This document shows, one piece after another, positions 1 to 41,290 of a stretch of 41,290 nt of DNA. The translations under genes were made by a program, and so were the position numbers. Position 1 is the stretch's first letter. The number at the start of each line of letters is the position of its first letter. The stretch lies in contig NHJO01000010.1 of the NCBI GenBank assembly GCA_002169695.1, positions 2,653 through 43,942 of the forward strand, in the 5' to 3' direction. The notes below the pieces were generated by a model. The model ran no database searches. It saw only the letters and a list, made by a program, of their open reading frames with translations, and had not been told where the DNA came from. The stretch is from a bacterium TMED217. GTDB taxonomy: Bacteria > Fidelibacterota > Marinisomatia > Marinisomatales > UBA1611.

Positions 1-633
1 GATAATGGAAAAACAATTAAAGGACTTTCTGCTATAGTACTATCTACTCAACATGATGAAGGTGTATCTCATAAAGAAATTTATGATGAGGTATTTAAGC
101 ACATCATTTCACCTATAGTTCCTAGTAATTGGATTACATCTGAAACAAAAATCTTTATTAACCCTACTGGAAATTTTGTTATTGGTGGTCCTGTTGGTGA
201 CTGCGGACTTACTGGAAGAAAAATTATAGTAGATACATATGGTGGAATGGCAAAACATGGTGGTGGTGCTTTTTCGGGAAAAGATCCATCTAAAGTAGAT
301 AGATCTGCCGCTTATGCATCACGATACGTTGCTAAAAATATAGTTGCAGCAGGACTAGCTGACTATTGTGAAATTCAAGTTTCATATGCTATAGGAGTAG
401 CTGAACCAACATCAATAAGCTTAGATACTTTTGGAACAGGAAAGATTTCAGAAAGAGAACTTACATCGTTGGTAGAAAAGCATTTTGATTTAAGACCTAA
501 AAGTCTCATAAATGCATTAAATCTAAAAAGACCAATTTATAGAGATACAGCAGCATATGGACATTTCGGTAGAAATGGAGATAATTTTACTTGGGAAAAA
601 ACAGATTTATCTGATATATTAAAGTCCAGTTAA
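1..633 (+). CDS. metK: S-adenosylmethionine synthase, C-terminal part (5' end outside window)
   Basis: Makes S-adenosylmethionine from methionine and ATP in the cytoplasm. The frame is open from base 1 and carries the STQHDE segment, the INPTG and VIGGP motifs, DCGLTGRKI, and the glycine-rich [19 protein letters not shown] block that holds phosphate and metal ligands. It ends in the usual [15 protein letters not shown] tail. About 210 of the family's usual 380-400 residues are visible. Translation from the ATG at 247 would cut through the catalytic domain, so that is not a real start. The next gene, ahcY, begins 24 nt downstream on the same strand and degrades the SAH left after SAM is used, which supports a methyl-cycle operon. 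The family call is very secure. Confidence 0.97.
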
Positions 634-657
634 TGATAGTTAAATAGGGGAAAAATA

Positions 658-2154
658 ATGAGATTGGTAGAATTAAAAGGTAATAGTAATACTATAGAAA
701 AAAAAGTAACAAAAAATGATGGTCAAAGTATGAATAACGTAGTAGAAATTTTACCTAACAAAGTTAAAGATATGAGTCTTTCTAAATTAGGTAGATACCA
801 AATTGGTATATCTGAAAAAGAAATGCCAGGATTAATGTCTTTAAGAAAACAGTATTCAGACAAAAAGCCTTTAGCGGGATTTAGACTAACTGGATCTTTA
901 CATATGACCACAGAAACTGCTATTCTAATTGAAACATTAAAAGATCTTGGTGCTGATGTAAGATGGGCAAGTTGTAATATTTTTTCAACACAAGATGAAG
1001 CGGCAGCTGCAATTGCAGAAACTGGTACTCCGGTGTATGCATGGAAAGGTGAAACTTTAGAAGAATATTGGGATTGTACATTACAAGCTCTTACATTTGA
1101 CGGTAATTTAGGTCCAAACTTAATCGTAGATGATGGTGGAGATGCAACGCTTCTTATTCACAAGGGATATGAGTTAGAGAATTATTTTAATGAAAATGGT
1201 AATTATCCTGAAATAACTACAACAAATCCTGAAGAATTAGTAGTTGAAAATCTTATTAGAAAAGTACATAAACTGAATGGAAATCATTGGCATAGTATTG
1301 TTCCCGATATTATTGGTGTTTCAGAAGAAACAACCACTGGTGTTGCACGCTTAGTACAAATGGAGCAAGAAGAAAAACTTCTTTTTTCTGCTTTTAATGT
1401 TAATGATTCAGCAACTAAATCAAAATTTGACAATCTTTATGGTTGTCGAGAATCATTAGCAGATGGTATTAAACGCTCTACTGAAGTTATGTTAGCTGGT
1501 AAAACTGTTGTAGTATGTGGCTATGGAGATGTTGGTAAAGGTTGTGCTCAATCTATGAAATCATACGGATGTAAAGTAATTATCACTGAAATAGACCCAA
1601 TATGTGCATTACAGGCAGCGATGGAAGGTTTCGAAGTCCGAACATTGAAAAGTGTACTTCACAAAGGTCATCTTTTTGTAACAACTACAGGAAATAAAGA
1701 CATCATCACCCTTGAAGACATGAGACTAATGAGAGATCAAGCTATAGTTTGTAATATTGGCCATTTTGATAATGAAATACAAGTTGATGCTTTAAATGAA
1801 TCAGATGCAAAGAGAGAACAAATTAAACCTCAATATGATCGATATACTTTTCCTGATGGTAATGAAATATTTCTTTTAGCAGAAGGAAGATTAGTTAATC
1901 TAGGATGTGCTACTGGACATGCAAGTTTTGTTATGTCAACATCATTTGCAAACCAGGTATTGGCACAGCTATTCTTAGCTAAAGAGAAACCTGAAGTTGG
2001 ACTATATAATCTTCCCAAAGAATTAGATGAAGAAGTTGCGAGACTGCATTTGAAACATCTTGATGCGGACTTAACAGTCTTAACGAATGATCAGGCAGAC
2101 TACATTGGTGTCAAAGTTGAAGGACCATTTAAGAAAGATGAATATCGATATTAA
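658..2154 (+). CDS. ahcY: Adenosylhomocysteinase (SAH hydrolase)
   Basis: Splits S-adenosylhomocysteine to adenosine and homocysteine with bound NAD, completing the SAM cycle started by metK just upstream. Visible features are the substrate-domain SLHMTTETA and [13 protein letters not shown] blocks, the NAD-binding GYGDVGKG loop at residues 288-295, the bacterial-type insertion of about 40 residues after the LIHKGYE segment, and the C-terminal FKKDEYRY with its conserved Lys and Tyr. At 498 residues it is longer than the usual 430-475. About 24 residues come before the MNNVVEIL segment, where an internal ATG (730) could also serve. The first ATG was chosen because GGGG (647-650) lies 7 nt upstream. 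The 3' end overlaps gmhA by 17 nt. Confidence 0.97.
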
Positions 2155-2698
2155 AGATATTATAAATGAACACATTCTTACTGCTAACAATCTTCTTGAT
2201 GATAGCGATCTTATTAAAGAGATTTGTTCTCTATCTTTAAAAACAATTCAAAAAGGAAATACTATTTTATTATGCGGTAATGGTGGTAGTGCCAGCGACA
2301 GTATTCATATATCATCTGAACTAGTTGGAAAATTTGAAAAAGAACGAAAAGCTCTTCCTTCAATATCTTTATCATCTAACCCTTCTAACTTAACTGCAAT
2401 TGCTAATGATTTTGGATTTGAGAATATTTTTTCAAGACAAATTGAAGCTATTGGAAAAAAGGGTGACTTATTAATTGCAATCTCAACATCAGGAAATAGC
2501 AAAAATATAATCAATGCGATTGATTGTGCAATATTAAGGGAATTGAATGTTGTAGCATTCACCGGTCGAGATGGTGGGCAAATTAATCAAATGGATTGTA
2601 TCAAACTTAAAATACCTAATGATAATGTCGCGAGAATACAGGAGATGCATATTCTCATAGGACATATTATTTCAAAGTATATTGAAGAAAATATCTAG
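2138..2698 (+). CDS. gmhA: Sedoheptulose-7-phosphate isomerase (phosphoheptose isomerase)
   Basis: SIS-domain isomerase converting sedoheptulose 7-phosphate to D-glycero-D-manno-heptose 7-phosphate, the first committed step to LPS heptose. It shows the GmhA pattern: CGNGGSAS (47-53), an SSEL segment with a catalytic-type Glu at 61, [33 protein letters not shown] (116-121), and Q168 and H176 spaced as in known GmhA. The length of 186 residues is normal. The frame opens at 2087, but the family N-terminus matches the ATG at 2138, which gives a 17-nt overlap with ahcY. The stop lies 1 nt from the convergent transaldolase stop. A second, divergent SIS protein is encoded at 3407-4003. Confidence 0.9.
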
Positions 2699-2699
2699 T

Positions 2700-3410
2700 C
2701 TATATAGAAAAACCAGATTTCTTGGCATCCTCATAAAACATTTTTACAGTTTCTAAAGAGAACTCATCTAAATCTTTTCCAAAATCTTTATGATAGGCAT
2801 TAATGAGCGAGAAAGGAACGGTAATTATGTCGGTATTGGTTCTTGAAGCTTCAACAATATTAAAAATTTCGCGAGTACTTGCCCATAGAGTTTCTACTAA
2901 AGGATGTTCTTTTGTTAATTCAGCTGCGAATTGCATTGTTGGTTCTGGATCTTGTCCAACATTTGCTATCCTACCAGCAAAAATTGATATAATAGAGCTA
3001 ACATTAGGATTTAATGCACCATAAACTTTTTCAATATGTTCGTGAGTAAATAGAGCTGTGGCATTCACTTTAACACCTTCATTACTAAGCTTATGTATCA
3101 GATCATATGTTGGCTCAGATTTAGTATTAGTTACGGGAATTTTTACCCAAACATTATCACCCAAATCTCTTAAAATTAATGCCTGCCTGTACATTTCATC
3201 CAAATTATCAGAAAAAACCTCAAATGATATTGACTTTTCTTTAACATGCGACAAGACTTCTTTAGCGAAGGCTAAGTAGTCTGTGATTCCAAGTCTAGCC
3301 ATAAGTGTTGGGTTTGTTGTAAAACCGTCAATGAAGTTATCTTTAGACATTTTTATTATTTCATTAATATCTGCCCCATCTGCATAAATTTTAATTCCTA
3401 AATCATTCAT
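2700..3410 (-). CDS. Transaldolase / fructose-6-phosphate aldolase-like protein
   Basis: Class I (Schiff-base) aldolase of the TalC/FSA/MipB type, 236 residues, matching the short-transaldolase family. TTNPT (31-35) and VKIPVTN, with the probable Schiff-base Lys at 90, are both present, followed by NATALFTHEH, FAGRIANVGQDP and a TVPFSLI strand. The start at 3410 overlaps the upstream SIS stop in an ATGA arrangement, suggesting translational coupling; an ATG 15 nt further upstream is possible but less likely. It is the last gene of the minus-strand block. Next to SIS isomerases and a heptose-phosphate kinase, it plausibly supplies or remodels sedoheptulose 7-phosphate or a related ketose phosphate. 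The actual substrate is inferred, not shown. Confidence 0.85.
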   Translation of the reverse strand: MNDLGIKIYADGADINEIIKMSKDNFIDGFTTNPTLMARLGITDYLAFAKEVLSHVKEKSISFEVFSDNLDEMYRQALILRDLGDNVWVKIPVTNTKSEPTYDLIHKLSNEGVKVNATALFTHEHIEKVYGALNPNVSSIISIFAGRIANVGQDPEPTMQFAAELTKEHPLVETLWASTREIFNIVEASRTNTDIITVPFSLINAYHKDFGKDLDEFSLETVKMFYEDAKKSGFSI

Positions 3411-4003
3411 TTTACTGACTCCCATTTCATTTCATTAACTAATAATAGTGGATGTGCAACCAATAAATGCCAGACAACAGCTTGAAAAGCTTCAGTGTGA
3501 GGTGTAATATTTGCTTCATTTACCGTAGGAACTACAATACATTCATTAGCTACTTGCGCAGTATATCCTCCATCACGACCTACAACACCACAAATTTTGG
3601 ATCCAATCTCTTTAGCGAGTTTAAGTGATTGGAGAATATTAACACTAATATTCTTTTCTAGATTTCCTCCCCCCACAGAGAACACAAATAGCATATCTTT
3701 TTTACTTAATCGAGAACCTTTTAACCAATTAACATAACATGTGTCCCAACCATCATCATTTACTCTTGCTGTAAGCTCAGACACATTATCAGTTGGTGCA
3801 TAGCTTTCAATTCCACATATTTTACGGAAATCATTGACAGCATGTCCTGCATGCCCAGCCCCTCCACCAACACCTAAAAAGAAAATTCGGCCCTGATCTT
3901 GCCTAACAGAATTAATTATTTCAGCCATTTTTTCAATTTTATTAGGATCTATTGAATTACAAATTTCTATACATTCTTCTAAGTATGTCTTTGAAAAGTT
4001 CAT
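3407..4003 (-). CDS. SIS-domain sugar-phosphate isomerase, divergent GmhA-like
   Basis: A 198-residue SIS protein of the phosphoheptose-isomerase branch. The glycine-rich phosphate loop reads GVGGGAGHAGH (44-54) where GmhA has GNGGSA, and the second loop is SVGGGN (109-114) instead of STSGNS. A TPHTEAFQ segment with E171 and H179 sits where GmhA has its catalytic Gln and His. These changes suggest a related but different sugar phosphate from that of the gmhA at 2138-2698. GGAGT lies 4 nt before the ATG. It is translationally coupled to the transaldolase through a 4-nt overlap, and 71 nt separate it from the sugar transferase upstream in the operon. The precise substrate is unknown. Confidence 0.85.
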   Translation of the reverse strand: MNFSKTYLEECIEICNSIDPNKIEKMAEIINSVRQDQGRIFFLGVGGGAGHAGHAVNDFRKICGIESYAPTDNVSELTARVNDDGWDTCYVNWLKGSRLSKKDMLFVFSVGGGNLEKNISVNILQSLKLAKEIGSKICGVVGRDGGYTAQVANECIVVPTVNEANITPHTEAFQAVVWHLLVAHPLLLVNEMKWESVK

Positions 4004-4074
4004 TTTACTCCAGTTTATAATTTTTAATACAGAATGTTACTATTTTTTATTTTAATAAGTAAATTTAATTTTAA

Positions 4075-4707
4075 CTATTTACCTGAGCCCTTAAAAACTA
4101 CAATAATTGTTTTAAAAAAAATCTTGGTGTCTAGCCATAAAGACCAATTATCTATATACTCTAAATCTAAATTTACCCACTCATCAAAGCTTGCTATATC
4201 ATTTCTTCCTCTTATTTGCCAAAGACAAGAAATCCCTGGAACTACACTTAGTTTCCTGTAGTGCCAATCTTTATAATTGGGAAATTCATTAAAACCAGCA
4301 GGTCTCGGTCCAATAAAACTCATATCTCCTTTTAAAACAGAGAAAATTTGTGGCAACTCATCTAAACTAAACTTTCTTAATACATGACCAATATTAGTTA
4401 TTCTAGGATCATTTTCCATCTTAAAAACTGGGCCATCCATTTCATTTGATGCTTCTAATTTTTCTTTTTCAAGATCAGCAAATCTATGCATGGTTCTGAA
4501 TTTATAACCTATGAATCTTTTTCCTTGAATACCATGAACATTCCAGGCGTAGAAGATTGGAAGACCGTTAAATAATCCAACTAAAAGAGCTATTAGTATA
4601 AATATAGGCCCTAAAAAAATCAATAAAGCGAGTGAGAATACAATATCGAGAAATCTTTTGACTCCATAATAAAGAAATCTATTTGTTATTTTATTTTTCT
4701 CAATCAT
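4075..4707 (-). CDS. Undecaprenyl-phosphate sugar phosphotransferase (initiating transferase)
   Basis: Transfers a sugar 1-phosphate from a nucleotide sugar to undecaprenyl phosphate at the inner membrane, starting a repeat unit. It is a 210-residue minimal form like PglC/WcaJ C-terminal domains, with one hydrophobic segment (about 22-46) followed by KFRTMH (69-74), DELPQ (116-120) containing the catalytic Asp-Glu pair, GDMSFIGPRP (127-136) and PGISCLWQIRGR. There is no N-terminal multi-helix domain. The ATG overlaps the stop of the GmhB-like gene by 4 nt. Which sugar it transfers cannot be read from the sequence; the surrounding heptose and uronic-acid genes provide the candidates. Confidence 0.93.
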   Translation of the reverse strand: MIEKNKITNRFLYYGVKRFLDIVFSLALLIFLGPIFILIALLVGLFNGLPIFYAWNVHGIQGKRFIGYKFRTMHRFADLEKEKLEASNEMDGPVFKMENDPRITNIGHVLRKFSLDELPQIFSVLKGDMSFIGPRPAGFNEFPNYKDWHYRKLSVVPGISCLWQIRGRNDIASFDEWVNLDLEYIDNWSLWLDTKIFFKTIIVVFKGSGK

Positions 4708-5231
4708 ATCTTACTAATAATGATATTTTTAATATCATTTAGGCTATTAACTTTAAGTGGGTAGTTTAGTTCTTTATTATGACTACGTGAAACTAAAATA
4801 AAAGAAACATTGGCATTGTTGGCACAATCTCTATCTGCAACAGAGTCACCAACAAAAAAACTTTTAGAAAAATCAATTTTCCATTTCTCTTTTGCATCTA
4901 ACAACATCCTTGGAGAAGGTTTTTTACTTCCATTCTTAGACACTTTGCTATCAAATGAATAATATATTTCGTCAATATGTAATTTTTTATTTATTGCTAT
5001 ATCTATTTTATTTAGCTCTTTTATAGACATTTTTTTTCTTGATATATCTGGTTGATTTGATACAATAAAAATTAAATATTTATTTTCTATTAAGAAGTCA
5101 ACACATGTCTTTATGTCATCGTAAAAATCAAATTCATTAAATGTTCTAGGAGAAAAAAACCCCCCATCTCTTAATACGAGCTTATTGATGACTCCATCTC
5201 TATCAAAAAAAATTGCTTTATTATTATACAT
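4704..5231 (-). CDS. HAD phosphatase, GmhB-like (heptose 1,7-bisphosphate 7-phosphatase type)
   Basis: HAD-IIIA phosphatase of 175 residues resembling D,D-heptose 1,7-bisphosphate phosphatase. It has FFDRDGVIN (Asp10 nucleophile, Asp12 acid/base), SNQ (58-60), KKPSPRM (103-109) and FVGDSVADRD (metal Asp129 and Asp133). The zinc-binding Cys/His loop that typical GmhB proteins carry just before the RKPxPGM motif is absent: the stretch at about 86-103 contains no Cys or His. It may therefore be a zinc-less relative or act on another sugar phosphate. The start overlaps the Gfo/Idh/MocA gene by 8 nt. In this operon it would remove the 7-phosphate after the GHMP kinase step, which is an inference from context. 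Confidence 0.85.
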   Translation of the reverse strand: MYNNKAIFFDRDGVINKLVLRDGGFFSPRTFNEFDFYDDIKTCVDFLIENKYLIFIVSNQPDISRKKMSIKELNKIDIAINKKLHIDEIYYSFDSKVSKNGSKKPSPRMLLDAKEKWKIDFSKSFFVGDSVADRDCANNANVSFILVSRSHNKELNYPLKVNSLNDIKNIIISKI

Positions 5232-6207
5232 CTACTGGTTGATTTTTTTTACTAGAGGTATATATAGCATCTACGACTATGTTGGCTTGATAGCCGTTAT
5301 CAAATTGTTCTTTTTTAAGAATTAATTCTTTAAAAAATTTCCATTCTTTCTTCCAAGAGTTATCATTTTCAGAAAAAGAAAAATTTTGTATTTCTGGTAT
5401 TCCACCTTTCAAATTTCTAATACCCAAAGTAAGTTTTTCTTCTCCATAAGAACCTCCTAGTCCATTAATGCTTAGGAAGCCATTAGAGCCATAGATATTA
5501 AATTCAAACTTATTTTTCCAATATATCCATCCTACAGAAAATAATAAGTTACTATTATCTTCATATAGTAACATAAAAGATGCAGAATCTTCTACTTTGG
5601 ATTTCCAAGCTAATTTTCCTGTAGTTCCAAATACCTTATTAGGCATTCCTTTAAATAAAAGGGCTAAATCAATCAAATGTACTCCCTGATCTAACAATTC
5701 TCCACCTCCACTTAAAGCTGGATTCATTCTCCACTCTTCCTCCATTCCCGGCCTACCTCCGTGACCATAGTGGCCATGTATATGCAAAACATTTCCTATC
5801 TTATTACTATCAATCAAGTCTTTTGCTTTTAAGATAGAGGGATGAAACCGATGATTGAATCCAGTATATAATATCTTATTATTTTTCTTTGCACACTCTG
5901 TAATTTCTTTACTTTCAACGACATTTTTCCCTAGTGGTTTTTCAGATAGTACATGTTTCTTGCTATTTAATGCTTTAATAGCAATTTCTTTAATCAAGTA
6001 GTTTGGTGTGGAAATAATAATAATATCAATATCTTTATTATTGATAATATCGTTATAGTTATTCGTAAAATTTGCATTTACTTTCTTAGCCAAATTCTTG
6101 GCTTGATTATTGTTGGTGTCACATACAATATGGATATTCTCTGATGGAATACTTAAGGCTCTTTTTTCTCCAATTAAACCACAACCAATAATAGCAACAT
6201 TCATCAT
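5224..6207 (-). CDS. Gfo/Idh/MocA-family oxidoreductase
   Basis: NAD(P)-dependent sugar dehydrogenase or reductase. It begins MNVAIIGCGLIGEKR, a Rossmann GxGxxG, and continues with the NYLIKE and SEKPLGKN (Lys-Pro) motifs of the family and the GGGELLDQGVHLID segment with its catalytic-type Asp and His. The frame is open 138 nt further upstream, but that stretch lies inside the SDR gene in another phase and has no family match. The tandem ATGs at 6207 and 6204, one base after the SDR stop, are the natural start. About 327 residues is normal. It probably oxidises or reduces a sugar nucleotide or sugar intermediate together with the adjacent SDR; the substrate is unknown. Confidence 0.88.
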   Translation of the reverse strand: MMNVAIIGCGLIGEKRALSIPSENIHIVCDTNNNQAKNLAKKVNANFTNNYNDIINNKDIDIIIISTPNYLIKEIAIKALNSKKHVLSEKPLGKNVVESKEITECAKKNNKILYTGFNHRFHPSILKAKDLIDSNKIGNVLHIHGHYGHGGRPGMEEEWRMNPALSGGGELLDQGVHLIDLALLFKGMPNKVFGTTGKLAWKSKVEDSASFMLLYEDNSNLLFSVGWIYWKNKFEFNIYGSNGFLSINGLGGSYGEEKLTLGIRNLKGGIPEIQNFSFSENDNSWKKEWKFFKELILKKEQFDNGYQANIVVDAIYTSSKKNQPVDV

Positions 6208-6208
6208 A

Positions 6209-7066
6209 TTAAGATTTGTTTGTAAAAAATTTTTCGTCAATTCTACGTAAGGTTGCAAAATCATTATCAGATTTAAGCTTTTCTTGAAAAAAATCCTCTT
6301 TCCAAGGATCCCAAGGAGCTGATATAAATTTCCCATTAATACCATTGGAGCTATCAGAAAGTAAGAATACAGTTAAGTCAGCTGCTTTCTCTGGAGGAAT
6401 TCCGCCTTCTTTCATCTGTTTTTTAGTATTATCGTAAAAATTAGATCCTACTACACTAGAGCCAGTGCTTATAGTTTGATCGTGCAATCTAGTAATAACA
6501 AAACCTGGAGCTACAGAATTAATATCAAATTTATTATCTTTAAGCTCTATTGAAAAATTCTCAGTAAACCTAACAATTGCAGCCTTACTTGAAGCGTATG
6601 CAGAATAGTTAGGAAAAGGAGAAGCTGCTCCTCCTCCAGAAAAATTTACTATTTTTTTATTGCTTTTAGATTTTAGTAGTGGTGCTATAGCACTGCACAT
6701 ATATACTGTACCAAGCAAATTTATATTAATAGCTTTAGTAAAATCTTCCATATTTACGTTTGTTGTTTTTCCTATCGGGCCATAAATCCCAGCGCAATTA
6801 ACTATTCCATCAATATCTAAATTTTTATCTTTAATCCATTCAGCAAAAACATTTACAGCTTTTAAATCGCTAACATCTAATGAATATGCTAAATGATTCT
6901 TGTCAGATATAGAACATATCTTTTTTAAAGAGCTATTCAAATCATTTTGGTTACGAGCTACAATAATTACTTCAGCTCCTTGCATGGCGCATGCCTTCGC
7001 AACTGCAAAACCAATTCCTAGACTACCACCTGTAACTATTATTTTTTTTGATTTTAATTCATTCAT
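6209..7066 (-). CDS. Short-chain dehydrogenase/reductase (SDR)
   Basis: Classical SDR of 285 residues with TGGSLGIG (12-19), a CAGIYGP segment corresponding to NAG, Ser143, and the catalytic YASSK (Tyr157, Lys161). The C-terminus extends about 40 residues beyond a typical 245-residue SDR and is rich in charged and aromatic residues (PWDPWKEDFFQEKL), which may form a substrate lid or contact a partner. Translation is supported by a perfect AGGAGG 5 nt before the ATG, lying inside the upstream gene, whose end it overlaps by 8 nt. It sits between a nucleotide-sugar dehydrogenase and a Gfo/Idh/MocA enzyme, so a role in modified-sugar synthesis is likely. The substrate cannot be inferred. Confidence 0.88.
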   Translation of the reverse strand: MNELKSKKIIVTGGSLGIGFAVAKACAMQGAEVIIVARNQNDLNSSLKKICSISDKNHLAYSLDVSDLKAVNVFAEWIKDKNLDIDGIVNCAGIYGPIGKTTNVNMEDFTKAININLLGTVYMCSAIAPLLKSKSNKKIVNFSGGGAASPFPNYSAYASSKAAIVRFTENFSIELKDNKFDINSVAPGFVITRLHDQTISTGSSVVGSNFYDNTKKQMKEGGIPPEKAADLTVFLLSDSSNGINGKFISAPWDPWKEDFFQEKLKSDNDFATLRRIDEKFFTNKS

Positions 7067-8351
7067 TATTACCTCCTAATGAATAATAAGTTATTTTATT
7101 TTCTTTAATTATTTTTCCATCAAGAAAATTTTTAGTATCAAATATAATTGGTGTTTTCATTTTTTCTTTAATTATATCCCAATCTAAATGTTTAAACTCT
7201 TCCCATTCAGTAAGTAAAATAAGAAGATCTACATCAGATGAAACATCGTCAACGTCTTTTGCAATTATAAACTTTGGTTCAGAATTTAATTCTGTATAAT
7301 CAGCCTTAGGATCAAAAACCTTAACACTTATTTTTTCTTTCATAAGTAGATTAACTATTTCTAATGGCAAACTACGTCTTAATGTGCTTGTACCTGGTTT
7401 GTAAGTCAAGCCAAGTATACCAACAGTTTTTTCTTTTTCATTGCGAAGAAGTTTAACAATTTTTTTAGTAATAATAGTCTTTCTTTCAAGATTTGCTTTA
7501 TGGATATGGCCAAATAAATTAGCATGACCTGATTTTTTTGTATTAAAATCATCTAACACTTTTAAATCTCGACCTAATGTACCTCCAGAAAACCCAATAC
7601 CTGGAGATAGGTATGCTTTTTTACCTATTCTTATATCTGATTTCATCCCATTTACAACATCATTAATATTTGCGCCAGATTCTTCACAAATATCAGAGAG
7701 GTTGTTAGCAAAAACAACACTAAGCGCTAGAAAAGAGTTTATTCCATGCTTTACTACCTCTGAACTTTCAATATTCATTGTTAATATATTATCCGTTATA
7801 CTTTCTAAAAAAGACAAGCATCTTCTTTCAGTTTCTTTATTTGAAGTACCAAGTATTATTCTTCCAGGATTAAGATAGCATTCTATAGCTTCTCCTAATC
7901 TTAAATTTTCAGGAGAGTAAGCAAGATTGAGAGTATTATTTTTTTTAATTAATATTTTTTCAAGATTTGAGCAATAACCGACTGGCGATTGTGAGCTAAC
8001 AATAAGTATGGAGTTATCCTTCATAATGCTTGCTACATCATCAACTGATTTCTCTAATATTGTTACATCGCAAGAATCATTATTATCTACCGGTGTATCA
8101 TATGACAGTAAAATGAAATCACAATCATTGAGTGCTTCTATATTATTAGAAAAATTTAAAGTATTATTTTTTAGCCCATAATTGATAGTTTTATTGAGAT
8201 TAGGTTCAAAAACTGGTGAAATGCCATTTAATAAATCATCTACTCGGCTTTTTTCGTAGTCGAAACCTACAACTTCATATCCTAACTTTGACCAAGAAGC
8301 ACAAAGAACACTACCTAAATGCCAAAGCCCTATAACTCCAACCTTTTTCAT
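7059..8351 (-). CDS. UDP-glucose/GDP-mannose dehydrogenase-family protein lacking the catalytic Cys
   Basis: 430 residues with all three domains of the nucleotide-sugar dehydrogenase family. The N-terminal NAD domain reads IGLWHLG, so Trp10 replaces the second Gly of GxGxxG. The central dimer helix has SEVVKHGINSFLA, with Lys201 and Asn205 at the expected catalytic places. The C-terminal UDP-binding domain has GLTYKPGTSTLRRS and VKVFDPKA. The block normally written GFGGSCFPKD reads GFSGGTLGRD (253-262), so the cysteine that forms the thioester is Thr258. A normal four-electron oxidation to a uronic acid is therefore unlikely; a two-electron or other redox step is possible. The start overlaps the GHMP kinase stop by 4 nt. 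Confidence 0.9.
   Translation of the reverse strand: MKKVGVIGLWHLGSVLCASWSKLGYEVVGFDYEKSRVDDLLNGISPVFEPNLNKTINYGLKNNTLNFSNNIEALNDCDFILLSYDTPVDNNDSCDVTILEKSVDDVASIMKDNSILIVSSQSPVGYCSNLEKILIKKNNTLNLAYSPENLRLGEAIECYLNPGRIILGTSNKETERRCLSFLESITDNILTMNIESSEVVKHGINSFLALSVVFANNLSDICEESGANINDVVNGMKSDIRIGKKAYLSPGIGFSGGTLGRDLKVLDDFNTKKSGHANLFGHIHKANLERKTIITKKIVKLLRNEKEKTVGILGLTYKPGTSTLRRSLPLEIVNLLMKEKISVKVFDPKADYTELNSEPKFIIAKDVDDVSSDVDLLILLTEWEEFKHLDWDIIKEKMKTPIIFDTKNFLDGKIIKENKITYYSLGGNNE
7072..7077 (-). promoter_or_regulatory. Strong Shine-Dalgarno AGGAGG inside an upstream gene
   Basis: A perfect AGGAGG on the minus strand lies 5 nt before the SDR ATG (7066), within the 3' end of the nucleotide-sugar dehydrogenase gene, so the SDR can be initiated independently of coupling. 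It also shows that this organism uses Shine-Dalgarno initiation. Confidence 0.85.
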
Positions 8352-9337
8352 CTATGATTAGAGATAATTTTGGATCCATCTAGATCAAATGAATAATTTA
8401 ATTCTTTCAGTCCCTTAGATGCCATGGCACTTCTTAATAACTGGTGATTTTTATTACAGTAAAAAGTAAAAAATCCGCCGCCGCCAGCGCCAGATATTTT
8501 TCCTCCTATTGCACCATTATTCAAAGCAGTATCATAAATAGAGTCAATTCTATCATTTGTTACACCAGAAGATAGCTTTTTTTTCATCTCCCAATGATCT
8601 CTAAACATAGAGCCTAACTCATCTAAGTGACCAGATTGAATAATGTCTAAAATTGTATATCCAGATTCTTTAATATAATGCAGAGAATTAAGCACTTCTG
8701 CGTTATTTTTCTTTGTTGAACTATCTTGTTCGTTTAAAATTTTATTATTTTTTCTTTGTTGTCCAGTATAAAAGATTAGAAGATTTCTGTTCAAATCATT
8801 CATAATTGATTTTTCTAAAATAATTTTTGTAGGAGTGACTATACCCTTTTTATCGATATCAAGCCTTACGAATCCACCGAGTGCTGCCAAATACTGGTCT
8901 TGCTTACCCATTGGTTTTTTTAAAATATCCATTTCAATGGTACATGCTTCATCAGCTAAAAATTCTAAGCTCTTGTACTTACCTTGCGATGAATACAAAG
9001 CGTTTAATAAGCCGACTGTGTAGGTACTAGAACTTCCTAAGCCAGATCCTGCTGGAATATCTGACAAAGATGCAATTTCAATCTTTGAATGAATACCTAC
9101 TCTTTGAAAACATGCCTTGGCTATATCATGATCTAATTCATCAACAGATTCTACAATTTCAGATTTACTATATTTTAATCGAATTAAATCATCAGCCGAT
9201 GGACGATTTAAACAAACATACATATACTTCGATAGACAAAAACTAAAAATAAATCCGCCGTGATTTTCGTAATAGCTAGGCAAATCAGTTCCGCCTCCGC
9301 CTAAAGTAATTCTAAATGGTGTTCTTGAAACAATCAT
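8348..9337 (-). CDS. hddA: GHMP kinase, D-glycero-D-manno-heptose 7-phosphate kinase-like
   Basis: Predicted to phosphorylate the anomeric position of heptose 7-phosphate, giving the 1,7-bisphosphate. It starts with SRTPFRITLGGGGTDLPSYY, characteristic of HddA and related sugar kinases, then PAGSGLGSSS (95-104, the GHMP phosphate loop), KKPMGKQDQY with the catalytic-type Asp, and GGKISGAGGGGF at the C-terminus. Its 329 residues are near the HddA norm of about 340. Neighbouring genes encode a GmhA-like isomerase and a GmhB-like phosphatase, which supports the heptose assignment over fucokinase-type alternatives. The usual HddC guanylyltransferase is not found beside it. A second, unrelated heptose kinase (HldA type) is at 35047-35985. 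Confidence 0.82.
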   Translation of the reverse strand: MIVSRTPFRITLGGGGTDLPSYYENHGGFIFSFCLSKYMYVCLNRPSADDLIRLKYSKSEIVESVDELDHDIAKACFQRVGIHSKIEIASLSDIPAGSGLGSSSTYTVGLLNALYSSQGKYKSLEFLADEACTIEMDILKKPMGKQDQYLAALGGFVRLDIDKKGIVTPTKIILEKSIMNDLNRNLLIFYTGQQRKNNKILNEQDSSTKKNNAEVLNSLHYIKESGYTILDIIQSGHLDELGSMFRDHWEMKKKLSSGVTNDRIDSIYDTALNNGAIGGKISGAGGGGFFTFYCNKNHQLLRSAMASKGLKELNYSFDLDGSKIISNHR

Positions 9338-9341
9338 ACAA

Positions 9342-10259
9342 TCAAATTACATGTTCTTTTATATAATCTATAGATTTTTTTAGTCCATTACTTAAGCTTA
9401 CTTTAGGGGACCAGCCAATTTTTTGAGCTTTATCAATATTAGCTAAATTTTCTTGAGCCTCAAAATCAAAATTTTGACCAAATATTGGTTTAATATCCAA
9501 ATTTAGTATGTCTGTTATATTTTTATAAATTGATTTAATAGAATAGTTTTTTCCAGAACCTATGTTAAAAATATCATTATTTGTGTCTGCATTTTCAATG
9601 CACATTAAATGAAATCTATTGACGTCATCAACATAGATAAAATCTCTTTTTTTAGATCCATCTCCAAAAATAGTTGGGCGCTTATTATTTAAAAGATTTA
9701 TTATAAATGCACTAAAAACTGGCGGTATAGTTCTTCTGTAGTCTTGTCTAGGTCCATAAACATTAAAATATCTTAACCCAGTGGTTATCAAACCTTTTGT
9801 TTTAAAATAATCTTTAGCAATCAAATTTGTTGTGATTTTTGATATAGCATATATACTCTCTGGAGCAATATCAGATTCTTTGCTTGGCAATACTTTTGAC
9901 CCCTCATAAACAGCTGAAGATTCAGCATAAATAACTTTTTTAACATTATTTTTTAATGCTGCATCAAAAATATTAATTGTTCCGTTTACATTAATATCAA
10001 ATGTTTCAAGCGGATTTTCTTGACAGTCAGTAATACAGTTTTTAGCAGCTAAATGAAATACATAATCTACTTTCTCAAATAATTGAGAAATATTTTTATC
10101 TCTAATATCTATTTTATGAAATATAACTCCTTTTGGGATTTGATCTTTAACACCATATGATAAATTATCAATGCCTATAACAGTAAAATTTCTCTTTAAT
10201 AAAGAATGAGCAAGATTACTTCCAATGAATCCAGCTACTCCGGTAATTAAAATTTTCAT
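9342..10259 (-). CDS. NAD-dependent sugar-nucleotide epimerase/dehydratase
   Basis: Extended SDR of 305 residues resembling UDP-hexose 4-epimerases (GalE/WbpP type). It has GVAGFIG (7-13), HLAAKN, AESSAVY with the catalytic Ser, YAISK (Tyr137, Lys141), LRYFNVYGPRQ, and the GDGSKKRDFIYVDDV sugar-binding block. The gene stops 4 nt upstream of the GHMP kinase start and follows a 66-nt gap after the LhgO-like gene. It may epimerise the activated heptose or a UDP-hexose(uronate). The family is certain, the substrate is not; this window encodes several such paralogs and sequence alone does not separate their roles. Confidence 0.88.
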   Translation of the reverse strand: MKILITGVAGFIGSNLAHSLLKRNFTVIGIDNLSYGVKDQIPKGVIFHKIDIRDKNISQLFEKVDYVFHLAAKNCITDCQENPLETFDINVNGTINIFDAALKNNVKKVIYAESSAVYEGSKVLPSKESDIAPESIYAISKITTNLIAKDYFKTKGLITTGLRYFNVYGPRQDYRRTIPPVFSAFIINLLNNKRPTIFGDGSKKRDFIYVDDVNRFHLMCIENADTNNDIFNIGSGKNYSIKSIYKNITDILNLDIKPIFGQNFDFEAQENLANIDKAQKIGWSPKVSLSNGLKKSIDYIKEHVI

Positions 10260-10325
10260 TTTATAATATTTCTCATAATTTTATTTTGAAACATACTATA
10301 TTTTTTTTTAAAAAACATGTGTGAT

Positions 10326-11408
10326 TTATAGACCTGTTCCAAAGATAATTTTTTCTTTGATTTCTTTTGCTATAGATAGAGAGGAAGTTAAACCCGGTGA
10401 TTCAATTCCTACTAAATTAATAATATTATTATTTCCATAATCAATGATAAAATCTTGAAAGGAGCCATCTTTACAACTTATCTTTGGCCTAATTCCTGAA
10501 AAATCAATGTTTAAATCTTCAAAATCTATATCTACATATTTCTTAATATTATCATAAAAATCTTTTTTATGATAATCATTGTTTGCGTAATCAATTTCAG
10601 AAACTGGATACGCATTTGGACCAAAACCTATATTACCTTCTAAATCTAATACTGCATGTATTCCAAGAGAAAAGTCTGTAGGAAGGGGATAAATCAAATG
10701 AGAAAAAATATTTTTACATTTACTTGCTGTATAATAATCTCCCTTATAATACATTAACTTATATTTATCCTTATTAATCATATTACCAATTTTATCAGAC
10801 CACAATCCCGCGGCATTAATAAGCGTATTACATGTTATTTTTTCATCATTATTAAAGAAGGTTGATATAGTATTATTACTAATATCAATATTTTTAACTT
10901 CATATTGGTATAAAAAATCGACACCTTTTTTTGAACTTAAATATTCGAGCTTTCCCATAAACTGATGTGCATCAAAAACACCGGTAGAAGGTATAAACAA
11001 ACCATACTTAGCTTTTAAATTAGGTTCTAACTTCAATAAATCATTTTTATTATAAATTTTGAGATTTGTTAAACCATTTTTTTCGCCATTTTCTTTTAAC
11101 ATCTCTATTTTTTTTAGTTCTTTATCATTTTGAGCAATTATAATTTTTCCCGTATTTTTATAGCTAATTCCATGTTGTTCACAAAAATCATATATCATTT
11201 TATTTCCTCTAACACAATGAATTGCTTTTTTTGAATTCTGAGGGTAGTAGATACCTGAATGAATAACCTGGCTATTTCTAGAGGATATGTGATGCCCAAA
11301 AGACTTTTCTTTGTCTATTACTATAATTTTTTTTTCAGTATGGCTAAGTTCATAAGCAATTGAAAGCCCAATTACTCCAGATCCAATTATAACTATATCA
11401 TAATTCAT
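10326..11408 (-). CDS. FAD-dependent oxidoreductase, L-2-hydroxyglutarate oxidase/dehydrogenase-like (LhgO)
   Basis: A 360-residue DAO-family flavoprotein. It has an N-terminal FAD-binding IIGSGVIGLS, SSRNSQVIHSGIYY (the LhgO signature after the first helix), NAAGLWSDKIG, GIHAVLDLEGNIGFGPNA, and the C-terminal GIESPGLTSS flavin loop. These segments match L-2-hydroxyglutarate-oxidising enzymes closely, although the length is below the usual 400. It heads the 11408-to-2700 minus-strand block and is divergent from the short UDP-glucose-dehydrogenase-like gene. A central-metabolism enzyme is unexpected in a sugar locus. WbpB-type dehydrogenases, one of which is encoded at 24429-25391, make 2-hydroxyglutarate while recycling NAD, so this protein may return it to 2-oxoglutarate. 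That role is inferred. Confidence 0.82.
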   Translation of the reverse strand: MNYDIVIIGSGVIGLSIAYELSHTEKKIIVIDKEKSFGHHISSRNSQVIHSGIYYPQNSKKAIHCVRGNKMIYDFCEQHGISYKNTGKIIIAQNDKELKKIEMLKENGEKNGLTNLKIYNKNDLLKLEPNLKAKYGLFIPSTGVFDAHQFMGKLEYLSSKKGVDFLYQYEVKNIDISNNTISTFFNNDEKITCNTLINAAGLWSDKIGNMINKDKYKLMYYKGDYYTASKCKNIFSHLIYPLPTDFSLGIHAVLDLEGNIGFGPNAYPVSEIDYANNDYHKKDFYDNIKKYVDIDFEDLNIDFSGIRPKISCKDGSFQDFIIDYGNNNIINLVGIESPGLTSSLSIAKEIKEKIIFGTGL

Positions 11409-11487
11409 GCTAAAATATAATAGTTTAATTCGTTTTATCTTGTTAGATTTTTTTTCTATAATTCATAATAAAAAAAATTAAGAGGAA
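11409..11487. promoter_or_regulatory. Divergent intergenic region with a -10-like TATAAT
   Basis: A 79-bp AT-rich gap separates the divergent LhgO-like (minus) and short dehydrogenase (plus) genes, so it should hold start signals for both. On the plus strand a consensus TATAAT lies at 11457-11462, without a convincing -35 box, and AGAGGA (11481-11486) sits just before the tandem ATGs at 11488 and 11491. On the minus strand only weak TATTAT-like boxes are seen. No operator-like inverted repeat was noticed. Confidence 0.4.
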
Positions 11488-12351
11488 ATGATGAAGATTA
11501 AAGAAAAGATTGGAGTAATTGGTGCAGGATTTGTTGGTAGTTCTGTAAAATTCGGTTTTTCTCCACAAACAAACTGTGATGCAGAAGTGCTAGTAAATGA
11601 TAAAAAAGAAGAACTATCAACCCATTCGCTTATAGAAATTATAGAAAAATGTTCAATTATATTTATATCAGTGCCAACACCATCTAATCCTGACGGGAGT
11701 GTAAATACAGATATTATTAATAATCTGTTTGAAGACATATTGGAAATTGAGGGTCACGAAAAACCTATCTTTTTATTAAGATCAACTGTTGTTCCTGGAA
11801 CCTGCTTAAGTTTTGCAGAAAAATTTCCTGCTCTCAAACTAGTATTTAATCCTGAATTTTTAACAGAGAGAAGTGCAAAACTAGATTTTATTAATCAATC
11901 TAGGTATATATTAGGTTCCAATCATGACGAGTATATCGAACCGGTTGCTAATCTCTATAAACAAAGATTTGGTTCAACAATATCCATTATTAGAACGAAT
12001 TTTGAAACTGCTGAACTTATTAAATATATGAATAATTGTTTCTTTGCTACAAAAGTATCATTCCTCAATGAAATGTATATGATTGCAGAAAAATCTGGTG
12101 CTGATTGGGATATGGCTGTAGAAGGTTTTGTTCGTGATGGAAGAATTGGTCATAGCCATTTAGCTGTACCAGGGCCAGATGGGAAATTTGGATTTGGTGG
12201 AAGTTGCTTTCCTAAAGATATGAGGGCAATTATTGCATATGCTAAATCAAATGGAATCGATCTTAATACATTGTCAGGGGCTTGGGAAACAAATCTTGAA
12301 GTTAGACCTGATAAAGACTGGGAAGAACTCAAAGGACGATCTGTAGTTTAA
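11488..12351 (+). CDS. Short UDP-glucose 6-dehydrogenase-like protein lacking the C-terminal nucleotide-binding domain
   Basis: 287 residues with the NAD-binding IGAGFVGSS, VPTPSNPDG, RSTVVPGT and NPEFLTERSA motifs, the central helix ELIKYMNNCFFATKVSFLNE, and a normal catalytic block GFGGSCFPKD with Cys240. It ends about 45 residues after the Cys, so the UDP-binding domain of the usual 390-450-residue enzyme is missing. The stop is followed after 1 nt by the wecE stop on the other strand, so no detached domain remains downstream. It may be a natural short form acting on another substrate or with a partner. It is the only plus-strand gene between 2700 and 29473. AGAGGA precedes the tandem ATGs. 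Confidence 0.88.
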   Translation: MMKIKEKIGVIGAGFVGSSVKFGFSPQTNCDAEVLVNDKKEELSTHSLIEIIEKCSIIFISVPTPSNPDGSVNTDIINNLFEDILEIEGHEKPIFLLRSTVVPGTCLSFAEKFPALKLVFNPEFLTERSAKLDFINQSRYILGSNHDEYIEPVANLYKQRFGSTISIIRTNFETAELIKYMNNCFFATKVSFLNEMYMIAEKSGADWDMAVEGFVRDGRIGHSHLAVPGPDGKFGFGGSCFPKDMRAIIAYAKSNGIDLNTLSGAWETNLEVRPDKDWEELKGRSVV

Positions 12352-12352
12352 T

Positions 12353-13483
12353 TTATTGACTACAATATTCTTTTATCAAATTAATAACTATGTCTAATTC
12401 TGCATTGCTAATATTAGGATATAATGGCAATCTAATTAGCACATTAGTAAAGAAATCAGCATTTTTGCAGTAATCAACCTTTTCTTTATTAATTTCCTTG
12501 TAATAGGGTGCGATATGTAAGGATTGATAATGTGTAACTACCTGAACATTATTCGCAGCCATAAAATTGATAAACTTATCTTTCTCTTTTTCTGAACAAA
12601 AAGCTAGATAGAAAATATGTCCATTATGACCTACTATATTTTCATATTCATTTATATTAAAAATATTATTACTAATTTTGGAAATATGTTTATAGTAATA
12701 ATTCCAAGCATTTAGTCTATGTTTATAGATTATATCTAAATCTTGTAGCTGGCCGTAAAGTACAGCTGCTAATAAATCAGATGGTAAATAAGATGACCCC
12801 TTATCTATCCATTTATATTTATCAACCTTACCTTTTATAAAAGCTTTTCGATTAGTACCTTTTTCTCTAATAATCTCTGATCTATCAATATATTTTTCAT
12901 TATTTATTGCTAATAATCCACCCTCACCACAAGAGATATTTTTTGTACCGTGGAAAGAAAAAGTAGACAAATCTCCAAACGATCCCAAAGGTTGCTTATT
13001 ATAATAACTATTAATTGCTTGCGCAGCATCTTCAATTAATATCAAATTATGCTTAGATGTAATTTTTTTAAGTCTTTCCATGTCGCATGATGCACCACCG
13101 TAATGTACCGCAAGAATTGCTTTGGTCTTTGATGTAATAAGGTGTTCTAAATGATCTAAATTTAAATTTGGAGATGAATCATCACTATCACAAAAAACTA
13201 CATTAGCACCTTCTCTGACAAATGAGTTAGCACAAGATACAAATGTGTAGCTAGGCATAATAATTTCTTCGCCTTTTTTAAAGTTAAGCAAAATGGCGCA
13301 CATTTCTAAAGCGTGAGTACAACTAGTAGTTAATAAAGTATGTTTAAAACCATATTTTTCTTTAAAAAAATTTTGGCAAAGCTCGGTAAATGGACCATCT
13401 CCTACATGAAAAGTTGAATTCATCGCCTCCTTGACATTTTTTAAGCTAGAAGAAGTAAGGGTGGATTTATTAAATGGTATCAT
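12353..13483 (-). CDS. wecE: dTDP-4-amino-4,6-dideoxyhexose transaminase (WecE/RffA-like)
   Basis: PLP-dependent DegT/DnrJ/EryC1/StrS aminotransferase of 376 residues. It matches the WecE (RffA) branch throughout: MIPFNK start, GDGPFTELCQ, TSCTHALEM, EDAAQ (151-155), SFHGTKN with the PLP Lys at 181, CGEGG, IIREKGTNR, and the KVDKYKWIDKGSSYLPSDL stretch typical of dTDP-4-keto-6-deoxyglucose 4-aminotransferases. With rmlA and rmlB upstream in the same block it would give dTDP-Fuc4N (or a related 4-amino sugar). The rmlC and rmlD genes for rhamnose are absent, which fits this use of the keto intermediate. It is the last gene of the 29473-to-12353 block and overlaps the preceding glycosyltransferase by 14 nt. 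Confidence 0.92.
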   Translation of the reverse strand: MIPFNKSTLTSSSLKNVKEAMNSTFHVGDGPFTELCQNFFKEKYGFKHTLLTTSCTHALEMCAILLNFKKGEEIIMPSYTFVSCANSFVREGANVVFCDSDDSSPNLNLDHLEHLITSKTKAILAVHYGGASCDMERLKKITSKHNLILIEDAAQAINSYYNKQPLGSFGDLSTFSFHGTKNISCGEGGLLAINNEKYIDRSEIIREKGTNRKAFIKGKVDKYKWIDKGSSYLPSDLLAAVLYGQLQDLDIIYKHRLNAWNYYYKHISKISNNIFNINEYENIVGHNGHIFYLAFCSEKEKDKFINFMAANNVQVVTHYQSLHIAPYYKEINKEKVDYCKNADFFTNVLIRLPLYPNISNAELDIVINLIKEYCSQ

Positions 13484-14576
13484 TATATAGTGAGATATAT
13501 TTATTAATCATTGTTTCTCTAGAAAACTTATTCATAAAAATATTTTTATCAATCTGAACTGAATTTATGTCATTTTTTATATAATCGTATAATTGAAATG
13601 CTCTTTTTTCCACAGAATCAGCATCTAAAATCTTACCTATATCTTTTGTAACAAAATCAAGAGCACCTCTAAAATTTTTAGTAATAATCTTTATATCGTT
13701 AAAAACTGATTCAATCATTATCAATGGCAGTCCTTCATTATTTGATGTGAACAGGGTGTAATCAAACAGATCAAAAAAAGCGGAATAATTATCTTTGAAT
13801 CCAGTTAATAAAATATTATCTAAATTATTCTTTATCATATAATTTTTACATTCTTCAATAAGCTCTCCATCTCCTATTATAACAAAATATATATTCTTGT
13901 TTTTTAAGTAGTTTGCATATTGTAAAATTTCTAAAGGATTTTTCTGCTTATCTAATCTAATTATGCTTCCAATAATTTTTTTATGTTTTTTTACATTTTC
14001 TAAAGCATAGAAATCATTATCTTTTTTTGTGGATGGTTTTATTGTTGAAAAATCAATTCCATCAGCAATCACCTTAACATTTACTTTTTTATTTATTTTA
14101 GAATAAATCATTTTTTCTTCACTATCGGTTACAGCAACAATTGTTTGATTAGGTATATATGATAATAATTGTTCTAAAAATAAAAAAATCTGTTTTTTAA
14201 GATTAGACTGACCTTCAAAATACCAATTATTTGGTGTGTATATCACCTTGAATGGAGCAAATAATGACGCTACCCTAGCTATCATTCCAGGTTTAGCGGC
14301 ATGAGCATGTACGATATTAATTTTGTACTTATAGCCTACTATGATTAATCTAATGATATTATATATATCGCTGAGAATACTAATATTTCTATCGATATTG
14401 AATGGTATAATACGATCTGGATTCTTTAAAGACCCTGTTAATGGTCCGTTTGATTGCATCCCATAATAAAATGTAGATTTTTCACTGTCTCGGCATAAAT
14501 CAATGAATGATAATATAATTTTTTTTAAACCATTAACAGCGTCTGAATTATGTCTATTTAGTATTAGAATTTTCAT
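13470..14576 (-). CDS. GT4-type glycosyltransferase
   Basis: GT-B glycosyltransferase of 368 residues. The acceptor half contains NIVHAHAAKPGMIAR and NNWYFEG. The donor half contains IGSIIRLDKQKNPLEIL, FVIIGDGEL and the NEGLPLIMIE segment carrying the E-x7-E pattern of family GT4. It is cytoplasmic or peripheral, without transmembrane helices, and would add one sugar of the repeat unit on undecaprenyl diphosphate. It overlaps the preceding GT gene by 23 nt and wecE by 14 nt. Its position directly before wecE makes the 4-amino-dideoxy sugar a possible donor, but that is a guess. Confidence 0.9.
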   Translation of the reverse strand: MKILILNRHNSDAVNGLKKIILSFIDLCRDSEKSTFYYGMQSNGPLTGSLKNPDRIIPFNIDRNISILSDIYNIIRLIIVGYKYKINIVHAHAAKPGMIARVASLFAPFKVIYTPNNWYFEGQSNLKKQIFLFLEQLLSYIPNQTIVAVTDSEEKMIYSKINKKVNVKVIADGIDFSTIKPSTKKDNDFYALENVKKHKKIIGSIIRLDKQKNPLEILQYANYLKNKNIYFVIIGDGELIEECKNYMIKNNLDNILLTGFKDNYSAFFDLFDYTLFTSNNEGLPLIMIESVFNDIKIITKNFRGALDFVTKDIGKILDADSVEKRAFQLYDYIKNDINSVQIDKNIFMNKFSRETMINKYISLYNDTI

Positions 14577-15687
14577 ATAAGTCTATTATTTTCTTTGTGT
14601 TTGTAAGCCATGATTTCTTTGAAGCAATATTATAATTTCGCATCAATACTTCTTCAGTTAATAAGGCAGCGTCCTCAAAAGTATCACCATCATCAATAAA
14701 AAACAATTTAGAATTATTATTAATTGCCTCTGAATAACTTGTCGTAACAACTGGCATACCAATAGATAAATATTCATATAACTTTAGAGATGTAACAGAA
14801 TCTGTTAATTCATTAACATAATATGGAATAAAACCAATATCGTATTTTGCAATTATATCAGGTACTTTACTATAATCTACAGAACCTAAATGATTAACAT
14901 TTTTAAGAGAAAATATTCTATCTATTGTTGAGTTTGTGTCTTTGATAGGACCGAGGAAATTAAAAGTAATATGAAAATTTGAGCTAATTGTTTTAAATAT
15001 TAAATCATAATCTAAGGCAACATTAAATGTACCATGATAAATCACATTTAAATTTTTTGAATCAATTTTTTTAATTCTAAATTTAAACTTATCTGTTTCC
15101 ACTCCACCAAAAAGTAAAATGTCATACTTACCGTATTTTTCAAGATTTGGATTTGAAATTATAATCTTATTAAACCTATCATTGTAAATACTATTTATTG
15201 AAGATAATCTAACTTTTTTTAAAAATGATGGTTGTGGAGTTGCTAAAAAATCTTGTGTATTATAAAAACCAATCTTTGCATTTTTAAAATAATCCTTACA
15301 AAGATGTAAAAAGAAATCTCCTAAAGGATCATAATTAATAATAATATCAAAGTTATATTTTTTTAAATAAGATAATTTTTTTAATTCATATCTCTTTCTA
15401 AAATAGCTAATAAAATAACCAAAAATTGGAAACACTCCAGGATTAACAATTGAAATATTTTTTCTTTCTAAGTGAATTTTTTTAGAAAAAAAACGATTAA
15501 ATATAATGAATATATTTCTCCAATTTCTTGCCATATTAAAAATTGAAATTGGTTTTTCAATATAAATAACTTCGTGTCCAAGCAGTTCAAAGCTTCTTGC
15601 AATTTTTTGCATGCTCCCATCATCATCTGAGAAATTTGATATTGAGTTAATTAAAATAACTTTTTTTTTAACTACTTTTGAATTCAA
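14554..15687 (-). CDS. GT-B glycosyltransferase with a TTG start
   Basis: A 377-residue GT-B fold glycosyltransferase. The N-terminal half has INSISNFSDDDGS and a Rossmann-like HEVIYIEKP. The C-terminal half has VIYHGTFNVALDYDLI, FNFLGPIKD, YDIGFIPY and KLYEYLSIGMPVVTT, the conserved donor-binding region of GT4-like enzymes. The start codon is TTG, supported by AGGAG (15694-15698) 6 nt upstream; no in-frame ATG occurs nearby. The start lies inside the end of the Wzy-like gene (20-nt overlap). A run of nine A on the coding strand (15661-15669) falls in codons 7-9. It is the second of only two clear cytoplasmic glycosyltransferases in the block. Confidence 0.87.
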   Translation of the reverse strand: MNSKVVKKKVILINSISNFSDDDGSMQKIARSFELLGHEVIYIEKPISIFNMARNWRNIFIIFNRFFSKKIHLERKNISIVNPGVFPIFGYFISYFRKRYELKKLSYLKKYNFDIIINYDPLGDFFLHLCKDYFKNAKIGFYNTQDFLATPQPSFLKKVRLSSINSIYNDRFNKIIISNPNLEKYGKYDILLFGGVETDKFKFRIKKIDSKNLNVIYHGTFNVALDYDLIFKTISSNFHITFNFLGPIKDTNSTIDRIFSLKNVNHLGSVDYSKVPDIIAKYDIGFIPYYVNELTDSVTSLKLYEYLSIGMPVVTTSYSEAINNNSKLFFIDDGDTFEDAALLTEEVLMRNYNIASKKSWLTNTKKIIDLYENSNTK

Positions 15688-16978
15688 TTTTATCTCCTGA
15701 TTGCTGATTATTGTATATATAGCTAATAAATAAAAAAAGTGGTGTTAAAATTGTTTGAGAGTCCCAAACTGAATAACTAGATAAGGTTGCACATAAGAAA
15801 ATGAAGATAAAAACTGATATCAAAGATTTTTTAAAAAAAAGGCTTTTAGATTTTAATAGTAAGCTGAAAATATGTTTTACTAATAATAAGAAAACAAAAA
15901 AAACCATTATACCAAACTCACCTATTATTGTAATATAAAAAGAACTTTTGCTAAAAAATCCTGATAGAGGCAATATATTAAAAGTACCTAACGCTTCAAC
16001 GATAAAAATATCTGAAATATAATGTGGAGCTAAATTATTTTGAATTAAAGCTAAGCAAGAAGGTCCGCCAAAAAGAGATGGACCAATTCCAAACATAATA
16101 TTTTTAATTGATCCGGATAATTGTTGAATTAAATCAAAACCCATCTGAAATGGACCAGACAAAAAAACTAAGTCTTGAAATGTAAAAATATCTGAATATT
16201 CTAAAAGTCTTGGAGAGAATAATTCTATGAGTGGTACGATATTTAAAAAAGATATCATCAATATTCCTAAAACAAATATAGCATTTCTTGTATTTAAACT
16301 CTTGAGAATTAATCCCAATATAACAATACTAAAAAAAATTGCAGCTTTTTCATTTGATGATACAAATGCACAAAAGATATTAAATGGTATACATAAATAA
16401 AACTTTTTTAATATGCTTGGAGTAGACATTATAAAAAGTGCTGCAGAATAAGAAAAAATTGCTTGGATATGAGCATCAGCGAAAATTCCTCTGAATAAAT
16501 CTCCATCAACAAAAATTCCATTATATAAAAAGATAAATTGGTGAAAGATAGCTACAGTATTTATGATCATAATGACAAATAAAAATTTTAATCCTTGAGT
16601 AATCATTTTTTGGGTTATGTTCATTTTTGCACCAATATTGAAAACTAAAAATGGACATAACAATTCATATGATGATCTAAAAATATATTGAGTTGGAGCA
16701 ATACCTTCTGCTAAACCTAACATTGATACAATACTAACCAATACAAAAAGTAAAAAAATACTATAAGTAATATAATCATCTTTTTTTCTTAAGAAATACG
16801 TGTATAAAAAAATAACAAGATTGATTGAAATAAATATTAATGCTTCGATCATTCTAAATTCTGGACCAATAAAACGAAAAATGGAGTAAATCTCTGATCC
16901 TCCATCTTGAGAAAATAATCTGGCATTAGAATAAATAAAGGGCCAAACAAATATCAAATATATGGAGAGATTTTTCAT
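15668..16978 (-). CDS. Polytopic membrane protein, probable O-antigen polymerase (Wzy-like)
   Basis: 436 residues with about ten hydrophobic helices spread over the whole length and short charged loops. One longer periplasmic-type loop lies at roughly 255-330 and holds SGPFQMGFDL and a FGIGPSLFGGPS segment. This topology, the mid-protein large loop and the position between a flippase and glycosyltransferases fit a Wzy polymerase, a family with very little sequence conservation. The start overlaps the stop of the larger membrane protein by 4 nt (ATGA). It could be another O-antigen ligase-type protein; Wzy is the best reading from context rather than motif. Confidence 0.72.
   Translation of the reverse strand: MKNLSIYLIFVWPFIYSNARLFSQDGGSEIYSIFRFIGPEFRMIEALIFISINLVIFLYTYFLRKKDDYITYSIFLLFVLVSIVSMLGLAEGIAPTQYIFRSSYELLCPFLVFNIGAKMNITQKMITQGLKFLFVIMIINTVAIFHQFIFLYNGIFVDGDLFRGIFADAHIQAIFSYSAALFIMSTPSILKKFYLCIPFNIFCAFVSSNEKAAIFFSIVILGLILKSLNTRNAIFVLGILMISFLNIVPLIELFSPRLLEYSDIFTFQDLVFLSGPFQMGFDLIQQLSGSIKNIMFGIGPSLFGGPSCLALIQNNLAPHYISDIFIVEALGTFNILPLSGFFSKSSFYITIIGEFGIMVFFVFLLLVKHIFSLLLKSKSLFFKKSLISVFIFIFLCATLSSYSVWDSQTILTPLFLFISYIYNNQQSGDKIEFKSS
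15694..15698 (-). promoter_or_regulatory. Shine-Dalgarno AGGAG that defines a TTG start
   Basis: AGGAG on the minus strand lies 6 nt before the TTG at 15687 that starts the GT-B glycosyltransferase. It sits within the end of the Wzy-like gene and is the evidence for choosing the non-ATG start. Confidence 0.8.
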
Positions 16979-18498
16979 TTTAACTTTTTGAGAGTATAAA
17001 GTTTATATGTATTATTCTTTGAAGAAAAAGTCAATTCAAAATATTGATTTATATTAGATAATATACTATTAGGTAATCCATTGAGATAATCCGTGGATGA
17101 AATAAAAGTATCAATATTATACTTTTCAATCAGAAAGTCTAAATGTTCTAAATTTAGGATAGGATATTTATGAAGGATTTTATCCATATTCTCAATATGA
17201 TGATCTGAAAAACCAATTGTTGAATTTAGTACTCTGTGGTTTGTAGATAGCATTAGATTACACCCTCCTGCAACATATAAAGGGTTAGCTATAATATTTC
17301 TTTTGTTGTCAAAATTATTCAAATAAGCATATATCTCTTCGTCTTCGTCAAAAGAATTTTTATCATATGTTTCATATATAAATAATAACTCTATACAGTA
17401 AAGTAATATATAAAAAGAAATAAAAAATAATAATGTCTGAGTATCAAACAATTCACCAAAAATAATAATTATAGGAAATAAGACATGTAGTAAATATCTC
17501 TCTGCCTCACCTAAAAATAAAAACTTTTTTGTATTTATGACTAAAAATAAAATTAATGATAAAATAATATAGGTGATAAAGAAGGTATATTGACTATTAT
17601 GCAAGAAAAATAATACATAGAAAAAGGGTAAAAATTTAATAAACGTGCTTGTAAAACTATTTTCTTTATAAACTTGCTTAAAAAGCAACTTAATACTACC
17701 AGAAAAAAATAATTCAATAATCTCTTTGAAAGAATTTCTATTGGAAAAGTGCATATCATTATTTTTATTTTTCCAAAAATAAACTTTCAAATGCTCTACT
17801 TGTGCCTTGATAGCAATTTTTTGCTTCTTATCAAGAACATACGATATAATAAAAATTGTAATGCTTAAAAACATAGGTATATAATCTCCATTTAAAATCA
17901 TAGCTGGGATTAATAATAAAAAAAATACCTGGAGTGCAAATTTTGAAAGGTAAATAAATATTAAAGATAAAAATAAGAAAAGAATAATGAAAATAGGATC
18001 TAAATTATTAAATGCATACAAGCTAAAAATCATAAGACTAGAAACTATCTCTGAGAACAATCTTGGAGTAAAAGAAAAAACTCTAGGACCAAGATTAGTT
18101 ATGCTATAAGAAAAAGGTATTAAAAGATACAACACTACCAAAAGAAAACTTTTATAATCTGTAAATCCAAAATGTTGCAATACCATAAACATAGATAATG
18201 AGAACAGTAAATCAACTACTACATTAAAATAATTTTTTATAAAATCTAGACTTAGAAATCGTAAAAAAAGGCTTGCAAAATATGGATATAAAGCATGATT
18301 ATCTATAGACGAAAATAGAAGAAACTGCTTATTTAATTTCTTACCATTCCTTTTGTTAAATAAATGTCTAATCACATATATATAATAATATCCATCCTCA
18401 GAATATCTGTGAATCTTTTTAGAGCTTAAAAAAATTGGGATTAGCCTTAGTAGCAAGAAACAAAATATGAGTAGTGCTAAATAAAAAGAGAAATTCAT
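16975..18498 (-). CDS. Large polytopic membrane protein, possible GT-C glycosyltransferase
   Basis: 507 residues with about 10-12 hydrophobic helices followed by a soluble C-terminal part of about 120 residues. Right after the first helix comes SEDGYYYI (33-40), an acidic, aromatic loop motif in the place where GT-C glycosyltransferases carry their catalytic Asp/Glu. The C-terminal part has IANPLYVAGGCNLMLSTNHR and IGFSDHH, like periplasmic domains of polyprenyl-phosphate-sugar-using enzymes. It is coupled to wzx and to the Wzy candidate by 4-nt ATGA overlaps. A periplasmic glycosyltransferase decorating the repeat unit is plausible. No family name can be given with confidence. Confidence 0.6.
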   Translation of the reverse strand: MNFSFYLALLIFCFLLLRLIPIFLSSKKIHRYSEDGYYYIYVIRHLFNKRNGKKLNKQFLLFSSIDNHALYPYFASLFLRFLSLDFIKNYFNVVVDLLFSLSMFMVLQHFGFTDYKSFLLVVLYLLIPFSYSITNLGPRVFSFTPRLFSEIVSSLMIFSLYAFNNLDPIFIILFLFLSLIFIYLSKFALQVFFLLLIPAMILNGDYIPMFLSITIFIISYVLDKKQKIAIKAQVEHLKVYFWKNKNNDMHFSNRNSFKEIIELFFSGSIKLLFKQVYKENSFTSTFIKFLPFFYVLFFLHNSQYTFFITYIILSLILFLVINTKKFLFLGEAERYLLHVLFPIIIIFGELFDTQTLLFFISFYILLYCIELLFIYETYDKNSFDEDEEIYAYLNNFDNKRNIIANPLYVAGGCNLMLSTNHRVLNSTIGFSDHHIENMDKILHKYPILNLEHLDFLIEKYNIDTFISSTDYLNGLPNSILSNINQYFELTFSSKNNTYKLYTLKKLK

Positions 18499-19790
18499 TT
18501 TATTAAAAATCCTGATTCAATAAATAAGTTAATAAGCATTATAAACAAAGAAATATATACATATTTAAAATTCAATTTTATTGTGCTGTTTTTCTTTGAT
18601 AAGAAAAAGACTATTATAAAAGTTGAAAAATAGAAAAGGAGTAAAGAAAACAGTAAACTAGTCACACTTAATACACTCAGGTATAAAGACAAACTAAAAA
18701 TAATAGCTCCAATAAAAAAAGCTATAAAATTATATATAGTCTTAAAATTTAAATTATGAACTAACAAAAAATAATTAATTAAAAGATTAAAAAAGTTTGC
18801 AAGGAATAGATATGGCATAAACATTGCTAAGTCTTCAAACCTATATGATAAAAAATAGATATTTAAAAAATAGAAACTTATAATCATAAAAATATTGAAG
18901 TATAAAAGCAATTCTGTATACTTTATAAAAACATTTTCCATTAATGATTCAACATTTTCTGTTCTATCTTTTTTTATCATAACAGGGTCTACTATGAAGC
19001 GAAAAACTTCATTAAAAAAAAGATACGCCATAGAAATTCTTAAACCCATACTATAATTACTTAATGTTAAATCATTAAAATTATTAAGAACAAAAATTCT
19101 ACTAAACATTAGTACTCCAAAACTAATAGCTACCACTGGAATGATATTAATAGAATATTTTAGATACTTTGTGATTGTAGGAATTGAAATTTGAAATGCA
19201 TCTTTACTTGCCTTAGTGAAAAGAATATAAAATAAGATAGAAAGCTTTGGCATTGAAAAGAGTATTAACAAATATTCAATGGACAATAAATTTTTTAAAT
19301 AAAAAAACCCTAATAAAGAAAAAAATGTGATTATTTCATAAATGATTGCTGCAATATATATCTTATATATGGCTTCAAATCTAAAGTAGATCAATACAAG
19401 GCTGTATATTAAGTTAATAATTACAAAAAGCAGGAGATAAATCGATAGATTGGAATTATCAAATTGAAAAAATCTAGGATTAAATAATTGTAAAAGTGAG
19501 AAAAATAAGATTGATCCAAATAAATAGATTAATATTACATTAAATATTGATTTAGACAGTTGATTATTTTCTTTGTCAATATAATAATATCTAGCAAATG
19601 CAGATTCTGCCTGAAGACCAAAAACCATGACTCCAAAATATCCAATAGAATATATTGTTTCAAATAATCCATATTCATTGTGTGATAAGATATAAGCTAA
19701 GATAAAGAAAATGCTATATGAAAAAACTTTTTGTAAAATATTTATTATAACTACTAAGGATAATGGCTGTGAAGTTATAATATTCATCAT
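18495..19790 (-). CDS. wzx: O-unit flippase (Wzx / polysaccharide biosynthesis family)
   Basis: 431 residues with about 12 hydrophobic helices evenly spaced. The N-terminal pattern is typical of Wzx/MOP-superfamily transporters: the LSLVVIINILQKVFSYSIFF helix, then LSHNEYGLFETIYSIGYFGV and AESAFARYYYIDKE. It would move undecaprenyl-diphosphate-linked repeat units across the inner membrane. It lies 5 nt after asnB and overlaps the following membrane-protein gene by 4 nt. Tandem ATGs (19790, 19787) make the exact start uncertain by one codon. Confidence 0.88.
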   Translation of the reverse strand: MMNIITSQPLSLVVIINILQKVFSYSIFFILAYILSHNEYGLFETIYSIGYFGVMVFGLQAESAFARYYYIDKENNQLSKSIFNVILIYLFGSILFFSLLQLFNPRFFQFDNSNLSIYLLLFVIINLIYSLVLIYFRFEAIYKIYIAAIIYEIITFFSLLGFFYLKNLLSIEYLLILFSMPKLSILFYILFTKASKDAFQISIPTITKYLKYSINIIPVVAISFGVLMFSRIFVLNNFNDLTLSNYSMGLRISMAYLFFNEVFRFIVDPVMIKKDRTENVESLMENVFIKYTELLLYFNIFMIISFYFLNIYFLSYRFEDLAMFMPYLFLANFFNLLINYFLLVHNLNFKTIYNFIAFFIGAIIFSLSLYLSVLSVTSLLFSLLLFYFSTFIIVFFLSKKNSTIKLNFKYVYISLFIMLINLFIESGFLIK

Positions 19791-19795
19791 ATAAA

Positions 19796-21634
19796 TTAAT
19801 CATTTAAGAAAGTATTGAGCCATATTTCAAAATTAATTAATGACCAAATCAATAATCTTTTATTATCTCTTCCGGAAAAATGTATATCTACTATATTTGC
19901 TACGCTATCAAAATCAAGATAGTTATACATCGCTGCATTTTTATTCTTTATAAGACCTCTAACATACTCAATACTATTTCCCTTGAACCAAGATCCATCT
20001 GGACCAGAAAAACCTTGTTTTTTATTATTAGAATATTCCTTTGTAACATAATTTTCAAATACTCTCCTAAGAACAATTTTACCATCGCTGGTTTGATTCG
20101 TAAATGTTTCTTCATTATGAACTAGTTTTTCTAGCTTATGTTTTATGGGAATTTTCATAGCAAAATCTACTAAATCATTATCTAAAAATGGGACTCGAGT
20201 TTCCAGACCAAATGACATACTAATCTTATCTTCTAGTGTTAATAAACCTTGTAAAAAAGTCTGACATTCAAAGTGTAAAGATTTATTGATATAATCTTCA
20301 TTGGTATTCAAAAAAGATTTTTTATTGAATTTACCTGCAAAAGATTCAAATGAATAATTTTCTGTCTCTTTAAAAAGAGATGGCTTATAAAGACTTCTCT
20401 TTTCTCTGTCATGTAAAATTCTTGACCAATATTTATAGTATTTACCAATATATTCTTCAGGATTTTTATTATTACTAGAATATTGATACCTCCAAGGATA
20501 ACCTGCAAAAAGCTCGTCTCCTCCAACTCCAGAAAATACAACTGTTACGTGTTTTTTAGCTAATTTTGCAGCATAATAATTAGGATATGATTGCCCAACT
20601 ACGGGATTTTCAATAATTGGAATAAGATCACCTAAACAAGATTCCATATCATTTGAACTTAATATCGATTCATAATGATTTGTTTTATATAAATCAGACA
20701 AAAATTTTGCTTTGGTCCTCTCATCAAAATTAATCTCCATTCCTGATATAGATTTCATATCAAAACCTATTGTAAATGTTTTCAGTTGATCAAATTTAGT
20801 TGATGCAACAGCTGTGATAGCTCCAGAATCCATGCCGCCACTAAGATAAGATCCAATTGGGACATCAGACATTAACTGTTTTTCAACAGATAACTTAAAT
20901 AACCTATCGACTTCTTCAATTGCATCATTTTTTGATATTGAATGATCTTCTTCAAAATTAAATTCCCAAAACTTTGTGGCTTTATTTGTTTTTTTGTTTA
21001 AATCATATATCATAAATGTCCCCGCATCAACCATATTAATGTCCTTGAATAAGGTTTCATTGTTGAGATTATTTTGAAAAGTAAAATATTGATCTAAAGC
21101 GTTTTTATTCAAATCAACAGATACATGGGGATGTGTCAATATAGGTTTAATTTCTGATGAAAAAATCAATAGACTCTGATTATTAAAATAATATAGAGGT
21201 TTAGTTCCATACCTATCTCGAGCTACAATTAATTTATTTTCGGATCTATCCCATATAATAGTAGCAAAGATTCCATCGAATAAATTAAAGCAGTCTGTTC
21301 CCCATTCTTGATAAGCATTAATTATTACCTCGGAATCTGTTTTAGATTTAAAAGTGTAACCTTTTTTAATTAAATCTTTTTTTATTTTTTTATAATTATA
21401 AACCTCTCCATTATAAGATAAAACATATCGATTGTTGTTAGAAAGCATGGGTTGTTTGCCATTTTCTGATAAATCTAGTATCTTTAATCTCTTATGTCCT
21501 AAAAACAGATTTTTTTCTGACCAAAAGCCTTCTCCATCTGGACCTCTATGCTCCATCTTCGAGCACATTCTTTTCATCAATAATAAATCAATTGGCTTAT
21601 TATCAAGATTAGTTAAAGAAAAAATACCGCACAT
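19796..21634 (-). CDS. asnB: Glutamine-hydrolysing asparagine synthetase-like amidotransferase
   Basis: 612 residues with the two domains of AsnB. The N-terminal class II glutaminase starts MCGIFSL (Cys2 nucleophile) and has HRGPDGEG (29-36) and SYNGEVYN (73-80). The C-terminal ATP-pyrophosphatase domain has LSGGMDSG (264-271) and the GVGGDELFAGYPWR block. Many O-antigen clusters carry such a protein (WbpS/WbmI-like), thought to amidate the carboxyl group of a uronic acid rather than aspartate. Here it sits among uronic-acid genes: a UDP-GlcA 4-epimerase and WbpB/WbpE homologs. The gene is 3 nt from the upstream epimerase stop. Sugar amidation is inferred; true asparagine synthesis remains possible. 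Confidence 0.9.
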   Translation of the reverse strand: MCGIFSLTNLDNKPIDLLLMKRMCSKMEHRGPDGEGFWSEKNLFLGHKRLKILDLSENGKQPMLSNNNRYVLSYNGEVYNYKKIKKDLIKKGYTFKSKTDSEVIINAYQEWGTDCFNLFDGIFATIIWDRSENKLIVARDRYGTKPLYYFNNQSLLIFSSEIKPILTHPHVSVDLNKNALDQYFTFQNNLNNETLFKDINMVDAGTFMIYDLNKKTNKATKFWEFNFEEDHSISKNDAIEEVDRLFKLSVEKQLMSDVPIGSYLSGGMDSGAITAVASTKFDQLKTFTIGFDMKSISGMEINFDERTKAKFLSDLYKTNHYESILSSNDMESCLGDLIPIIENPVVGQSYPNYYAAKLAKKHVTVVFSGVGGDELFAGYPWRYQYSSNNKNPEEYIGKYYKYWSRILHDREKRSLYKPSLFKETENYSFESFAGKFNKKSFLNTNEDYINKSLHFECQTFLQGLLTLEDKISMSFGLETRVPFLDNDLVDFAMKIPIKHKLEKLVHNEETFTNQTSDGKIVLRRVFENYVTKEYSNNKKQGFSGPDGSWFKGNSIEYVRGLIKNKNAAMYNYLDFDSVANIVDIHFSGRDNKRLLIWSLINFEIWLNTFLND

Positions 21635-21637
21635 AAG

Positions 21638-22480
21638 CTAATTTCTATTCACGCATCGATTTAAGCCATCATCAATTTCAGTAAAAACTAAATTACTAAA
21701 ATAATTTTTAATCTTACGTATTGACCCAATTGCATACGCTGGCTCAGCATTGATCTCTTCGATATTAGCTTTAATATCAAGTATTTTCTCCAACTTTAAA
21801 ACTATATCATGTAGACTTAATATCTCTGGACCTCCAATATTAAAAATGTCACAACATTCATTTTTTTTATCAATAAATCTTTGAAAAATTTGAACTAAAT
21901 CATCAATATATATAGGATTAATATATAGTCCTTTACAAGATGCCAAGGGGATATCTTCAGAATTTTTTATTTTATTAATCATATTTGGGATAAGCATATT
22001 ATTCTGGTCAGGACCATATGCTCCAAATATTCTTAAAATTATAGTATCAAAAAATTTGCTATATGATTGAATCATTAATTCGCTAGTAAACTTACTTACG
22101 CCATAAAATGAATTTGGACTCGGAGTATCCGATTCTTTCTTTTCTCCTTTAGAATTATCATATACACTTCCAGTAGAAGCAAAAATAAATTTTTTAATTT
22201 TATTCATTCTAGCCCATTCTAAAATTTCTGCAGTAGAATCAATATTTACTTTCCTTACATCAGTAGCACCTTCTGGAAAATTTCTATATAATGAAGATTG
22301 AGCTAAATGAATAACAATATCTATTTCATTTTTAGGTAAATTTTTAGTCCAACCATCATGAGATAAATCAAATCCATTTTCTCTAGATGCTTCCAATATT
22401 TCTATAGAATTATTATTTTTAAGAAATGAAACTAAATTTGTGCCAATAAAACCTGTACTCCCTGTAATTAAAATTTTCAT
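21638..22480 (-). CDS. NAD-dependent epimerase/dehydratase
   Basis: Extended SDR of 280 residues: GSTGFIGTN near the N-terminus, HLAQSS, ASTGSVYDNS with the catalytic-type Ser, YGVSK (Tyr/Lys pair), LRIFGAYGP, and an INPIYIDDL sugar-domain segment. It is shorter than GalE and has a compact C-terminal domain, resembling reductases or epimerases that act on nucleotide-linked keto sugars. The neighbours are another epimerase (9 nt upstream in the operon) and asnB. The reaction is unknown. It could finish one of the amino- or uronic-acid sugars made here. Confidence 0.85.
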   Translation of the reverse strand: MKILITGSTGFIGTNLVSFLKNNNSIEILEASRENGFDLSHDGWTKNLPKNEIDIVIHLAQSSLYRNFPEGATDVRKVNIDSTAEILEWARMNKIKKFIFASTGSVYDNSKGEKKESDTPSPNSFYGVSKFTSELMIQSYSKFFDTIILRIFGAYGPDQNNMLIPNMINKIKNSEDIPLASCKGLYINPIYIDDLVQIFQRFIDKKNECCDIFNIGGPEILSLHDIVLKLEKILDIKANIEEINAEPAYAIGSIRKIKNYFSNLVFTEIDDGLNRCVNRN

Positions 22481-22489
22481 TTAATAAAA

Positions 22490-23461
22490 TTAAAGTTTCA
22501 ACTCTCGCCATTCTATCAACTTAATCAAACCCTCTTTGAGAGAGTAGGCAGATTCAAAACCAATATCTTTCTGTGCTTTAACTTTGGAACCAATTCTATT
22601 TTGAACCAACCTTCTAGCATCTTCTTCTGAATATGGCATGTACTTAACCTTTAAATCTGATTTTTTTAGCTCAAGTATTAAATCACATAATTCCTTAATT
22701 GATGTTTGAATTTCCGTGCCAACATTATAAAATTCATCTACAGCTTCTGATTTAAGAGCACAAATATTCGCTTTTGCAGCATCTTCAACATATATAAAGT
22801 CATATGCTTGGCTTCCATCTCCATTGATGGCTGGTTCTTCATTAGCATCAATTTTATTTAACATAATAGGGACTACTCCTGTATATGCAGCTGTTTGATC
22901 TTGACCAGGACCATATACATTCATATATCTTAGTCCGACATAATTAAGTTCGTATCTATCATGAAATGCTCTACACATTGCTTCTCCAGCAATTTTAGTT
23001 GCGCCGTAAAAATTCTTATTATTGAATGGATGATCTTCTTTCATTGGAACTTTGACTGCATCTCCATATACAGATGCAGATGAAGAATATACTAGCTTTT
23101 CAATATTGTTCTTTGCACAAGCTTCTAACACATTAAAAGTACCTTGAATATTAACATCAAATGCAGTCCTTGGATAATCTTTACAATGTAATAGCCACAT
23201 TGCAGCAAGATGAACAACATAATCACATCGGCTAATAGCGTCATCTAAAATATCAATATCTCTAATATCGCCTCCATGCTCATATACTTTACATCTCGGA
23301 TCTTTCATTGCTTCTACAATATTGGCAGCTTTTCCTCTAACAAAATTGTCATAAATTAGAACTGAGTCTATTGGTTCTTTTAAAAGCTCTAATACTACAT
23401 GAGAACCAATAAATCCTCCGCCTCCAATGACTAATACTTTTTTATCTTTTAATGAATTCAT
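22490..23461 (-). CDS. NAD-dependent sugar-nucleotide epimerase
   Basis: Extended SDR of 323 residues with GGGGFIGSH at the N-terminus, HLAAMWLLHCKDYP, SSSASVYGDA, YGATK as the catalytic Tyr/Lys pair, LRYMNVYGPGQDQ, and GDGSQAYDFIYVEDAA. It resembles UDP-glucose/UDP-GlcNAc 4-epimerase relatives found in O-antigen loci. The unusual WLLHC segment after HLAAM may shape the substrate pocket. Its ATG overlaps the UDP-GlcA 4-epimerase stop by 4 nt, so the two are probably co-translated. The substrate is not identifiable from sequence alone. Confidence 0.87.
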   Translation of the reverse strand: MNSLKDKKVLVIGGGGFIGSHVVLELLKEPIDSVLIYDNFVRGKAANIVEAMKDPRCKVYEHGGDIRDIDILDDAISRCDYVVHLAAMWLLHCKDYPRTAFDVNIQGTFNVLEACAKNNIEKLVYSSSASVYGDAVKVPMKEDHPFNNKNFYGATKIAGEAMCRAFHDRYELNYVGLRYMNVYGPGQDQTAAYTGVVPIMLNKIDANEEPAINGDGSQAYDFIYVEDAAKANICALKSEAVDEFYNVGTEIQTSIKELCDLILELKKSDLKVKYMPYSEEDARRLVQNRIGSKVKAQKDIGFESAYSLKEGLIKLIEWRELKL

Positions 23462-24432
23462 ATTTTTATCCTATAATATTGTTTATACCAGTTAATAAAA
23501 TTTTCAACGCCATCTTCAATTGAAGTACTGGGAGAGTAAAGCAGGTCAGACTTTGCTTTTTCTATATCTGCACAACTTTTTTGAATATCTCCTTTTTGCA
23601 TTGGCAAAAAGTTTATTTCTGCCTTTTTACCAATATTTTTCTCGATTGTCTCAATTAGATACATTAATTCAACAGTTTTATTGTTTCCAAGATTATAAAT
23701 GTCAATTTCTTTTTCCAGGCTCAGTGAATGATATATCCCAGAAACAATATCATCAATATACGTAAAGTCTCTTTGCATTTTCCCGAAATTGAAGACATCA
23801 ATTTTTTTATTTTTAAGAATAGCATCTGTAAATAAAAATAATGCCATATCAGGCCTTCCCCATGGACCGTAGACAGAAAAAAAGCGCAATCCAATAGATT
23901 CTAACTTAAAAAGTTTAAAATATGAATATGCCATTAATTCATTAGATTTTTTAGTAGCTCCATAAAGAGAAATTTGAGAATCTGTCACATGATTTTCGCA
24001 TGAAGGACTGGCAGTATTATCTCCATATACCGACGAACTAGAAGCATAGACTAATTTTTTTACTTTATATTTCCTAGCAAGTTCTAATATATTTACAAAA
24101 CCTGCTAAATTTGAGTTTACATATGCATGAGGATTTTCTAAGCTATATCTTACGCCAGCTTGTGCTGCTAAATTTATAATATGAGTAATATGATTCTCTT
24201 TCATTAATATGTCTATAGTGTCCATATCAGTTAAATCACACTTTACAAATGAAAAATTTTCAAATTTTTTTAATATATCTAGCCGATCTTTTTTTAATTG
24301 AGTGTCATAATAGTTATTAAGGTTATCAATACCACATACCTTCATATTCTTATTTAATAAAAATAAACTGGTATGAAAACCTATAAATCCTGCCGACCCA
24401 GTAACTAATATATTCATATTTTTATTGCTCAT
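23458..24432 (-). CDS. UDP-glucuronate 4-epimerase
   Basis: Interconverts UDP-glucuronate and UDP-galacturonate. The 324-residue sequence follows the GlcA 4-epimerase family closely: GSAGFIGFH, DNLNNYYD, AAQAGVRYSLENP, YVNSNLAGF, YASSSSVYGDN, SLYGATKKSNELMA, RFFSVYGPWGRPDMALF, and RDFTYIDDIVSGI. This is more specific than the other epimerases in the window. The ATG at 24432 overlaps the upstream dehydrogenase stop (ATGA); a second ATG at 24417 directly precedes the NILVTG motif and could also be used. Its substrate needs a UDP-glucose dehydrogenase. The two such proteins encoded here are both atypical, so UDP-GlcA may come from elsewhere in the genome. Confidence 0.92.
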   Translation of the reverse strand: MSNKNMNILVTGSAGFIGFHTSLFLLNKNMKVCGIDNLNNYYDTQLKKDRLDILKKFENFSFVKCDLTDMDTIDILMKENHITHIINLAAQAGVRYSLENPHAYVNSNLAGFVNILELARKYKVKKLVYASSSSVYGDNTASPSCENHVTDSQISLYGATKKSNELMAYSYFKLFKLESIGLRFFSVYGPWGRPDMALFLFTDAILKNKKIDVFNFGKMQRDFTYIDDIVSGIYHSLSLEKEIDIYNLGNNKTVELMYLIETIEKNIGKKAEINFLPMQKGDIQKSCADIEKAKSDLLYSPSTSIEDGVENFINWYKQYYRIKI

Positions 24433-25391
24433 GATAATTTACTAGAGGCATCATGTAAAATATTCATTACATCTATAGCTTCTTTACCTCCAATATATTT
24501 TATATTAGGATTATTTTGATTATTTAAAAAATGTTTAATTTGTAAAGTTAGGGGATAATCAAATTCATAATCTATTTTTTGAACAGATATATCTTGCGAG
24601 TGTAAAAAAACATTTTTTTCATTTAAAAACTTATGGTGCACAGTCAGTTCATTTGATACTCCATTCAAAGTAATCATTCGTTTATTTCCTATTATTGTTA
24701 GTGAGTGATCTTTTATAGGATTGAGCCAATTCACAAAAATGTGCGATTTAATCTTTTTATCAGCATAGTCTAGAAAAATTGTTGCTATATCATTAATATT
24801 TCTATTAACGAGGGCCTGACTAATGGTCTCTATTTTATTTGGAAATGAATCAACTAAAAATTGAATAACAGATATATCATGCGGAGCAAGGCTCCATATT
24901 ACATCCTCTTTAGTTCTAACTGTTCCAAGATTCAATCTATTACTATAAATATATTTTATTTCTCCAATATAACCATCTTGTATATATTTTTTTATTAGCC
25001 TAACAGCAGGATGAAACAATAATAAGTGACCTACAGCTAATGTTTTTTTCTTTTCCTTCGCTACTTTATAAAGTTGTTTAGCATCTTTAGGTATTAAAGT
25101 CAAAGGTTTCTCGATAAGTACATTTTTATTATTTTCTAGACATTTAAGTGCCAAATCATAATGAGTGTGAGGTGGAGTAATGATAAAATATGAATCATAG
25201 TCTTGCTCAAAAGTCTCGTCAATATTATTATAAAATTTAATATTACTATACTGATCTTTCAGTAGAGCTCTAGTCTTTTTATCTTGCTCAACCACAGAAA
25301 AGTTAATATTTAGCTGACTCAAAGTTTTGAGGTAGTTTTTACCCCAATGACCTGCACCCACAACACATGATTTATTAGATATTTCGTTCAT
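24429..25391 (-). CDS. Gfo/Idh/MocA sugar dehydrogenase, WbpB/WlbA-like
   Basis: 320 residues with an N-terminal VVGAGHWGKNYLK Rossmann motif, IITPPHTHYDLA, LIEKPLTL (family Lys-Pro), AVGHLLLFHPAV, and a WSLAPHDISVIQF segment with the catalytic-type Asp. It pairs with the adjacent WbpE-like aminotransferase in a 4-nt ATGA overlap. In Pseudomonas and Bordetella such pairs make UDP-3-amino-GlcNAc-uronate: the dehydrogenase oxidises C3 with NAD recycled by 2-oxoglutarate, and the aminotransferase regenerates 2-oxoglutarate from glutamate. The pairing is seen here; the exact substrate is inferred. No WbpD-type acetyltransferase was seen in the window. Confidence 0.87.
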   Translation of the reverse strand: MNEISNKSCVVGAGHWGKNYLKTLSQLNINFSVVEQDKKTRALLKDQYSNIKFYNNIDETFEQDYDSYFIITPPHTHYDLALKCLENNKNVLIEKPLTLIPKDAKQLYKVAKEKKKTLAVGHLLLFHPAVRLIKKYIQDGYIGEIKYIYSNRLNLGTVRTKEDVIWSLAPHDISVIQFLVDSFPNKIETISQALVNRNINDIATIFLDYADKKIKSHIFVNWLNPIKDHSLTIIGNKRMITLNGVSNELTVHHKFLNEKNVFLHSQDISVQKIDYEFDYPLTLQIKHFLNNQNNPNIKYIGGKEAIDVMNILHDASSKLS

Positions 25392-26515
25392 CTTATGTAA
25401 GCTTCTCTTGTTTTTTCGATAACTAAATTTACTTCGTCTGATGTTAAATAAGGATGCATAGGTAAGCTAAAAATTCTTTTACTTAAATTGTTAGAAACTG
25501 GTAAGTCTTCTGGCTTATAATCCAAATTAGCATAAACTGCCTGCATATGCATTGGCTTTTGGTAATAAATCATTGAAGGAATATCTTTGGTCTTAAGAAA
25601 ATTCATTATATCTGTTCTTTGTTCTTCGCTGTCACATAGTAAAGAGAATTGCGCCCAAGAACATTGATAATCTTCAGGAATATATTGAACTCTTAAAATA
25701 TCTGATAAACCTTCTGTATATCTTTTAGCTATATTATTACGACTGATTAATTCATCGTCAAAAATTTTTATTTTTTCTAATAACACCGCGGCTTGGATTG
25801 TATCTAATCTACCATTTATTCCCGTTCTTATATTGTCATACTTATCCTGACCCTTACCATGAATTCTGATAGATCTTAAGGTTTCATTTAAATGATCATC
25901 ATTAGTAAAGATTGCTCCTCCATCTCCATAACACCCCAATGGCTTAGCAGGAAAAAATGATGTAGTAGCAATTAATCCAAAGCTACATGCTTTTTTATTT
26001 TTGATTTCTGAGCCAAAACTTTGTGCAGCATCTTCAATAATTGGAAGATCATGTTTTTTACTTACTTCTTCAATTAATCTATATCTTGCAGGTAAACCAA
26101 AAATATCAACAGCAATAATTGCTTTAGGGGTTAATTTTCCTTCACTCAAGACTTTTGCTATTCTATTTTCTAAATCTATATGTGACATATTAAATGTTGA
26201 ATCGTAACTATCAACAAAAATAGGTGTAGCTCCTAGCAATGAAACCACTTCAGCAGTTGCAATATATGTAAATGATGATAAGAAGACTGCATCACCTGGT
26301 TTAATATCAAGACTCATTAAGGCCATTAAGATAGCGTCTGTTCCACTTGCACATGATATACAATGTTTTACACCGACATATTCAGCTAATATACTTTCAA
26401 GCTCTTGTACGGGAGGGCCCATAATAAAACTGGTATTTTCAAAAATATGCTTCAGTGAGTTATCAAGATCAACTTTAATTTCATTATGTTGCTTTTTAAG
26501 ATCAATAAATTTCAT
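25388..26515 (-). CDS. DegT-family aminotransferase, WbpE/WlbC-like
   Basis: PLP-dependent aminotransferase of 375 residues. It follows the UDP-2-acetamido-2-deoxy-3-oxo-glucuronate aminotransferase branch: MKFIDLKKQ start, FIMGPPVQELE, SCASGTDA, EDAAQSFG (161-168), TSFFPAKPLGCYGDGGA with the PLP Lys at 191, and RLDTIQAA. It would put a 3-amino group on a UDP-keto-uronic acid using glutamate. GGGGA lies shortly before the ATG. A 92-bp gap separates it from rmlA, one of the longer internal gaps in the block. It is clearly distinct from the wecE-type transaminase at 12353-13483. Confidence 0.9.
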   Translation of the reverse strand: MKFIDLKKQHNEIKVDLDNSLKHIFENTSFIMGPPVQELESILAEYVGVKHCISCASGTDAILMALMSLDIKPGDAVFLSSFTYIATAEVVSLLGATPIFVDSYDSTFNMSHIDLENRIAKVLSEGKLTPKAIIAVDIFGLPARYRLIEEVSKKHDLPIIEDAAQSFGSEIKNKKACSFGLIATTSFFPAKPLGCYGDGGAIFTNDDHLNETLRSIRIHGKGQDKYDNIRTGINGRLDTIQAAVLLEKIKIFDDELISRNNIAKRYTEGLSDILRVQYIPEDYQCSWAQFSLLCDSEEQRTDIMNFLKTKDIPSMIYYQKPMHMQAVYANLDYKPEDLPVSNNLSKRIFSLPMHPYLTSDEVNLVIEKTREAYIR

Positions 26516-26607
26516 TACTTCCCCATAATTTTATTATCATACTTTTTTACGTTATATATGTACATATTTAATCAAACTTTACAATCAAAAAAAATAAAAC
26601 AATAATA
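26516..26607 (-). promoter_or_regulatory. AT-rich gap inside the O-antigen block, possible internal promoter
   Basis: This 92-bp gap between rmlA and the WbpE-like gene interrupts an otherwise tightly packed block. On the minus strand TTGATT (26583-26588) is followed after 16 nt by TATGTA (26561-26566), and TTTGATT is repeated 13 nt on. This could be a weak internal promoter. In such AT-rich sequence the match is not strong evidence. No stable hairpin with a T tract was seen. Confidence 0.25.
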
Positions 26608-27474
26608 CTATATAAAAGATTTCAAATAATTATAATAATTTGAATTTTTTTCTTTTAAATATATTTTTAATTCACTTTTTGAAATTAAACCTTCATTAAG
26701 AGAAATTTCTTCAATGCAACCGATTTTAAGCCCCTGTTTCTTCTCAAGAATCTGAACAAAATTTGATGCAGATAGTAAAGAGTCTTCTGTACCACAATCA
26801 AACCAAGCCGTTCCCCTTCCTAATTCAGTAACTTTTAATATTTTCTTACTAAAGTAATAATTATTTATATCAGTAATTTCTAATTCATTCCTATCTGAAG
26901 GTTTCATTTTTTTTGCAATATTCACTATTTGATTATCATAAAAATATAATCCAGGAATCATGAAGTTAGATTTAGGATTTTCTGGTTTCTCTTCAAGAGA
27001 AATTGCAATATTATTTGAATCAAATTCTACAACTCCAAATCTTCTAGGATCTAATACTTTGTATGCAAATATTGTAGCTCCATCATGTAAGTTATTATTC
27101 ATTGCAGCTTGATGCAGCTTTTTTTGCAAATCAGTTCCATGGAATATGTTATCTCCTAAAATTAAACATACAGGCTCATTATTAATGAATTGTTCGCCAA
27201 TTAAAAAAGCTTCACCAATACCGTTAGGTTTATCTTGAACAGCATAAGAAATTTTAATTCCTAAATGTGACCCATTACCAAGCAACATTCTAAAACTATC
27301 TATGGAATTTCCAGATGTAATAATCAATATATCTTTAACTCCAGCCAACATCATAGTTGATAATGGATAATATATCATGGGTTTATCATATACAGGTAAT
27401 AAGTGCTTGTTAACTGACACTGAGGTTGGATGTAATCGTGACGCTGTGCCTCCTGCTAAAATAATACCTTTCAT
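26608..27474 (-). CDS. rmlA: Glucose-1-phosphate thymidylyltransferase
   Basis: Makes dTDP-glucose from glucose 1-phosphate and dTTP. The 288-residue protein has GGTASRLHP (8-16), the substrate-binding VNKHLLPVYDKPMIYYPLS region, GDNIFHG, VLDPRRFGVVEFD, EEKPENPKSN, GLYFYD, and GRGTAWFDCGT. The residues match RfbA/RmlA of normal length. The ATG overlaps the rmlB stop by one base (TAATG), and AGGAGT (27481-27486) lies 6 nt before it inside rmlB, so the two are co-translated. Its product feeds rmlB and then, most likely, the WecE-type transaminase. Confidence 0.97.
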   Translation of the reverse strand: MKGIILAGGTASRLHPTSVSVNKHLLPVYDKPMIYYPLSTMMLAGVKDILIITSGNSIDSFRMLLGNGSHLGIKISYAVQDKPNGIGEAFLIGEQFINNEPVCLILGDNIFHGTDLQKKLHQAAMNNNLHDGATIFAYKVLDPRRFGVVEFDSNNIAISLEEKPENPKSNFMIPGLYFYDNQIVNIAKKMKPSDRNELEITDINNYYFSKKILKVTELGRGTAWFDCGTEDSLLSASNFVQILEKKQGLKIGCIEEISLNEGLISKSELKIYLKEKNSNYYNYLKSFI

Positions 27475-28517
27475 TATATTACTCCTAATCTTTCTTGTTT
27501 ATACTTTATTTTTTCGTACCAGTCTCTATTACTAAGATACCACTTTATAGTTTTCTGAATTCCTGATTGAAAATTTTCTTTAGGAACCCACTTTAATTCG
27601 TTTTTGATTTTTGATGCATCTATAGCGTATCTAAAGTCATGTCCCGGCCTATCTTGAACAAATTTAATTAAATCGTTATATGATTTATCATTATCTAAAG
27701 GTCTTTGCTTATCCATTATTTCACATATAGAATTAACGATTTCAATATTTTTAATTTCATTATTGCCACCGATGTTATATGTATGTCCAATTCTTCCATT
27801 CAAAAGAACTTCATAAATTGCATCGCAATGATCTGTAACAAATAACCAATCTCTTACATTCTCTCCATTACCATAAACTGGCAAATCTTTTCCTTCAAGA
27901 CAATTCATCACCATTAAAGGAATTAACTTTTCTGGAAACTGATATGGACCATAATTGTTAGAACAATTAGTAATAATAGTAGGCAGATTAAAAGTATGGT
28001 GCCAAGCATTTACAAGGTGATCGGAACTAGCCTTTGATGCTGAATATGGACTAGTAGGGCTATAAGGTGTTTCTTCTGAAAAAAAACCTTCATCACCTAA
28101 ACTACCATATACTTCATCTGTTGAAACATGTATGAATCTAAAATTATCTTCTTGATTTGAATCATAATACCTTCTTGAAGACTCTAGCAAATTAGCTGTT
28201 CCTACAATGTTAGTATGTACAAATTCCATTGGACCATCAATTGATCTATCGACATGGGACTCAGCAGCAAAATTAATAACTGCATTTGGGTGAAAATCTC
28301 TAAAGATATCATCTACAATATTTTTGGTATTAATATCACCATTAACAAAAGTGTATCGGCTACTAGAAGCAATATCTTTGAGATTATCTTGATTACCAGC
28401 ATAAGTCAATTTATCTAAATTGATAATGCTATTATCTGTATGCTGAATTTGATTAATAATGAAATTACTACCTATAAATCCACAGCCCCCAGTTATAAAT
28501 AGAGTTTTCTTATTCAT
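27474..28517 (-). CDS. rmlB: dTDP-glucose 4,6-dehydratase
   Basis: Converts dTDP-glucose to dTDP-4-keto-6-deoxyglucose using bound NAD. The 347-residue protein has GGCGFIGSNF, DKLTYAGNQDN, NFAAESHVDRS, HVSTDEVYGSLG (active-site Thr-Asp-Glu), PYSASKASSDH (Tyr/Lys), NCSNNYGPYQFPEK, and GENVRDWLFVTDH. All are standard for RmlB. It lies second in the block, overlapping wzz by 4 nt and rmlA by 1 nt. A more divergent RmlB-like gene is at 38677-39702. No rmlC or rmlD follows, so the keto sugar probably goes to an amino sugar rather than rhamnose. Confidence 0.97.
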   Translation of the reverse strand: MNKKTLFITGGCGFIGSNFIINQIQHTDNSIINLDKLTYAGNQDNLKDIASSSRYTFVNGDINTKNIVDDIFRDFHPNAVINFAAESHVDRSIDGPMEFVHTNIVGTANLLESSRRYYDSNQEDNFRFIHVSTDEVYGSLGDEGFFSEETPYSPTSPYSASKASSDHLVNAWHHTFNLPTIITNCSNNYGPYQFPEKLIPLMVMNCLEGKDLPVYGNGENVRDWLFVTDHCDAIYEVLLNGRIGHTYNIGGNNEIKNIEIVNSICEIMDKQRPLDNDKSYNDLIKFVQDRPGHDFRYAIDASKIKNELKWVPKENFQSGIQKTIKWYLSNRDWYEKIKYKQERLGVI

Positions 28518-29473
28518 GAATAATCTTTAGGAAGAGTAAAATTAATATCTCTTAAGCATAATATAGCATATATAGAAAATAGAAATAGTAGAGAGATTAA
28601 AAAACTTAACCTAAAGCTTGGGCTACTATGTTTAATAGGCTCAATAGGATCATCAATAAATGATGCTATATTACTTAAGTTATTTTTTTCTATTTCAAAT
28701 ACTTCATATTTGTCTCTTAATGATAAAAAAATTGATTTTTCAATATTAATCTCTGTAACTATTTTATCAAGCTCATAGGTTAATTGAGGAGATCTTATAT
28801 CAACATTTGATTTAATAAAAGCTATTTTCTTTTTCTGAAGTGCATCTAAATTGTTAGATACTTTATCTACTCGTAGTTTAGTATAGTTCATTTGAGAATC
28901 TAGGTTTTCATTTCTTTTTTCTAGCTGTAAATAATTAAATATATCAAAAAGCTCTAAAGCTAAAATTAGCGAAAGTGATTTATCAAAAGTTCTAATATCA
29001 ACTGTAGTAATTTCTGTCATTCTATTTCTAGAAACAGAAATAATATTACTTTTAAAAAAGTCAATTATTAGCAGATCTAGTTCATATTCTGAAACACCTT
29101 TTTTCTTGGCTTTATTAAAATATTTTTCTAAAAAAATATCCTTTATTTGTCTTTCTTGAGACTCAAAAATAATATTTGAGTGCATTAATTTTTTAATTAA
29201 ACGATTGCTTGTGACTATGTCTGGATATAGTACTGAAGAATTATAATTTACTGAGCTCCCTATTGGAAGATTAACTCCAAAGCTGCCCAATAATGAAGAT
29301 GAACTTTGATTAGATTCTGATGGTATAATTTCCATACTTGAAGTGTAAGATCTTTCAACAAAAGAATAATATAGACCGAATATAATAAACCAGCCTATAA
29401 ATATAGATACAAATAGATTTTTTTGCCTATAAATAGACTTTTTTAGTGTCTCTAAATTAATGTTTTCAATCAT
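28514..29473 (-). CDS. wzz: Wzz-type chain-length determinant protein
   Basis: Inner-membrane polysaccharide co-polymerase of 319 residues. One membrane segment lies near the N-terminus (about 20-38) followed by the FVERSYTSSMEIIPSE stretch, then a large periplasmic part with predicted coiled helices (LDSQMNYTKLRVDKVSNNLD region). A second membrane segment lies at about 288-308, after a proline-containing SSPSFRL turn. It ends soon after, so no cytoplasmic tyrosine-kinase domain is present. It would set polymer length for the Wzx/Wzy system. It is the first gene of the block running from 29473 down to 12353. Confidence 0.88.
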   Translation of the reverse strand: MIENINLETLKKSIYRQKNLFVSIFIGWFIIFGLYYSFVERSYTSSMEIIPSESNQSSSSLLGSFGVNLPIGSSVNYNSSVLYPDIVTSNRLIKKLMHSNIIFESQERQIKDIFLEKYFNKAKKKGVSEYELDLLIIDFFKSNIISVSRNRMTEITTVDIRTFDKSLSLILALELFDIFNYLQLEKRNENLDSQMNYTKLRVDKVSNNLDALQKKKIAFIKSNVDIRSPQLTYELDKIVTEINIEKSIFLSLRDKYEVFEIEKNNLSNIASFIDDPIEPIKHSSPSFRLSFLISLLFLFSIYAILCLRDINFTLPKDYS

Positions 29474-29672
29474 TGTTATATATAACTTGAATCAAAAGAA
29501 ATTTATGGTGTAGCATATCACTAATACAATAATTAATATTAGATAATATTTTAACTAAAAAATGAAAAGCGTTACCAAGGGATAAGTAATAAATAAAAAT
29601 TATTTATATTGTTTTAATAAATCTTGGATTAAAATTTTTGAATATATCAATATTAGATTGTAAAAATTTTAG
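29474..29672. promoter_or_regulatory. Divergent promoter region between wzz and the tRNA gene
   Basis: This 199-bp stretch should carry the start signals for the 17-kb wzz-led block on the minus strand and for the tRNA and following genes on the plus strand. It is extremely AT-rich, so -10-like boxes are many and not decisive. A TTGAAT (29638-29643) upstream of a TAAAAA (29661-29666) is one weak option for the tRNA. No JUMPstart/ops element (GGCGGTAG type) was recognised, and no protein-coding potential was seen. Confidence 0.4.
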
Positions 29673-29746
29673 GGGCCCATAGCTCAATTGGTTAGAGCAA
29701 CGGACTCATAATCCGCAGGTTCGGGGTTCAAGTCCCTGTGGGCCCA
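29673..29746 (+). tRNA. tRNA with CAT anticodon, probably tRNA-Ile2 (lysidine type), possibly elongator Met
   Basis: The 74-nt cloverleaf folds fully: acceptor GGGCCCA with TGGGCCC, D arm GCTC/GAGC, anticodon stem with loop CTCATAA (anticodon CAT), 5-nt variable loop, T arm with loop TTCAAGT and discriminator A. One A-C mismatch closes the anticodon stem (positions 27 and 43). The acceptor has C4-G69 and C5-G68 pairs, known recognition features for TilS on tRNA-Ile2, which favours Ile2 over Met. No CCA is encoded; the gene is followed by CAA and the ATG of the next gene 3 nt later. An initiator tRNA is unlikely, because the 1-72 pair is formed. Confidence 0.93.
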
Positions 29747-29749
29747 CAA

Positions 29750-30655
29750 ATGAGTAGTCATTCGTATATATCAAATTCAAAGAATGAAGATATTTTTATT
29801 AATATCAATGGGAAATTGTTTCCTAGGAGTAAAGCAAAAATTTCTGTATTTGATAGTGGATTTTTACTTGGAGATGGCGTCTGGGAAGGGATTAGATTAC
29901 ATAAATCAAAATTGGTATTTATAGAAGATCATCTAGATAGATTATATGCAAGCGCAAAAGGTATTTCATTGGACATTCACTACTCAAAAAAGGAAATAAT
30001 TCATCAAATTAATAAAGTTTTAAATAGAAATAAAATGGATGATAATATACACATTCGTTTAGTGGTATCTAGAGGAGATAAGATTACCCCATATCAAAAT
30101 CCTAATGCAAACGTAGGACCAGTTAACCTAGTAATCATTCCTGAATATAAAAAAACAGATCCAAATACATATGTAAGGGGTATAAATATCGGTAGAGTCC
30201 CTAATGTTAGGCCTAATGAGAGCATATTAAGTCCACATTATAACACTTTAAGCAAACTGAATTGTATCTTAGCAAGTATAGAAGCAAATAAACTAGGATA
30301 TGACGAAGGAATTATGAATGATATGAACGGTAATATTAGTACATGCAATTCTACCAACTTATTCTTTATTAAGGACGATAGCGTTTTAACTTCAACTGGA
30401 GAATATTGTTTAAATGGAATTACGAGAGGAAAAGCTATTTCAGTATGTAATCAAAATAGTATAGTATGTTCTGAAACTAATTTTACATTCCAAGATATTA
30501 AAGACTGTAATGAGGCTTTTGTAACAGGTACATTTGCAGGTATTATCCCAGTTTCCCAATTGGAAGATAGAAAACTGGATTCAACTAATTCTAATTCTTT
30601 AGTTCATAAAATTAGAAAGTTATACAATCAAAAAATTCAAGACTATATAGGCTAG
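29750..30655 (+). CDS. Class IV PLP aminotransferase (BCAT/D-amino-acid aminotransferase family)
   Basis: 301 residues of the fold-type IV family: ININGKLFPRSKAKISVFD, GFLLGDGVWEGIR, RLVVSRGD, YNTLSKLN with the PLP Lys at 169, and a C-terminal GITR and TGTFAGIIPV. The conserved Glu that contacts the PLP ring nitrogen, in the family pattern ISExxxxN, is Thr198 here (ISTCNSTN). This may alter or reduce classical transaminase chemistry. The frame opens at a GTG (29738) inside the tRNA, but the ATG at 29750 is the sensible start and lies only 3 nt after the tRNA, leaving no room for a ribosome site outside it. It is followed after 1 nt by the sulfotransferase-like gene. The substrate is not predictable. 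Confidence 0.85.
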   Translation: MSSHSYISNSKNEDIFININGKLFPRSKAKISVFDSGFLLGDGVWEGIRLHKSKLVFIEDHLDRLYASAKGISLDIHYSKKEIIHQINKVLNRNKMDDNIHIRLVVSRGDKITPYQNPNANVGPVNLVIIPEYKKTDPNTYVRGINIGRVPNVRPNESILSPHYNTLSKLNCILASIEANKLGYDEGIMNDMNGNISTCNSTNLFFIKDDSVLTSTGEYCLNGITRGKAISVCNQNSIVCSETNFTFQDIKDCNEAFVTGTFAGIIPVSQLEDRKLDSTNSNSLVHKIRKLYNQKIQDYIG

Positions 30656-30656
30656 T

Positions 30657-31373
30657 ATGAAAATTGCTTGTTGGTCAGGCCCAAGAAATATATCTACTGC
30701 ACTTATGAGATCTTGGTCTTCAAGAGAAGATTTATTTATTTCTGATGAACCTTTTTATGCTTATTACCTAAAAGAGCAGCAGTTAAAGCATCCAATGTAT
30801 CAAGAAATTATTGATCACTATCCTAATAAATATGGTGATGTAGTTGCAGACCTTACTTCTGAAATACCCTTTGGAAAAAAACATTGGTATCAGAAACATA
30901 TGGCACATCATTTAATTAATTTAAATAACATCCATTGGATTAAAAGTTTTCAAAACTGTATTTTAATACGTCACCCTAAAGATGTAATCAACTCTTATGT
31001 TAAGAAAAATATACTCAAGAATGTAGATGAACTAGGGTATCCTCAGCAATATAAAATTATAAATTATTTAGATAGTATTGGTAAAAAATTTATTGTCATT
31101 GATTCCAATATTTTACTTAATAACCCTGAAAAAATATTGTCGAAGTGGTGTAGCAGTATTGATTTAGAGTTTGATATCTCTATGCTAAAATGGGAGAAAG
31201 GAAATCACCCTCAGGACGGTATTTGGTGGAAACATTGGTATGATAATGTTATCAAAACAACTGGATTCAAAAAAAAATCACCTAATGAAGATCTATTATA
31301 TCAAAAATATCAATTGATTTATAATCAATCGCTAGATTATTACAATGACATGTATGATATGGCTATAAAGTAA
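30657..31373 (+). CDS. Sulfotransferase-like P-loop protein
   Basis: 238 residues of the sulfotransferase fold. The N-terminal WSGPRNISTALMRSW (6-20) corresponds to the PAPS 5'-phosphate loop, and CILIRHPKDVINSYVKK (101-117) to the 3'-phosphate-binding segment, with Arg105 and Ser113 in the expected places. No signal peptide or membrane helix is seen, so it is probably cytoplasmic. It follows the class IV aminotransferase by 1 nt, and related sequences are known to me as fusions with such an aminotransferase domain in plants. The two proteins therefore probably act on one pathway. The acceptor is unknown. A PAPS-forming cysC lies about 2.6 kb downstream. Confidence 0.75.
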   Translation: MKIACWSGPRNISTALMRSWSSREDLFISDEPFYAYYLKEQQLKHPMYQEIIDHYPNKYGDVVADLTSEIPFGKKHWYQKHMAHHLINLNNIHWIKSFQNCILIRHPKDVINSYVKKNILKNVDELGYPQQYKIINYLDSIGKKFIVIDSNILLNNPEKILSKWCSSIDLEFDISMLKWEKGNHPQDGIWWKHWYDNVIKTTGFKKKSPNEDLLYQKYQLIYNQSLDYYNDMYDMAIK

Positions 31374-31376
31374 CAA

Positions 31377-32051
31377 CTATGTAGTTTGATTTTTAATTAA
31401 AGATTCAAACTTTTTTATCATTTCTAACTCTATCTTATGTGGCATTCTCCTACTTACCTCAACCCCTTCAATAGCTAAAGACTCTAGTGAAGCATTTTCT
31501 AAATCTTCAACAGCAGATGCAAGCATATCTATTTCCATTTCATATTGTCGATTAGCCACACTATGAAAAGTATCCCAAGAAAATAAAGGAACATGTTTTT
31601 GCTTAATTAACCAGCCCTGATCTGCTTCTTCTGAAATGATATGAGAAGTGACCCCAATTGGCTTATTATTGATTATGGCCCATTTAAAGGAATCTAAACC
31701 GCGAACATGGGGTAAATATGCAGGATGAGAATTAATAATTTTCTTTGTATCAGCTATCTCTTTTTTTATAATGCCAGCCCCACCAATTAGAACATAATCA
31801 TCTTTTTCAAGAGTTGGCAATTCATCTAAACTTTGAAACTCTGAATATTTATAACCTAAAATACTTGATAAATCTGATGGATAAATATTATGTGTATTGC
31901 CTAATCTGTGCGGTATTAGTGGTTTAAAATTTTTTCTTTTAACCCATGGCGTAGAAATAATGTGAATATTAGAATAATTTTTTAATTTCATTGTAAGTAA
32001 TAAATCTTGAGTTTTTTTATGAGGATGATTATAAGTTAAAACGTAAATCAT
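31377..32051 (-). CDS. Formyltransferase-family protein (possible sugar N-formyltransferase)
   Basis: 224 residues with the core of N10-formyl-THF-dependent formyltransferases: INSHPAYLPHVRG with Asn107, His109 and Arg117, GVTSHIISEEADQGWLI with His137 and Asp144. The catalytic Asn-His-Asp set is complete. It lacks the C-terminal domain of methionyl-tRNA formyltransferase and is too divergent for a confident PurN call. In O-antigen loci such enzymes formylate dTDP-4-amino-4,6-dideoxyhexoses, and rmlA, rmlB and wecE in this window make such a sugar. The gene is convergent with the sulfotransferase-like gene (3 nt between stops) and opposite to its neighbours. The sugar role is an inference. 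Confidence 0.75.
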   Translation of the reverse strand: MIYVLTYNHPHKKTQDLLLTMKLKNYSNIHIISTPWVKRKNFKPLIPHRLGNTHNIYPSDLSSILGYKYSEFQSLDELPTLEKDDYVLIGGAGIIKKEIADTKKIINSHPAYLPHVRGLDSFKWAIINNKPIGVTSHIISEEADQGWLIKQKHVPLFSWDTFHSVANRQYEMEIDMLASAVEDLENASLESLAIEGVEVSRRMPHKIELEMIKKFESLIKNQTT

Positions 32052-32147
32052 AATTAATTGTCCCTTTCTTTTTTTCTAGGATTTTGGATATGGTTTATAT
32101 TAAAGCTACTATATTCTATAATTTAAATATTAAATTACAAAGACAAA

Positions 32148-32348
32148 ATGATGAACTTGCTCTTAAAACTCTGGAATCAGCCTAACTGGGTAAAATGGAT
32201 AGTATACTTTAGTATTGCTTACTTACTATTCGTAATAAAAGAAGCTTTCGCTATTGTTCTTTGGTTTTTATTTTGTATTCTACTGTACTATATTATTTTT
32301 GCTAAAAATATGTTTCAATCAACTACTTATTATGAAAAAAAAATTTAG
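32148..32348 (+). CDS. Small membrane protein, unknown function
   Basis: 66 residues with a short amphipathic start (LLKLWNQPNWVKW) and two hydrophobic segments (about 17-32 and 35-51), then a polar tail. I do not recognise it. Tandem ATGs (32148, 32151) follow an AAAGACAAA stretch with little Shine-Dalgarno character. Its 3' end overlaps the M1 peptidase start by 17 nt in another frame, so it could act as a translational leader for that gene. It is a plausible real gene, but a chance open frame in AT-rich DNA cannot be excluded. Confidence 0.5.
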   Translation: MMNLLLKLWNQPNWVKWIVYFSIAYLLFVIKEAFAIVLWFLFCILLYYIIFAKNMFQSTTYYEKKI

Positions 32349-34008
32349 TATACTAATAATTCTCTTTACTTTATTACTTGCTTGCAATGTGAATGTTGCT
32401 GATTTGAGACCTCATGGTTCCCAGACAGATACTCCTGAATTAACTCGAAATAATTACTTAATGGGATTTTTAAATGAATATCGAAGTTCATATGATGTAA
32501 CATATTACGATATTAACATTGACTTTGATATTGAAAAAAAATCAATTGATGGCTTTGTAACTATTAAAGCAAAAAGTCTTGATAATATTGATACTTTACA
32601 AGTTGATCTAGCAAAAAATTTAAATATTAAAAAAATTACTTATCAAAATAATACGGTTGAATACATTAGAGAAGAAGATGCTGTTATGATATTCTTCAAT
32701 GAAACTGTAGATAAAAATACATTGTTTGATTTTACAGTTCACTATAATGGAGTACCTCAAAGTGCTGATAATCCACCCTGGGCAGGAGGATTTACGTGGT
32801 CTAAAGATAAGAATGATAGGGATTGGGTAGCAGTCTCATGTGAAGGAGAGGGTGCAAGAATTTGGTGGCCTAATAAAGATCATATATCTGAAGAGCCAGA
32901 TAGTGTTAGAATGGCTTTCACTGTTCCGTCCGATTTAATGAGTGTTGCTAATGGCCAACTAAGAAGTGTGGTAGCAAAAGAAGATGGTAAAACTACATAT
33001 GAGTGGTTTGTTAACAATCCAATTAACAATTATAATATCTCTGTGCAAATCGGACACTATGTTGCTGTTCAAGATACATTTATAAAAAAAAGTACAATAC
33101 ATAATATGAATCATTATGTTTTAGACTATAATAAAGAAGTGGCAAAAAACTATTTTGTCCAGTCAAAAGAAGTCATACGTTTCTATGAAAAATACTTTGG
33201 CGATTATCAATGGTGGAATGATGGATATAAGCTAATTGAAGTACCATATTTAGGTATGGAACATCAGTCAGCTGTAACTTATGGAAATGGTTTTAGTATT
33301 TATAATGGCGTTAGAAGCAGCAGCTGGGCAATGTATGGAGTGATTGATCCACTCATCATTCATGAGAGTGGACATGAATGGTTTGGTAATAGCGTAACAG
33401 CAATTGACCCAACACATATTTGGATTCATGAAGGATTGCAAGTCTATTCCGAAGCATTATATTTTGAAGATAAATTCAATAGCTACCCCGTTAGCGTTGA
33501 TTATCTAAAAAGTATTAAATCAAGGATTCAAAATAAAATACCTATTGTGGGTCCAGAAGATGAAAATTATTGGGCCTTAAATGGTGATACCTATATGAAA
33601 GGTGCTTGGGTAATGCACACCTTAAGAAGTGCTATAAATAATGACTCTATTTGGTTTGAAATATTAAAAGAATTCATGATTGAAAATGCAAAGAGCCATG
33701 TTAATACAGAAGACTTCTTTGACAAAGTTGAGGAGAAAACTGGTACTAATTATTCCTATTTTTCAGAACAATATTTCTACAGTCCTAATCAACCTGAACT
33801 GGAGTACTATCAAACAGAGTCTAGTTTTTATTATAGATGGAGCAATGTTAATAACAATTTTATTATGCCAATGGGTATATTAGTTAATGGTGTCGAAAAA
33901 AGGGTTTTGCCTAATCAAGAATTTCAATCTTTTGACATAACAGAGCATTCAACTATAGAAGTGATGGACTGGAAATTCTATGTTAAACCAAAAGAATATA
34001 TTAGGTGA
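32332..34008 (+). CDS. M1-family zinc metallopeptidase, lipoprotein
   Basis: 558 residues starting at the ATG at 32332, which gives a lipoprotein signal with the lipobox LLLAC (Cys18). The protein is thus probably membrane-anchored facing the periplasm or surface. An upstream extension of the frame would add a second hydrophobic stretch and is unlikely. It has an N-terminal beta-domain (YYDINIDFDIEKKSIDG), the MEHQSAVTYG substrate motif, and the zinc site HESGH (344-348) with Glu367 18 residues further on, complete for M1. It would trim peptides for scavenging. The C-terminal helical domain is much reduced compared with full-length M1 enzymes. It is coupled to cysC by a 4-nt overlap. Confidence 0.92.
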   Translation: MKKKFSILIILFTLLLACNVNVADLRPHGSQTDTPELTRNNYLMGFLNEYRSSYDVTYYDINIDFDIEKKSIDGFVTIKAKSLDNIDTLQVDLAKNLNIKKITYQNNTVEYIREEDAVMIFFNETVDKNTLFDFTVHYNGVPQSADNPPWAGGFTWSKDKNDRDWVAVSCEGEGARIWWPNKDHISEEPDSVRMAFTVPSDLMSVANGQLRSVVAKEDGKTTYEWFVNNPINNYNISVQIGHYVAVQDTFIKKSTIHNMNHYVLDYNKEVAKNYFVQSKEVIRFYEKYFGDYQWWNDGYKLIEVPYLGMEHQSAVTYGNGFSIYNGVRSSSWAMYGVIDPLIIHESGHEWFGNSVTAIDPTHIWIHEGLQVYSEALYFEDKFNSYPVSVDYLKSIKSRIQNKIPIVGPEDENYWALNGDTYMKGAWVMHTLRSAINNDSIWFEILKEFMIENAKSHVNTEDFFDKVEEKTGTNYSYFSEQYFYSPNQPELEYYQTESSFYYRWSNVNNNFIMPMGILVNGVEKRVLPNQEFQSFDITEHSTIEVMDWKFYVKPKEYIR

Positions 34009-34625
34009 CTATTCGTAAAAAACCAGAAGTTATATGGCATGATACTACAATAAGTAGTCTTCATAGAGCAAACTTATTAAATCAGGTACCTTTTATTCTT
34101 TGGTTTACCGGTCTTAGTGCTAGCGGTAAATCAACCTTAGCAAATTTTGTAGAAAAGAAACTATTCCTGATGAATTATAAGACATACTTGTTGGATGGTG
34201 ACAATGTAAGGCATGGTTTAAATAAGGATTTAGGATTCAATGAGCAAAGCAGAATTGAAAATATTAGAAGAATAGGTGAAGTCTCTAAACTATTTCTGGA
34301 CTCAGGAGTTATTGTGCTAACAGCTTTCATTTCTCCTTTTAAATCTGATCGTCATTTAGCAAGGTCATTAGTTAAAAAAAAACAATTTATAGAGGTTTTT
34401 ATTGATGCGTCTCTTGAAACTTGTGAAAAAAGAGATCCAAAAGGTATGTATTTGAAAGCCAGAAATGGTGAGATTTCTAATTTTACTGGTATTAGTTCTC
34501 CTTATGAATCTCCTGAAAATCCAGAATTACATATTATAAATAATGAAATAACACTTGATGATGCATCAAACCAAATTATAGAATATTTAATCAAAGAAAA
34601 ATATATAAACAAAGAAGGTGTATAA
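34005..34625 (+). CDS. cysC: Adenylylsulfate (APS) kinase
   Basis: Phosphorylates APS to PAPS, the sulfate donor for sulfotransferases and the substrate for PAPS reduction. The 206 residues have Walker A GLSASGKST (36-44), DGDNVRHGL (64-72), IRRIGEVSKLF, FISPFKSDR (108-116) and EKRDPKGMYLKAR, all standard for CysC. The start codon is GTG, overlapping the peptidase stop (GTGA). The next gene's ATG follows the stop with no gap. ATP sulfurylase genes (cysD/cysN or sat) are not recognisable nearby. With the sulfotransferase-like gene at 30657 this hints at a sulfated product. Confidence 0.95.
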   Translation: MTIRKKPEVIWHDTTISSLHRANLLNQVPFILWFTGLSASGKSTLANFVEKKLFLMNYKTYLLDGDNVRHGLNKDLGFNEQSRIENIRRIGEVSKLFLDSGVIVLTAFISPFKSDRHLARSLVKKKQFIEVFIDASLETCEKRDPKGMYLKARNGEISNFTGISSPYESPENPELHIINNEITLDDASNQIIEYLIKEKYINKEGV

Positions 34626-34979
34626 ATGAAGTATTCTATGTTTGTTGGACGTTGGCAACCTTTACATAAAGGACATCTTTGGCTTATTAACGAAAGATTA
34701 AAAGAAGGTAAAAACGTTTGGTTGGCAATTAGAGATGTAAAACCAGATGAAAATAATCCTTGGACAGCCGAAGAAATTGAAAAAATGATACATGAAGGTG
34801 AATTAAAAGATTTAATATCAGATGGCAGGGTAGTTACTTCAATTATACCCGATATTGAGTCCATCAATTATGGACGAGGTGTTGGTTATGACATCATTGA
34901 ACATATACCACCAAATGAAATTGGCGAAATATCAGCAACTTCCATCAGAGATCAAATGAGAAAAGATGGAAAACTTTAA
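34626..34979 (+). CDS. Small HxGH-type nucleotidyltransferase
   Basis: 117 residues of the cytidylyltransferase/NMN adenylyltransferase fold. The nucleotide-binding FVGRWQPLHKGHLWLI motif includes HKGH at 14-17, and ISATSIR at 102-108 corresponds to the ISSTxxR motif, so both ends of the active site are present in a very compact protein. It starts at the base after the cysC stop, strongly suggesting one operon and a connected job. It is not a normal Sat-type ATP sulfurylase, which is much larger. Alternatives are an HldC-like adenylyltransferase serving the kinase at 35047, or a nucleotide-salvage enzyme. The substrate is unknown. Confidence 0.82.
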   Translation: MKYSMFVGRWQPLHKGHLWLINERLKEGKNVWLAIRDVKPDENNPWTAEEIEKMIHEGELKDLISDGRVVTSIIPDIESINYGRGVGYDIIEHIPPNEIGEISATSIRDQMRKDGKL

Positions 34980-35046
34980 AACATCAATTATATTTTAACA
35001 CATTAAGTTGGTAAAGTTTTTGTAAAAATACCTACGCTAATACCAT

Positions 35047-35985
35047 TCAGTAATTAGCCTTTTCTATTTCCTCTACTGTTATGGTAGCAGTGCCAGGTTT
35101 TCCTACAACAATAGCCGCTGCTGCATTAGCAATTTTTACAGATAACTCTATATCTTTTGTTTTAGCATATACAACAGATAAGACTGAAATTACTGTATCA
35201 CCAGCCCCCGTAACGTCTGGATTCTCGACCATATGGGCTTTCACATGTTTAACAAAATTATTTTTTCCAACAATTGTGATACCTTTGTCTCCTTTTTTTG
35301 CAACTATATAATCAAAATTATTTTTTTCAATCAGTTTATTGCAAGCATATACAAGTGATTTATCATCCTTAATATCAATGCTAGAAGCTTTCTTTAATTC
35401 GTTTAAATTTGGTGTTATAATATTAGCTCCTTGATAATAGTCGAAAGAAGCTTTCTTTGGATCAACAATTATATTAGCTTCGTTAGAGTCCGCATTTAAA
35501 TTACCTATTTCAAACCATAAATTATTTAATACTCCTTTATTATAATCTGATAATATAATGGTATCAAAATTATATGAACTGGGTTTTTGTTCTGCTTCAG
35601 CCTTGTATTGCCAACCTATTATCTTCTCTGTATCTAGTCTTGCGACCTGCTTACCATCTGAATAAATTCTTTGTTTTAAGGTGGTGGGATGATTATCAAT
35701 CAACTCTATTCCTTCTGTCTTAATACCTTCATTTTTTAAAATTGAAAGTAACTTTTTTCCCCAAATGTCATTTCCGATGCATCCTATACAGGTCACATTA
35801 GCTCCTATTGCACGTAAATTCATAGCTACATTACCTGCACCTCCTGGTATAGAATATTCTTCTTTTGGCACCACTACAGGTACTGGTGCTTCAGGAGATA
35901 TTCTATTTGATGTGCCGATGATATAATGATCAATCATGAAGTCGCCTATTAATAAAATATTTATATCTGAAAAATCTAATTTCAT
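35047..35985 (-). CDS. hldA: D-glycero-beta-D-manno-heptose 7-phosphate kinase (HldE domain I type)
   Basis: PfkB/ribokinase-family sugar kinase of 312 residues matching domain I of HldE (RfaE): LLIGDFMIDHYIIGTSNRISPEAPVPVV, the IPGGAGNVAMNL segment, ARLDTEK, and the DVTGAGDT anion hole with catalytic Asp. It phosphorylates C1 of heptose 7-phosphate in the ADP-heptose route to LPS core. The adenylyltransferase domain of fused HldE is absent, so HldC must be separate. The convergent mini nucleotidyltransferase (34626-34979) is one candidate, though its motifs are not HldC-typical. The ATG overlaps the gpmA stop by 4 nt. Confidence 0.9.
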   Translation of the reverse strand: MKLDFSDINILLIGDFMIDHYIIGTSNRISPEAPVPVVVPKEEYSIPGGAGNVAMNLRAIGANVTCIGCIGNDIWGKKLLSILKNEGIKTEGIELIDNHPTTLKQRIYSDGKQVARLDTEKIIGWQYKAEAEQKPSSYNFDTIILSDYNKGVLNNLWFEIGNLNADSNEANIIVDPKKASFDYYQGANIITPNLNELKKASSIDIKDDKSLVYACNKLIEKNNFDYIVAKKGDKGITIVGKNNFVKHVKAHMVENPDVTGAGDTVISVLSVVYAKTKDIELSVKIANAAAAIVVGKPGTATITVEEIEKANY

Positions 35986-36722
35986 TTTGATTTACCCTGA
36001 TTCATAACTATTTCTTGCTTTGCTTTTAATTCCTTTTCATTAAGTAAATACTCTTTACTTATTACGTTCAAGTCTTGATCTAAAGTATATATCAGTGGAA
36101 CTCCAGTAGGAATATTCACTGATATAATTTCATCATTTGATAATTGATCTAAAACTTTCACAATAGCTCTTAATGAATTACTATGTGCTACAATGAGATG
36201 GTTACCTCCATTTTTAATGATATTATCTTTATATTCTTTCCAAAATGGCTTTAATCGATCGATAACATTTTTCAAGCTTTCACCAATAGGTAAATTGCTA
36301 TCAATATCTTTGAACTTTTCATTTAGTTTTGGATGTCTTTCATCGTCTTCAGACAATAATGGTGGCGGTATATTATAGCTTCTTCTCCAAATAAGTACTT
36401 GATCTTCTCCATACTTCAAAGCTGTTTCAGATTTATTTAATCCTTGCAGTGCACCATAGTGCCTTTCATTTAAACGCCAATCATAGTGGATTTCTTTTTT
36501 AGGGAAATTGATAATATCCGTAACAATTTCTGTGGTTTCGGTTGCTCTATTCAATATAGAAGTATGTACGCTTTTTATTTTAATATCAGCTTTAATTAAT
36601 TGCTGACCCGAGAAAATAGCTTCTTTTATTCCTAAGTTAGTTAAAGAAACATCCTTCCAGCCAGTAAATCTATTTTCCAAGTTCCATTGACTTTCACCAT
36701 GACGGAGAAGGATTAACTTCAC
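35982..36722 (-). CDS. gpmA: 2,3-bisphosphoglycerate-dependent phosphoglycerate mutase
   Basis: Interconverts 3- and 2-phosphoglycerate in glycolysis. The 246-residue protein has LILLRHGESQWN with the phosphorylated His8, RFTGWKDVSLT, HTSILNRATET, WRLNERHYGALQGLNK (catalytic Glu), and AHSNSLRAI (second catalytic His), all standard for the dPGM family at normal length. It lies 6 nt after the SLBB exporter gene and overlaps hldA by 4 nt. A glycolytic gene within this envelope operon is unexpected by function, but arrangement by translation coupling is clear. Confidence 0.96.
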   Translation of the reverse strand: MKLILLRHGESQWNLENRFTGWKDVSLTNLGIKEAIFSGQQLIKADIKIKSVHTSILNRATETTEIVTDIINFPKKEIHYDWRLNERHYGALQGLNKSETALKYGEDQVLIWRRSYNIPPPLLSEDDERHPKLNEKFKDIDSNLPIGESLKNVIDRLKPFWKEYKDNIIKNGGNHLIVAHSNSLRAIVKVLDQLSNDEIISVNIPTGVPLIYTLDQDLNVISKEYLLNEKELKAKQEIVMNQGKSK

Positions 36723-36728
36723 TATATT

Positions 36729-38636
36729 CTAGTCAGTTTGATTATCAACTATTAAAAGAATAGCTGCTATGTTAGCTAATGTTGTTGATAAGTCAGATAT
36801 AAAGGCAGTGATATCAAATTCTCTTGGATTTGGATTAAGGGGTACAATAATAGTATCACCTGGATAAATGTTTTTACCGAGACCTAACAAAACTCTTCCA
36901 TTTTGTTCAATATTACCATTTGCCCTTTTTATATAAATTTTTCTATTTATAGTATTAGGTTTATTCCCCCCAGCAAGCTCTATATATCTTGGTAGGTTTG
37001 CACCCTTTTGATAGGTAATTAATCCAGGATTATAGACATTTCCTTCTACCCTAACTACATTCTCAAATGGAGAAGCTAAAATTACCGAATTAATTCCAAT
37101 TATAAAATCTAGGTCAACATTATTAACACTCTCTGAAGTAGTAACTATATTCCCTGCGTCATCCACTGCAGTGAACTCTTGTTTTAGAGTAAGATTTCTT
37201 TCTGAAGATAGTTCTGTTAAGCCGCCAGCAATATTCAATGCTTCGCGAACTGTTAAATCAGCAGTACTTAAAGGGTATGTACCTGGCTTAAAAACCTCTC
37301 CTTCAATACGATAAGTAAAATTATTTTTATAATTTATGTTTTCATAAACAAATATTTTATCATTTGCTATCAATTTAACCTTATCTGCATCTTCATAGGA
37401 TGTTGCTATTTGCTTGCTATAAAATTGATTTACATCTTGTCTTAAAATGATAATTTTATCTTCGCGGATAGTCTGTCTAAATAATGGATCATTAAAACCG
37501 CCTGCAATGTCTAAAACATCTTTTAGCGTAGTATTGATAGCAGGATATATTCCAGGAGACTTTACCCTACCATATAAAGTTACACTTAAATCAACAGGTG
37601 AAATAGAGGGCACATTTATTATATCGCCATTATTTAACATAGTTGATTTTCTATTTTTAAAATTTATTGCAACGCTAGTCCTTGCATTATCATCGGAAGT
37701 TCTTTCTTCAACTGGAATAATTTGATTCAAGATTAGAGTAGAAGATGCATTGCTAGCAAAACCAGAAGCATACATTATTATTTCAGCTATAGATTCGCTT
37801 GGCAACAATTCATATGTAGACGGTCTATTAACTGCTCCTGATATAGATATACGTTTTTTAACTGTTGGGATATGAATTACATCTCCATCTACTATTTTAA
37901 TACTAGAAAAATTATTTTTCCCATTCATAAAAAATGAGTAAAAATCAACAGTACTTATTATTTTACCTTCACGAATTAATTGTACTTTACGTAAAGAGCC
38001 GTTATTGTTTATACCTCCGGCCTGTACTATTGCTAAAAAAATATCGGAAAATGGATGGATAAGACTAATTCCTGGATTCGTAATTTCTCCAGAAAAATAA
38101 ATATTTATAGATTTTAACTTTCCGAGTTCAATTTTAAGATTTGTTGCATTGTCTTCATCTTTTAAAGTAGAATAAATTTTAGAAAGTTCCTCTTTGAGTA
38201 GTAATTCTGCGGACTTAAGTGTTTTATTAGATACGTTTATAAACCCAATACTTTCATAGTACAACATTCCATCTTTATTAATAGTAATAGTTTCTCTTGA
38301 ATTATTTTCTCCCCAAAGAGATATAGTAATTTCATCCCCAGGACCAAGCTTGTAATCAGCTGGAGTAGGTATATTATCAAAAAATGATACATCTTTCTTA
38401 AAATAGTTGTAACCAAAAAATGTAGATGGTTCTGTTGGTGATTCAGAAGATATTGATACACTCGTCAAATCAACTTCTAAATCTTTTTCCTCTGATACTT
38501 TTATATCAGAATCTTGTTTTAATTCACTCCTAATAGCATCTAATTGTTGATTGCTAAGCTTATTTATATCAGCTAATGATACTTGAGCAAATAAAATATT
38601 ACATAAAATTGGTAAAAAAATATATTTGTTTTTCAT
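36729..38636 (-). CDS. Polysaccharide export outer-membrane protein with SLBB domains (Wza-like)
   Basis: 635 residues with an N-terminal signal peptide (about 1-22, ending SLA) but no clear lipobox Cys, unlike Wza. The polysaccharide-export domain begins at YKLGPGDEITISLWG (95-109). At least five SLBB-type repeats follow, recognisable from ISGAVNRPSTY, LYGRVKSPGIY, IEGEVFKPGTY, VEGNVYNPGL and the earlier FSGEITNPG. A hydrophobic stretch close to the C-terminus (LANIAAILLIV) may be a membrane helix. It would form a secretin-like outer-membrane ring for capsule or exopolysaccharide. It is much longer than Wza (about 380), like multi-SLBB exporters. No Wzc-type kinase gene is next to it. Confidence 0.92.
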   Translation of the reverse strand: MKNKYIFLPILCNILFAQVSLADINKLSNQQLDAIRSELKQDSDIKVSEEKDLEVDLTSVSISSESPTEPSTFFGYNYFKKDVSFFDNIPTPADYKLGPGDEITISLWGENNSRETITINKDGMLYYESIGFINVSNKTLKSAELLLKEELSKIYSTLKDEDNATNLKIELGKLKSINIYFSGEITNPGISLIHPFSDIFLAIVQAGGINNNGSLRKVQLIREGKIISTVDFYSFFMNGKNNFSSIKIVDGDVIHIPTVKKRISISGAVNRPSTYELLPSESIAEIIMYASGFASNASSTLILNQIIPVEERTSDDNARTSVAINFKNRKSTMLNNGDIINVPSISPVDLSVTLYGRVKSPGIYPAINTTLKDVLDIAGGFNDPLFRQTIREDKIIILRQDVNQFYSKQIATSYEDADKVKLIANDKIFVYENINYKNNFTYRIEGEVFKPGTYPLSTADLTVREALNIAGGLTELSSERNLTLKQEFTAVDDAGNIVTTSESVNNVDLDFIIGINSVILASPFENVVRVEGNVYNPGLITYQKGANLPRYIELAGGNKPNTINRKIYIKRANGNIEQNGRVLLGLGKNIYPGDTIIVPLNPNPREFDITAFISDLSTTLANIAAILLIVDNQTD

Positions 38637-38676
38637 ATTTTGAATATAGTTTTAAATAGATTCTTTACAAACAGTA

Positions 38677-39702
38677 TTATATCGATAGCCATCTATTGTT
38701 TTTCAGTGTCCAATTAATTGTTTTTGTAAGTCTTTCAAAAGCTGAATGAGGTGTCCAACCCATATTAGCCATTTTGGATCCATCTAACGCATAGCGTAAA
38801 TCATGTCCTGGTCTTTGTGAGTGAAAATCTACCATATCATAGTTCAATTCTTTATTTTGCGTTTTAGCAATAAATTCTGCCAACTCGAGATTATTAATTT
38901 CATTTTTCCCTACAATATTAAATTTTTGACATTTTGCTCCCGTATTATCAGCTTTAATGCTAGAAATGTCATAATTATATAGAAACATGAGAGCATCTGC
39001 TACATCTTCTGCATGAATATAGTGACGAGAGCCTGCAATAGTTTTTTCTGAATTTGCATGAACGGTGACTGTCTGATTGTCGCGAACTTTTTTGATAACC
39101 ATTGGGATATACTTTTCAGGATTTTGTCTTTCTCCAAAAACGTTCATTGTATGTGTTATAAACGATGGCAGTCCATAGGTATTTTCAAAAGCTACTACCA
39201 ATTCTTCCGCTCCTGCTTTAGTCGCTGAATAAGGATTGGTAGAGTTATATCTGTCATTTTCTTTATAGTTAATACCATTGGGTGCTGGCCCAAAAATTTC
39301 ATCGGTACTAAAATATGCAAAATTTTCTAGATGATCTAGCTTTCTAGCATAATCTAATATATGAGCAGTGCCTACCATGTTATCCATTACAAATTCTAAT
39401 GGGTAGGAAATGGATCTGTCAACATGCGAACCTGCAGCAAGATGACTAATATAGTCTACTCTCCCAATAGTCGCACAAATTTCTGGATTCAATTGAGCTT
39501 TTAAATCATGATGTACAACCTTTACTCTTTTTTTATCAGATTCGGGATATTTATCTACCACCTCTTTAAGCCTATTTAAATTTCCACTAAAATCTAATCT
39601 GTCTAAAGTTACTATACTCCAATCAGTCGTAGATAAAATTTTATCTACAACATGGTGAGCAATAAATCCTGCTCCTCCTGTTATAAGAATAGTTTTACTC
39701 AT
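38677..39702 (-). CDS. NAD-dependent dehydratase, RmlB-like
   Basis: Extended SDR of 341 residues close to dTDP-glucose 4,6-dehydratase: GGAGFIAHH (Gly-to-Ala in the last position of the loop), TLDRLDFSGNLNRL, HLAAGSHVDRS, FSTDEIFGPAP (Thr-Asp-Glu triad), PYSATKAGAEE (Tyr/Lys), HTMNVFGERQ, and SRHYIHAEDVA. Some substrate-side residues differ from the rmlB at 27474-28517, so it may act on another nucleotide sugar. AGGA lies 6 nt before the ATG. It is the first gene of the 39702-to-35047 minus-strand group, 40 nt before the exporter. Confidence 0.88.
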   Translation of the reverse strand: MSKTILITGGAGFIAHHVVDKILSTTDWSIVTLDRLDFSGNLNRLKEVVDKYPESDKKRVKVVHHDLKAQLNPEICATIGRVDYISHLAAGSHVDRSISYPLEFVMDNMVGTAHILDYARKLDHLENFAYFSTDEIFGPAPNGINYKENDRYNSTNPYSATKAGAEELVVAFENTYGLPSFITHTMNVFGERQNPEKYIPMVIKKVRDNQTVTVHANSEKTIAGSRHYIHAEDVADALMFLYNYDISSIKADNTGAKCQKFNIVGKNEINNLELAEFIAKTQNKELNYDMVDFHSQRPGHDLRYALDGSKMANMGWTPHSAFERLTKTINWTLKNNRWLSI

Positions 39703-39853
39703 TATAGTCCTATAGTTGTATTACCAATTTAGTAAATAGCATATAAAAATAATAAATTTTTAGTATTAATCTAGCCTTTAATAAGAAAAAATTTCACATA
39801 GCTAAAAAAGTATTGTTCAGTAATTTTAAATTCTATTATTATCTTATTGCATA
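39703..39853. promoter_or_regulatory. Divergent region upstream of the RmlB-like and Wzi-like genes
   Basis: This AT-rich stretch of about 150 bp lies between two divergent genes and must hold promoters for both. On the plus strand TTGTTC (39813-39818) is followed by TTATTA after 17 nt or TATTAT after 15 nt. These are weak in such AT-rich DNA. No coding potential or strong inverted repeat was found. Confidence 0.3.
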
Positions 39854-39856
39854 GTG

Positions 39857-41110
39857 ATGATATATAAAAATCAAAGTTACTATTTGATGATTATTCTTTT
39901 TTTATCAAATTTAGCCTTTTCGCAAGAAAGGCGAGTAAAAGTTAGTATGCAATCTAATCCTTTAGAGTCTGGTTATTGGTGGTTAGAAAAAAATAATTTT
40001 GGCATCAACCCTTCTGCTTTAGATCTTGAAATAGATTGGCAATTAAATACCGTAAAAACGGAATATAAATCTCATTTTGTATATCAAAAATCAAACCAAT
40101 TATATTTAAAAGAATCTTATATTAAACACAATTTTTCAAATCAAACATTCTTAAGGCTTGGATTGTATTATAGAGATTTTAGTAAATATTTAAATGATGA
40201 GCTTAGTAGTGGATCAATGCTAATAAGTAAAAATGCTCAACCAATGCCTAAAATTGGTTTTGTAGCTTCAAAAACTCTTAGGAGAAACAAAAATTATTCA
40301 TTCGATTTTGGAATAGCGCACGGTTTTTTTGATAAAAGTGGAAGAGGTTTTGATAACTTTTATATTAAAGCTCCTTTTTTACATGAAAAATTTCTATACC
40401 TAAATATTCATAAAAACCAACGCAAAATGGGTATTGGTATTGTGCATGAAGCAATATGGTCTGGTTCTACTCCAGAATTAGGGCAGCAACCAAATACATT
40501 AAAAGATTTTTTTAAAGTTTTTATATCTGCTGATGGTGAATATATAGATGGTCCTCATGCAAATGCTTTAGGAAGCCATTTAGGTATATGGGATTTTTAT
40601 TATCAAATAAATACTGATGAAAAAATAATGAAGTTTTACTATCAACATTTCTTTGAAGATACTAGTAGTCTTAGATTTGCCAACAGTATCGATGGATTAT
40701 GGGGTATAGAGTTAGAAAATTATATACCCAATACTAATCTTCTAATTGAATATTTAGACACAACGCATTGTTGCTATAACCCGCCATATCAAGATGATAA
40801 CTATTATGCAAATTTTCAATATGTTGCAGGGTGGACGCATAAAAACTATGTTCTTGGTAATCCTTTTATTAGAAATACAGCAGCATTCAAAGAATTAATT
40901 AAAGTGTTTCATATAGGCATGAAAATAGATGCATCATCTCATTATTTTAAAATTCAATCATCTCGAAAAATAAATACCAAAGATACCGTTAAATATAAAA
41001 TTTCAGCAGGAAAGAAAATAAAGGACTCTCTTGAACTAAATATTTATATAGCAAATAATAATATTGATGATATTGGTTTTGGTGCCGGTATATCATATTT
41101 AATACAATAA
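39857..41110 (+). CDS. Wzi-like capsule assembly outer-membrane protein
   Basis: 417 residues from the ATG at 39857 (a GTG sits one codon upstream). It has an N-terminal signal peptide of about 22 residues ending LAFS, followed by many short alternating beta strands rich in aromatic residues as expected of a barrel. Segments GPHANALGSHLG, the FEDTSSLRFANSIDGLWGIELE stretch and GNPFIRN resemble the Wzi family, which holds capsule at the cell surface. It is divergent from the SLBB exporter group, which fits a shared role in surface polysaccharide. The family call rests on these segments and context; a different porin-like role is possible. Confidence 0.75.
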   Translation: MIYKNQSYYLMIILFLSNLAFSQERRVKVSMQSNPLESGYWWLEKNNFGINPSALDLEIDWQLNTVKTEYKSHFVYQKSNQLYLKESYIKHNFSNQTFLRLGLYYRDFSKYLNDELSSGSMLISKNAQPMPKIGFVASKTLRRNKNYSFDFGIAHGFFDKSGRGFDNFYIKAPFLHEKFLYLNIHKNQRKMGIGIVHEAIWSGSTPELGQQPNTLKDFFKVFISADGEYIDGPHANALGSHLGIWDFYYQINTDEKIMKFYYQHFFEDTSSLRFANSIDGLWGIELENYIPNTNLLIEYLDTTHCCYNPPYQDDNYYANFQYVAGWTHKNYVLGNPFIRNTAAFKELIKVFHIGMKIDASSHYFKIQSSRKINTKDTVKYKISAGKKIKDSLELNIYIANNNIDDIGFGAGISYLIQ

Positions 41111-41249
41111 ATATTTAACTATTTAATATGTACTATAATTAATAGTTGCGGTTCTTCAATAAATAGGCCAAATTTGCGGAGAGTACATAGCTTGTATTCT
41201 TAAGTTAATATATTAATATATGAAGATAACCGAGAAAAAGGAGTTAAAC
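41111..41249 (+). promoter_or_regulatory. Intergenic leader before the last, partial gene
   Basis: This 139-bp region has a perfect 12-bp palindrome TTAATATATTAA (41205-41216) and a good ribosome site AGGAG (41239-41243) 6 nt before the ATG at 41250. No clear intrinsic terminator follows the Wzi-like gene. The palindrome may be chance in AT-rich sequence. Confidence 0.3.
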
Positions 41250-41290
41250 ATGAATCGAACGATTCTTGGTGCGCTATTTGGAATTGTAAT
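41250..41290 (+). CDS. Start of an unidentified gene (cut by window end)
   Basis: Only 13 full codons are visible, encoding MNRTILGALFGIV, a short basic start followed by hydrophobic residues, as in a signal peptide or membrane anchor. It is supported as a real start by AGGAG 6 nt upstream, one of the best ribosome sites in the window. The product cannot be identified. Confidence 0.6.
   Translation, partial: MNRTILGALFGIV

Follow-up and report, generated by a model that had tools for sequence, protein, structure and literature searches.

A nucleotide-sugar dehydrogenase variant that lacks the catalytic cysteine, encoded within a cassette resembling octose biosynthesis genes

Among the closest described systems are the lincosamide octose genes; for the enzymes LmbM, LmbL, CcbZ and CcbS of this pathway, a 2020 PNAS study reportedly describes 6-epimerisation, 6,8-dehydration, 4-epimerisation and 6-transamination. 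These genes encode a transaldolase (lmbR), an isomerase (lmbN), a kinase (lmbP), a phosphatase (lmbK), a guanylyltransferase (lmbO), an epimerase (lmbM), a C8 dehydrogenase (lmbL) and an oxidoreductase (lmbZ) (PMC4351081). LmbR joins fructose 6-phosphate or sedoheptulose 7-phosphate with ribose 5-phosphate to yield an octulose phosphate (PMC5854111), and GDP-octose is converted to GDP-lincosamide by LmbM, LmbL, CcbZ and CcbS (PMC12945683).

A second point of reference is the catalytic mechanism of nucleotide-sugar dehydrogenases (NSDHs). There are 18 residues that are invariant among 229 of these enzymes, and in S. pyogenes numbering Thr118 is the water residue of the published mechanism (PMC4794789). 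Asp264 acts as the base. Lys204 and Asn208 lend stability to the first oxidation, and the second proceeds with Cys260 as covalent catalyst (PMC4794789; PMC3184952).

The window analysed here is a stretch of 41,290 nucleotides from a contig of bacterium TMED217 (NHJO01000010.1). Positions 7059..8351 of its minus strand form an open reading frame for a protein of 430 amino acids (P0001), in which a profile search found PF03721, PF00984 and PF03720; the N-terminal, central and C-terminal domains score 114, 64 and 93.5 bits, respectively, all far over the cut-offs. The profile TIGR03026 (NDP-sugDHase) scores 306.8 bits, with a cut-off of 189.8. An AlphaFold model made from a seven-row alignment (mean pLDDT of 77.9) has the family fold, with low confidence at residues 243-283, and its best Foldseek matches are 3gg2 and the enzymes UgdG, BceC and human UGDH (prob 1.00 and TM ~0.8 for these three enzymes). 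Thus, P0001 belongs to the NSDH superfamily by fold and profile. Judged by its residues, however, it lacks the catalytic cysteine that defines UGDH, GMD and ManNAc dehydrogenase and should therefore not be classed with any of them. The cysteine block reads GIGFSGGTLGRD, wherein Thr258, located within the low-confidence stretch of the model, stands opposite the catalytic Cys of UgdG (4a7p), 3gg2 and BceC (2y0e) in an alignment with these solved enzymes. The NAD loop reads GLWHLG, where Trp10 takes the place of the second glycine in the Rossmann motif GxGxxG. Glu148, Lys201, Asn205, Asp262 and Lys318 are retained. A degenerate DNA pattern of the motif occurs once in the window and in none of 100 shuffles. 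A sequence-only reading of this DNA had pointed out both replacements, the three family domains and the retention of Lys201 and Asn205, and all of these are borne out by the reading frame, the Pfam matches and the alignment.

Fixed positions were compared between ten full-length rows that carry Thr and 22 Cys-type rows that include E. coli Ugd and WecC. The Thr set comprises nine distinct homologues from Bacteroidota, from Lawsonia and Rhizobium plasmids and from viral contigs. The position of the catalytic Cys (Cys260 in S. pyogenes, Cys276 in human) holds Thr in all ten rows and Cys in all 22 controls. Since the changes to Trp10 and Thr258 are both present in 10/10 full-length rows from independent contigs and in 0/22 Cys-type sequences, the sequencing error that could have undone the earlier claim is excluded. 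His11, Gln121, Asn149 and Leu152 are distributed in the same all-or-none manner. The earlier reading had not listed these further fixed changes, which are Tyr to His11, Thr to Gln121, Phe to Asn149, Glu to Leu152 and Gly to Ser255; the replaced residues include Thr131, Phe162 and Glu165 in human numbering. His11 stands in place of Tyr10, the position at which BceC was mutated for its 'final step' structures.

In terms of the published invariant residues (S. pyogenes numbering), 14 of the 18 are retained in the Thr rows, namely Gly7, Gly12, Thr83, Ser117, Pro140, Glu141, Glu201, Lys204, Asn208, Asn219, Gly258, Asp264, Asn287 and, in nine of the ten rows, Lys320. The four that are lost are Gly9 (Trp10), Thr118 (Gln121), Gly257 (Ser or Ala; Ser255 in P0001) and Cys260 (Thr258). 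Glu148, Lys201, Asn205 and Asp262 are strictly conserved in 10/10 full-length rows. From this pattern we infer that the Thr clade has kept the hydride-transfer half of the mechanism and dismantled the thioester half. The loss of the thioester step suggested by the sequence-only reading is thereby supported, as the whole neighbourhood of thioester hydrolysis is altered in the ten rows relative to the 22. A four-electron, uronic acid-forming reaction by P0001 appears unlikely because the thioester residues are lost while those of the first oxidation (Lys, Asn, Asp and Glu141) are kept. For the choice of nucleotide, the positions that published work assigns to specific groups (indices 215, 359, 355, 366 and 406) give a mixed signal, wherein Leu208 is UDPGDH-like and Ser119 and Ile204 fit no group.

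The motifs GLWHLG, PENLRLG, KH.IN, F.GGTL.RD and LRRS, together with SSQ.PVG or something very similar to it, are common to every full-length member. In a maximum-likelihood tree, the ten Thr rows lie on one side of a single branch (100/100) and the 22 Cys-type sequences on the other. The relatives were found in several places. A genome-contig scan (one run with a single-protein query) returned one relative, a homologue from a Bacteroidetes MAG (L001) that is 61% identical to P0001. Plasmid tblastn searches returned relatives in Rhizobium jaguaris, Rhizobium sp. CB3060 and Lawsonia intracellularis, and viral-contig scans returned L012, L014, L019, L020 and L021, of which the last two are near-identical. 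Among ~245 sampled genomes of the window's phylum, such a protein is found only in the window's own genome (726 bits with the family profile); the next-best proteins score at most 334 bits and have the canonical motif where inspected. Acquisition of the variant by transfer is likely. There is no compositional trace of such an event, with a GC content of 30.4% for the cassette versus 28.8% for the rest.

The gene for P0001 overlaps its neighbours within a single minus-strand operon. An extended-SDR NDP-sugar epimerase/dehydratase, LmbM-type by family (9342..10259), is followed by a GHMP sugar kinase, HddA/LmbP-type by family (8348..9337), that overlaps the NSDH gene by 4 bp. On the other side, a classical SDR oxidoreductase that is a conserved cassette partner (6209..7066) overlaps it by 8 bp. 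Profile searches then place a Gfo/Idh/MocA oxidoreductase, LmbZ-type by family, at 5224..6345. The first ATG of this gene is probably too early; a real start near 6207, where the homologues begin, would also mean that it no longer overlaps the SDR gene over a long stretch. A HAD-IIIA phosphatase, GmhB/LmbK-type by family (4704..5231), precedes a Bac_transf initiating sugar transferase identified by Pfam (4075..4707), which links the operon to surface polysaccharide. The operon also contains a divergent GmhA-like SIS isomerase, LmbN-type by family (3407..4003), and a transaldolase, LmbR-type by family (2700..3425), that scores 292.7 bits with TIGR02134 (cut-off of 281.95). A cassette-type nucleotidyltransferase was not found in the window or in its 64%-complete genome. 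The window also holds a second sugar cluster on the minus strand (18495-28517) with an Asn synthase, several epimerases, a DegT aminotransferase, RmlA- and dehydratase-like genes and one 431 amino acid ORF that has no Pfam match.

Three cassette proteins miss the cut-offs of the corresponding heptose families, with 43 bits for gmhA (cut-off of 209), 79 for GmhB (250) and 162 for HddA (600). The cassette isomerase is only 26% identical to the canonical GmhA encoded next to it (2087-2698), which is one of two SIS_2 genes that the genome carries besides the cassette copy. Relative to this GmhA, the cassette isomerase has a deletion of five residues just past an Asp that aligns to the GmhA Glu. 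This Glu is the catalytic one of canonical GmhA. The Asp and the deletion, as read from the alignment, may enlarge the substrate site.

The roles that recur in other cassettes are the epimerase, NSDH, SDR, Gfo/Idh, GHMP kinase, nucleotidyltransferase, GmhA-like isomerase, HAD phosphatase and transaldolase. All nine, including the nucleotidyltransferase, are present in a changed order in the Bacteroidetes MAG, in the Lawsonia plasmid (L006) and in two Rhizobium plasmid loci (L005 and L007), and most are present in the viral contigs L012, L014 and L020. On the plasmid of Lawsonia intracellularis, a pig gut pathogen, the genes are annotated plainly, for example as nucleotide sugar dehydrogenase and transaldolase. 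Plasmid searches with the isomerase matched only Lawsonia, Rhizobium and weak gmhA sequences, and transaldolase matches on plasmids of Streptomyces, Treponema and Lactobacillus fall within loci that bear no relation to the cassette. Neither an aminotransferase nor a uronate-using partner of the NSDH is conserved. A genome of the same order as the window's bacterium (G047) has a syntenic cassette beside gmhA (L182, G047:C1:351000-370500) that is 71-85% identical gene by gene and lacks the NSDH. Its SDR is replaced, with 32% identity to the SDR of L001. Many viral cassettes likewise have the SDR and Gfo/Idh genes and no NSDH. These cases indicate that the NSDH is an optional tailoring step. The tree of the SDR proteins is partly clustered by NSDH presence or absence, and the separation is not clean.

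There are 184 relatives of the cassette isomerase in viral contigs (IMG/VR) and none among 50,697 named phages. Of 80 viral contigs retrieved from these 184, 63 also carry the transaldolase and kinase, and 56 have the HAD phosphatase in addition. The typical order (L074-L144, e.g. L094:8998-12806) is isomerase, phosphatase, transaldolase, a gene for 334 amino acids and kinase. In L094 the 334 amino acid product is a glycosyltransferase, and the module is located close to genes for a T4-type RNase H and PhoH. Such modules are possibly a virus-encoded supply of octose or heptose. Viral contigs L022-L025, L073, L105 and L134 encode shrunken NSDHs of 223-275 amino acids that lack the C-terminal domain and have the Cys replaced by Thr, Ser or another residue (L022:7908-8693; L073:6550-7374; L105:5814-6482; L134:11471-12157), and some of these genes are beside the same SDR or cassette. 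A different short NSDH is encoded in the window itself (11488-12351, plus strand). This protein of 287 amino acids has an intact GFGGSCFPKD block, lacks the C-terminal UDP-binding domain and is 46% identical to a 280 amino acid ORF in viral contig L026.

We favour, with moderate confidence and on the strength of residues and gene neighbours, a role for P0001 as an NAD-dependent two-electron oxidoreductase that would convert the C6 secondary alcohol of an NDP-linked higher-carbon sugar to a 6-ketone. Here we infer the substrate, its chain length and nucleotide, the position of oxidation, the net reaction and the fate of the product. The NDP-sugar would be supplied by the successive action of the transaldolase, SIS isomerase, GHMP kinase, HAD phosphatase and nucleotidyltransferase. 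In a C7 or C8 pyranose, C6 is a secondary alcohol that the NSDH fold would set at the nicotinamide, where Lys201, Asn205, Asp262 and bound water would take the hydride and proton from this exocyclic carbon. The product would be a ketone rather than an aldehyde, formed without a thiohemiacetal, thioester or acid. Because a ketone is not oxidisable to an acid, the cysteine would not be needed, which would account for the disappearance in concert of Tyr10, the Cys and the Thr that binds water. Reduction or epimerisation of the keto-sugar might then fall to the SDR, Gfo/Idh and epimerase proteins, and the sugar would be built into surface polysaccharide. The earlier suggestion that a secondary alcohol of a different sugar is oxidised is therefore upheld by conserved neighbours of a higher-carbon NDP-sugar pathway; its proposal of a heptose nucleotide stands for the higher-carbon sugar and less well for the heptose. 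An octose is the most likely sugar and a heptose the less likely one, as a dedicated transaldolase and a third, divergent GmhA-like isomerase fit an octose better. This choice of chain length rests on these two proteins and the lincosamide parallel; a transaldolase could just as well supply a heptose pathway with sedoheptulose 7-phosphate.

A redox-neutral reaction is an unlikely but serious competitor, which we weight roughly half as heavily as net oxidation. Tightly held NAD would oxidise C6 transiently and return the hydride after epimerisation or 6,8-dehydration, so that a 6-epimer or a 6-keto-8-deoxy sugar would arise without any net gain of NADH. This may have a parallel in the LmbM, LmbL, CcbZ and CcbS segment of the lincosamide pathway, which takes GDP-octose to GDP-lincosamide (PMC12945683), and the rebuilt NAD loop GLWHLG might mean tighter cofactor binding. 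However, the cassette holds separate epimerase genes, and there is no obvious new acid/base pair besides Thr258 and Gln121.

The remaining alternatives fare considerably worse. The thioester route should already be closed once the Cys is lost, which could leave a hexose enzyme halting at the C6 aldehyde to release an NDP-hexodialdose. This version of the earlier idea that the enzyme stops at an aldehyde is improbable: it needs the primary C6 alcohol of a hexose, while the genes conserved around P0001 make up a higher-sugar cassette and not a hexose set, and human UGDH with the C276A mutation still oxidises added aldehyde (PMC3184952). The same C276A activity, together with the family-type fold and TIGR03026 score, might be taken to favour an ordinary uronic acid-forming NSDH with Thr258 or another residue as nucleophile. 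Yet the equivalents of Thr118, Tyr10, Glu165 and Gly257 are replaced in every member, the C276S mutant accumulates a covalent adduct (PMC3184952) and no uronate-using partner accompanies the gene, all of which make this explanation very improbable. Least probable of all is a catalytically dead structural or regulatory paralogue, as the lost Cys and the shrunken viral forms might suggest, given the strict conservation of Glu148, Lys201, Asn205 and Asp262 in all ten rows and of the Lys and Asn even in the shrunken forms.

If the favoured oxidation or its redox-neutral variant holds, a four-electron NSDH fold has been turned into a two-electron or redox-neutral enzyme by some six fixed substitutions. 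The signature GLWHLG ... SSQ.PVG ... PENLRLG ... F.GGTL.RD ... LRRS would then stop the automatic misannotation of such proteins as UDP-glucose dehydrogenase. More tentatively, and as less likely than not, a pathway for activated octoses may have spread horizontally outside antibiotic producers, reaching the surface-polysaccharide loci of several phyla as well as a large number of uncultivated viruses, wherein Cys-less NSDHs would serve as dedicated C6 (or 6,8-dehydrating) enzymes with a minimal two-domain form in viruses. From the linked cassette, the surface glycans of bacteria are predicted to contain C8 (or modified C7) sugars, and uncultivated phages to possess a pathway for carbohydrates.

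Compared with known systems, P0001 shares with the UGDHs of human, S. elodea (UgdG) and B. cepacia (BceC) the three-domain fold, the Lys/Asn/Asp/Glu residues and the UDP-binding C-terminal domain. It is only ~26% identical to these enzymes and differs from them at Cys to Thr, Thr131 to Gln, Glu165 to Leu, Tyr10 to His and the Rossmann Gly to Trp. The GDP-D-glycero-D-manno-heptose pathway (GmhA, HddA, GmhB and HddC) draws on the same superfamilies for its isomerase, kinase, phosphatase and nucleotidyltransferase, whereas the cassettes described here have their own transaldolase and, for the three members tested, scores under the heptose cut-offs. There is no PDB entry for LmbL among the structure-database matches of P0001, and the 'C8 dehydrogenase' LmbL/CcbL, an enzyme of the same class surrounded by the same list of roles, is likened to P0001 by this gene list. 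The full set of LmbR/N/P/K/O/M/L/Z-type roles is present in L001, L005 and L006, and the window misses only the nucleotidyltransferase. Unlike the lmb and ccb clusters, these cassettes are found in Gram-negative polysaccharide loci and viral contigs, carry an extra classical SDR and lack a conserved aminotransferase.
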